A stretch of 64,000 nucleotides of DNA from Branchiostoma floridae (lineage: Eukaryota > Chordata > Leptocardii > Amphioxiformes > Branchiostomatidae): NCBI RefSeq assembly GCF_000003815.2, contig NC_049984.1, positions 12,876,003 to 12,940,002 of the forward strand, given 5' to 3'. The number at the start of each line of letters is the position of its first letter. Within the stretch, counting starts at the first letter, position 1. A program made the position numbers and the translations under genes. Positions 1-64,000 of the stretch are shown here, piece after piece. A model generated the notes under the pieces. That model saw only the letters and a list, made by a program, of their open reading frames with translations. It was not told the DNA's origin and searched no databases.

Positions 1-2
1 CT

Positions 3-170
3 CAACCCAGCAGAGCTGTCCTTGTTGCTGCTCATTATCTATACAACCCAGCAGACCTGTAATTGGTGCTGAACACCATCCATACAATCAAGCAGGGCTT
101 TCCATGGTGCAGAGCACAATTAACACAATCCTAAAGACCTGTCATTGGTACTGGATACAATCTATTTACT
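3..170. repeat. minisatellite, about 41-bp unit, about 4 degenerate copies
   Basis: Four consecutive segments of about 41 bases each begin CAA(C/T)CC or CAATCA, contain AGCAGAGCTGT or AGCAGACCTGT, then TTGGTGCTG-like and CATCCATA-like ends. Copies diverge from left to right, the last being recognisable only in part. The array may begin to the left of the window. Confidence 0.6.
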
Positions 171-1395
171 GATTTAGACTAGGGAACCTGTGCTAAACAT
201 GATTCACACAAGTCACTTAATCGACCGTGGTTGTGTTAGGATAACTTTACTTGTAAACAATGCATACAGTTTATATGTAATTTCGTATTAATTTCAATCA
301 AAGATACACAGATGGCAGTCAAATATCATTGACAGTGTCCGGATATGTTGGAATGAAGGGTTTGAGGTATATTATCAAATATGTCTAGTCGTAATTAAAT
401 TGTGACATATTAGATCAAACAAACATGAGCTGTATTCAGCAACTTTGTATCAGACGTTTATTGTCCAAAGCAATAGATACACCACGTACAATTTGGGGCA
501 ACATGCACCAAAAACTGAGAAGCTGAACATACAAGATGACATAATGCCATAACTCACCAGTCCTTTTGAGAAGGCACATAACAGTTATAACATTACTAAC
601 TTGAAGCCCATGTATATTATTTATTATCATATAGCCAGGGGACACTGACCAATCAGAAGGCCGCTTTACATGCTGTTCAAGTTGTTACCTACAATTATAA
701 TGGTCCTTTACGACCAATGATGTTTTATCAAACGATGTTCTAGATAAGAGGAACGACATAGTATTGAATAAAGGACGTATGTGTTATAACGAGGAATTTG
801 TGTGGATCAATTTGCATGGGCCATATGATAATAACGCTTCGCTTACTGTGTGATTTTATTCAGTGGTTGTAGCAAAGACAGGCGTGGGGTAAAAGTGGGG
901 TTCAAGCGCCACCAAATGACCATTCTAAACGGTCCGCACCCTTTTGGGTACTGGCGGGTCCGAGTTCGATTCCCGGGAGCCAGGAGACTGTTTCTACTCG
1001 CCTCTTGTTTCAGTTAGGCGGAAAACAGGTGCAGATGCGGGCTCTTTTATCGTTCTGTCAATTAGTGCTTTATACTTTCATATGTAACGTGAACGTTACT
1101 TCTCAGTTTTCTATCAGACTTCAAAACTTCCTCTATCCGATGAACGGGGAAATTTTGACACTATCCTTGTATCAAATTCGAGAGTGGGTGTGTACTCTCG
1201 CGGGAAAAGGCGAGAAACCCTAACCTTCACTCCTGACCTTTGACATGTACAAAATGAAAGTTGGTTGTTGCTCCGAATTTTGTCCCAAGGTCTGATGTTT
1301 CCATGGTCATCCTTGCGTGTCACAGTATGTTTGAACCCTTCGAAATAGTACGATCTCGATGGTGTGTGTAGGTACGATTTCTGGATATACCAGAT
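171..1395. other. upstream intergenic sequence of the PDPR gene
   Basis: No convincing coding exon on either strand; open frames here are short and resemble nothing known. At about 945-985 there is a short tRNA-3'-half-like stretch with a GAGTTCGATTCC B-box-like core, but no matching anticodon arm or 5' half, so it is probably a SINE fragment. The 5' UTR and promoter of PDPR must lie in the last few hundred bases, but I see no TATA box or other decisive signal. Confidence 0.4.
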
Positions 1396-4300
1396 ATGCT
1401 GTCACATCGCGCCGTTTGGACGAACTGTGTCCGGGGGAGGGCCAGTGGAGGACGGTGGCCATGGAGTTCCGTTAAAAAGTCACCTCAGCTCTGTCACAGG
1501 AACACGAACCTTGACATAAGATGGGTGAGTTCTGGCGTGGACAGACGGCAACTCAGCTCAACGCAGGAGGAGCCACCGGTGGAAAAGCCGCTACCGTCCC
1601 AGGCACAAGTGGTGATCGCTGGGGGAGGGGCCATCGGCTGCTCGGTGGCGTATCATCTGGCTAAGTTTGGCTGGACAGATGTGGTGTTGTTGGAACAGGG
1701 AAGGTACGATGGACGAATGCTCAAAATCGTGGCAAGTGTGTATGTTAGGGATGACGGGATCCTGAGGTGCTATTCGCAAAATTATCAAAGGAAAATTATA
1801 AGGAACATACTGTCAATTGAAAAAACTGGGAGAAAATCTCATTGACAGGAACATTTGTCAATAGCAAGAAAGGACTTCATTGACAGTAGCATTTGTCTAT
1901 ACTATTAAGTAGTTTCATCATCAGAGTGAAATTCATTGTGGTTTTGTAAAGCTTCAAATAGTGTCAGACCAGAAGATAACTGAGAAAATATTACATAGAA
2001 AATATTCAGGGTCCTAAATGGACATCATAAAGGTAACGTCAATGTATGATATTTGAAAGATGATAAAGATAGATATCAGTGTTTTGTTTAAAAAATTGGT
2101 CATATTGAAGTAAGAAGGTTAAAAACCTCCTTGATTATATTGTAAGGCCCACCCCATGCAGTTACTACCTAAGGTTATAATCTTAGATAGGAAATTTCAT
2201 GTCCACAATTTTTCCTCCCCAGACTAAGCTGTGGTACAACATGGCATGCTGCCGGCTGCTGTGCAATGCTGGTGGAAGGGATCGTCAGGACGATGTTTGA
2301 GTACAGCAAACAGCTGTACCCAAAACTAGAGGCTGAGACAGGCATTGACACAGGTCAGAAACATTACATGAACAATATCAATGTAGTGGTGGCACGGTGG
2401 CCTTGTGGTTAGGGTTGTTGACTCAGAACCTGGAGGTACTGATGAGTGCAAATCCCTGACAGGCCCTGATGTTGTGCCTTTGGGAAAGGCTGTTCTTCAC
2501 ACCAGCTTCACAGACACAGCATAGCAGCAGCTGGTAACACTAAACGACCCGTCACACCTTAACTTTGCACATCTAGCTGAAACTGTTCCAGATTGGCCTT
2601 TTTTTGTAACACTTGATGCATGGGTGTATCTTTATTCTCTGAAATGAGAGATTTTTGGCTTAAAGAATTTGTTCATTTAGAATGTTTATTTCTTCACCAG
2701 GCTGGCAACAGACAGGTTCCATATACGTAGCTCGTACCGAGGACCGAATGATCGCATACAGAAGACATGCAGATGCAATAAGGTATGTTTATTTATTCAT
2801 CCATTTTGTTGTGTTCAACATCAAGAAATGAATAAGAGAAGTCATAACTATCATCATTAATCAGTGATTCAGTCATCATTAATCTCTTTGATATAAATAC
2901 TGTTGCAGAACTGCAAGAAAATGGTTCTGTATCTGTGTCATTTGTGTAGCCAATATAATGCTGCCCTTCAGCTTAACACACTAGCTTTGCAGGCATGTGA
3001 TGCAGCAGCACCTGGTTATATTGCTTTGAAAGACCTGGCAACCTTTACACATCTAGCAGCAATCATAATCTAATCATCTAATGAGAATTTCCCTGTAGTA
3101 ATTGGTTACAACAAGTTCTACTCCACAATATGCCAGAGGAAAAACAAGACTGTTTCTTTTTTTTCAGATCTGAAATTAGATAGTTAGTAGAGTAGTTGGT
3201 ACTAGTTTGTTAGAAATGCAGCATGTACGTTGTGTTCCAGAGCGATGGGAGTGGAGTGTGAGCTGGTGAGTCCCAGAGACATCAGTGTCTATCATCCCTT
3301 ACTGAGAGTGGATGACCTGAAGGGTGCATTGTGGGTACCAGGGGATGGGGTGGCTACACCAGCCGACGTCACACAAGCTCTGGCTAAGGGGGCGGCAATG
3401 AAAGGTTGGTGGGAGATGGAGTTAATCATAATTTTACCTGCCTGGCTGTTTTATAATCAACAAGGTGCATCTCATGATCAGATTTTGTTTCACACTTCAC
3501 CTTTTACCAGTGAGCCACTAACAGAAGGAATCATATTATTCTACCTTAGGAGGGCTGATACTGGTAGCAATGCAGAATATGCCATGTTGTATTCTTTTTT
3601 TGTCATACCCACCCAAGAAAACACACATTTTGCTGTGAAACATGTCAGGAGTTGAGAAGATTTAGTGTCCTCAAACGAAAGATTATAAGATCGGCAATTC
3701 CAATGTGGGAACCTGGTATTGAAATGAATAAAGAGACTCTTTTTACACAACCAGTGCTTTATTCTCACCGACGTTTCGGTGACCGTCTGTCACCTTCTTC
3801 AGGGCAATTCTGACTGGTATTGCAGGACAATACTGCTGGTATTATTGAAATATTTTACTTAATACATTTGAATTATTCTAAGAAAGCCTGTTGGATACAT
3901 ATAGAAGCCCTTGAGATGCCGTAAAAAACAGACCGTATCAAACATTACCATGGTCCAGGTATGACATAAAGTAATTTACATGGCTATACAGGTGGACTTA
4001 TAACCAGCCCATCTTATACAGTCTAAACCATCTTTTCTCCAGGTGTCCAGATCCATGAGAAAGTAGGTGTGGAGAAAGTTTTGACAGTCTCCGGTCGAGT
4101 GAACGCTGTCAGAACAAACAAGGGAGACATCAGATGTGACCACTTTGTCAATTGCACTGGACAGGTAAGGTGTACACAAGTGTCATGTGTTGTCAGACCC
4201 ATTGCTGTATTCAAACAATTGATGCTTTGCCTGAACTAAATTGATTTCATTATATGGATGATATCCATGTATGTATCCTAGACCTAACAAAAAATAAAAG

Positions 4301-7300
4301 TTTGTACCATACTGCAAGTTCAAAGCGGCTACAAAATGAGCAATAACATGCAGTATATTGCAAAATGATATATTGGGAAATGTATACTAATGCCATAGAA
4401 TGCCAATGTCAATTCCAGGGTCAAAGAAGAAGTTGTGAAAGAACAAGACTGAAGAATCTATTGTTTGGTATTCTATATGCTGTGTGTTCAGTCATTTGTT
4501 CAACTTTCCTGACAACTTAGATTTCATAAAATGAAAGACCTTTATTGTACATTCATACCTCAATGGGCTAGGTACAGGTGCAGGCAGCTTTTTCTTGGCC
4601 AAACTTTTTTTTTGCAAGCTCGCATCTGTATAGGGTTCCCAGAGGATGTCATCCATATAACCAAATCAACATAGTCCAAGGTTCATGTACATATGTTCAT
4701 GGTCTATCTGACTATTCCAGTGGGCGTGGGAGCTGGGACAACAGTCCAGTCCTAGTGTTCGGGTTCCGTTGCACTCCTGTGAACACTTCTACATCATAAC
4801 TGACCCAGTGGCAGGAGCTAACACTGCCACAACTCCAGGTACTGTCAATTCAGTTACTTTTACACTGGTTTCATTTTTTTAGCAGGAGGAAGAAGTTTTT
4901 TTATGGTGTTTTAAATTTGCAGTGTTAGCTACCATATGTACTTTGTATTATGTACTTTTCAACCTTTTAAGACTATTTCCTTGTTTATTTCCTGCATAGT
5001 TGCACAAGATCCAGATGGCTATAACTACATGCGAGAGTGGAATGGTGGCTTCATCTGTGGCGGCTTTGAGCCCACACCTAAACCTGTCTTCACCGATGGC
5101 ATTCCCTCCCCGTTTGAGTTCCAGCTTCTGGAGGAAGACTGGGATCACTTCCGTGAGTAGAATTGAAGCTGTATCATAATGATGGTAAAGGAAAGGTCTT
5201 GGGTGATGCATTCTTTCAACCAAGCAACAAATGGAGACTAAAAAGTAGATATTTTCTGATATCTGCAACTCTTCCATCATCTGGAAATATTTCAATAGAA
5301 CATATTATATAAGGCCATTTTTATGTATATAAAAACGATATTCCTTCTATAGTTTGCAAATGCTGAGGTCTAGTTGTCTAGTTATTGTGGATAACCTATA
5401 CAATAGTAAGTGCTATTCTGTTAGCTAGCCCAGCGTGCAGTCAGAAGATGGGGTAACTGAGATAAAAGAGGCAAGACAAAATATTCCTAATTTCCCCTTC
5501 CTCTTTTACTTCTTATATAATATGTAGAATTAACTCCGATAACCTGTTCCTCTTGTGTCTATTTGTTTTTCCCCCCCACAGAGCCAGTCTTGGAGCAGAT
5601 TCTACTCCGCATGCCAGCACTTAAGGAGGTCAAAGTTCAAAAGTTTCTAAATGGACCAGAGAGCTTCACCCCTGACCTGTTCCCTAACATGGGGCAGGCT
5701 CCTGAGGTAGGTCATAGGTCATAGAGATCTTTGCCCCTGACCTGTTCCCCAATATAGGACAGGCTCCTGAGGTAGTGACAGATTCATTTTAAGGCCATAG
5801 ATATCTTCACCCCTGACCTGTTCCCAACAAGGGAAAGTCTCCAGATTTTTCTCGCCGGGGTTTAACCACAAAAAAATTGAAGAAAACTTCATTTCTATTG
5901 TTTTGGGCCACAAATGCTTGAAATGAAAGAAACAAAAGACATATCAGTAAAATATAGAGAAAATGTTGTTGCAGCTGCCGGGCTACTTTGTAGCTGCAGG
6001 GATGAACTCAGGAGGAATAGCCAGTGCAGGTGGTGTGGGGAAGGTCATGGCTGAATGGATTATCTCAGGGGACCCTCCTGCCGGCACCTGGCCGGTCGAC
6101 ATCCGCAGGTTTGGAGAGATGCACAACAACAGGAGATACCTCAGGGAAAGGGTCAAGGAGATATTGCGTAAGTTATCTCTCAGAAAATTATCTTTAAAAA
6201 ACACTTTATGCTTGCACAACACATACCAATTTCATGACAATCCATCCATAGCTTCTTGAGTTGTGCTTTTCAATTGCATACAAACAAATGCTACCAAAAG
6301 CATAACCATCTTGGCAAAGGTAATGATGTCATATAATTGCACTTTGCTATATAGTAATAGATGATTATACATTCTAAAGTATCAGTACCCTGTGTTGTGT
6401 TTCAGCCATGCCCTATGCACAGCCGTACCCCAAGCCAGAGTTCCAGTCTGCCAGGAAGATGCGCATGTCCCCGCTGTACACCACCCTGGAGAAGGCTGGG
6501 GCTGTGTTTGGTGTCAAGATGGGGTATGAGAGGGCCAACTGGTTCTCCAAGCCTGAGTCAGGTGAGGCACGACTGACTCAGGTGAAAATGAGTACTGTAA
6601 ATACATATAAGTTCACGGGGATTTAATTTCATGGTAGCAGGAAAAAGGAATTTTCGCGTTGGTTTCAAGTTTGCGGTGAAGCGGCCAACGCGAAAACCGC
6701 GAACATTAAACCACTGCGAAAGTTTCTGCATTTAAAGTACCTGTCTTTGGTTACAGATGTTCTCTTGAGTTGAATGGGACTTAAGCCCAAAGGCTCCATG
6801 TTTGAAGACAGTCACACCTTATTCTGTTTAAGACACCGCCACATGTATGAGTGGATCAAACTATACGGTCTGGTATTATGCAGCTTTTGCTTACTGTACA
6901 AAATGGTTTGTTGCACGTAAAGGTAGTTGACTAGTTAAGCAAAATAAACAGACAAACAAACCGAAACCTTCTCAAATTTTTCAGGTATGATATTTAGATA
7001 AAACATTTGCACCAGTGTATTAGTCGTAAGTTGAAAGGTAGGAGTGTAATTAGATATATATGTACTTAATATGATATCTTCTCCTTTCTTAGATGATTTC
7101 ATGGATGTCCCCTCTGGCTGGCGGGCAGGCGAGGGCACGTACGGGAAGCCTCCATGGTTTAACGCGGTACAGGAAGAGTACATGGCCTGTCGTCAGAACG
7201 TCGCCATCATGGACATGTCATCCTTCACCAAGTTTGAAGTTCGAGTCAGTACAGACCTAAAATTTTAATTTCATTGGATAGGATGCCCTGTTTGCAAAGG

Positions 7301-10300
7301 CAAAACCTTGTTTGGCTGGAATTTGTGTGCTCCCATCATATCCTATTACCATGTTACCCTATTACCATGTGTCTGCCAGGCTAAATGTATCTGCAACTTT
7401 CAAAAACAGTTTGAGAGAACTTTAGCACAGTACCACCCAGGAACATGGAGGGGTGCATTATAGTTTAAACTGGGGATGTTGATTGGGGATCTTTTGGGTC
7501 ACATTTTAAGGTGGCATAAACATTGTGTCCTGACATTTTGATGGAGATGGGAGTGGCTTTGGGAAAGGTCTATTCTTAAGAAGCATGTTTTTAACCTCAT
7601 GCCTTTTGAGGCTAACATCACATTTCGAAACTGTAGCCCAGCCGGGCTGTTTGTGGAAACGGAAAATAGAAGTGTATACCATGTAAAAAAAGTTCACAAA
7701 TAATGCCCACGACTACTTTCTTTATGTCTTGTGTAGTTTGGTGTCTTTTCTATCATTACTTTTTGTTCCCAAAAGCTGCCTGGCCCAGCCCCTGTTTGGA
7801 AATGTTATGTAGGTCTTACAGTGTTAGGTATCAGGGAGGTGATGTTCACATGTGTCTTCTGGTGTCCATGTTCTGTTCAGTCCTCAGGTGATGAGGTGGT
7901 GACGTACCTACAGAGGCTGTGCTGTAATGAGGTGGATGTTCCAGTGGGGACAGTGCTGCACACCGGGATGTTGAACCACTACGGAGGGTACGAGAATGAC
8001 TGCAGCCTGGCACGCCTAGCAGAGAACCTGTGAGTATGCAGATACAGCTTGTCCCTGTCTGAGAAGACGTGCAGGTCTAAGACATCCTGTATTCAAAGCT
8101 TCACCACAGGTATTGGCATGATGGATTGTAATGATTCTTGTAGTTATGGCAACCGATGGAGCAGTTCATTGTGTAAAGGCACTGCTTTTATTTCTGCAAA
8201 AATCCCAGATTAAATTTTGTGGATGACATTTAATTTGCACATACATTGATCTGAGCCTGATTTTCAAAAGAAAAATGAAAAAATGATGGAAGTGAAGTTG
8301 AAGTGACACATGGTTTTCAAGCCTTGAGTGTAGTGGTACTAGGCTACCTTACCAGTGCCACTTTCTGCATGTCTTGAATAAAAGACTTGTTGGCTGCTAG
8401 CTGTGATACCATATTTTGTCACTTCAACATTTGTTACATTGTTTATGGTCCCTATTTCAAAAACTTGGTTTTTTGTCCCATCTTGCTTTTTTTTGCATTC
8501 TTGCTTTAGACGTGTTGTCTGCAGAAGATGTCATCCATAAAACGTCCTTGCTGTGGCCTTACTAAGGCTTAGTAAGAAAAAAGTTTTGTTGACTCCCATT
8601 CCTTATCCCTCCAGCTATCTCATCATCTCACCATCCAATCAGATGGTGCGGAGCTGGGAATGGCTGCACCGTCACCTCCCTAAGGAAGGGACCGTACAGA
8701 TCCGGGATATCACGCCATATTATGCCGCCATCAACGTCCTTGGGCCAAGGTCACGGGAGCTGATGGCGGAACTGACGGATGCGGTCACCATGAGCAGCCA
8801 GTACTTCCCCTCCTTCACCTGCAGGGTAATGACATGTTTGTTTGTGTTACATGACCTGTAAACACTTGTAGTTGTAACACACCAGTTTTGTATGGTTGTA
8901 CAAGCTGGACTGCAGGGTTTAATTGACTCACACCAGGAAAAACACCCATCATTTTTTATTTGATAAGTGCAGTTGGATCTTTAATGTGCTGAAGGTAGAT
9001 GTAACACACTGGTTTTGTACAGAATGTACAAGTTGTGTAAGACGGGATTGTAAGTTTTTTTTTATTCGTACCGGAAGAATACCAAATTATCTTTATTTTT
9101 TCTTTGTCTAGAAAAAAGTAAAACAATAGCAGTATCATCAAATTTGATAAACATGACATTGTACATGTAACAGTTACCTCCTAGTCCATCTTAATGTCTT
9201 TATAAGGTATTATCTTGAACTTATCACCAGTCCATAATGTTTTTTTTTACTGTAACTGTAATTACATGCATGTCGAAAGTTGATGTGGACATGTATCTCG
9301 TTGTGATTTTTAGGAGCTGAGCATCGGTTTTGCACCACGTATCCGTGCCATGAGCCTCAGCCACTCTGGGGAGCTAGGCTGGATGTTATATGTACCACAG
9401 GAGGTAGGTGTAGTGGAGTATCTATGGTATCAGCACCTTAACAGAACATATTATATATGTTGTATTCATGTGTATAAGGATGATGTCCTGTCTATAGTTT
9501 TCAAAAGTTGGAAAAGATATGGTATCTATGATATCAGCACCTTAATAAAACATATCATTTATGTTGCATTCATGTGTATAAGGATGGAGGTAGGTGAAGT
9601 GGAGTATCTATGGTATCAGCCCCTTAACAGAACATATCATATATGTTATATTCATGTGTATAACGATGATGTCCTGTCTATAGTGTCCAAAAGTTGGAAA
9701 TGATATGGTATGCAACAAACAAAATTCTGACACAATGTTGACAAAACAACAGACACTGTGATGTATCACTGAAAATAAATGCTGTTGTTTACTTTCACTT
9801 ACATACTGAGCCATTTTGTTGTTATCAATATTCTTTTTTTAGTGTTTTGTTAATCCAAGTTCTTTTCCTTAATTAACACTCACCCCTAGCTAACTGAACA
9901 ACTCTATCCCTCCGTCAGTATGCGCTCCACGTGTATGACCATATCATGCACAAGGGCAGAGATTTTGGAATCCGCAATGTTGGCTACTACACTATTGCTC
10001 ACCTACGCATGGAGCGGGCTTTTGCCTTCTGGGGAATCGACCTCGATGCATCCGTGACCCCCTTCGAGTGTCAGCGAGAGCACAGGGTCAAGTTTGGGAA
10101 GGTAAGAAATCTGTTTCTCAAAGTTGAACTTATCAAGTGGGCTGAGCAATACATGGCTGAGCAATTGTTTTGCTTTAGGAACCAAGGTGACCAGGGCTGT
10201 TTCCAAGACCCCATCCCTCTATCCTGTGACAGAAATTTACATGTTGGAACATACAAAATGTCACCCTGTCCATCAGAGACATGTGAACTTCATGACATGA

Positions 10301-12384
10301 AGCTTATGAAAATATTTTTTTGTCAGTTTAAGATGACAGATATAACAATAAAAATCCATGACATGTGCGAGTGGGTTGTAAAAAAATTTGATGCTGGAGA
10401 CATCCTGGATGATTACGTTGTATTTCTCTTTAATAGTTGTGTTTATGTGTAATTAAATAAGCTCAGCAAGATAGCATGATTTCCCGAATCTGATGTGATT
10501 CTAGGGTGCTTCCAATAGCTTCCTGCCTTACATCAGTGTCCCTGATTAGCAGATGTTTCAGACAACAGCACTAAAACATGCTTTGGTTTCAGGAATCAGA
10601 ACAAGATGTGAGTACCAGTACAGAAGTGGTACCGTAGTATGTATGTAGATCTGTTCAAACTTCAAACAAGCTGAGATGATACACCATTAACATAGCCTCT
10701 GGAACAGGATGTACTAGTCAAGCTTTTTTGTTGCTCATAATATGCTTTTTTTCTGATTATGTCAGTTCTATTGCACCCAGTTTCTTGTGGCCATGCCTCA
10801 TAGAACTGATTTGCCATCAGAAAAGGAGCATGATACAAGTACCCAAAAGCCCAACTTGTAGAGCCTGCTACAGAGTCTACCATTAACACTTTTGGGGGCA
10901 TAATAATACTAAGGTCAATGGTTCTCACTACTGGTGCTGTTGGCATTGTTGAGGTGTACTCCTGACTAATGTCCTTCTTCCATTTCCATTACATCTGCAT
11001 TCCAAGGGTTTGGCCTGGAAAAAAGGAATGTTGTGTTTCAAGTTACCTGACCAAGTCTAGTAAAATCCTGTCAGCCTTAGCCCTTTTTTGGGGTCCACCT
11101 TTGGTAAGGGATATAAAGATTTTCGATCTGACATCTGAGTGATGAAAATATTGTAGAATCATTTTCCAACATGTTCTCTGTCCTCATTTCTTTTGCAATA
11201 GAAAGTTGCACTTGTACAATTTATACCTGTATATAGAAAATGTGCTGTTGAAAATACAAAATACATCCTGATGCATTTCAGTTTTGACTGGTTGGGTCAC
11301 TTCCGCTGAAATCTGAAAGAATCTACCTACCCTAATTTTTTCAGGACCATAATTGCAAACACGATATTAGTTTTCCATGGCCAAGGTTTAACAAAACTGC
11401 AGCGGTGCTCCAAAAATGCTAGATGGGGTTTTGGTCACTTGTGAGCTCTATCATAAATATCTGCCGTCTCTTTGCATGCTTTTGACATTTTCTTCTACCA
11501 CATTGCAGGGAGTGGACTTCATTGGTCGATCTGCCCTGCTCAAACAGAAGCAGGAAGGAGTGAGACAGAAATTTGTCATGTTCCTATTGGACAATCATGA
11601 CCTGGACAATGACCTTTGGCCTTGGGGAGGGGAGCCAATCTGGGAGGGTGGAAGGGTCGTTGGCAGGACAACGTCAGCGGGCTATGGATACACGCTGAAG
11701 AAACAGGTTTGTGCATTGCTTTCCTCGTTACTATTTGAGTCTAACAAAAAGGTAGACTGCATACCTTTTTTCATGAGATGTAGGAAGCTGTTTTTATTCA
11801 CGGTCAATCATAGCTGGCTTGCCCTAATTCTATTTTAGGCATTATCATTAAGTTGTTCAGTGGCTTCAATTCTACCAATGAGGTTGTATAGGCTATATAA
11901 TTACCTCCTTGATTTTACATAGTATGTTGTTTGTTATGCAGAATTAGTGGAACAGAAGGTTGCCCAGAAGTGACATCAAAAAGTCCAGTTGTGTATCTAG
12001 TGTGGTCATTGCATTTTCCTTTTAGGAATGCATATCAATTTATTGTTAAGCGTCTATGTCTTCCTAATTGTACCGTTTAGCATTGCTGGCCCCTCTACAG
12101 TTGCCGTTAGCCATTGCCATGTCCTCCCATGCAGATATTCAGGTTGAAAGATTTGAAACAACCCTCAGTATGTGATGTTGTCTTTCATTGGAAGTGTCAC
12201 ACATGGTTGATGAATGTACTTGTGACATCTACAGGTGTGCCTGGGTTTTGTGCACAATCCTGACCCACAGACTGGAGAACATCAGATCATCACCAACAAC
12301 TTCATCACCAAGAGCAAGTTCGAGATCCAGATAGCTGGGAAGAAATTCAGCGCTGCGGCACGACTGTTTCCCCCACAAATTTGA
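1396..12384 (+). CDS. PDPR: pyruvate dehydrogenase phosphatase regulatory subunit, mitochondrial (PDPR-like)
   Basis: Seventeen exons encode 894 residues (human PDPR is about 879): 1396-1703, 2223-2353, 2701-2782, 3241-3404, 4043-4164, 4721-4838, 5000-5152, 5582-5706, 5975-6167, 6406-6561, 7093-7244, 7881-8029, 8615-8825, 9314-9403, 9919-10101, 11509-11706, 12235-12384. All junctions are GT-AG and phase-consistent. The Arg/Ser-rich first ~60 residues look like a mitochondrial import signal. A DAO-type FAD-binding fold follows, with the dinucleotide motif GGGAIG at residues 76-81. The C-terminal half is the folate-binding T-protein-like domain (HTGMLNHYGGYENDCS, SHSGELGWMLY, FAFWG). In mammals PDPR lowers the Mg sensitivity of PDP1 and so restrains reactivation of the pyruvate dehydrogenase complex in the matrix. 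PDPR-specific stretches (EEDWDHF, DVPVG, YENDCS) favour it over DMGDH or SARDH. Oddity: it has a TWHAAG motif (H111) that I recall as replaced in mammalian PDPR. Confidence 0.9.
2388..2580 (+). repeat. tRNA-derived SINE in PDPR intron 2
   Basis: Starts with an A-box-like TGGCACGGTGG, followed about 60 bases later by a degenerate B-box (GAGTGCAAATCCCTG), then a SINE-body-like tail. A diverged copy with the same start (TTGTGGTTAGGGTT) lies at 55864-56040, which shows it is an interspersed repeat. Confidence 0.55.
3725..3835. repeat. interspersed repeat with ACCGACGTTTCGGTGACC core
   Basis: The segment holds GTGCTTTATTCTCACCGACG, TTTCGGTGACCGTCTGTCAC and CTTCTTCAGGGCAATTCTGA in a row. A related segment in the opposite orientation occurs at 49075-49145 (CAGGCGTTCACCGAAACTTT then AATAAAGAGTCTCTTTG), so this is a dispersed element end. 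Lies in PDPR intron 4. Confidence 0.45.
5664..5836 (+). repeat. exon 8 end and its splice donor duplicated in tandem into the intron
   Basis: The last ~45 bases of PDPR exon 8 (core CCCCTGACCTGTTCC...CAGGCTCCTGAGGTAG) recur at about 5727-5776 and again, shortened, at about 5802-5836. The first intronic copy keeps the GAG|GTAG donor but is followed at once by TGA. Confidence 0.75.
6593..6739. mobile_element. MITE, TACTGTAAATG family (degenerate copy)
   Basis: Begins TACTGTAAATA and ends CATTTAAAGTA, approximate inverted repeats, with CG-rich inner arms (GCGGTGAAGCGGCC, AACGCGAAAACCGCGAAC). A better preserved 212-base copy is at 53679-53890. TA at each end fits a TA target-site duplication. 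Lies in PDPR intron 10. Confidence 0.6.
9399..9715 (+). repeat. tandem duplication in PDPR intron 14, including the exon 14 donor
   Basis: A unit with GTGGAGTATCTATGGTATCA, CCTTAACAGAACATAT and ATTCATGTGTATAAGGATGA is present at 9404-9519, partially at about 9520-9585, and again at about 9586-9715. The third unit begins GGAGGTAGGTG, copying the authentic exon 14 end and donor (9401-9410). Confidence 0.7.
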
Positions 12385-13420
12385 AGTTTTTATTACCTTG
12401 CAGTTACTGTTAGTAATAACTCATTGCAACATTGATTAACATTAGACATCCAGGTACTAATAGGATACACAAGAGAATGACTCAAGAAACTGGTTAGATT
12501 AGTAAAAAGTTGACTTTTAACAAATCCATTCAGTTGCTTGAGTAGTTTTTGTCTGGTGTACAGCACTAACAGCTACATGTACATACAATGTGTTAACTCA
12601 GTCTTCATGGTCCAGACATACAGGTCATCATATCTTAATCCAACAGTGAGCTGCCTCGTTGGCCTCTCTTAGATCACTGTCCGAGCAGGTGTCAATCACT
12701 GTGTATCAATATCTGCTCATACAGTTGGACGGATTTAGAGAGTTGACACATGTTAGTGGTTTGGTAGGCCATGTTTAGTTTAGCATGACATTGTATTCAC
12801 TGACAAAAGCTTTGGGACCTTGCAATTGATAAAAAAACATATTTTGAAAATATGAAGAAGATTTTGATTTTAGAAAGCAGGAATAAACAGAGAAGCTATA
12901 TCCTTGAAAGTCCAGTCCCTTCCCAAACTGTACTGTAGTCCTCAGGAGCTGAACAAACTTGTAATTCAATTGTTAGATGTGACTGGAAGAAAAATTATAC
13001 ATTCAAGCTTGACTTTATGATTGCCATCAGCACATTGCTTTGAATTTGTACTACAGATGTCATTTATAGAGGAATGCTTGTGTGGTCTAATACATATCAT
13101 GGTGCTTCTATATTCTTTATGAATAGCTTTGATATTTATGTACTTTTTTTCATTGTCCAAGAAGGTGCTCAGGCAACAAGCTGGGTGATTGGTAAACTAG
13201 AGAAAACTAGCCTCATTGTGTACTCTTGTCAAAACTCAGCATTTTCAAGCAATTCCCAGTTTGACAAAGCTGAGGAGGGAGCATCCATATATAACGTTAT
13301 ATCTGACATGTATGTTTTTTCCCCTACCGTTTCATTTGTACAATACATTTACTATAAATTAAATTTATGTGTTGTAATGTTAACGTTTTCTTGAATGTAA
13401 TAAAGAGGAGCATGTCTTGA
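12385..13420 (+). other. probable PDPR 3' UTR
   Basis: AT-rich non-coding sequence follows the TGA stop at 12382-12384 up to the first good AATAAA at 13399. No other exon is visible. The extent is inferred from the polyadenylation signal alone. Confidence 0.45.
13399..13404 (+). terminator. polyadenylation signal AATAAA, PDPR
   Basis: AATAAA about 1.0 kb downstream of the PDPR stop codon, followed by sequence rich in T and G. It is the nearest canonical signal downstream of the stop. Confidence 0.45.
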
Positions 13421-15054
13421 GAGAATCTATGGAATGTATTGCATGGAAAGGTCATTTATATGTTTAAGAAAAATGTGTGCTCGTGTACTTAATGTGCAAG
13501 AAGCTTAGCTGTGTGTCTCTGCCTTTGTCTGCATGTAATGCAGTAGATATTTGCAGTAATATTGTGTACTTAAATGGCTTGTTGCTACATATAAGGACCT
13601 TGCTACATGCAATATGTTTACATTTGTCGACTTGGGGTTTTTGAGAATTGTGGTATATAAAATGTCAAGCAACATTAAGGGGAATGTTGCCATAGGTCAG
13701 TAAGATTTGAAACAAACAGTGAGAATTGATATATCTGTTATGTACATTGTTTTGTAAATACTTAGGCTTCAGAATACATGCATTCTGTCACCAAACTGAC
13801 AGGTTTGTAACATGTATAGTACATGTGGAATTAGTCTTGTTTCTGGTCAGTTGCAGAACATATAACTGTTAAAAATGCTGGAAAGGGGATGCTAGAAGTT
13901 GAACTTTGAATAGCAACCATGGCAAAACATGTACTAAGCTATTAAAAACTGCATTTCATGTTGTCTCCATACACCAATTCATTATTCAATGTTGTGTAGG
14001 AAAAGTTGTGGGTATTCTGGTCAGACTTTGTTGAGTGTTGTTCTTGTATGCTTAGCACAGACTGTTCACTATCTCACTGGTTTAAGCAGGGTTATCATAA
14101 CCATCTCAAGTGTTCCCCCACACACTTACATGTCCTATTTGTAGTTGCTGTCATCATAACTTTTGTTGACATCTTGTCTACAAGTGGAGCTATCTGCACG
14201 TGTCGGTGTCTACACAATTGCAGCTGACCTGGAAAAACCTTAAAGTTTGTCCTTTTTGATGAGCCCAGGTACAATACTCAGTACCTGGACCTGTTTGAAT
14301 TGATGATGTGAAATCAGTTTGGGGTGTTGACAAAACCTTGAACAGAGACCACAGTATGGTCATGTTTTCCATAAATTTGTTATTGTTTGGAACGTCTTCT
14401 CGGAAATGTTTATACTGATACGGATGTTCCCATCTGTGGCCATGGGAAAACTACTAGACAAGTATCATTTGATACAGCATGATTAGGGGCATGATCAGTG
14501 AGTGCAAGGAGGTTAAACCTTGGTGAGTGATACCTGCATGATGTGTGGCTGACACCTCACATGGACAACTGTTATAAAAACAATAATATTAGGACATCAA
14601 GAAACTCCCTAGAGGATTCATGAAATTAGTTACTGTAACAGTTTATGCAGGATTTAACAGATCAGGTGTCAATATGTAGCTTGCTGACAGTGAATTTGGA
14701 AAGTGGATACAACCGAAGTACTGAGAGTCTTGCAACAAGCCCCCAATATTTCTTCATTGTTACATTCCAAGTTTGACACCAATATTGTTATTGTTTTCAA
14801 CCTGCTGTTGTATCTGAACAGGTGAATTTGTGGCTAAAGATTTTTACCAATATTTGTCAGGCAATTCAGCTGTAAGAAAGAAAGACTCTGAAATGTGTGC
14901 CAAATTGAAGACAACAAAATTCTTTTAAACTCACCTAAGATACATTGTATATTGCTGCATGATTTGGAATGTAATTTACAGATTACTCATGAGAGGCTCC
15001 AATCGACCTGCAGGTCGCTTTTTATTGAGATCACGAGGGAGGTAGCGGTCAGAT

Positions 15055-15472
15055 AAAAATACAGCAACGGCCTTGCCCCACTTGTTGCTGGGACCTTTGC
15101 CCCAGTTTGTACAGTCTTGGTGCTAATCCTATTTCCACGAAAAAGGCAGGGAAAAGATCACTGGAATCAAGAGATGGATTAAGAATGATCACAGGGGTAG
15201 ATGGATGATATGATAAAGAGAGGATGGCGATTAAGAGATTTTTCACAAGAAAGTTGATAATTTACTGACGACAAAATATACTATGGCACCAGAATTCGAC
15301 GTGAAAAATTTCAACTTTCAGTCAAAGTACCTCCTCTCAGTCCTACTTGTCCACAACTGTGCATGTAGGCACCACTTTGAAATGGTTGATAATGAATAGA
15401 GTGTTGTTTAAGTCAGACGGTTTGAAGATCAGTTGCAGATAATAGCTTCCATATATGTTCACTCTTCATACC
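15055..15472. repeat. interspersed repeat, long copy
   Basis: Shares two blocks with 16263-16440: one around TTTGCCCCAGTTTGTACAGT and one of about 95 bases around GATTTGAAGATCAGTTGCAG or its G/T variant, ending TATATGTTCACTCTTCATA. Here the blocks are separated by about 220 bases that the second copy lacks. The sequence just upstream (GAGAGGCTCCAATC, about 14991) has a relative at about 42396 (GAGAGGCTCAAATC). Confidence 0.6.
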
Positions 15473-16188
15473 GTCTATAACAATGAAACTTCACAGAGTG
15501 ATGTAGAATATGTTTTCCAATATGTACACAGAGTTTTGTTTTTGTGGTGATTTTGGCGTTGACGTTTTTCGTAATGATTTTGTTAGTCGGGCCGCCGCAT
15601 TCAGTGCATTTCGCCCATTTCCCATCAAAACACGACCTGGATTGTGATAGATTCAGCCCTCCTCGCGGGAGACAAGAAGCACACACAATCACAATTCTAC
15701 TGTCAAAATAAAGCTAATATATCATCGAATTAGACTTTTTATCTATATTTATCTAAATTGGTCACCAGCTTCCAAAGAGAGCAAATTACAAAAACGTGAC
15801 AAGTTAGGGCGCACTGTCTAACGCAGCTCAAAATCGGAAGTTATATTCACGATAACGTCCTCGGTGTTTGCCAGTTGTAACGCGGAGGGTGAAGGGTTCA
15901 TGAACCGTATGAATGCATTCCTTATCCAAGTAGGGTCTTTAGATGAATGTGTTCAAAATTCATTGATCAAAACTTGACCACTCTTTGGCAACTAGTGATG
16001 GAGCGCCGTGAGTTCGAGCGCGTAAAAAAGCGTGGCATCTTAGGGCGGCCCCCGTTACATACAGATTACACCGAGTCCGAAATCTGTCGAGTTAGTCTGC
16101 TGTGTAGAAAAAGACTACTAGTAGAAATGACCATGATAAATTTAATTTCCATGCATTGATTACAATTATTTTTTTCACATTGTTGTAC

Positions 16189-16225
16189 CAAGGAGCTTTT
16201 ATCAAAAACTGATAAAAGCTCCTTG
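16189..16225. mobile_element. 37-bp perfect palindromic insertion with 7-bp direct flanks
   Basis: Two perfect 16-base inverted arms (CAAGGAGCTTTTATCA and its complement) surround a 5-base loop AAAAC. The element is flanked on both sides by GTTGTAC (16182-16188 and 16226-16232), which looks like a target-site duplication. It reads as the minimal remains of a DNA transposon. Confidence 0.55.
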
Positions 16226-16262
16226 GTTGTACTGACACGTGCCTTCAGAGAACATTCCCAGA

Positions 16263-16440
16263 TGAGCATAGTAACGGCCTTAATCCCCTCTTGCTGCTGT
16301 GACTTTTGCCCCAGTTTGTACAGTCTTTGTGCTGATCCAATTTCCAGGGCACCACTTTGAAATGACTAGAGTGTTGTTTAAGTCTGACGATTTGAAGATC
16401 AGTTGCAGATAATAGCTTCCATATATGTTCACTCTTCATA
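16263..16440. repeat. interspersed repeat, short copy
   Basis: Near-identical over its second half to 15370-15472 and similar over its first half to 15058-15142, with the intervening ~220 bases missing. Shows the element is dispersed or locally duplicated. Confidence 0.6.
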
Positions 16441-19400
16441 ACTTTTCGCAGCTTTTTTTGACGGCGGAGTGCATTTTCATTTACCTTTTGTGACATCAGA
16501 ACATCAAGTTTTTTTCCAACTTGCATGTTTTTTTAAACCGAAAATGCAATAGAAAATACACTTGCAAGTTGCAACCCATACCTACCTGGTATTTGTATTA
16601 ATATGCATTTGGAAAAACAGACTGTGCATGGCAGGGAAACCAGTCAGCTACGGAAGTCAAGTTTGTTGCAATGCCACGTTTGGTCACTAGAGGACGTTAT
16701 TTTCAATCAGATAGTGGGCTGAAAGCTCTTGAGTCTTGAACGTGACAGAGATGAAAGTTACAATGACAGTGATAACGTATTGTTCCTGAAAATCAACTGA
16801 ACTTAAACCTTAAGATGAACACAGACAAGTACCTTTACTATATTTTCTTTTTGTCGTGTACGGGGAGTGTCGACTATGATCATGACATGCACACAGGAAC
16901 TCGCTGACCAGCCTGTTCGTTTTTCTTCACCAGCGGTCCACGGCCCAGTATAGCTTTTCTCCAAGCAGAGGTTGGGTCGCGGAGACTGATAGTGGTGGTC
17001 GGGACGACAGAGAAAGCAGAAACTCCGCGACACCCTCACCTCCAAACATCTGCTTGAAGATCGATCGAAACTCCTCGGTCAACCAAGGATATTGGGTGAA
17101 CCAACCTGGTGTCTTTTCTGTCTATTTGGCCAATTTCTACTATTTTTCCAGCGACCTGGGAAGCCTGGTAGAGGCTAGATCGATCATACTGTGACAGAGA
17201 TTGTCACAAACCGTTCGTACATTTCAACAAGATTTTTATTTATCTATTTTGCATACTAGTACATTAAAAACAAATTATCATATAGAACAGAGGAAGAAAA
17301 CAAGCAGGGATGACAGAACCTTATGAATTATGTAGCTTTTCGTGGGCCTTCCCCCGGAAACAAGATAGTTAATGATAAAACGTTTGAATTATACATTAGC
17401 AAACTAAACAAAGGTAGGAAAGGAAATAAATTCAAGTTATAACATGAAGTGTCGAAATGAAATGGGAGTTATTATTACACATGATCAATACTAAATACAA
17501 ATGATCAATGAATACTAAATACAATGCTATATACTAAATATTATGCCCGACCTTCGTCGGTATCTGCGACAACTAAATGTTGTGTGAAACACCCACACTG
17601 GCTCAGGAATGTCTCCAAGTTGCCGCCATAAAGCTGAGGACGTGCGTCACGTAAAGCAAGGACAGTATAATGTCCTTGGCCACAGCTCGCCTTTTCCTTA
17701 TTGGTGAGATATGTTTTCTTGGCCAAATAAAACATTTATAGGAATTTTCCTACAAAATCGCAAGGTTTCGGTACCAAAAGAAAAAATAAATGATAACAAA
17801 CATGACTCAATTAACCAACACCCATTATCACCGGTCATAAAATCCATTGAAACGTAATTGAATTTTATTTTGATAACTTTTGCTATGGTGCACACGTAAG
17901 TTACGTTGGTGGCATGACCATTGTGTGAAAAACCACAAACTAATTGGGCGAAGGCCGAAATACCTGTGTATGCCCACCCCATAGTGTATAATGTTACGTG
18001 TGTTCACGCCAGAGAGAAAATGAAAGCATTTGCGCTGATCATGACATGGCCTGACAGCACGTCTTCAACAAGCCCTGGCATGCACTTGAAACTTCCTCTT
18101 TTTGTTTCGGAAATACTACCCTTTTGGGATTTGATTACCATATTACCATAAGTGGATGTAATATATCTTATATGTATATGATGCCGCAGTGCTACAACAG
18201 GCAGCAACACCTTTTGTACCATTGAATGTGAAAGTCAGATCGAGGGTTATCCTTGGTGAGATTCTTAGGATATTCTCCTCGGATATTCTTCTGTCCCAAA
18301 ACCTTTCACACACTCTCATAACAAGGAGAGGGCGTTCCATCAGTTGCTATTTGCCCGCCAATAAAATAATGTTCTCCTGCCAAATCCATTAACATTACAT
18401 TACATTAGCAGCAATAAACGTAGTCAGTCAAATTGCACATCGTTCGTAGTCTTACATCTCCAAGTAGATGAATGGCTTTCACGGTATTTTTAAAAGTCTT
18501 TTGGTGGCATTTTTCAAGTCGCCGCAAGCTTCGCAACTGGACCCAACGTCTTGCTGGCCTCTTCTCTCAATGTCGTTCAAAGAAAAGAATAACATATACA
18601 TTTAATGATAGTATGATAACACGAATTTCGGAAATCAAGGGGAGTTCCGAAAGAAGGAGTGGAGAGAGAGACATATAAAGTGAAAGAAAGAGTCGTAGAT
18701 ACACTGACTAGCTGAAAGGAAGAATTCATTGATACACACTATGCTGTAACTATTATCCCTTTTGGAGCAAACCATAATGAGTAACTGCAGTTATGTACAT
18801 TTGGGCGGGGCCGTCACCTCTCCACAATTAATGACGTCTGTAGTAATGTCTGGAACACTGGGCGTGGGTGCCTATGTGAGTACCTGTCTTCAATTGATAC
18901 AGCCGCTTGACTTCAAACGTGGCAGAATGCATGTTACGACCCCAATGAAAAGTGACAAAGACAAACAGTTTGGATGGCAAAGTCATGACTAATGCTTTAA
19001 ACTGATCGACTACTCATTGCGGCTCCCATCGCACTGTAATATTAGAAAAACCTACACTGGTGGAACCTTAACTGAGGAGTTGTAGACCTGTCGAAGCAAA
19101 ATAAGTACAATTTTAAAGTATATTCCTAAAATGTTATCGTAAGTGTTAAAATACTCCTAAAATTTTATCGAGGCGAATTCGCGAATATTAGAAAGATCAA
19201 AGCGGAGTGTCGCACATTCCATGAGACAACTAGTGCCGTTCAATGTTGCAAATTATAACGTTGAAGGTCTAACGTGTTATTACAGCATTTCTGAGAAGGG
19301 CATTGGGCGGAAGCAACAATTCTCCAAACACACAGCGACCCTTTCAATGTCAATGTGGTAAAAGCAAGAAAGTTTACTTTTAAAATTGTTATAACTAACG

Positions 19401-20094
19401 TTAAACTAGATCTCCAGTTTTCTTTCCTCTTGAACTCTTTCATTCTGAACACGGATAAAGTCACGCCATAATTCCATGCAGACATATTACATTGTTACAA
19501 TTGTCACGCGAATTGTTACATCTGGGATGCCCCACGCGGGGAACACCCCTTAGTCATTGCGAAATGATGGTAGTTTTTTGTGCGCCGGAGCCTTGAGTCA
19601 TTCCTGATCATCCCGCGATCACATGGACAGCAAGCTTACATCCGGGACCTGTCAGCTGAGGAGTGGAAGGGACCAACCAGTAGTGTATCTGTAGTGGAAT
19701 AATCATCCTCCGCTCAGCACCTTTACCTTCAGCGTACAGGGCCCTTGATCGGACAGTCCTGGTAGGGATGCTGCTCTTCTGAGTAAACCATTTGTTTAAA
19801 CCACCTGCCATAGTCTGTATTTAAGAAAGTCAGACAATGTGGACAAGGCATCAGTAATTATTGTCCATATGGACACGATATCGGTCTGGATAGCTCGACT
19901 ACTGTGTTAGAAAGATGTTGTATTTATCCATCTAATCTTTGCACGTTATTGTACCATTGAAATGTCGATGCGGACAAGGACACGTACTCTTTTCCGCCCA
20001 AGTGACGGCTCCATCTCTATCGATTACCGGTTCTCCCCCTGGCCTCCGCCAGCTGATCGCCCGTTTTGAAGTAAACAACTTCACCATGATGTAA

Positions 20095-20359
20095 TAGCTA
20101 CTGGCAAGCCGCGCCTCCTCGCACGCCCATTGGTCAAAAATTTAAATCCCCGCATGTGGATTGGACCATTTGCGGCGTGAGGCGTGGCCTACGCGTGGGA
20201 CGCCAGCCTGCTTCTGTGCTGTAGCGAGGAATATTTTTCCGTTGCACTTCAGTTCTGTTTCAGCTCATCTGCCGGACCTCTCTCATTCTCACCCTTTATG
20301 TCTTAGTGCCACTAGGCTCGTAGTTGTTTCATTCTCGTAGCTGTACATTTTTCAGCAAC
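20095..20359 (+). promoter_or_regulatory. MYLIP promoter and 5' UTR
   Basis: A GC-rich, CpG-containing stretch just upstream of the MYLIP start codon holds two ATTGG (inverted CCAAT) boxes at 20129-20133 and 20160-20164, an AT-rich TTTAAAT at 20141-20147 and CGCGCC/GCGTGGCC-type GC boxes. The transcription start is inferred to lie roughly at 20170-20280. No sterol or LXR-type element could be identified with confidence. Confidence 0.45.
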
Positions 20360-23300
20360 ATGTGGTGCTTCGTGTCGCGCCCGGATTCCGTCCTGCTGGA
20401 GGTGGAACTAGAGCCGAAGGCCTGTGGACAGGAATGCCTCGACAAGGTACGAGTCCGTACTTGTAATTGTTCAATGAACTTATTGCTTCCTTTGTCAAGT
20501 TTCTCCCAGATATTATGCCTACTTGATTGGTTACACATAGGTCTATAATGTGACAAATTTGGTCTTGTATGTCGCATGTTTTCAGGTCAGTTCAGGGAGC
20601 TGGACGTGCTTTGTCGTAAACAAGTTGTCAGTCAGTCCTTATATATGTGTATAGCGGCACTGGTAAATCCTAGCTGTATTACTAAATCAGTGGACAGGTC
20701 TTGAATTGCCCATTAGCTCACAGCTGATCTCCTGTCATCTCATTGCTTATTCCAGGTATGCAAGAAGCTTGGAATCGTAGAAGTCGATTACTTCGGGCTG
20801 CAGTACTCGGGTGGCAAGGGCACCGACGCCCGACCACTGTGGCTCAACACCCGTAACCGCCTAAGCCGGCAACTGGACGGCCCACCGCCCTACCGTCTTC
20901 GGTTCAGAGTAAAGTTCTTCGTCCCACCTCATCTCCTTCTTCAGGAGGCCACCAGGTGAGAACATGCACATGTATTATTTCTTGCAGTATGTCTAGACTT
21001 GCCCTCGTGGTAAAGGGGAAGATTACTCATTCATAGTGGGAGTTGCGAAATCACTGCCGGCAAACCCGGAAGCGTGTTTCTCTGGAGCGGTACACTTCTC
21101 CCCAGCCAGATAAAATTCGAATTTTCGCCAGCATTTAAGAATTATAGTAACCTCATTCAGGTATGAAAAACAAGTGTCATTCCCATCCTATTTATCACGT
21201 TTTAAATGGAGAAATAATCGCCAGGGTAATGCCATGCTTTTGTTCGTGGAACCCCCTCCCCCCATTCTGTCCCGCTGACACTCGGCCCATCCATCAAAGT
21301 TGTTTTTCACTTTCCGTGCCTCCCCGCTGACCTTCGTTCGGCGGCCGAACCGCTTAACCAGCAGATTTCTGCCGACACACGCGAGTACTGCGAGAAGAGA
21401 TGTTTTCCAGACTTCTGTTTTTCTTGACACATCCAGCTGCCCTTGCACTAACGTTTTGGAATTGCTTGGTGATTGTTTAGCACATATTTCGGACGAGAGA
21501 TGCGAGCATTTTATGTCAGTGGCCAGAGGCTTGTTGTTTTTCTATGGGGTTGTTTTTCTGACCTCCGACATTGGTTGCCGAACTGCTAATACCGATAAAA
21601 TCATATTTTTCCTTCAACTTATTAGCTTGTGTTGTTCCACTACTGATGACTTTTGTAGTGCTTTCTGCAATAGTATTTGTGTTAATTAAAAGCTTATCAT
21701 ACTTTATTTTTTACAGAATATCTAAATTATGCTAGTAATTTGTAGCCATATGAACGGGTACAGATGTGCTATAGAAGTTGTCAACAATGTTGTTGTGCTT
21801 CGCCGGCTGTTAGGAAGTCAAGAAAACAAGTAGAAGGAAAACAAAGTTTGCTGTCCAGTGTTTGCACAAACCGAGGCCATCTCTCGGCACCGTGTGGCCC
21901 CGGCTGTCCAGTGGGACACCAAGTTACTGAAAAACAAGTGGATCACATTTCGTCGTTAGGCAGAAATAGCTGGCCGGGTCTCCGCTTCCCTGGTCTAACC
22001 CTTGATAAAAAGAGCCACGAACAAAATTGTGGTGCACTTGAACACTTCACCACTAAAGCTGTAGAGAATATCCAGGTGATGCAATGGGGATTTCGCCGGC
22101 TCCGAGAGGCTATTGTTCAAGTCCCAGCTGCGGTTAGGCTTGTGCAAACAATGCTCCTGTAATTTCACACCCAAGTAACCGCAGATGCCGTGCTGTCCAC
22201 CTGATTTTCCCTAGATGCAATGTCAAGTTCTTTCCTTATCCCAGGGTTTAAAGAGCTCAAGGGTAGCAAGAATGTTTCCAACCTGAGACAGTTGAGTTAG
22301 TTTAGAAATCTGTCAAAATCCCCCTGAGAGCCCACGGAATGGTATGGTCCAGTAAAGGTTGTTTTTCAGACTTTGCAGATGTCCCATGATGCAATAGAAT
22401 AGTGTTGGGCATTAAATTGGGCCATTTAGCCCAGATACAAGCATTATTCCAGCAGCTAGGAAAACCATTGTTGGTAGGGTCAAGAACAAGCTACAGTCTT
22501 TTTTTGCAAGCTTTTGCAAGATTTCAATATGAAGGTTTACTTTAACCACAAACTTTTGGTTTTAGAATTCAAGTTCATGTGTTATGAATTTCTATGCACT
22601 TGAAACTGAAGGACAAAGCTGTGTATCATACACACAGAAAAATTTCCTTTGAAAAACTCTACAGTACTGTATCTAGAAAAAGTAGTCAGGTGTATTTTTC
22701 CATGTTTTTTATATAGAAATATATTGTGGTGAAAATGAAGTGGAACAGCTGCAAGCTCTCTGTAATCTCACTTGAGTTTGGTCAACCACTGTCTAAGTCC
22801 TGGTGGCTCAGTCAGCAACATGAGAATGATGTGGTTAGTGCAAATTGCGAAACATCAGTCTAACACTGCAATTTATAACAAGCCATTAACGAGGATATGT
22901 TCAAGCTGTTTGGTGAGAAGGTGCAAGGTATGATAAAAAAATAATGATTATGCTAAAGATACTAAATGGGGCAACCTGGAATGACTGTCACAAGAATTGA
23001 AGAAAGCTAATACATGATCTGTTACACTAGGCCACTTGTGAAAATAATCTATTTTGCACCGTCATATTGTGGTGAAGGGAAGTGTGAAGCATGAAGGCAA
23101 TACATGCCAAACTCTTCTCAATGGAAGTAGCTTCAAATTTCAGTGCATTGCCATTGATATGTATTTTTTCACTAGTCCTGGTCGATCTATCAAAGCCTTT
23201 TTGTCAAAGTAGAATAAAAAAAGTTGCAGCTGTGAATGATATTTGTTCAGAGACTTTATCAATTAAACCTTCTAATCTTTGCAGAAATATTTAATCTTTT

Positions 23301-26300
23301 AAGAACTACCTGTCAGTGTGAGTTATCACCACATAATGATAATTCACATTGTCAATTTATAAACCTATGCTGGTCTGTCTTTAACATATTGACTCAATGA
23401 ATGCATTCAGAACAGTTGGTGTAGAACTGAAGTTTCCAAGTGAGAGAAGTTCAAGAGTCCCCTCTACAGGGTAAAGCCAGACAACACGGCTTGTACCACG
23501 TCCTGTTGAACATCTCGAGCGTCTTTGCTTGGAAGGAGAGAACCCTTCAGTTTGGGCAATTGGGGGAACTGGATGGTTGCTTATCAGTAACAGTTGTGTG
23601 CAAACTGTGGCAGGCTTGTGTTGACAAGGCGCACACTTTACCTGAGCTATGTCAACAAAATCCTGCCAAGGCAGTGGTTCAGTGGGAGGGGTTACCGTCA
23701 CGCACAGGTGTGCAAATGTTAACAGGTAAACAAGTCCAGCTGAGCCAGCAGTTTAGTTTTGAACTTAGTCCAACTCGGGGGGAAAAACGGATCAAATCGA
23801 AAATTTGTGTACTAAATGACATGTACAGGTCCTTTGTTTTAGTTCACAATGGCTGAAACATGTACGGGAACATAAACTCACTCACTCACATAAACATTAG
23901 AGTTGTGTGTGCAATACTTTCTGTCCCTGTGTGGCATGAGTAATTTCCTACTTGGTATGTTTGATAAGACAAAAAAAATCAATATAAAAAATACTGACTA
24001 ATGGGAATAAACAAGAAGTATCCATAGTACACGTAGGTGTGCGGAAGTGTGGATGCAAAGGTTTCCCTTTGTTACAGATGTATAAGTTGATACGGGTTGA
24101 AACAACAACTTGCCTTGTGACAGGCATGCACCAACATGTACCTGTGATAAATCATGTCCTTGAGGTATTGTACACCTGACAGACCTCTGTTGTTGTGATG
24201 CTCCATGGATTAGTCAGTATTGGGAAATGTGCCAACTTTTCATCAACAGGGACAGTAAACAGGTTTCCGTCCTTCACATGAAAACTGCTGAGCAGACAAA
24301 ATTTGCTAGTCTTGTCTCCAGCCAGATTTAGTATAATATTGTCCCAAGGACAAGGAAGCGAAGCAAAAAAAAAAACAGATTCAAAAGTTTGGATAACGGA
24401 ACCTTGCAATGGTATTAACACTTGTTTAGGTTTGGATACTGCGACCTTGTCTCATTTGGACAGGTAACAATATGTTAAGATCAGTGACCATGGATAGGGT
24501 CTAGGTGAGTGGGCTCTTGTTCTTGGGACAAATTACTAGTATGGCCGTAGGAAGATGCTGAGGCCACAGTTTACTTTAACACTTTAGGGTCCAATATGGT
24601 ACTAAGTAGAAGATTTCCATAGAAAAATGTATTTCAGGTGTTTTAGATCAGGGCATAACGTTACATACACCTCACTGGCAGGAGGAATAGCTTATGGGTT
24701 TGGTCTTTTGTAAGTTTTGAAAAGTGTGTTTTTTTAATTAACCTCCTTGATTAATTGAATAAGATTGATAAACAATGTTAATATCAGTCCTCTTGTCCTC
24801 CCCAGACATATGTTTTACCTTCACCTGAAAGAAGATTTGGCTGAAGGGAGACTGACTGCTCCTACCAACAAGGCAGCCAGGATCGCTGCCCTGATCGCAC
24901 AAGCAGAGACTGGAGACTACGACTGCAACAATGCAGATCTGTACGCCAGCTGCTACCCTGCCTACCTACCAACGTGGTCCAACGACCTCCTTTCCGCCAT
25001 CGCCGCCGAGCACGACAAGATTAGGGGCATGAAGCGGGCAACTGCAGAATACAACATGGTCAAGGAGTGCTCCGAGCTGGAAGGTTACGGACAAGAGAAC
25101 TACGCAGTGAAGGACAGCAGCGGCATCAACATGCACATTGGAGTGGGACCAGAAGGTATCCTCCTAATGGACGATGACCTGAATACCATTCAGAGGTGAG
25201 GCATTGCAGAGATGTAGCTGATGCCATATAATCTGTGGTCAGCGTGGCCGTCTCCTGATATGAGTAAAAGTAAAACTAAGCAGTTGCGAAGTTAAAGCAC
25301 AAGGGAGAGTCAAATCAGGCATGGTCATTTTATATGTAGGTAAAAGGTTTAAAAGGCCACAAAAAGTTCATAATTCTAGGAGTATTGGGGACAATGGGGA
25401 CAATGGAACCATGAGGCTGACATGATCAGTGACATCTGTCAATTTTATACTTTTGTGGCAAACACAGCTAGAATCTGGCAGCTTTATTAAACCATGAGTG
25501 ATATTTTAGATACATAGAAATTGGGCAATAATTGAGAAGAGGAAGCTTTCAAGTTGTTTGCAGTGACAGTTAGATCATCATTGTGTTTTTTTAACTTCCT
25601 TTCCAAGAAAGAACCCAGCAGCCTTCTAATACTTACTGTATATAACAGATATAACATTACATTAACTGATGCATATCATAAGCTGTTTCTAGGAAGTAGC
25701 GTCACCGACTCACCATGCCATGATCGGGTGATACTCAATGTATTCTGAGATATTCTTATAAAGTTCAGTGCCATTTACTAGTAGGCAGTAAAAATGGCAA
25801 TATTTATTTGAATTATACAGTGAGAAAGTTAAATGTCTCCAGTGTATTTTAATTAGCAGGAAAATTTTGACTACCTCACTATTTTCAGTGTCTGATTCCA
25901 ATAAAAAGCTGTAATGTAATAGTATGGCACACAGGATAAAGTGATCTCATTTGGTTACCAGTGGCAACTGCTGGCAGTGAGTCAAAAACAGCCTTCTGGG
26001 TGAGGTCTTGTTTTTCCAGCAAGCGTTGTCATTGTTACTGAATGATCGGGGAAAAAAAAGAAGCAGAAATGTTTACCAGGGCTACATCAGTTCCAAACAA
26101 AAGGCCTTGAGAGTCAGAGGCTCTTCACCCTTGCACTGAATCCAGAAAAGGTTTTATCCACTGCAATATTCATCCCTCTTCATCCACATGACAGAGGCTG
26201 AGGCTAAAAATAGCATAGTTGCTGGGCAGCCTGTACCACTTATGCTGTAGGGGGATTGCACCCAATTCAGCAAGGAAATTAAAAACATGGTGTTTGTCAC

Positions 26301-28768
26301 AGCGGTTGGCAATTTGATAAAAAGTTGTCTTCTCTTTTATGACTTTTTGAATCATCTTGCATCTGTTAAAGTTTTGAATGCTGTTTTGTAATGATCCACA
26401 TCCTTGTCCCGTAATGGTACAGTCCTGCCCAGTGGTAGCCTAGATAACAATGTTCTAAAACTGCCTGAATAATAGCCAGGCTGCTAATTGAGGTGTTATT
26501 GAGGCTGGAGGGAAAAACAACAGCTAGCAAATTCTCCAAATCAAGCGAAGTTGTTTTTCTTCTTTCAATGAAAGGAAACAAAGCTAAATGAAATTACTTT
26601 TTTTATTGAATCATAGAGAGGAAGCTCTTGTTCTCTTTTATTAATTAAACGTCCAAAACCGTCAACGAAATTATTATAAATTTCAAACCAATTTACATTG
26701 AAAGGATTCTTTTTGCTTGTGCTGCAGGTAGAAATTCGATTGATATGAAAAATAAGACTCAAAAGACACGAAGACCACGCCGACAAATTATAGCCCACAG
26801 GAAATGTAAATGTGAGGCTGGCTTGCCTCAAGAGGCAGGTTGGATGTAACGGGACCAATCATCGCCTATATTTGGTAGGCGCTCTAGTGTTGCTGGGGAG
26901 AAGAGACCATTTGTCGGATGGGGACGTTCGCGGCGTAAAACAATAATTTTGTACCACAATGAACAATCTTAGGGCAATTACCATTAAAACCTGAATTGCC
27001 AATTTGGGGTTCAATATTTGATTGATAGTGCCCAGTTCATTAAAGATCATGCATGAATAATGGTGCTCAAGGATGTGCTAAAAACAGAAAAATACATTGT
27101 ATTAATTCACTGACTCAGCAGGGTATCCCCTAAATGATAAATCTGTCTGAAATTTATCAAATGTACCGGATTAGCAGGTGGGAATTAAAGTAGACAGTAA
27201 CCTAGGGAAGAAAGGTTGGAGAATTCAGGACTTGAGGACATGTCAGAACCAAATGATAAGAGATTGCTAAACTGGCACAGGTTCAGGACATACTTATCAG
27301 ATGTCAGCAGTTTTTGGGATCTGTGCAAGTGTCAAAAAGAAGATGCTTGTCATCTTGTGTTTTTTTAAATTCTTCTGGGCCAGTCCTTGGCTGGATCAGT
27401 GACGCCCTCTGTTCTGACCACCTGCTTTGCTGACACTTGTTTCGGCCTGCTTAATTAACAGGTGTTAAAGGCAGAGGTAGCTTACTTACAGGCCTTCCAG
27501 AAAAAGGAATTATAGGCAGACCTGCTAGCTGGTATGTGGGTTGGAATATGTGCCCACTTGTATGTCAATCACAAAATTATGTATTTATTATATATAGATT
27601 AAAGTAGAATAATCTATAGCACAAAGAATGTAAAATGACATGAAGGGCTTATGGAGGTGCACATATCAAATTGCTGTGTTTCTTGCCTATTTTGTTTTTC
27701 CTGACACAGCCATTACTTTCCTAAGCTCCTTGATCTATAAGTGATTTGGCTGTTTGCCACTAGGAACTACAGAGGTGTTGCATGGATGGATGATCTGGGG
27801 GTTTCGTAAACCGGCTTTTTGTGTTCAACATTTAAAGGGAGTGTCCTGAAATCCTACTCAATCCAAAAGTTACTCAAGTGACTAATAAATTTTGCAAACC
27901 ATCATGTTTTAAACAACGTCTCGTGAGTGACAGAATCTGAAGCCCACAGGATGTTACAAATTTCTAGTTTCAAATTTATTACCTTTAAATGTTCTATCAA
28001 ATCAGGACTCAAGTTGCTCTGTTCTTAATGTCCTCATGTTCGTTTCTTTTGTGTTCCAGTGTGCTGTTCACCCAGGTACAGATGGCTACTCATGCAGGGA
28101 AGTGCTTCTTTCTGACGATACTGGAAACGACAGGGACAAACACAACTCTCGGGTTCAAGCTCCCAAACACGAAGATGGCCAACGCCCTCTACCGAGCCGT
28201 GACGGAGAAACATGCATTCTACCGGTGTGAGACCGTGAGAAGCGCTGTCATCACCCAGTTCAGCCGAGACTTTAAGGGCACGCTGGTGTCTCTGTTTAAC
28301 GAGAACACAGTCGTGGGGAAAAAGTATGTGTTTGACGTGCGCCGCACCTGCCGCGAGGTTTATGAGGAGACCAGGAGATTACTGTACACGCGGGGAATGG
28401 CAGTGCAACTGCAGCCAGACACTGCAAACTCCTTGAACAATCTGGCAGAAGGTTGTCGGTGCGACGACATTGACTGTAGGTGTGGATGTGTGGAAGCCGT
28501 GGAACTGCAGGAACGTATTTGTAAGCTGGAGGAAGCGTTGTTGTGTCGGGTGTGTATGGATGAGGAGATCAGTACGGTTTTCTCACCGTGCGGACATGTT
28601 GTTTGTTGCGACGAGTGTGCAGCGTGTTTGGAAGTGTGCCCACTCTGCCGGACAGGGGTGGAACGGACTCAGCACATATTCCTGCCCGCACAGATCTCTC
28701 GGCTGGACATTGAATCTTGCACACAACAGGGTAGAGACTCATTACAGTGCTCTTTGGTGAGCACGTAA
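20360..28768 (+). CDS. MYLIP: E3 ubiquitin ligase MYLIP/IDOL (FERM + RING)
   Basis: Four exons, 20360-20446, 20756-20955, 24806-25195 and 28060-28768, encode 461 residues (human MYLIP is 445). All introns are GT-AG and in phase. The first ATG in a suitable context ([18 protein letters not shown]) matches the family N terminus. Residues 1-~280 form the FERM domain ([45 protein letters not shown]). A cysteine-rich segment at 358-369 precedes a C-terminal C3HC4 RING (C388 RVC ... PCGHVVCC ... CPLCR). In vertebrates the protein recruits UBE2D enzymes at the plasma membrane and ubiquitinates LDLR, VLDLR and APOER2 tails; it was first described as a myosin regulatory light chain interactor. Substrates in this organism are unknown. 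The exon count is low for the window. Confidence 0.95.
20956..24805 (+). other. MYLIP intron 2
   Basis: A 3.85 kb GT-AG intron. Open frames of up to 138 codons occur in it (for example about 21300-21689, 21764-22162, 23440-23856), but none shows a protein-family signature or usable splice context. I see no clear mobile element. Confidence 0.4.
26170..27070. promoter_or_regulatory. candidate intronic cis-regulatory block in MYLIP intron 3
   Basis: Non-coding AT-rich sequence with many homeodomain-like cores (TTAATTAA at about 26640, CAATCAAATATT complements near 27020, ATTGATAG, CATTAAAG, CATGCATGAATAAT at about 27046) and a CCAAT box near 26854. It lacks repeat character. The regulatory role is only a suggestion from motif density. 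Confidence 0.2.
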
Positions 28769-30230
28769 ATGGTGTAAAGATGTGCCAAAGCAGTTGTCAC
28801 AGATATGTAGAACAGTTGTACAGTGTATCAGCCTAAGCTGATGTCACAGCCAAACCAAACTTTCCTGTTTGTTGTATTATTTGTTATTAGGTAATCGTAG
28901 TAAGAGAAGGGGGGAGGTTTAACAAATGTGCAGGTATTTGTCGTTATTACATACTTATGCTGTAATGTTTGATATCACAATGTTGCGAAAAATATGGACT
29001 AAAAAGACATTCAATTAATGACTTTGTATTCACCCTAATTCAAAGGACCAACAAGACACATAGATGATACAAATGATAGGGTTAGTTTGTTATATGTATA
29101 GGATAGCTGTAAATGTGATAACAGTTTTGTTAGAAAATGATTTGTTGCCAGAATCAGCCAGTATGCAGTCCATTCAACAGTTGTCCCTTGATTCCATGAA
29201 AAAAGATTGTAATGATTTGGTATTGAAAATTTGCACAAAGCCAGTCTCAAGTTGAAACACAGCAAATTAAGTGGTTTTGTTGTTGTCCATGTTGGATGAC
29301 AGCAAGACACATATTTATGTATTCTTTGAAGCTAATCAAGAAAGATTTAGCAGCAAGTGACACCCTGACTGTACTACCCTTTCTTTAAGATGTCGCCTGA
29401 ATGTTCAAGTGTTGCCAGTATTGGATTTAACTTACTTGGAAAACTGTTGCGAAAGGTTTGGGTAGAGTTTATTGTCATCATTGTCCTTGAGTTAAGCAGT
29501 ACCTGGCTGTGCTTATCCTTAGTAGTTAGATAAATTACCTAACTGCAATACCCACTTGGTGTGGTCAGAGAATGGGTGCATTGTTAGCACCTGGAAATCC
29601 CCATTGTTGCAATGGTATTATGTATGATCACCATGTGTATGATATTGTAGTGCGGACTGCAGATCTTGGTTGGTCATGATTACATAGGGATTTTCGCTAA
29701 TGTTTTGCAATGCACTCAAACCAGTTATTATGAACCTTACAGCCACCAGGGCTGTATATGTACAGTAGTAGGGGCAGTCGGAACCCTCTACTAAGAAGTA
29801 GCAAATTGACTGAGTCTGCGAGGTGATGTCAGGTATACATTTACTGCAGTACAACTCATAGAAGCTAGGGGCTATCTGTGTACTGCCCACACCAAGCCTG
29901 ACATAATGTCCAGACTTTTAGAGATCTAGGTCAAATTATAGTATTTGGACTAGTATTTAACTCCTATGTGAACAAATTTTATATAGTTAATTTTAAAAAA
30001 CAAAAAAGAATATGTACACTTTAAATATTAAACATTTACTTTTGTTATTGTTCTCGTACATGATGATATTGTGGCGTCAAGTGCATTATCAGGGAGTGGA
30101 GATGTTCAAGTTCAGAGGTTAAAGGTCATGGGTTGACCCTGATATGTGTCCCTGCAGGTCAGTGCAATTGGCACGTGTCACCATGTTGTGATCTTGTAAT
30201 ATGAACAAAATAAATTGTTCAAAGTTTATG
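28769..30230 (+). other. probable MYLIP 3' UTR
   Basis: About 1.46 kb of AT-rich non-coding sequence between the TAA at 28766-28768 and the first canonical AATAAA at 30209. No further exon is visible. Confidence 0.45.
30209..30214 (+). terminator. polyadenylation signal AATAAA, MYLIP
   Basis: AATAAA followed within 30 bases by a TG-rich stretch (GTTTATGTGTTGTTTGAGTG), the usual layout of a cleavage and polyadenylation site. Confidence 0.5.
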
Positions 30231-30305
30231 TGTTGTTTGAGTGATGTCTTTTTGCAGCTTGTGGTACATGGTACATAAAGGATATACATGTAGGTGTTTC
30301 CTTGT

Positions 30306-30480
30306 GGAATGACCAAGTGGCTAGGCTAGTAGACATGAGATCAGGAGACGATGGGTTTGATTCCTGGCTTGACCACACCAGTAGCCTCCACCAGGCCTTC
30401 CTTAAGGTCCTACAGGGATTATAGAATTTGGCCCAAACAAGTAGGGTAGCAAGTCCTTGCTAAGGTTAGCATTTTTTGGC
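30306..30480 (+). repeat. tRNA-derived SINE
   Basis: A-box-like GACCAAGTGGCTAGGC and B-box-like GGGTTTGATTCCTGGC are about 40 bases apart, as in a tRNA-derived head, followed by a SINE-like body. It lies in the convergent spacer between MYLIP and the ankyrin-kinase-KEN gene. Confidence 0.55.
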
Positions 30481-31640
30481 AGCAAGTCACTGAGTCTGGT
30501 AGAGAGAAATTAGGAAGATTATGCCAGAAGTCACCTTGTTCTTGGACAAAGTGTATGTAGTTATTTCAACTCTGGTTGACAGAATTGTCATCTAAATCCC
30601 ACTAAAACACAAGGTAACAAAAACAACCTCTAAAGTTACCAGTCCCCACTTAAACAAACATACCAGTAAATTGGCTAACTTGATTGAAGGCCAGAGAAAT
30701 ACACTAAATCTTACTGTTGAGAGGAAAGTAGCTGGGACCAGTTGTTACCTAGGAAGTGCTGATTCTGAAACAAGGGACCAATACGACCTCTATCTGTTTG
30801 TTGCAGTACTGCAACTAATGTTATGGATAACATCCACATGCACAACTTCTTGTGTTTTAAAAACGTTTTGAACCATAATGAAATTCATACAAAGCAGATG
30901 CAAAATGAGCAAATATATGCTGTAAATTGAACAAATATCACATTGTGTTTGCACTGCGCTAATGCTATAAGTTGCTGCAATTTTATTTTGGCCTCCTTGC
31001 CAGCACTTTTAGCGCTTCTGCTGCTGGCAGGTACCATTGTCATATCATGTGGTTCCTCACATATTGCTTTATTTTGTTTCAACAAATGTTGAAAGTCTTC
31101 ATGGTCACTCTAAATGTGTATGTATAGAGCGTTTACTGGCCTAAAGTTGACACTAGTGCACACTGTAACAGTTAGTCAGTCATGCTAAAAAAACAAACAT
31201 GAAATACAAAGGTTAAGTTGAATTCTTTAATAGAAAATAATGAAAAATTGATTGCACAGACACAAATATATTTACATATATACAGAATATATAGGCTATT
31301 TCCTCATTAGTAAGACTATCATGGTTAACCACTTGTAACGTATTATGGATAATGATAAAACATTGCGCCATTTGCAAACTAATCAGACCAAGAACATTCA
31401 ATTTGCAACAATGCAAAATGGAAGAGCAGATCATACAGTGTACAATGGCAATAGAACCAGTATTGTGCAGAATTCTTACCACATGGTTGCTCAAAGAAAC
31501 AAAACTTGTACCAAAGGCATGTAGAAAACATTTCTTCCTGAATGGGTCGTGTCTATCAGACCACAATATGAGCAGATAGATCAATTCAAAATCAGAAACT
31601 GGGATGACATTTTATGCATGATACATACATATGTACATGT
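30481..31640. other. convergent intergenic spacer
   Basis: Sequence between the inferred 3' ends of MYLIP (plus) and the ankyrin-kinase-KEN gene (minus). Only short open frames without family resemblance are present; nothing else is supported. Confidence 0.4.
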
Positions 31641-31658
31641 ATGCATATTGCAAATCAA

Positions 31659-31664
31659 TTTATT
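31659..31664 (-). terminator. polyadenylation signal (TTTATT on +), ankyrin-kinase-KEN gene
   Basis: AATAAA on the minus strand about 290 bases beyond the stop codon at 31952-31954. It is the first canonical signal after the stop. Confidence 0.4.
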
Positions 31665-31951
31665 TCACAGCTCAAATATAGAAATGATCTTAGTTTAAGT
31701 CATTTTTGCCCATACACATAGGAAAGCACCCATAGTCGATTATAACATGACAAAATATAAATTGCTGATTAAGGTAAATCATCCCCTATATACAAAAGCA
31801 AGTCATTGTAAAGGGCCCCACTTGTTTACGTATCAACATTGGAAATGTATGTATCACCTGCTAACGTTTTACAGAGAAAATGAAGCACAAGGGGCATGGA
31901 TTTCAGAAAAGTGTGTTAACTCAGAAATAAGGAAGTTGGTGTTCCTTATGT

Positions 31952-34900
31952 TCAGTTAAAGAACATCTTGAGGTTCCTCCGCTGAGTCCAGTCGTCATCG
32001 GTACCACTACTCTTGCCGATGATGTCATACACGTAAGGAAGAAGGGATGGGAAGAGGTTCAGGAAGTCTTCATCGCTCACTCGCTCACGTACCTCCCGTG
32101 GCCTATACAGGAAATAGTCATGTAGATTGATAAGATGTATAAATGTCTAATGAAGAGGTGGGTGCAAAAACAACAAACATAAAACCATAAAACCTCGTTC
32201 AACAATTTCCCATTCACAGTGCATGTCTGCATGTACAAATCTATAAAACAAGTCTCCGTGTTCTACTTACAAGTCCTTGAAATGCTGTTGTGAGTTGCGG
32301 ATAAGGCGGAGAAGGTCTCCTACAGAGCTGTTGTAGCGTCTTTGCTTGCTCATCTCTGACAGCAGATCCTGGTCCACCACTTGAGTCTGAGGACAGGAAG
32401 ACATCTTTTACCAGCCATTTTTGCCATTCGCATCAATCTCATACACGAGTTTAAACCCTCCACAATACCTTCTTTTTTTCCTCAAGTGTTTCTTTGCCAA
32501 TAAATAAAGAAAGGAAATGAATAAGAAATGTTTAGAGTTTTTATGAATTTTCCTAGCCATGCCATATCCCTAGCCATCACATATGTCAGTGGTCCTCCCT
32601 TTCCCTTCTTCACTTAATCAATCCCAGCTATCTCCCTCTCTATGGGTCATTCCTCTGGCAGTCAGTTAAAGAGCTGTCCATGGACTATACCACACTATTT
32701 TCAGGAGTGGGTAAAGACATGTAATTCTGCGTTAACTGAAAGTATTGCTAGGGGCCCAGATCGTGATGTTTCTTCAGTACCATAATAAATTCCCACACGT
32801 CAAAATTCATACAAATCCATCAAAAGGATGCAAACACACCAACACAACCAAAAAGAGTACCCTGTCGGAGATAAATCTCCTTCATGGTTCAAGGCAAACA
32901 AGAAAGGAACTCTGTTCTGTACCCAGTCTTTCTTGCAGATCTTGTTCTTATGGAGGTTGATTTCCCGGAGTACGGCACAGTTTGCCTCACGACTCTCCAC
33001 TTCCGCCTCATTGCCCACACGTCCGAGGAACAGCACTCTCTTGTCAACATCCCACAGGAAAGGATGGCTGGAAATACAAATCGCAACAATGCAGCATGAA
33101 TTACGTGAATTAGTACAGGAACTAACATGCTTGTTACGTTATGTGCAGTTTGCATAGAAACTGCAGTTTTTTTTTACTTTACTTCCTCATTAAACCAATT
33201 TGGAAACAATGTTACTACTCCTATCTATGAAACAAAACCCTGGTTATAACAAAGCACTGTTGGCAAAAAGAAGCATAGTCCTTTAATTAGTGACTCCAGA
33301 TCTGGACAAAGAGGTTGTGAGTTTGAATCCAGGATGCCTTGCTCACCCGACTTGCATGCCACTGGAAAGGGTCACAATCAGTAGGACAGGTCATTAAACC
33401 ATTGGTCCACTGTCCATTATGCTTGTAAAAAAGGACTAAGGGAATTTACCCAGTACAATTATCTTTGATACACTGCACACAGTGTCTGTCTTCTCTGTAA
33501 TTGTAACGACCAGTGGAAGAGTAGCTCAACTGAGTTCATTCAAGCCCAACTCGTTTGAGATCACTTCCGTTTTCACAAGAACTTTGGCTTCTTACCTCAG
33601 CACCTGGTTACAGTCTGGCCGTTTAGTGTAGTCCTCCTGTAACATCCAGTCCAGCATGTGGGATGCCACAGGGTCCTTGATGGGCCCCAGGTCGTGCCGC
33701 CCCTGCATGATGCGCACCTCCACTGCAAATGGCTGCTCCAGATCCCCAAACGGGTGCTGCCCACCGGTCAGGACAAAGAAGGCTATCATGCCTGCAGCCT
33801 GGAGGATTTTTTCACAAAATTGTATCCATCAAAGCATGGTAGGCATAATTTGCATTTTGACTACATATCATTACATGTACATATCCTGCCTTTCAATTGT
33901 GAAACCATTTTTTTGTTGTTTAAAACATTTATCTATCTTAAATCACATTGGCATCATTACTAGTATGACACCGAAAAAGATTCAAAGGCACAAATTTACA
34001 GAGGGATAGATTGTGAAAAAACAAAGATATGAAATGGTAGAAAATACAATTATACTAAGACAAAGAAACCAGTGTGTAGGACATCCATAATATTTATCAA
34101 TCTACTCACATTGCACAGTTAGAACCCACCACCATCACCACAACATGCAGTCACAAAAGCAGGGATCTACAGAAGTGGGGAGATGGTTGTGACATGATGA
34201 CAACATGCAAATTCTACAGCCTAGAGGGGAGGGTAGCCATGCTGTTAGTAGAGCACTACAGACATTATGGGTTAGTGGAATGTGGGCACTGTTAAAATGT
34301 AGCAACTTCTGTGTGGGAGATACCATTATCAACACAACAACTGGTAACTTCTAATCAAAGTAATAAAACAAACTTACAGATCTGCTTGCAATTGCTACAT
34401 TTAGGCTATCTCTATCTTAGGCTAAGTGTTCTTTGAGGCTATATACAGACAAAAACAGATGAACAGATAAGACAATGACAAGTAGTGCACAAAGGAATGA
34501 CGCATGAAACATAGCTATACCTAAAAGCTGTAAATATACATGTAGCAATGTACCTGTACTGTTGTACCTGTACTGCAGCCCCAATAGTGCTGTACCTGTA
34601 ATGCTGCCCCTATAGTGCTGTGCCTGTAGTGCTGTACCTGTACTGCTTTACCTGTACTGCTATCCCTATGGTGCTGTACTTGTAATGCTTTACCTGTACT
34701 GCTGTGCCTATGCTGCTGTCCCTATGGTGTTGTACCTGCAGCCAGCACCTGTAGTGTTTACACGTACTTACAGTGCTGTACCTAGAGTGCTATACCTGTA
34801 GTAGTGCTATACCTGTTGCACAGCTACATGTACACCTCCCCTACCTGGATGTCAGACTCCTTGCGACACGCCTGCTCACTGCAGTAGTCCAGGGTCTCCT

Positions 34901-37900
34901 TCGCCCTCCAGCACCGCGTGCCTGCCGTGTTGGTGTACAGCGTGGTCTGTCGCTCCTCCAAGAGACGGCTATTGCCGAAGTCTGCCAGCCGCACACGTCC
35001 TTTTACATCAATCAGCACATTGGCGGGCTACATAGATGGCACAAAAACAGTCAGGGTTTGAATGTTTATTTCCAGTCTGGAAGTTTGGGAGACAAGCTGT
35101 CAATCAAATCATAAAGCAAAAAAGGAAACATACTGTACACCAAAATGGGGTAGACTGGTAAGTTATATAGTTATCTTTATCTGCATACCCATGCCTGAAG
35201 GCTAATTGCAAGAGAACACACAAATACAGTAACATAAAAAAGGTAATGGTAAAAACTGTCAAGTCTACAGATCTATCTGATATTTCTATGTAAATTACTG
35301 GACAGGTGACTTTTTCTTTGGAGGTAAGCAGCTTCCTTCTATTGATATCTAGGTTTTGTATTTTTTTAGGTCTTCTAGGTGGTGAAAAAGCATGGAGAGA
35401 TTGTGATAACTGTTTAAGAAAGTCTTTTTATTTCAGCCTCGTAATGAAGGCATTTTGTTTTCCGTTGCATCAATTTCAATGTCATACCCTACCTTGAGAT
35501 CCCTGTGTAGGATGGCCCTTGGCTGCTCGTGTAACGTCTGTAGACCCTTCATGATCTGACTGATGATCTTAGGTGCCAGCCTCTGCAGTTCTCCTTGCTC
35601 TGCCAGGCGGTGCACATAGTCCTCCAGCGTGTACTCACAGAGCTCCATGGCAAGGTACCCAAATGTCTCATCCTCCGTAAAGTACTGGGAACAAGTACAA
35701 AGTACCAGAAATGATTAAAGGTTCTATGGAAAATGAGTGTGTAAATGGCCTTCCCTATAATCAACATCTATGGTGTTTGCTTCTCAAGTGTATGTTTTTT
35801 TGTAAACCATCTTGTGCTAGTTTACAAACTGGTTGCCATGTTCACTGTGACATAATTGTCACTTATAATTGACTATTTTTGACATGAAGAATGAATGTTT
35901 GATGGTGTGATTTTCAATAAGAGGAGAAAAGCGTACCGGTATATATAGCACAAACACATACATGTGTATTAATTGAATAGCATAACAATTGTTCTTGAAT
36001 ATAGTTTTAGAGAATATTGTATTTTCTGTATCATACAATCTATAAATCTGGGTACTGTATACTCTTTTCTTTCTTTTCATAGTGCAGGGCATCCCCAGGG
36101 TACCCTGCTGCCCTGCTAGCTACAAGCCTGAAGTACAAAGTGTCGGCTGACCTTGTACTTAATGATGTACTCCTCATCCAGCTCGGCCAGCCGGAGCAGC
36201 TCACACTCGTTCTTCATGAACTGGAAGTTGTCCTCGTGGATCCTCTTCACGGCCACCTCAGTACCATCATTCATGATGCCCAGGTACACGTAGGTGCCGT
36301 CACTCCTGGGGAATGCAGTAAAACATGTCAATAAGGTTAGACATCCAGGTAATACCATACACTAAAAAGCAGTTACTAAAAAAATGGGATTTTGGAAATG
36401 GTCAGGCGTTTCAGATAGTATCCAGTATCGCTGACGAAAGATAATGGATACTATCTGAAATGTCTGTCCGTTTCCGAAATCATATATCATCTAGTTGCTT
36501 GAGTAACTCCTTTTGGGGGTAATAAAGTAAAAGCAGTTATCAGCATAGAGGTAGAGACACATTGCAAAGCCAAGAGTGGGGTATTTGACAAAAACAGCAA
36601 TATGTGAAATTGGTAGAGCTGGCCTTACAAATGTACTTCCATATATTAAGACTGCAACTGCCTTGTTTCTTATTTCATTCACATTTGTTTATTGAGGATC
36701 GGGCTATTAGCAAAATGATAACAACAAGCTCTTTCCTCAAAAAACACAAGTACGAATGTAAATTTTAACTTAATCTAAATTTGTCCTTGTGTTTTTACTT
36801 AATGTACTCAAAATTACGTAAGTAAAAACACAACATACATGCTACAATAATAAAAGCGTAACAATATTGAAAATATGAAAATGAAGCCTTATTTCTTAAC
36901 CTTCACTCTGCTAGATTGCTGGTGACACATATTTGTAAGTTTGGAAAAGTGAGGAGTTCTGAGTATCACTCCTCCTGCTATCATCATGCTAATACATGTA
37001 CAATGTTACAGATCTAATTAGTAATACTGTTGGGCCACAATGACTTATCACAACTCACCCCTTGGCAATGAGGAAGTCCTTCCCTTTAGTGCACATGTGC
37101 AGTGCATCCACTTGTCTGCGCAGGGCGGGGTCCATACAGGCCAGATCCTCCAGCTGCTGGGCCCAGCGTTTGCTCCGACTCAACCACGGCAGGTTCGGCT
37201 TTTTCTTCTCCTCCTTCTTCTCAGCATCAGGACCGGCCGAGCCTTCCTCTCCTTCTGCATCCTTTTCTCCATCTGCTGATTTTTCCTCAGCTGTTTGTGT
37301 CTTTTCACCATCAGCTGATGCTTCTTGACTGTCCTCTGTGTTTTTGTCTTCACCAGCTGCCTCAGCTTTCTCAGCAGCCTCCTTTGCCCTTGCCGCTTCT
37401 TCCTGTCTCCTCTTTTGTTTACGTGAGTAGGCACCTTCCACATTTGGCATCTTTTTTACTGTGGTTTCCACCGATTTCTTTGGCACTTCTTCCTTAGCTG
37501 GTTCAACGGGTGGTTCCTTCTCTTCACTCACCCCCTTCACTGTATCCTCTTTCTCACCCTTTCCTTTGGGTTTCTTACGGCGCTTTTTCCGCTTCTTCCC
37601 CACGGGTGTCTTCTCGCTCTCCTCTGCGAGGAGTTCGGCCTCCATGGCCTGCGCTTGCTCCTGGCGCTCGGTGCGAAACTGGGCCACCAGTTTGACGCAG
37701 GGTTTGTTGCAGCCCAGCATGTCCAGGTACACGTCTAGCATGGGGTGGTAGCAGAACTCCCGCAGGCGCTGGACCCACTCTTCATTCCCGACCTCCATGG
37801 CTGCTGCCAGACAGGCTGCACTGGGCTCCATGCCAAGCTGTAAGACACCAATGTAATTATCACTGTCAAAGTTACAAATTGTACAAACCTACACAGGACA

Positions 37901-40900
37901 GCTGTAGTTGTTTCTACATCCTTCGTTGTTTGTCAGGCAAAGTTTGATTGCAGGTGAAGCAAGCCTGATTGCCCCATTGTGAACTAATACTTTTTTGCTC
38001 CCAACTGATACTCTCTTCATTCCTTCATCTTCCATACATGTCAGTGTTAAGCCTTTGAGCCTAACATGCACACAACAGACTTGCTTCACCTCCAGACATG
38101 CTTCATCTTACTTACAACCAAAAAAGACAACTGGTAAGGCCCAGACTGTCTAAGATACAGCATTTGAAAAAGCCAATGCAAGGCTGATGTTTGATATTAC
38201 TTTAAACAATCCTTTCCCCCTACCTGCATGTACATGTCTGCCAGGCCTGGATAGGCCTTGATGGTGAGAGGTAGCCACGTCTCGCTGTACGTCTTACACT
38301 CTCGCTTGATCCGCTTGACCGCCTTTTCTGCCACTGGCCGGTCAAGGTGCTGCAGGGTCAACATGGCCAGCTTGGACACTTCTTGGCCCAGAACATCAGT
38401 CTGAAAACATAAAGAATTATTATTCCCATCATTAACATACTGTGTACAGTACAGTATATCTATTAATGATTTATTGTCGTATCTGAGCTGGGGTGCACTA
38501 CAATTGGCGATTGTACTTTTTTTACACGCTACCATTTTTTGTCAACCATTATTCTTTTTACTCCAAAAGATCTTATACATGTACATTGTAATTCCATGCA
38601 ATTAGAATTTTGTAGCCATCATTGCACTACAGGGGTAAACACTAGGAAGTGTACAACTATACTCTTTATCAGTTACAGTTCTTCTTACAAGGTAAAATAA
38701 AAACTGCAAAGTGGAATGCTTGAGATGAAGCCTAATGCTTTTTGTTATCTATCGTGTTATGTGGCTTCATCAGAGCTCATCTTTTTTGGCACAAGCACTC
38801 CAGGGTTCTTTTATGTGTAGAGGTTTGATGCCATATTAAAGATACCCATGGGGCTGCCAGCTTTACATCCCACTCAAAAGAATAACGCAACTCTCTTTTC
38901 CAGATTGAGGTGTCCAGACCTGGGCTTGGACCTGGGCCACCAGAATTTGAACCAGATGTGATGTGAACAGTATCAGTATGCACAGACCACTACAAATTGC
39001 AGACAGGTTACCTGTATATATGCCATGTTCAGCAGGTCCACCACACTGTTCAGCAGGTTGTTGTGTGGCAGTTTGCGCAGCTCCGTGCGGACCGTGTCCC
39101 CGTGTGTCTCCAGACAGCCCACCATGGCCAGCACCAGCACACCCATGATCTCTATCTCCAGGAGGTCCAGAGACAGCCGCATGCTCACTTCCAGCAGCGA
39201 TGGAAACATGGTGGGGTAAACCACCAGCACGTGTTCTATTGTCCGAACAAACTTTTTAAAGGCCTCTGTAGCCTGTGGACATACAAACACAAACCTTTCA
39301 ATCACTGCCTTCTTCTATGTACAGCATTGCCCTGGTCCTATTTCCATTTTTGTAAGCATGGCCTCTAACAGCTCAGCCGATCAGAGAATGAGATTTTCTC
39401 AAAGAAAATTTCAGGCCAATCTCTAATAGGCTGACAGCTGGATAGAAGTCATGCCCACAAAAGCCAAGTATTCTGTCCATTTCCAAGAAAGTATGATATG
39501 GTACTTTTAAAGGAAAGCATCAGAAAATTTTCAATTCATTATTTTCCAGTAGTTTACTCATTAAAAAGTTGATGTACGTCAATTTTTACATTGATCCGCC
39601 TATTATGACCCTGTAGACACGTTTGAACTTCGCGCTGTCCTCCTCTCCCCGCCGCGCTGGCCGATGACGTAATGGCCTCGTTCTGATCGTCTGAGATTGT
39701 ATGACGTCACGGATCTAAAACTTCTAGCCAGCCATTTTGCTCGGTGAACCTCGGTCCTCTCAACGGTAAATACTAGTAATCACCCCGCCATTCTGGAGTT
39801 CAGTCCGTTGTTGTTGACAACTTTCGTGGACCTGTAAGTCGCATTGTGATCTGTCTACGAAGCCATAGTCCCCGGGAGACCGAACATGAATGAGCTTGCC
39901 TGCGAGTAAACCGCGCGGCGACGGAACGAAATCAAAACAATGGTGGCGGGGGAGGTTCACGCACCGTGCCATTCCGGACTATTACAAGAGCGAGTTCGGG
40001 TCAGTTCTTACCATCTCCTTTCCGGACAGCACAGCGATAATTACACGTAAGCTTCCACGAATTTTGGTTGAATTCACAGTTGTCCAAACGGCAGGGACAT
40101 TAAAAAAAAACATACCCTTGATCGCTACATATCGAACGACCCCCTTTTCGCGCCGAAACATACATACAGCATTGTTGTTTTTACATACAACTCAGGCCGG
40201 CATTGTGAATTGCGCGAAATGTCGGCTTCGTTTCAGAGTCCGTGATTTGTTTTGAATGAATCCCCAACAATCTCCGCCAAAGCTNNNNNNNNNNNNNNNN
40301 NNNNNNNNNNNNNNNNNNNNNNNNNNNNNNNNNNNNNNNNNNNNNNNNNNNNNNNNNNNNNNNNNNNNNNNNNNNNNNNNNNNNCCGGCCTGGCCTAAGG
40401 ATGGATTTACCTGAGAAACAGAAAATAAAGTGAGAGGCGAGGCGTAACTCGCACGAATCTGTACAAGTTGCGGTGCAATCTGTTTCGGCGCGAAAAGGGG
40501 GTCGTTCGATATGTAGCGATCAAGGGTATGTTGTCAGAAGAAAAATGTTTTTTTTTTTAATGTCACTGCCAGTTGGACAACTGTGAATTCAACCAAAAGC
40601 TTACGTGTAATTATCGCTGTGCTGTCCGGAAAGAAGAAGGTAAGAACTGACCCGAACTCGCTCTTGTAATAGTCCAGAATGGCACGGTGGGTGAACCTCC
40701 CCCGTCACCATTGTTTTGATTTCGTTCCGTCGCCGCGCGGTTTACTCGCAGGCAAGCTCATTCATGTTCGGTCTCCCGGGGACTATGGCTTCGTAGACAG
40801 ATCACAATGCGACTTACAGGTCCACGAAAGTAATTGTCAACAACAGCGGACTAAACTCCAGAATGGCGGGGTGATTACTAGTATTTACCGCTGAGAGGAC

Positions 40901-43900
40901 CGAGGTTCACCGAGCAAAATGGCTGGCTAGAAGTTTTAGATCCGTGACGTCATACAATCTCAGACGATCAGAACGAGGCCATTACGTCATCGGCCAGCGC
41001 GGCGGGGAGAGGAGGACAGCGCGAAGTTCAAACGTGTCTACAGGGTCATAATAGGCGGATCAATGTAAAAATTGACGCACATCAACTTTTTAATGAGTAA
41101 ACTACTGGAAAATAATGAATTGAAAATTTTCTGATGCTATCCTTTAAGGTAAAGGTGTCCAGTAGCCTTTTTGAGGCCATAGGGGCAGTGGGTTGTTATC
41201 CACTGTGTCTTGGCCAAGGTAGTGGAAGGCTGAGCCCATACCTAATTCCCTGACCAAAGTCCCATTTTCACACCTGGGTGGAGTGGGGAAGTCAAGTGTA
41301 GTGCCTTTCCCTAGGACACAACATCTAGCCAGGAATCGATCCCCTGACCTTCTGATCTTGTGTCCACTAGGATAGCTACTTGCACGTTCGATGCCACAAA
41401 TGAAAGGAAAGTGCAACAATAAATGATGCTAACTTATCATACCTTTGCATCCTTCACAAACGTCAGCATGCGAGGAATCTCCTGTCCGAAGAAGTACTGG
41501 TTGTCCTCCCCCTTGAGAAACTGCTGCCCTCTGGGTGCACGGGCCAGCAGACAGAGCAAGGTCACACACAGCAGCGCCAGCGTGATGTTGGTCTTGGTGT
41601 GGCGGTCAATCAGTGACCACAGCACCTCCGTTCCCTGGGCATCCAGCAGCTGGTTAATGGCCTTTTCTGCAACGATTTTCTGCTGACCAGACAACACCTT
41701 GAACAAGACAGCATATACATGTCATCACTCCTTACAGCAGGAAAGCATTTATTTCAAATATGGCAAAACAGGAGCTTCCCACCACAAATCACAACCAAAT
41801 GTCCAGAATGCGAGATATCAAAACCAGAATTTCTGCTGCAGTACTGCAAAAAGCTACTGGGAGGCCTATATTAAACTTGACCTTTGTTTTCCCAATCAAC
41901 CTTCCTACCAAATATCACATGGATCCATCCATGACTTACCTTTGTGAAGGCAACAAAGCACAAATACTTGTCTTGTAGAGTGTGAAAGGTTTGTAACTTT
42001 GCCCATTGTGACTCTTATGCTGGCATGGGGCTTAATACATGAACTCGAGGAGAGACAAAGCAAGAAAAGGGCTGAACCCACCTCCCATATGATGCGAATG
42101 GACTGTTCCACCACGGCATCGTTGTTGTTGTAGTCAGGGTTCCTGATGAGTTCTATCAGGTGAGAGACACACCTCTGTCTGTTCAGGGCAGGCAGGAACA
42201 GCTTAGGGTCGGCCACACACATGCGCTGCAGGATGATCAGCTTCCTGTGGGGCGGGGTGGTCTCATAGTCCAACAGTCTCTACAGGTGACAGGGTGAAAC
42301 AACATGTGTCAATCAGGTTAGATCTCTTTCTACATGTATATTTTTAGGTTTTTATATACATCGTATGTATGTATGTATGTTTGATTCTTTTGTATGAGAG
42401 GCTCAAATCAGCTTTTCATTGGGGTCATAAGAGAAGAGGTAAGGATTAGCCAAATATACCAAAGGTACAGATGACCTTGCATATTTTTACACTGTAGTTA
42501 GAATTGAATGACATAGAACATTTCAGGCTTTAGTGGCTCTGAGCTCATCTGTATTATGATTAAGGAGTTTGGCATTGCCCACAAACACTTCATTTAGTTA
42601 GCAGTGCGATCCAGGTCGTACCCTGACAAGCGGATCCAGCATCTCGCCACAAGTCTTGATGAGCGTAGGGAAGATGGCCTGGGACTGCTCGTCCAGCATC
42701 ATCATCATGGCCTCCTCCACGTGGTCGGGACTGTAGTACCCCGACAGCAGCAGGTGGAACACGATGGTGTCCAGCCCGTGGCTCATGGCGTTCATCAGGG
42801 CCGTCATCCCCGACTTGTCTCTGTGCGTGATGTCGGCGTCGGCCCGCAGGAGCAGGGACACGATGCGGCTGTGGTTCTTGTTACAGGCCACCATCAGGGC
42901 GTCCAGGCCGTCCGGGGTCTGGTGGTTGACATCGGCCCCGTGGTTGATCAGGATCTTCACAATCTTAGCATGGCCCTGGTGGGAGGGGGGCACAAAACAG
43001 TTATGACTGTGACTGTAAATACAGTTATTTTACTTGGAGGTTCATGTTTAGAGGAGGAGAAAAGGAAATTTTTGCAGTGTTTTAAGTTCATGCTTGAAAC
43101 AACTCTTCTGTAGTATAGGAGACATTGGGAACATACAGCCATGATTTCACGGTAGAGAAGTCACTGAAAATCATGAAAAAAATATGGCTAACACTTCAAG
43201 ATTTTCATTTTACTGATGTTATTTGAACTGTATTAATAAATAGACTCCATCCATTGTGAACATCCTAGGAAAGAGTGTTAGAAACACAACTGTTTTTAGA
43301 CTGAACCCTACCTGTATTGCTGCCACAGTGAGGGCGGTGAGCCCGTTCTTGTTGATATGATTGACGTTGGCTCCTGATAGAATCAGCTCTCTCACAACTT
43401 CATCATCTCCCTGGTGCACTCCTAGTAAGAGTGCAGTGTTGCCTTCCTTGTTGGCATAGTTCACATTCACACCTTGGGAAGACAGGCAGGACAATTGTTA
43501 GACCCATTCATAGCAGGATTCATGAATTGGTATTCATGGAGGCATGGGATCGATCATGATTTGATGCGCTGAATCCAACTTCTGAAATGTATTCAAACCT
43601 CCTGAGGCAGATTGGATGGAATTGGGATCGACACACCGCGGACCGGGATTCAGACTGTTCACACATATCCATACAATTCTTATCAGTGGCAGCTGCCATT
43701 CCAGTAACTTTTTGACCAAACGTACAATCACACTGTAGCCATGCATCCATATCAAGAAGTAAAAAAAAACAAAAGTGAAGAAATTGAAAACGGGATAAGG
43801 GATGAAGAAAAGGAGATCTGGGGAGGGTTGAGTTTATCACTACATAATTTTTTTTTTTATGTCAGGATTCTGTGTATTTTTTCTTTATAAATTTTCCATT

Positions 43901-46900
43901 CTTTTGTGAACTTTTTGTGCACGTCTTTTGGGGCTTTCCTTTTGAAAGATTTGTCTTATTTTCTTCCTCCTCGTCACAATCCTTTCTTGTATATGACAAA
44001 TATCACAAGACTAAAATAATGACAAAAATTGTTTGACAGGGTAAGTAATAGCTTAATCCATGCCTTTGTACAAACTGATTATGCAAACAAATTGCAATCA
44101 CACTAGTATACAATGGGCTTGCCCCTCAGGGGTTGCCAAAAAAACATGCTTTAGCTTGACTCTGGAGGAATATTCCCAATGGCTGTTTAAGGAACCCTTA
44201 GTACTCTTCTCATGCTAAATGACAACTGCACCAAATCTCTGTTTGTAATCCAAACTGAGAGAATCAGAGTGCTATCAGTCAAATGCCCTTACCTGATGCC
44301 AGGGCATAAGGATTCTTGAAAGTTCTCCCTGTTATTGTAAAGTGGGTAAGAAAAGAAAATTGAAAAGAGAGAAAGTTTGTATTATGAAAACATGTAATTA
44401 TAAGGGAAAGAATAGAGAAAATACATTCAATTTGAAGCCATGACAGAACAGAGTCAGGGTAAAAGACAAGACGGCATGCTGAATTTCTCCTGACAAAGAA
44501 AGTCAGACACTGTATTGACAATTTGGGTATTTTTGTTTCGTGACTCACGTAGTCAGCTCTGGTGTTCAACATTTGAATGTAGGGTGATGAGAAACATGAT
44601 ATCACTGCAAAGGGTAATGAATATGATATTTCCAAGATATCTAGAACAGCGGTATTCTGTTAAAAGAAAATCATCCAGAGATACATTTGTATCTGACCCA
44701 GTAAAGGGTAATAAAGAAGGTTTCCAATGATTTAAACACAACAGCTGCATTCTGGGCCGAACAAATCACCCAGTGATTTCTGGCCCAACAAAACGTAACA
44801 GATGCACATTTCTAACAAGCACCTGTTATTCCCATTTACAGTATGATACTTCTACTGCCTCTAGGCTTTGGGATTCAGATGGTAGGTTTTTAGGAACGAT
44901 GATGGAGCGACCTTGGAAAGTTGTGTTTTTGATCCTATAAAAATTAGGGTCGGTTGATATAGATCCTTTTTTTTCTTTTGTCGAAGAGATGCAGCAAATC
45001 TTGATGTAAAACTGGCCTTTGAACCTTTTCCAAGTCATGTTTTAATCATACAGATATACATTGTATGAGTACAAGCACAATTTTCTACTGCAACAGAAAT
45101 GAAAATGATTCTACTACATTTTCATCACTCAGATGTCAGATAGACAATTCTATGACCCTTGCCAGTGGCTGACCCAAAGAAAAAGACTTGGGTCATCGGG
45201 GTTTTTCTAAGGACGGTGGGGTAACCAGAAACACAAAACTTTTATCCTTGGCCTGAGAACTATGGAAGCAGAACAAATCTGCATACCTGCTGCAAGGAGC
45301 TGTGTAAGCACGGCGACGGAACCCTTCCCAGCAGCCATCATGAGCGGCGTGAAGCCGTCCTTGTTGATATGGTTGATGTCCGCTCCCTCGGCCAATAGGT
45401 ACGCCACCACGGCGTCCTGCCCGGCCGTCGCCGCCAGGTGCAGCATGTTGGAGCCCTCCCGGTTCAGGTGGTTCACATCTGCACCTGCTGCAAGCAGCTG
45501 AGAAACCACCACGGAATGGCCCCTGCTCACGGCCACCACCAGCGCATTCTCGTGAGTCTTGTTACAGTAGTTCACGTCAGCACCGTTTGCAAGGAGCTGA
45601 AACACCACTGTGCTGTTTCCATAGCCTGCTGCCATCATTAGTGCTGTGTAGCCATCCTTGGGAAAAATAAAATACAATAATGTGCTATAATTTTCAGCCT
45701 GAAATCATATTGTCCATTGGAGATACTGCAATAATCTTAAAAAAAAAAAAACTTAACAGTAGATATAACAAACCATCACATTTTCTGTAACCGTTTGGAC
45801 GTTGGTGATTATGTTACAATAACTTTGTTTAAAAGTTCCAACAAACCAACCTTGTTGCACTGATGAACATCTGCCCCACCCCGCAGCAGAAGGGAGACAA
45901 TCTCCGGGCGGCCTTTACACGCTGCAATCATCAGTGGAGTGGTGCCATCCTGCGTTCATGGGATACAAGATTTCATATCTCTCAAACTTTCCCTGTCATT
46001 TTGTTTCCTTTCCTCCAAATCAAAGTTTTAAACATATTATGACAGTAGGCAAAAGTCACTGAACACAGAAAACTAGATTCTCACCTTCATTGACACAGCA
46101 TTTACATCAATACCGCCGACAAGTGTATTTTTGATGACACGTTCATTCCCCGCGTACACTGCCTCTAGGAAGTGTTCACAGTCTGGATGGATACAGAGAA
46201 CACAATGACTGAATGAAGCAATGTAAAATTAAATGTAAACTGTTAGAAACTAGGAAAGAAAGCGATTGCAAACAAGTAAGTTCTAATGAACTCAATGAAC
46301 AGATTCCAATGGTCGTGACAGAGAAGACATATTCTATGTGCAGTACATATAATTACAGCATTTGAGCATTTAAGTGCAAGTCTTTGTCGGTGAATTTTCC
46401 GATCGAGACAATGTTACTTGGTGAGAAAGATTAGTAGGAACTGAAATCATGTGTAGCTTGCTCATGGTCAATTGATCAACATTTTCTCTATAGTGGCCAC
46501 CTGTCTATAGTGGCCATATTTCTCCAGTTCCTTGAGTGGCCGCTATAGACAGGTTTGACTGTACATGAACAGTGGACCACAGCTTAACGTCCTATCTCGA
46601 GGACTGCAACCCTTTCCTGTAGCACGTATGTCGGCTGAACGACACCTCTTACTCTTAGATTTGAACTCAAGACTACTTGTTCCTGAGGCCGGGTCCACAG
46701 GACTATGTTTATTCATGCTACTGCACAATGTACAAAACATGCAAGAAGCCAGTGTCAACCCAGGGAGGTTGATCCAACTTTGTACATGTGATTGTTGTAT
46801 TTATATATAATTATAATCAGATAAATATTGCTGTCAGAAACTGTTTGGATCTTCCATTAAAATCCATTTGTTTACAGTTTGCTCTCAAATATCAAAATAT

Positions 46901-47140
46901 GGTGATGTAAATATATCAATGCCTAAGTTCTTCAGCACATGTCCAGCACAACAAGGGCAAAAATCAACATATTTGAGCCCCCCTCCCCCACTTTTCATCA
47001 GTGATTATGAATGAATGATATCCATAATCTCATGCTTGCGGTAACTTAACTAGTACGACCTAGTACACAGCGAGATCACAGCACTTACCCTGTTGGCTGG
47101 GGACGAATTTGAAAAGCGCTGGGTCCGAACCTGACGCCAT
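31952..47140 (-). CDS. ankyrin-repeat / IRE1-like kinase / KEN ribonuclease protein (RNase L-related)
   Basis: Eighteen exons, 1315 residues; in transcript order 47089-47140, 46085-46182, 45851-45949, 45287-45656, 43312-43472, 42622-42975, 42082-42279, 41443-41697, 39012-39272, 38224-38400, 37059-37837, 36152-36305, 35493-35684, 34845-35027, 33596-33798, 32923-33067, 32271-32386, 31952-32102. Residues ~18-375 hold ten ankyrin repeats of 33 residues; one exon (99 bases) is exactly one repeat. Residues ~376-740 are leucine-rich and helical, HEAT/ARM-like. A charged linker at ~745-895 contains a polybasic stretch from K756. The kinase has a glycine loop (935-944), VAVK K955, HRDLKPAN (D1048) and DFG (1066-1068). 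The KEN domain follows kinase motif HPFLWDVDK and contains Y1245, D1251 and R1257-N1258-xxx-H1262, the positions used by IRE1/RNase L. It should cut RNA once dimerised. Exon 16 ends at a GTACAG donor, chosen because it restores the IRE1 spacing. RNase L has ankyrins, kinase and KEN but no such middle region. Confidence 0.88.
33286..33440 (+). repeat. SINE-like repeat
   Basis: Contains a B-box-like GAGTTTGAATCCAGG preceded by a degenerate A-box region, and a body (GGACAGGTCATTAAACCATT) of the SINE type. Lies in the intron between exons 15 and 16 of the ankyrin-kinase-KEN gene. Confidence 0.45.
34550..34815. repeat. minisatellite of TGCTGTACCTGTA units
   Basis: About 20 degenerate units of roughly 13-15 bases (variants of GTGCTGTACCTGTA, CTGCTTTACCTGTA, GTGCTGTCCCTATG). 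On the transcribed (minus) strand it reads as repeated TACAGGTACAGCA, so ACAG|GTAC occurs many times just past the exon 14 donor (34844). Confidence 0.8.
36397..36515. repeat. interspersed repeat with GATACTATCTGAAA core
   Basis: Carries GACGAAAGATAATGGATACT, ATCTGAAATGTCTG and CATCTAGTTGCTTGAGTAAC. The same order (GACAAAAGATAGTGGATGTT, ATCTGAAAAGTTAT, ATCCAGTTGTTTGAGTAATT) occurs at 60340-60450, which shows it is a dispersed family. Confidence 0.55.
38700..38990 (-). repeat. tRNA-derived SINE, minus strand
   Basis: On the minus strand a B-box-like GGTTCAAATTC is followed by a long body containing TTTGAGTGGGATGTAAAGCT and GGCAGCCCCATGGG. Lies in the intron between exons 9 and 10 of the ankyrin-kinase-KEN gene. 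Confidence 0.5.
39341..39475. mobile_element. MITE, TTTCCA...GCATGGCCTCTAA family
   Basis: Inverted ends (TTTCCATTTTTGTAAGCATG and, on the other strand, TTTGTGGGCATGACTTCTA) enclose about 60 bases; the inner arms hold CTCAGCC and GGCTGACAGC. A second copy is at 50175-50323. Confidence 0.5.
39507..41147. mobile_element. large inverted-repeat element flanked by TTAA
   Basis: Two ~655-base arms in inverted orientation, 39507-40159 and 40482-41147, estimated by eye to be about 95% identical, with a few small indels. Each outer end is TTAA followed by AGGAAAGCATCAG or AGGATAGCATCAG, and the flanks diverge directly outside TTAA. This suggests a TTAA target-site duplication of the piggyBac kind, though the terminal bases are not typical. 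The arms are CpG-rich and hold a TGACGTCA site (39702-39709 and its mirror). The unique spacer contains the assembly gap. It sits in the intron between exons 8 and 9 of the ankyrin-kinase-KEN gene. Confidence 0.55.
40285..40384. other. assembly gap, 100 N
   Basis: Exactly 100 N, a conventional placeholder for a gap of unknown size. It lies in the spacer of the inverted repeat, where a hairpin would be hard to assemble. Confidence 0.99.
41150..41400 (-). repeat. tRNA-derived SINE, minus strand
   Basis: Read on the minus strand it has a TAGCTATCCTAGTGGACA A-box region and a GGGGATCGATTCCTGGC B box, then a body with TTGTGTCCTAGGGAAAGGCA. It directly abuts the right TTAA end of the inverted-repeat element. 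Confidence 0.65.
46482..46552. repeat. short inverted repeat with CTATAGTGGCCA units
   Basis: Two direct CTATAGTGGCCA units followed by an inverted GTGGCCGCTATAGACAGG, able to pair with CCTGTCTATAGTGGCCA. It lies in the first intron of the ankyrin-kinase-KEN gene and looks like a fragment of a dispersed repeat. Confidence 0.45.
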
Positions 47141-48499
47141 TTCCTTATGCCTTTCACAACGACAGGGACGATCAAACTCAAACTACAGCAACTTCTTCTG
47201 TTGTATCAAATTAACTTGGAGCGTATCATAATACAATGAAACTTGGACTGAACAAAACCTACATAACATTACGGTTCCTTGATTTCTTGTAAACCCAAAA
47301 GCACGAGGAACTTTACGATTCGCCTGGAACGTTCCAGAGGGGGTAAACAGTCAACATGTAACGTAAAACCAGATATTTTTGTCCATGCAAATGATGATCG
47401 TCCAAGTTTGGGCATTTGTTCCGCTTTCAGAACCATGGGAGCAGGCAAACGCCATCGTTTAATGCTCTTAAACAAAGTACACATCTTAAATGTCAATATT
47501 TGCTAAAAATTCTCCCTTTTTTTTATTAAATATCAATATTAGTACATTGTTATGAAGAGTAACATTTGATATTTGGTCCGTTCAAGGATATCCAATGTCA
47601 ACTATATTTTACGGTTTGATGCGCTTATCCGACCTTTGACCTATATGTTGCCAAAGAGCGCGAAACGCCCAGATGATGAGATGATCAGCTGTTGACCAGT
47701 CCAAAGTCTTAAGTTCATACATTTTTTCATCATCTGACACTGCCACGGATTGTGACAGCAAAGGTGTAAGGGATATGTTTCCTTTTGATCTACTTTATCT
47801 TCACATTGTTACCTTTCTTGCCTCATTTATCGCACATACGTTAATTAGGATATCAAGTCTTATTCTCTACACCTATTTTGTACTTTGTGTAACAGTCATT
47901 GCCATACTTTGTACCATGTACAAATGTCGAGCAATAAAGTTCTATCATTTATATTAACAATGATTGTATTAAAGTTGTAAAAAAGTTGTCTTTGTCTTCT
48001 TCAATTGTTTATAATGCATACAAATATATGACCATATATGATCATGTTTCTACCTGAATTTTCCTCAATTTTCAAGCAGATGTTGGAATTGAAAATTGGA
48101 CTATTCTCTTCGTACTACGAATCATAGCTATCCTGATTTCCAACAGGAAACCATCTGAAAAATGGGTCAGTTAGAAAAGTTGAATGAGGCCATCCCAACA
48201 TCTATTTGGAGGTTCAATCATACTCTAAATCTTTGAACTTTTGCAGTGGTTTTATTTTCAAAATGACTCTCCACCCTGAAATATGGCTCCCATGTATGAC
48301 TACAGCACATCATCATCATCATCATCAGTCGGCTGCAGAGCAGGCGACTACAGTACATCGGAATTGTTTTAGCTGTGAATTCAAAACAAAGTGCAACAAC
48401 CTCCTTTTTCCTACCACGAAATAAAACAACCACGAAAATGAAAGAATTCTCAGTGTCTTCTTTTGCATTCCTGCCCTAGGTGGAAACTGGCTCTTGAGA
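47141..48499. promoter_or_regulatory. divergent intergenic region between two genes
   Basis: Contains the promoters and 5' UTRs of the ankyrin-kinase-KEN gene (start codon 47140, minus) and the PEP-synthase-like gene (start codon 48500, plus). A possible 3' splice site (CCCTAG at 48474-48479) just before the plus-strand ATG suggests a non-coding first exon upstream. A (CAT)n run is at 48306-48326. No TATA box could be assigned to either gene. Confidence 0.4.
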
Positions 48500-51400
48500 A
48501 TGGAAGAGGTGACCACTACGTGTGTCCTTGTGTTGGAAGGCATTGCCACAGCAGCGGTGCTGTACATTATTAAGTCTATCTTCACACCTGATCCACCTGT
48601 TCACCTAGGAGTGTACCACCGACCTGGACGATGGTTTGTTTGTTTGTTTTTGTTTGTTTCATTTAACTGGTTAAATGCCTGGTATAACATACTACATTAC
48701 CAGTTTAATTTTGTACCGTAAGCACAAGCTGCGTTAGACCAAAATGTAAGTTTTGATCCACACACAACGGGGAGGACCCCTACTCTTATCGATAAATCTG
48801 GTGGGTTCTATCATGTGCTCAAGGTGTTTCTGTCCTCAATCGCGGGCCTCCATCTAAGGGAACATCCCTAACTGAAGCTAGGTACTCATTTTCACCTGTT
48901 TGCAGGGACAAGGCAAAAGATAATGTTTTGCTATGACTTCTGTTAATAGAACGGATACAGTGGAAAGTAATGATAACCTGCCTAGCCTAATTCTAGATAC
49001 TGTAACTTCACAAAAAGTACAATGTTACCATGGATGTTATACATACTCATAGTGATAACGTCTATGAAAAAAATTACGTTTGTGACCGCATCTGTAAGCA
49101 GTGACAGGCGTTCACCGAAACTTTGGTGAAAATAAAGAGTCTCTTTGCTCATTATAAGTGATACAATTATTGTGATAACACTAATATTAATGCACTGTTT
49201 TTTGACTGACAGGTATGGGCTAAAGTTTGCAATGATGTACCTGCTTGTGAAGCTACAACAGGGAGGAAAAAGAAGAAAACGGGAAAAAGATGCTCCAATG
49301 GTAACAGGGCTACCCAAGTCTGGATATGGCGTCTTGTCTCATGATTCTCCAGAAGAAATGGACCAACCTCAGGAGTTACAGGATCATGAACATGTAGGAC
49401 AGGATCATTATAATTCATAGATGTGTCAAAATGTTCTAAAAGAACAAGTCTAAGTTATACATGATTGGAGAATGTCTTCTAAGATTGCACTGAAATTTTA
49501 GTCAGTGTCAAAACCACCTGTTTAAAAAATAAACAAGTTGTATAGTATAGTAAATGGTGCCTTATTCTTAAAAATAATATCCGATGTGTATTCTTGCAGT
49601 TGTTGCTTGAGATAACAGGGTCTACCTTAGTCACTTTCGTACTGCTTCAGTATATTGAATCACTTATATATAATAAGCACCATTTGAATCTCAACATTAT
49701 TGCATTAGGAAAGGATTATGTTAAAGAAACAAGATGACCAAGTGCAGGTGGTAGCTGCAGCCTCTATAATCCATTAATTATAATTTTATATCTCCGCAGG
49801 CCTTAGACAGCGCCTACTTCAATGGTTTTGCACCAGATGGAACTTCTGTCGTGACGCGAATCTGTCGCCGCCATGGCCGCCGTGCGGAGATCTGGTTCAT
49901 CCTCCACGTGCCCGGAGTCGGCGTGCTGCAGGCCCCTCAGCATCCGGACACCGCCGTCTTCAACACGGACGGGAAAACCTTCTCCGCAGCAGGACTGCAC
50001 TTTGAGCCAGTGGAAGCCATGAGGACATGGAAAGTACAGTTCAACGGACTGATGAGGTAACGCACACTAATGCTTGCTTTTGGAGGCATAATGTTTTTCG
50101 ACAGTTGTGTAGAGCCTCTCCCGTAGCTTACACCATGTACCTTGGAGAAGCTCTGCTGCTGGTAATGCCAGCTTAAGTTTCCACCTTTGTGGGCATGGCC
50201 CCTAAATATCTGTCAGCCATCAAGGAATAACCTACATTGTACTACTAAACATATTTTTAGGTAAGGCTGATTCTCAGATTGGCTGTCAGCTAGTTAGAGG
50301 CCACACAGAAAAAATGGAAACCTCAGCACATTTTAGCAGAGTATAGGCTGCATGCAAGGCTCTGCATATCTTTGTTTTTGTCTTTGTTTAATTTTTTCCA
50401 GGTACCTTCATTGTGTTGATTCTTAATTCGCACATGCCTGTAAATTTGTACCGTAAAAAATATTTTTCTAGTCAATTGTTCCAAAAAGCTGGTCCAAAAA
50501 TGTTGTATAGATACAGTATGATGATGATAACAACCTTCCCGTAACTGCAGGCTGACAGAATCACCACGTACCGATGTAACAAAGGAGGAGGGTCGTCTGG
50601 TCCATGTCAGGTTCTCCTTCATGTGGTCTGCCTACACCTTACCCTTCAACTTTGACACTGACATTCATCCTCGTGCGATCGCCCGTGCCATGGCCATCGA
50701 GAAGTGGAACAAGCAGTTCTTCCAGGACTTGAGAAGGTTTACAAACTTTGACACTTTTCTGTATGATAATGCACTAAAAAGTCTGACAAGGATATGTGTA
50801 TAATGATAGTTCACCTTTATCTTTGGGGTAACCTATTTGGGGTCAAGTCTATGGATGGTGGTTTTAAACTGCAGTGATACTTTAAAAATATTGCAATTTG
50901 AAACAACCTGCTGACTCATTGATTTGATATCCCTAAATTCCCTGTTGTAGATAAAACGGACACAGGCTACCCCACAGATAAAGGTTATCTAGCATTAGTA
51001 GTTTTGCATACTTGTTGGGAACTTTGGAGTGAACCTTGTTTAAGGAACAAAGAAGAGAAATCCTTTATTATTCATCTCTTTGTTGTATGTCAGTTGTGCT
51101 CATTGCAATGGAAGACTATGATTGTGCTTTTCTCAACCAGTGTTGAAAATTTGATGTTGATGTTTTTTCACTGTTTATGGATTTTTCATTATATTTGTTG
51201 GCAAGGCCTCAGGGGCAGAGGCATTTTGTTGACAGTATCATTCAAAATGTGACTTCAGTTCGCACCAGACTCATTACAACCAGTGGGGACAGCTGTGGGG
51301 AGGTCTGCACATAGAGGGTCATGAGGAGCAGCACGTCAGGCTCAAGGGTTACAGGGACCATTCATTTGGTAGGACACAATTGATTCTAGTGAATATTACA

Positions 51401-54400
51401 CATCTCATTTTGCCACATGTAGGTTGTATGTATTGTGAGACAGAATCTTGCAATGTTAATTTCTTTCACCGAGAATTGCACTTATTGTTCTCAAATAAAG
51501 TATGTAATGTATACACTATCATGCCAGGCACATCCTCATTCAGCCCAAATTCTGGCATCTGTTTCCATAGGTGTGAGATACTGGGGCTTCATGCATCGCT
51601 ACATAGTTCATTTTGCTTACTTGGAGGTAAGTAGTAGTCTGTCTTTTTTATACATCCATGTGCCACCGAGTGTATGCATGCATCAGAATGATGGTCATCA
51701 AACACCTTGTTGCTAGACATCTTGGGCAACCTGATAGTATTTGGAGGCAATCTGTTTAGAGTACATGTTGCCTTTTGAGAAACCCAAGGTTGTCTCCAAA
51801 TTTTAGATTTGAGCAGAAAGTAATAAGAGCTTACCCACATAACAGCTCATCAGTATGTACATGTATGTTATTGTTCTGATTATGGGAAAACATGATAAGT
51901 GAATGTGTTCGCTTCAGTTTTCTCAGTTAAATTTCTTGATAATTGTGCTCAAAGTTTCTATTTTCAAATACCTTGAAGTTAAATTGCTATTTCTTATTCT
52001 TTAGGATGGCTCCTGTCTTCAGGTGGCAACAGTCTGTTTCCCAACAACCATGTCAGAGTAAGACTTAGAGTTCTTTGCTATCTCAGTGAAAGCAGAGGTA
52101 TTGTAATAGGTGTGTTTTTGTTTGGTTGTCTTGGTGTGAGCCTGCAGTTGTGTGAATATTACAAAGCATCAGCCTGCCAGGATGTAAGGCAGAAGTGACA
52201 TGATAGGGTACTTGGAGAATTTGAAGTTTAGTTTGCCTCTCGTTAATATTGTAGACAGGAAGAAAGTGATTAGGAGTAGAGCATAGATTGATGAGTCATG
52301 GCTACATACACAGAGTTATGTCAAGTCGTTTGATAGATGTACCAATTTTTTGTTATGAATTATGAATAACGCAAGCCCTTAGCAGCTAAAATCATACTAC
52401 TGAGACATTTAAACAGTCACGCAGAAGTGAGGGATGAGTTGTTATTTCTTCAAGCAGTTGTTCAAACAATCAAGTACCTACCTGTAAATGATAGATCTGA
52501 AATTCAGATACGAAATGATTACCAGTACTTATTCTTTACACAAGACCTTAAATTATTTATACCTAGTACATGTAGTTTATAACAAACTTAGCACCATGTT
52601 TCACTCTGGAAGGTAAGAAAATTAGCATCATACATGTATAGAAGCAAGGTAGACTCTCATAACAAACAGTTGAAGTCTGTTGGTACTATCAAAGAACAGT
52701 TCATGCTGGTTACACATTTTTCGTTTATTTTGACTTGTAACGTTACACTCTTTCTGAACTTGCCTCCACTAGTCTGCGGACAGGCTATGTCTTCACCCCT
52801 AATGGGACGATGGAGGCGGTGTCAGAAGTGGACTTGGTATTGTCAAGTATTGGAGAAGATGGAACCATGCCTGACAACTACTCTTTCAGCTTTGTGGCAG
52901 GTAATTGTGAAAACACCAATCAAACAATGTTACAGTATGGGTTTTATATAAACCCAACTTTATTAATTTTTGTGGAGCTTGTCAAAGACTTCTTTGAGTC
53001 CCTTTTACCAGGTACAGTTATAAGCAAAGTAGGATCTTCTCTCTAAAGCACGTATCTCACAGGACTATGCCTGCCTGATGTTGCTGGTCTTTTTGTGGGA
53101 CAAACCAGCTTTAAATAATCACATCGTTAAAAAGCAGGTTTCGAGAGATCCTTCAGAAAGTCTGTAAAATTAGTTTAAAAGGAAAGAATATGATTCCTAT
53201 TCGTATTGTAAGACTTACAGCTTGAATGCTACTGTCCAAAACAACAGGACATCAGATTTGAATTTCTCATTTTCGTCTACTTTTCAGGGGGCAAGAAGTA
53301 CCATGTTCAGGTGGAAATATACTGCCAGTCTACCTGGTACAATGGGCTTCAGTGGGAATCTCGTGTGCACGAACGGCTTGCTAACTTCACTGTTAATGGC
53401 CTGAAAGGTTGGGGAGTCTGTGAGTTCAATTACAAGTGAGTGTTTCTTCACACCCATCTTTGCTTCCTGATGATCTAAATCAATGCAAATCTTCCTGTTG
53501 TATAATACAATGACAATAACAATGACAATGAAGTTTATTGTATATTCGTGCCCCATTGGGGCTAAATACAGTCATGATACAAAAGGTAGTAAATGAAAAG
53601 TTATACAATATACTATAGTTAACATGTATCTTCTTTCTTCTTAAAACATGTGTAGACAAACTTACTGAGATTTTCAAGTACTGTAAATGTATTTAAGTTC
53701 GCGGGGATTTAATTTCGCGGTAGCGGGAAAAAGGACTTTTCGCGGTGGATTTAAGTTCGCAGTAACACCATAGACTGCAATCTAATATCATGATAGAATA
53801 ATATTCGCGGTGGTTTTAAATTCGCGGTGAAGTGGTCACCGCGAAAACCGCGAACATTAATCCACCGCGAACATTTCTGCATTTACAGTATATCGTGGTC
53901 AGATGATGACATAAGATATTTGAACATTCATTATATAAGCCAAGAGTGATAAACAATACTTATGTAGCTTTGTTTGTTAACTCTTTTTAAATATCCACCA
54001 TTGTACAAGGATTACTCAATGGTACAGTTTTGCTAATTAATGTTAAAATGTCCATCAAGGAACACTACTGGCTGCCCACTGCCTCCCCGTGAGTCGAGAC
54101 CACAGCAGCCACTGCCAGACATCACCAGTACACACCGGAAACTGCTGACCCTGTCCCTGTCCAGCCCAGTCTGCCGCAGTACTGAACTGGTCGGAGGGAA
54201 GGGGAGCAGTCTGGTCACACTGACTGCTCTGCAGAGTGAAGGCACAATGGTAACGTGTCACACATCATTTTTTCATTACCATTTTTCTAGGATTCCACTT
54301 ACATAATGTTTCATCTTACATTAATTTTGCATATTTTCCTTCTTTTTTCAAAGTATTGACAGTACAGTACATGTATGGCTGTTGATAATTACTTCTCACC

Positions 54401-57400
54401 TATTTCAGTTTAAGGTTCCATCTGGGTTCTGTGTTACCATGGCAGCCATGGAATTGCAGCTGAAGGTCAGTGCCTTGAAATACTAATACTATAGTTATAC
54501 GAATGAAAACTGGTGAGAACATGTCATAATAATGCTTTTAAAGTCAGTTAATACTACATGCCATGTCAGATTTTATGATACACTCTATGTCATGATCTAA
54601 AAACATGTATCTTGTCTGGTTACCATTACAGCTCCATCCAACTTTGAAATCAAAGCTAGAAGAGCTCAAGCAGGTCTCATGGTATGTCTTTTTCCATTAC
54701 CTAACGTTACATGTTTTGTACAATTGGTAATCCTGAAATCATATTTCATATTATCATCAGTAATAAGGGCTGTCTCCAGGACCTGTCCGTCTGTCCTGGG
54801 ACAAAAATTTTTCTCCATCTGTCTTAAGAATCTAAACTTTATGACATGAAATAGGTAATACTTTGTATATGTTTCTTTTTTTCTTAAGTACTGGCCAGGT
54901 GGAGGCACTGCAGGGAATGTGCCAGAGGTAAGTACTGCTACTGCATTTTATTTGTTTTCCCCCAAGAATATTTTGAATGATTACTTACATGTATTAATAA
55001 ATAGTTTTTTGTTCTCATTACAAACGTCCATATTTTGCTTCAAGTCATAAATTGTCTTTTGTCTTTATTTATCAGTGTTGGGGACATGTTTACATCTGTT
55101 GCTTTGGCACCAGACGTGAGGGAGGCCATCCGGGCTGAACTGGACAACTTAAGTGACAGTCAATTTGCCGTTCGCTCATCTGCTATTGGTATGTACTACA
55201 TGTACATGTACTACTGTAGGTATGTACTGTGCTATTGGTGCCTTATACTGTGACAGGCATTTTTACTTTAAATGTGTCTGGGATATTGGTTTTTGGTCAA
55301 GCTTTATAGGTATGAAATTTCTTGCAATATTTATAAACAATGTTATAAAGAGATGTTACATGTTCAGGTGAAGACACAGAGGAGATGTCTGCAGCAGGAC
55401 AGATGACAACAGAGCTGGGTGTCCGAGGTCTGGATCAGGTAAAGATACCTTAATCTTGTATCATCAAAACCTTTATGTCTTGTCTAAAATTATTCTGATC
55501 ATGCCTTGTGTTGTCAGTCATTTGTTGTTTAACTTGGTAAACATGAATCCAGCATGCAGTACTTAAATGACATGGCTGTCTCGACTTCATTATTGAAATA
55601 TTTTGTGATTTTATGCTCTTTTGTTTTGTTTTAGATCTGTGACTCAGTTCAGAAGTGTTGGGCCTCCCTATATGGTTTTCCTGCTGTCCAGTACAGAAGG
55701 TTAGAAATGTATAAAATTGCTATATAATATATATATGTTGGCCATAACCCTGTCATTATGCATATGTACCATCTTGTTATTTTTCTCATTGAAATTTTTT
55801 AGTGATTAGGTCATTTACGGTAATATTTCTTGCTGTTAATATTATGGATGCCTACACACACAAAAGTTGGCATGGTGGTCTTGTGGTTAGGGTTATTGAC
55901 TGAGAATTCTGGATTCAAATACCTGGCAGGCCCCAGTGCTGTGCCCTTCAGAATGCAATTAACATATCTATTTCCTATGGAGGTCCATAGTGGTGTGGGT
56001 GGATCAAACCTGACAGTCTGGTCTTGGGGTTGACATCTTAAAAACATGTTAGTCACCTTCTTGTGTGAATCCTTTAAAACAGCTAAATTATATAATGCTA
56101 GTTCACCTTTATTCGCGGGGTAACCTATATCCGTTGTTCTGGAAAAACTGGGTAGTGAGGGTTTTCATGTCGACCGCAATATTTCTAATATTTTTATTAT
56201 AAACTGAGAATATTGCAATTTAAAACCACTGTCCACTTCACATCCCAAAATACTCTGTTTTTTAAAAACAACAGATATATGTTACCCCACGGATAAAGGT
56301 GAACTAATGTTACCTCTCTAAACAGACAGCATGGCCAGCCTGTTGTGTCCTCCATGGCTGTGGTGGTACAGGAGATGGTGCCAGCAGAAGTGGCAGGTGA
56401 ATAAACTGAACTGTTGTAATTTTGAGGGGTTTAGTTTGTCTTTTTGGAGTAGAATTATGGCATTGACAAATGCACACACATTTCCTAGATGAGCCAAACT
56501 CAATATTCAGCATTTCTGTTGAGTTGGAGATGTTCTGAAATATCAAAAAACTATTCATTTTTGTAAGTTGTCTAAATATTGTTCTGTGTTATTTTGCAGG
56601 TGTCCTTTTTACTCAGCATCCTGTAACAGGACATCCAGGCAAGATGGTTATCAATGCTAACTACGGGCTGGGAGAGGTGAGTTGTACTTGATTAGATGGT
56701 CAATAATGAGAAAATGCTAAATTTTAGGCTATCCAAAACAGACAACCTATGATATTCAATTTCCTTGGACAAAAAAACTTCAAGGGCGACCAAGCTGTCA
56801 CTGATTTGTTCAATATTGACTAAGGTTTTAACATTTGCTTCCATGCAGTGGTATGTTTGTTGAAATTGACTCTGATGTAGTATCTAACACTATGACTGTA
56901 TTTTGCTCCCCTCAGTCTGTAGTGAGTGGTGATTCCCATCCAGACACCATCACCCTGTCCGGTGGTGTGGACGGTACATGTCAGGTGGAAGGTGTGGATC
57001 TGGGCAGCAAGACTCAACAGGTGGTTCCTCTAGGTAAAGCCTATCCCACTGTACTGTTCAAATACTATGGAAAAGGAGACAAAAATTGTTAAAGATATAT
57101 TAATATTGGCAAAGATATAACGTTAATTTGTTTTTTCTGGAAAATTTATAAATGGATGTTTGTCTTTGTTTTGCCTTGATGTTTGATAATGCTTATTCTA
57201 GGGGATTGAGTGCTTGGGTTTTAGAAAATATTTTGTTACAGATGGGGGAGGGACAGCAGTGCAGGAGGTGGCTTCAGCTCAGTCTGAAAAATGCTGTCTT
57301 AGTGATGACACAGCTGTCCAGCTGGGACACATCGCTGTGAAGGTATTGAAGAGTTTTGCCACCAGAGTTGTCCTAGTTTGATTGCAATTTCACTCCATAG

Positions 57401-60400
57401 ACAAAAGCAAATGGTGATGGATAATAGTGTTCTGGGAAATGATGAATGATATTGCTCTGTGTAATATTGTGTAGATGACCTAAAGGCTTGTAGGTGACAT
57501 CCGATCTGCATGGGTGATATATACAATGTAGCACTAAGCATTGTAAGTAGCTACAAATCCTCTGATTGTGTTTTTCCAGGTTGAGGAAGCCTATGGCGGA
57601 CCACAAGATATAGAATGGGCAGTGAGCCAGGACACAGTGTATCTTTTACAGGTGCTATACAAATAGTGGATTTATGGTAGTAGAGTAATCAACACAGCTA
57701 GCATTCGTGTCATGATGCTTTGCCCTGTTCTTGGCTAATTTTGGTGCTGAAGTTGTATTCATTTGATACAAAGCAAGCAGGAACAGGAATAGAATGGAAC
57801 ATCATGATTCCAGATGTAACGCTAGTTCACCTTTATTTGCGGGGTAACCTATATTCGTTGTACCTGAAAACAGGATATTTAGGAATATCACGTAGATGGA
57901 CAGTGGTTTCAAATTGCTTTTTTTTCTCAATAGAATGCAGTTTGAGACCACCGTCCTTCGACTTGATATACCGAAATACCCTGGTGTTAAATAAAAGGGA
58001 TAAAGGTTACCCCGTGAATAAAGGTGAACTAGCATTATCAGACATTAGCAGTGGCAAATTTCTGTGCAGATGGATGCTACTATAGGTTTTTTTCATACAT
58101 TGTTGTCTCACAAAGTATTATTGTTTTTGTTATTTATAGGCTCGACCGATCACCACCTTTGGCATAGAGACTGAGTGGGAACTGATGCACGAGTTTGATG
58201 CACCACTTTCCTCAGAAAAAGAAATCAGCACCACTAGCAACATTGCGTGAGTAGTGGCAATGAAACAAATTCATTTTTAACTCTTTGCATGAACTCATGT
58301 ATAGTGGTGCATTGATGGGATAATGCCCCACTGTAATATCATGGACCTTTGACACACGGTTACTTGTTCAGAGGTAGGCTGTACTCATGTTGGACTTTTG
58401 GCTGTTGTTGGTGATTGCAGTAAGACTTATAAGAAAAGAATATATTTGTATGAAATAATTCCCTTTTGCTTTCTCTCAGAGAGATGATGCCGGGAGCTGT
58501 AACCCCCCTGACGTCCTCCACATTTTCCCGTGCAATAGAATATGGACTTCAGGCAAGCTGAGAATGTATCTCTTATTTAGCTTAGCTGATACAATAAAAT
58601 ATAATCCAGGAGCAAGTGGTCAAGTATCTTTCTAGCATGCAATTATAACTCATTCTTGTTATTCAAACTTGTAGTTGTAGTTGTACAAAATGTACTTTCT
58701 GTCGCTATGATACTCGGAGAGTGAGTGTTAGATTCTTTTCAATATACTTTAAAGTGTTTTTGGTTTTCTCCATTGAACTTGTTTCTTTTCTTGTACTTTT
58801 TAGAACATAGCAGCCTCGGTACTGTCGAGAAAGTGCCAGCCTTACTTCAAGAAGATGGGACTGTGTTTGGGACACATGTTCATCAACATGCATGTAAGAT
58901 CATAACTGTTATTTCCTTGGCACTGTTATCAATTATACATACATGAAGATTAGAATTATTTTATACATCTTGTTTATTTCCTTTTGCTGTATGTAGCTTC
59001 ACTGTAGAGAAAATACTACGGGGTGTATTCTGTATCACCCAAGGTCCCAGTATGACCACAAGGTGAATTTCCTCATTCTAATATTGAAATTTTGACAGCA
59101 ATCCATGTGGCACACACAGAGTGCCTACAAAGTAATCTATGGAAGCCCATAGGATACAGATGTACAAGTGAAAGCCTGTGGGCTACCATAAAATATCAAC
59201 CGGTCTGAAACACCCTATCATACATTATCACAACGTAGGTATGACATGATTGAGGCATAGGTGACATGGCAGGGTCCAATTTTCTGTTGAGGTAGTGTAG
59301 TATACTATGTTTTTGTGTTGCCCTCAGAATGTTGCTGAGATCTATGAGCACCACGTAGCAATTGCAGACAAAAGAGTAGCTGAGATGTCATTGGTAGGAA
59401 GGGTGAGTTATTGATGTTTTGTTGTTATCTGTCTTAAATCATGAACATGACATAAAAATGAATTATACACACATTAGGATGTTATTTCCAAACAGAACTA
59501 CTTGATATGTATGTATGTAACTAATCAGTATGTAGATATCATTCGTAGCTTGGGAAAATGACAGCTCAGAGACGACGGTATTCTACCGGTTTCGACTTTA
59601 ATTTGTCTTTCTCAAGAATCAATATGTATATGAATAATCAGTATGTAGATGTAAGAAAAGAACCTTGTGAAAACATGCAAGTTCAGCTAATGGTATGTCA
59701 TTTCTCTCATATGGATGATTCATCTAGAAATGCCCTTGTTCATTGCCCTTGTTCATTGACCTTCCTAATCCCATAAATCTCCTAACAGCACTAATTTTGT
59801 AAACCACTTCTTCTTCTATTCCTTGCATACAGTGTCTACAAGAGATCACAATGGATGACATTGTTGAATACCATGGCAGTTCTTCTCTATGGAAACGTAT
59901 TGTCCATTCCTTCAATTTTGCAAGGGTGAGGAAGATGAGAGGTGTTTGTGATATGAAGACAGTCTAAGGTTCTTTTATGTTCCATGTGCTAGAAGAATGA
60001 TTGGTCAGTCTAACAAATATCTAAATAACGTATCAAAGTATCAAGTCTTTATTTTATAGTCAACTGTGAACTACAAGTATTGACATTCTTAAATTTTAAC
60101 GAACATCAGAGGTAAGGAAGTTAATGATGACAATGAGAGTGAACAGGCAGCTAACTAATGAAATGTGGCCCTCAGCATATTGATTTGTTTCATCTGATTA
60201 GCTAACAACAAAAGCTAATAAACTCATTTGCATCAACTTTGCCTTAACTTGTCTTACCTTAAAGATTGTTTTCTATTGGACTACTAAAATTGTCCTCGTC
60301 CCCTTTCCATATCAATTCATATCTCGTATGTAAGACCTGTTTTACAACTAGATCTCTTCAGTGTCATTGACAAAAGATAGTGGATGTTATCTGAAAAGTT

Positions 60401-63400
60401 ATCCAAATCAAATCCAGTTGTTTGAGTAATTGCTATTTGGCGCTTCATCTGACTGTATCAGTTTTCATGTCTCACAGCATCTATACACATCAAAGCACAA
60501 GATCCATCGGTTGGAGCAGACACTGACTACGTACACCATCTGTCGTCATGACAATGCCATGGCGATGTACCAAGAGATCAACGAGAGGTTACCGGATTGC
60601 TACCAGGTAATTTTTATGTACCCAGTAATGTTGTACAAATGATCTTGTATACAAAGAGCCATGTTAAAGTCATATGAGACATGAATAGAGCAGCACGTCA
60701 CCGGAACGTACTGCGCCTGCGCGAAAAGTATAGACATGCTAAACCTTGCTAAACCCCCGGTTTACTAAAGGGCCGCATTTAAGAAATGTGCGTATATAAG
60801 GGTAAAATCCCGTGTACGTTTTACATGAAACCATGTCTCTAACATATACTGTGCAACAAGCGGGATTTCAATGCAACGTTGACCAAACCAAGCCCCAAAA
60901 CACCAGGGTTCGCGCAGGCGCAGTACGTTCTGGTGACGTGCTGAATAGAGCATACTTAGCCCATGGCTACTTCCCCTCAGCCAATGAGGAGCCCCCATTT
61001 TCTGTTGATATATCCACATAGTATGGTGCTACGAAAAAAAGTGTGCTGCTATTTCATGCAAATGAGGAAAAAACTGTGGTGATATCAGGAAAACAGGGGT
61101 GATATCTGCCTGAAAACTAGGAGTGATATACACATGTGACCCGTTCTGACCAATCCTCGCTTACCTTTGAGACCTTCTTCTGGGACCAAAATAGTGTCAT
61201 GTGATAACTGACCAATCCTATGCTTGACTTCTAATTGCCCAGAGGAATATGAGCAGACTTTCTGTCTGTCCAGGCATCTTGCCCAGGAAGGTCTTGACAA
61301 GATTAATGACCGTGTGTTGTTACAGCCTGACACTCTGTCACAGCTTTTCAAGCAATAACAAGAAAGATTGGGGACTTTTAGGACAAAATAAAGTAACATT
61401 TTGTAAAGCTGATGAACTAGAAAAGCTTCGGGGAAGTATGCCATGGGCTAAATTAGTTACCCCATGGCCTTGGGCTCGTTTTCTGTGTATATCGCCAGGC
61501 CCGACACCTCGGGGATTTCTAGTCTCGGGGAGACTAGAAACCCCTCGGTGGGCGGGCCTGGCGATATACACAGAAACCTCGCCCCGCCCATGGGGTAACT
61601 ATTACATCTCTAGTGTCCAATTCATGTGTGAATTTTTATGTACATTGTATAGATTGTATGTCTTCCTGTGTGTCAGGTTTTTGTCCTGTTATGTTTAATA
61701 ATTGTTGATAAAGACCACAGGAAGAGTAGCTTCAATGTACTCCATTGTTATGCTAATTGTGGATCTTAATAAAGTCAAAGTCAAAGTCATTTTTCTCAAT
61801 TTGTCTCAATTTGTCTCCCAGGCTTGGGCAGACCACATGAGTTACGGCGCTCGTTCAGCAGCCTGGAGCACAGTCCTGATGATGGTCCTGTCACGAGGAG
61901 CAAGAGGTAGAGCAAGTTTCGCAGAAGTTGATTTCATGATTTTCATGAAAAAGAAGAGAAATAAAGATTAGAAATTTGAAATGCTGAAAAAGAATGGCAG
62001 ATGTCATTTGAAAGCTTCTCAACCTGCTATAATTTAGTCGTGAGAATCAGTTTACTTCTGTTATTTGGAATGTAAAATGAGAAATGTAATGACTCATCTA
62101 AGTAACAATTTACTAAACTTGTAACCATGTCACCATGAAAGATAATGAACACAATGGCTTTCAATGTTTAATATCTTGGAAACAGAGTAAAATGAACCCT
62201 GGGACACATTAACAATCAGGCTGCATCTGTTCTCAAATCAAATTCGTACATGAGATTTATTGACAGTACTTGTGATAGTAAGAAGACATGCTGTTAACTG
62301 AATGTTGTACCTTTAGAGTGGACCATGCAGCATTTCTCTGACATGGCTCATTTCTACGTCAACTGTGAGCAAGTGACCAGTGCGGATGTGCCTGATGCAT
62401 TGGAGGTACACATGTACAGGATACTTGTGTCTAATATGTACAGAACTAAAAAGCAAAAACCATTCTTAATTTCCTCTACACTATTCCTATAGTAATTGTA
62501 TTAAGATATGTCTATGATGTCTTTATGTCATTGATGATAGTTTGTCAGACTTGTTTAATATTGCATTTAAAGCTGTGTCTGTACACCATTACCTTCCTGT
62601 TAAAGCTTTGACATTGAATGTTAGCACAAACATCTCCATCACTTTCCCCAGAAACTAGCAGTGAAGCTCATAGAGGAGGGCCACAAGGATAGACTGATTG
62701 CCATGTCTCCTCAGGTACGCGAGGGCAAAAGTATGATGTCAGCTGCTGAAAGTACAAGATTATCATAATGTGGATTATTATAATGTGTAGTGACACTATC
62801 CTTAATATTTATATATATACATATATATATGTGTGTGTGTCTATGTAAAAAAATGAGATGAAATTGTGTTGCCAGAATGGTCTTTGTGCGGATTGATAAT
62901 TGATCATTTCACGTACAAATAACTACAAACCATAAGCGTATTTTACCCTCACTGAATATCAGAACAAAGCAGGGCTGTCATCAGGACATGTGCTTCCATT
63001 ACAGAATAGGATTTTTTTAGGGAGATGGTAAAAAATTTACCCTGTCCATCCCAGCGGTACTGAAGAACCTCATAACATGAAATTTTTGCCATTGCTCCCC
63101 TACCACAAGTAAAATAAGCAAAATACTTATGTGGGACAGACAAAACTTGAAAGCTGAAGACAGCCATGGAAAGAAGTTGATTTTCACAGGAGTAGTTTTT
63201 ACATTTGAGATGAATAACTTGATGTTGTATTCCACTTTCACTTATTTTATTCCATTTGCCACTTGCTTTATTTTCTAGGATGCTACAACCTGGCTGTTGG
63301 GTGCTGACAGCGGCTCCTCCGGACAGCTCTTCCAAACATTCCTGGACCTGCATGGACACAGGTGTCTCAGGGAGGTCAGGTGGAATCCTTACAACAACAT

Positions 63401-63994
63401 CAGGACATAAACTGGACTTTGGTGGCACACTCCCAATTCTGATGCAATACATGAAAATGGCAAAACATTTGTTTTGATGTACCAGTAGTTGTGACTCTGT
63501 TTTACAGTTTCTGCCATCATATACTTACAACGCATCTGATCTCATCTGGCAGTAACTCATATTCCACAAGCATTATTACAAAAACTTTTGTATCAGTCCT
63601 CACTTAGTTCTCTTCTGTTTGACAGGCAGAACTAAGAGAAATGTCTTGGAGAGCAGCCCCAACAAAGGTGGTTTTAACCATACAGGTATGTTTTCAATCC
63701 TTTGGGAATAGGACAAGAAAACTGGAATTGGTTTTATAGATGGATTTCCTCAGGCAGCAAATAGCAGCACAAGAAAATTTTCCTTCAGTTTCCTTTGCGA
63801 TATCATGTGATATCAATAGTCCTATATTTTTATCAGCTATTTATCATGAGTAATAATCATAGAAAGTGAGGGGTGAAGAATGTGTTGTTTTTTCAGACAA
63901 TGCTCAGGAATAACCAGATAGCCAGTGTGAAGGAGTCGTTCAACTTTGATGAAGCTGTAAAGAAGATCAAGTCGCCCATAACCATGGCTGGCAA
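48500..63994 (+). CDS. phosphoenolpyruvate-synthase-like / rifampicin-phosphotransferase-like protein, 3' end outside window
   Basis: Thirty-four exons, >1133 residues: 48500-48633, 49213-49393, 49800-50056, 50551-50736, 51259-51368, 51571-51626, 52005-52057, 52773-52900, 53288-53435, 54060-54249, 54409-54465, 54632-54681, 54889-54927, 55076-55188, 55368-55438, 55635-55699, 56326-56396, 56600-56676, 56916-57033, 57242-57342, 57580-57651, 58140-58246, 58480-58552, 58804-58893, 58997-59062, 59328-59402, 59833-59925, 60478-60606, 61822-61906, 62317-62405, 62652-62714, 63279-63374, 63626-63685, 63897-63994. A hydrophobic segment (~7-27) looks like a membrane anchor. Residues ~60-410 are beta-rich with GYRDHSF (283-289), reminiscent of CrtC/AttH-like lipocalin folds (inference). 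Residues ~455-765 are PPDK_N: LVGGKGSSL (K465), FAVRSSAIGED (R563), VLFTQHPVTG, NYGLGE, GPQDIEWA, ARPIT. These enzymes move phosphate from ATP through a swivelling His domain, which should lie downstream of the window. The intron after exon 23 begins GC. Exon 25 is the least certain. Confidence 0.85.
49075..49145. repeat. interspersed repeat end, relative of 3725-3835
   Basis: CAGGCGTTCACCGAAACTTT followed by GAAAATAAAGAGTCTCTTTG resembles the complement of the 3725-3835 segment and its AATAAAGAGACTCTTT. Lies in intron 1 of the PEP-synthase-like gene. Confidence 0.4.
50175..50323. mobile_element. MITE, second copy of the 39341-39475 family
   Basis: Inverted ends AAGTTTCCACCTTTGTGGGC and, on the other strand, AGGTTTCCATTTTTTCTGTG, with inner CTGTCAGCC / GGCTGTCAG. 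Lies in intron 3 of the PEP-synthase-like gene. Confidence 0.6.
50801..50997. mobile_element. MITE, TAATGCTAGTTCACCTTTA family, copy 1 (diverged)
   Basis: Starts TAATGATAGTTCACCTTTAT and ends AGATAAAGGTTATCTAGCAT, roughly complementary; inner arms GGGGTAACC and GGCTACCCC also pair. In intron 4. Confidence 0.65.
53503..53610 (-). repeat. 3' tail of a LINE-like retrotransposon, minus strand
   Basis: On the minus strand GGGGCACGAATATACAATAA, then ACTTCATTGTCATTGTTATT and a continuing (ATTGTC)n-like tail. An AATAAA followed by a short microsatellite tail is typical of CR1/L2-type 3' ends. A weaker relative (TTTATTGTACATTCATACCT) is at about 4539-4575. Confidence 0.5.
53679..53890. mobile_element. 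MITE, TACTGTAAATG family, well preserved
   Basis: Perfect 11-base terminal inverted repeats TACTGTAAATG / CATTTACAGTA, with TA at both ends (TA target-site duplication). Inner palindromic blocks carry AAGTTCGCGGGGATTTAATT and GGTCACCGCGAAAACCGCGA. In intron 9 of the PEP-synthase-like gene. Confidence 0.75.
55864..56040 (+). repeat. tRNA-derived SINE, second copy
   Basis: Starts TTGGCATGGTGGTCTTGTGG then TTAGGGTTATTGACTGAGAA, matching the SINE at 2388-2580, with a B-box-like GATTCAAATACCTGG. In intron 16 of the PEP-synthase-like gene, just before a MITE. Confidence 0.6.
56093..56312. mobile_element. MITE, TAATGCTAGTTCACCTTTA family, copy 2
   Basis: Ends TAATGCTAGTTCACCTTTAT and GGATAAAGGTGAACTAATGT are inverted; inner GCGGGGTAACC / GTTACCCCAC pair as well. 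It stops about 13 bases before exon 17, so the branch-point region of that intron lies inside the element. Confidence 0.75.
57817..58037. mobile_element. MITE, TAATGCTAGTTCACCTTTA family, copy 3
   Basis: Ends TAACGCTAGTTCACCTTTAT and AATAAAGGTGAACTAGCATT are near-perfect inverted repeats; inner GCGGGGTAACCTATATTC and GGTTACCCCG pair. In intron 21. Confidence 0.8.
60340..60450. repeat. interspersed repeat, relative of 36397-36515
   Basis: Shares GATAGTGGATGTTATCTGAA-like and CAGTTGTTTGAGTAATTGCT-like blocks with the copy in the ankyrin-kinase-KEN gene. Lies just upstream of exon 28. Confidence 0.5.
60692..60942. mobile_element. 251-bp MITE with 34-bp terminal inverted repeats and 9-bp target duplication (Mutator-like)
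   Basis: The first and last 34 bases (starting AGCACGTCACC, inner end TGCGCCTGCGCGAA) are inverted copies differing at one position. Identical 9-base direct repeats GAATAGAGC flank it (60683-60691 and 60943-60951). A 9-base duplication is the hallmark of Mutator-like elements. No transposase is present. In intron 28. Confidence 0.8.
61455..61600. mobile_element. 146-bp near-perfect palindrome
   Basis: AGTTACCCCATGG at the left and CCATGGGGTAACT at the right, with almost fully complementary arms (GTGTATATCGCCAGGCCCG, CTCGGGGATTTCTAGTCTC and complements). The whole unit could fold into a ~70-base-pair hairpin. It is probably a foldback-type MITE; the flanking ATT on both sides could be a 3-base duplication. 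Confidence 0.65.
61640..61795 (+). repeat. 3' tail of a LINE-like retrotransposon
   Basis: GTTGATAAAGACCACAGGAA leads to GTGGATCTTAATAAAGTCAA and a short (AAAGTC)n tail, the usual look of a 5'-truncated non-LTR element end. Ends about 25 bases before exon 29. Confidence 0.5.
62805..62842. repeat. (TA)n/(TG)n microsatellite
   Basis: Runs of TATATATA followed by GTGTGTGTGT in intron 31 of the PEP-synthase-like gene. Confidence 0.8.
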
Positions 63995-64000
63995 GTAGGT

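Follow-up and report, generated by a model that had tools for sequence, protein, structure and literature searches.

RNase L is the vertebrate antiviral enzyme that cuts RNA. In the human (4oau/4oav) and pig (4o1o) proteins, N-terminal ankyrin repeats precede a kinase and a C-terminal KEN domain; IRE1 carries a kinase and KEN domain together with a luminal sensor part and a membrane span ahead of the kinase. One survey reports RNaseL as absent from four sponges and eight other lower metazoans, with amphioxus not named in the passages concerned, and concludes there that early animals had OAS but not RNase L (PMC6307210); on that view, ancient OAS enzymes lack a known partner. However, a list of poly(I:C)-responsive genes from the invertebrate Nematostella includes homologs of RNase L and OAS1 (PMC8476169); OAS1 in Nematostella also appears in a report whose relevant sections take up RNase L in the introduction only (PMC13319465). 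The usual description of RNase L as vertebrate-restricted, cited in the initial annotation of the locus presented here, therefore has to be qualified. We describe a lancelet gene whose predicted product combines ankyrin repeats with a kinase and an RNA-cutting domain, much as RNase L does; it offers a system in which the beginnings of that defense pathway could be tested.

The gene lies on the reverse strand of the window, meaning the whole 64,000-nucleotide stretch of Branchiostoma floridae DNA that was analyzed (Table 1). Mitochondrial gene order and length in this genome fit a chordate, probably amphioxus; a search for the GFP family gave no match, which counts against amphioxus, although such a blank proves nothing. 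Splice reconstruction gave 3948 nt of coding sequence, from an ATG at 47140 to a stop codon ending at 31952, encoding 1315 residues plus the stop. All 17 introns are GT-AG with consistent phases, and the 18-exon chain first noted was thus rebuilt as a prediction from DNA. The exon limits were hand-picked on genomic DNA alone, using splice scores, phase, and domain homology, with no gene finder. The weakest junctions are the exon 6 donor and the exon 16 donor (TGG/gtacag), the latter picked by homology among many GT/GC candidates.

Table 1. Features of the ankyrin-kinase-KEN gene, in window coordinates
Feature	Position	Strand	Basis
Whole gene, 18 coding exons, 1315 aa	31952..47140	-	Splice reconstruction, consistent phases
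Ten 33-residue ankyrin repeats, aa 18-347, exons 2-6 (part)	42715..46182	-	Pfam Ank families; repeat register
Middle region, aa 348 to about 755, exons 6-11 (part), no family match	37598..42714	-	Pfam, PDB, genome searches
E/K-rich linker, about aa 756-888, exon 11 (part)	37199..37597	-	Composition; limits by eye
Pre-kinase segment, aa 889-934, with tryptophan motif, exon 11 (end)	37059..37198	-	Shuffle test
Protein kinase domain, exons 12-16 (part)	33055..36305	-	Pfam Pkinase; residue table
KEN endoribonuclease domain, exons 16-18	31952..33066	-	Pfam Ribonuc_2-5A; residue table
Intron 8 insert, long palindrome around 100-N assembly gap (N run 40285-40384), outside protein	39507..41147	.	Inverted repeats

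Pfam searches of the spliced translation matched Ank_2 (E 9.5e-81, with Ank on 8 stretches), Pkinase (E 3.3e-38; residues 935-1183), and Ribonuc_2-5A (E 7.5e-23; residues 1191-1298), each above its cut-off. For this gene model, the ankyrin-kinase-KEN layout and the KEN domain proposed in the initial annotation are therefore borne out. Its ten ankyrin repeats also stand, the first and last being weak, as does its charged linker (20% E and 18% K across residues 761-905). No profile confirmed the helical middle that it described: at E≤10, there were 0 Pfam families for residues 335-760 and 0 PDB matches for residues 335-736. Hydropathy in the middle region exceeds the usual membrane-span limit at two stretches (2.02 at residues 562-580 and 1.87 at 480-498), so the protein may be attached to a membrane there. 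The kinase contains HRD, DFG, and an activation segment, along with the catalytic residues K955, E968, D1048, N1053, and D1066, and the KEN site residues Y1245, R1257, N1258, and H1262 are present, with R-x4-H kept. By its predicted order of a kinase followed by Ribonuc_2-5A, the protein is a member of the KEN (IRE1/RNase L) superfamily, with ankyrin repeats at the position of the IRE1 luminal part.

Beyond the layout, the lancelet protein and vertebrate RNase L have in common the KEN R-x4-H site, a tryptophan motif ahead of the kinase, and VGNE, GDLL, LID, and LAD residues that are absent from the IRE1s compared. The motif, W-x6-W-[GA]-x2-L-x-[DEH]-L, was defined in this work from human and pig RNase L, and its score was reached in 17 of 5000 shuffles against the human protein and 19 of 5000 against the pig protein. 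Against the genome's own IRE1, the score of the pre-kinase segment was reached in 2154 of 5000 shuffles; absence of the motif from IRE1 refers to this copy only. Other features set the proteins apart. The RNase L kinase is degenerate and has no activation segment, whereas the lancelet kinase keeps its motifs, and the RNase L ankyrin array lies close to the kinase, whereas 541 residues (aa 347 to 889) intervene here. The 2-5A pocket is not kept: of W60, K89, F126, E131, and R155, given as pocket residues in the mutant descriptions of PMC5927464, at most one is identical in any of 8 ungapped registers (an F, in register R4/R6), in a comparison limited to these five residues. The ankyrin repeats score up to 343 bits against generic ankyrins versus 105 against RNase L.

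The genome contains KEN domains in at least three places. One is IRE1 itself (C6:3265636), which is 72.9% identical to human IRE1 and has, by eye, a hydrophobic membrane-like stretch ahead of the kinase. Another is a paralog of the ankyrin gene at C5:17896778-17897104 on the reverse strand, with 47.6% identity over the kinase-KEN part, which it encodes in a single 482-aa open frame. This paralog has the KEN site, VGN, and GDLL, and its tryptophan motif has spacing one shorter; it differs in having HRDLC and GFG where the window gene has HRDLK and DFG. Ankyrin repeats gave no match in 28 kb around it (tblastn, E≤10). Retention of the catalytic residues by the ankyrin-gene kinase and loss of the DFG aspartate by the paralog bear on the origin of the RNase L pseudokinase. 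OAS1_C matches occur at 22 exon places in the same genome, and nucleotidyltransferase motifs occur at 8 places, 6 of them with the motifs intact. A genome that combines OAS-type genes with an IRE1 of its own and two more predicted KEN proteins, one bearing ankyrin repeats, offers direct candidates for an OAS partner.

Two accounts of how the gene might be misread can be weighed against its structure and its relatives. One would split it into two adjacent genes, one with the ankyrin exons and the other encoding the kinase-KEN part; the chain comes from genomic DNA with hand-picked limits, and intron 8, of about 2.2 kb, carries the palindromic insert and the assembly gap. Exon 6, however, spans ankyrin repeats and the beginning of the middle region, and exon 11 runs from the last part of the middle region through the linker into what alignment places as the opening residues of the kinase lobe. 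Because these exons bridge domains, we read a single gene, and with each of exons 5 to 10 ending in phase 0, the frame runs on; we consider a split highly improbable. The other account takes the gene for a recent duplicate of the genome's own IRE1 with its luminal part replaced by ankyrin repeats. Human, yeast, and lancelet IRE1 all have the kinase motifs and the same catalytic residues, and raw similarity is higher to IRE1 (175.9 bits and 33-34% identity) than to RNase L (84.1 bits and 27%). Among 74 columns separating IRE1 from RNase L, the window protein agrees with IRE1 at 34, RNase L at 11, and neither at 29. Yet it is equally distant, at 33% identity, from human IRE1 and the genome's own copy, which resemble each other far more closely. 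In a seven-sequence tree, the window gene groups with the paralog in one clade, apart from a second clade made up of human, own, and yeast IRE1. The tree placing own IRE1 as sister was rejected (AU p 5e-77 under LG+G4 and 0.0015 under LG+C20+G4), as was that joining the window clade to animal IRE1 (AU p 0.0007 and 0.017, respectively; SH p 0.061 under C20). With five sequences, the observed likelihood difference was reached in 0/60 and 0/200 alignments simulated under the human-IRE1 sister tree with LG+G4 only. Partial data gave AU<0.05 against an alternative in 2/6 tests for the kinase only and 0/6 for KEN only. On present data, we reject duplication from IRE1 as very improbable. The initial description of these domains as closer to IRE1 holds for raw similarity but misleads as ancestry, because the genome has its own IRE1, the trees exclude the gene from the IRE1 group, and the motif and residues above are common with RNase L.

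These trees set the gene apart from IRE1, but, being unrooted, they cannot root that split and do not prove a common origin with RNase L. Instead, one of the KEN kinases in this lineage might have gained ankyrin repeats independently of vertebrate RNase L, with a protein or other small molecule, not an OAS product, as activator. The unconserved 2-5A pocket, the long spacing between repeats and pre-kinase segment, the lack of an ankyrin match near the paralog, and repeats that do not single out RNase L all fit such a parallel invention. The pre-kinase motif and several residues common with RNase L argue the other way and suggest that the kinase-KEN part, at least, has a common ancestor with that of RNase L; we regard independent gain as unlikely, though deserving attention. 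Our preferred reading, favored with moderate confidence, is that the gene encodes a sensor-gated RNase L-type endoribonuclease of the KEN superfamily, separate from IRE1 and probably cytosolic. If expressed, we infer, this nuclease would act in defense: the ankyrin array, possibly together with the middle region, would bind an activating ligand or partner and so bring two copies together, ATP-binding kinase domains would then dimerize, and the paired KEN domains would cut RNA through the conserved Tyr/Arg/Asn/His site. An oligonucleotide made by OAS may serve as the ligand, though not through the 2-5A pocket known from RNase L. A full OAS-type second-messenger pathway of RNA degradation in an invertebrate chordate, in which an oligonucleotide from the OAS cluster activates this nuclease through a different pocket, is a speculative extension that we think doubtful; if true, such pathways would be older than vertebrates and would have used other ligands.

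In the 2 kb upstream of the gene, there is no ISRE on the gene strand, one ISRE-like sequence on the reverse strand, and no ERSE. Two kB-like sequences and one GAS-like sequence were also seen there, as raw counts with no chance baseline.

Searching the genome with the middle region gave 7 matches, 6 of which are the gene's own exons. The seventh (C6:12942986), some 20 kb upstream of the ATG, is a lone, stop-containing relic of exon 10 with 55.7% identity; tblastn of 40 kb around it (E≤1) found nothing further, and no tandem copy of the gene was seen in that stretch.

Collections of viral contigs and prokaryotes, which contain no animal genomes and thus have no bearing on animals, were also searched. 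Kinase-KEN and KEN-only queries of the viral contigs found no relative. A query with an alignment returned 28 loci in viral contigs and 80 in prokaryotes, the latter kept from at least 548 relatives. The matches listed lie within residues 1-289 of the 389-residue query, mostly in the kinase. When open frames of ≥60 residues from these 108 loci were scanned with a KEN profile made for this work, none matched at E≤10.

The minus-strand gene in the window was rebuilt as a predicted 18-exon chain whose exon limits were set manually, guided by splice scores, phase, and homology. Each of the 17 introns is GT-AG, and the predicted protein has 1315 residues, the length given in the initial annotation. 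Because two exons, 6 and 11, each run across a domain boundary, the chain was read as a single gene. The weakest junction is the exon 16 donor, which was picked by homology to the KEN (Ribonuc_2-5A endoribonuclease) domain. Judged from its sequence, the predicted gene is real and complete-looking and represents a variant family of RNase L type; OAS-type genes occur in the same genome.

Ankyrin, kinase, and Ribonuc_2-5A domains had been named from motifs, and Pfam placed each above its cut-off; the single-repeat ankyrin model passes on 8 stretches. The protein has kinase residues K955, E968, D1048, N1053, and D1066 and KEN residues Y1245, R1257, N1258, and H1262. The prediction that the gene encodes a nuclease is well supported at the sequence level. 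Between the repeats and the kinase, residues 335 to 760 had no match in Pfam and residues 335 to 736 none in the PDB (both at E≤10), and E makes up 20% and K 18% of residues 761 to 905. The middle region includes two stretches whose hydrophobicity would suffice for a membrane span, so the protein is described here as presumably cytosolic. The human RNase L pocket residues W60, K89, F126, E131, and R155, mutated according to an excerpt of PMC5927464, hold set positions within repeats 2 and 4. Over these positions, the amphioxus protein keeps at most one of the five in each of eight ungapped registers, and it is unlikely to bind 2-5A in the known way.

Coordinates of the predicted gene, its domains, and other features (C5, C6, C8, and C16, contigs of assembly G000; L113, stretch read around the C5 paralog)
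Feature	Position	Strand	Remark
Ankyrin-kinase-KEN gene	47140-31952	-	18 exons
Ankyrin repeats	residues 18-347		accommodate ten, each 33 residues long
Kinase	residues 935-1183		Pfam, over cut-off
Ribonuc_2-5A (KEN)	residues 1191-1298		Pfam, over cut-off
Intron 8 palindrome	39507-41147		
Exon 10 relic	G000 C6:12942992-12943174	-	~window position 67172
DAO, FAO_M, GCV_T, GCV_T_C exons	1381-11706	+	
FERM and RING exons	24822-28708	+	
Kinase-KEN paralog	C5 = L113:2712-4160	-	one 482-residue frame
OAS1_C matches	C8 22.621-22.662 Mb		17 exon places, clustered
OAS1_C matches	C16 13.768-13.782 Mb		3 exon places
OAS1_C matches	C5 11.812 Mb		2 exon places

A family search found KEN at three places in the genome, taken as a minimum: this gene, IRE1, and a kinase-KEN paralog. 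Over kinase-KEN, the amphioxus and human IRE1 share 72.9% identity, and the amphioxus copy has a membrane-like stretch ahead of the kinase. The paralog shares 47.6% identity with the window gene and has HRDLC for HRDLK and GFG for DFG, with KEN residues retained, as if the RNase L pseudokinase route, with loss of the DFG Asp, had been repeated. No ankyrin match was found around it (tblastn, E≤10, 28 kb read). Upstream of it, the same strand carries a 434-residue frame whose Pfam matches are all below cut-off. In the same assembly, genes named from their translations on a 15,083-bp mitochondrial contig run COX1, COX2, ATP6, COX3, ND3, ND4L, ND4, ND5, ND6 (reverse), CYTB, ND1, ND2, an order typical of chordates; a search for the GFP family gave no match.

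Similarity scores point to IRE1. The window kinase-KEN scored 175.9 bits against IRE1 and 84.1 against RNase L in phmmer (58.1 and 42.2 for KEN alone), with identities of 33 to 34% and 27%. Across 74 columns that differ consistently between IRE1 and RNase L, it agrees with IRE1 at 34 and with RNase L at 11, and differs from both at 29. If IRE1 evolved slowly and RNase L fast, such scores would presumably arise whichever ancestry holds. Human and yeast IRE1 are 48 to 49% identical, and in a five-sequence tree the window protein falls outside them (AU, 0.009 against each alternative; 0.043 to 0.044 under C20). An alternative was rejected in 2/6 tests with the kinase alone and 0/6 with KEN alone, and both data sets prefer the same tree. 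Simulations under the human-IRE1 sister tree, run with LG+G4 only and with an inner branch fitted at nearly zero length, reached the observed difference in 0/60 and 0/200. In a seven-sequence tree, the window protein and paralog form one clade separate from IRE1. Placing the pair with animal IRE1 was rejected by AU (0.0007 under LG+G4, 0.017 under C20), with SH values of 0.031 and 0.061, respectively. The amphioxus IRE1 was rejected as sister (AU, 5e-77 and 0.0015). Splitting the pair and joining RNase L to either member was rejected under LG+G4 (AU, 0.018) and retained under C20 (0.10). This tree is unrooted, so it does not prove a union of the pair with RNase L.

Immediately ahead of the kinase, the window protein has W-x6-W-A-x2-L-x-D-L, human RNase L has W-x6-W-G-x2-L-x-D-L (H replaces D in pig), and the paralog has W-x5-W-G-x2-L-x-E-L. 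The motif was seen first and tested afterwards on hand-cut segments. Shuffles reached the observed score in 17/5000 cases for the window protein and human RNase L, 19/5000 for the window protein and pig RNase L, 4/5000 for paralog and human, 0/5000 for paralog and pig, and 1/5000 for the window protein and paralog. For the window protein and the amphioxus IRE1, the one IRE1 compared, the figure was 2154/5000. VGNE, GDLL, LID, and LAD residues are common to the window protein and RNase L, and the paralog also has VGN and GDLL. Together with the motif, these residues appear to tie the family to RNase L, not IRE1.

OAS1_C matches fall at 22 exon places, a count that does not imply gene number, and at least six of the stretches are interrupted by stop codons that may reflect either exon edges or decay. 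The nucleotidyltransferase motif occurs at 8 places in 98 kb read and is intact at 6; one of the others has SGID for SDxD, and one is a variant on C16. The one OAS-type place checked in Pfam matched NTP_transf_2 narrowly above cut-off (22.2 versus 21 bits). No RNaseL was found in four sponges and eight other lower metazoans in a survey whose excerpted text makes no mention of amphioxus (PMC6307210). Excerpts of other papers describe Aplysia as without OAS and RNase L (PMC9334734), Nematostella genes responding to poly(I:C) that include homologs of RNase L and OAS1 (PMC8476169), and kinase-fused KEN, some with ankyrin repeats, and an expansion of solo KEN in Oikopleura (PMC3710099). No publication on this gene or amphioxus RNase L was among the matches listed in the open-licence literature.

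Elsewhere in the window, the DAO to GCV_T_C exons belong to what we take to be a sarcosine dehydrogenase-like or dimethylglycine dehydrogenase-like gene, and the FERM and RING exons presumably to a MYLIP/IDOL-like ubiquitin ligase. The intron 8 palindrome consists of four arm pairs, 94 to 100% complementary, flanking a 100-N assembly gap, and either is a foldback element or arose as an artefact of the assembly. The exon 10 relic, lone, stop-holding, and 55.7% identical, lies ~20 kb upstream of the start codon.
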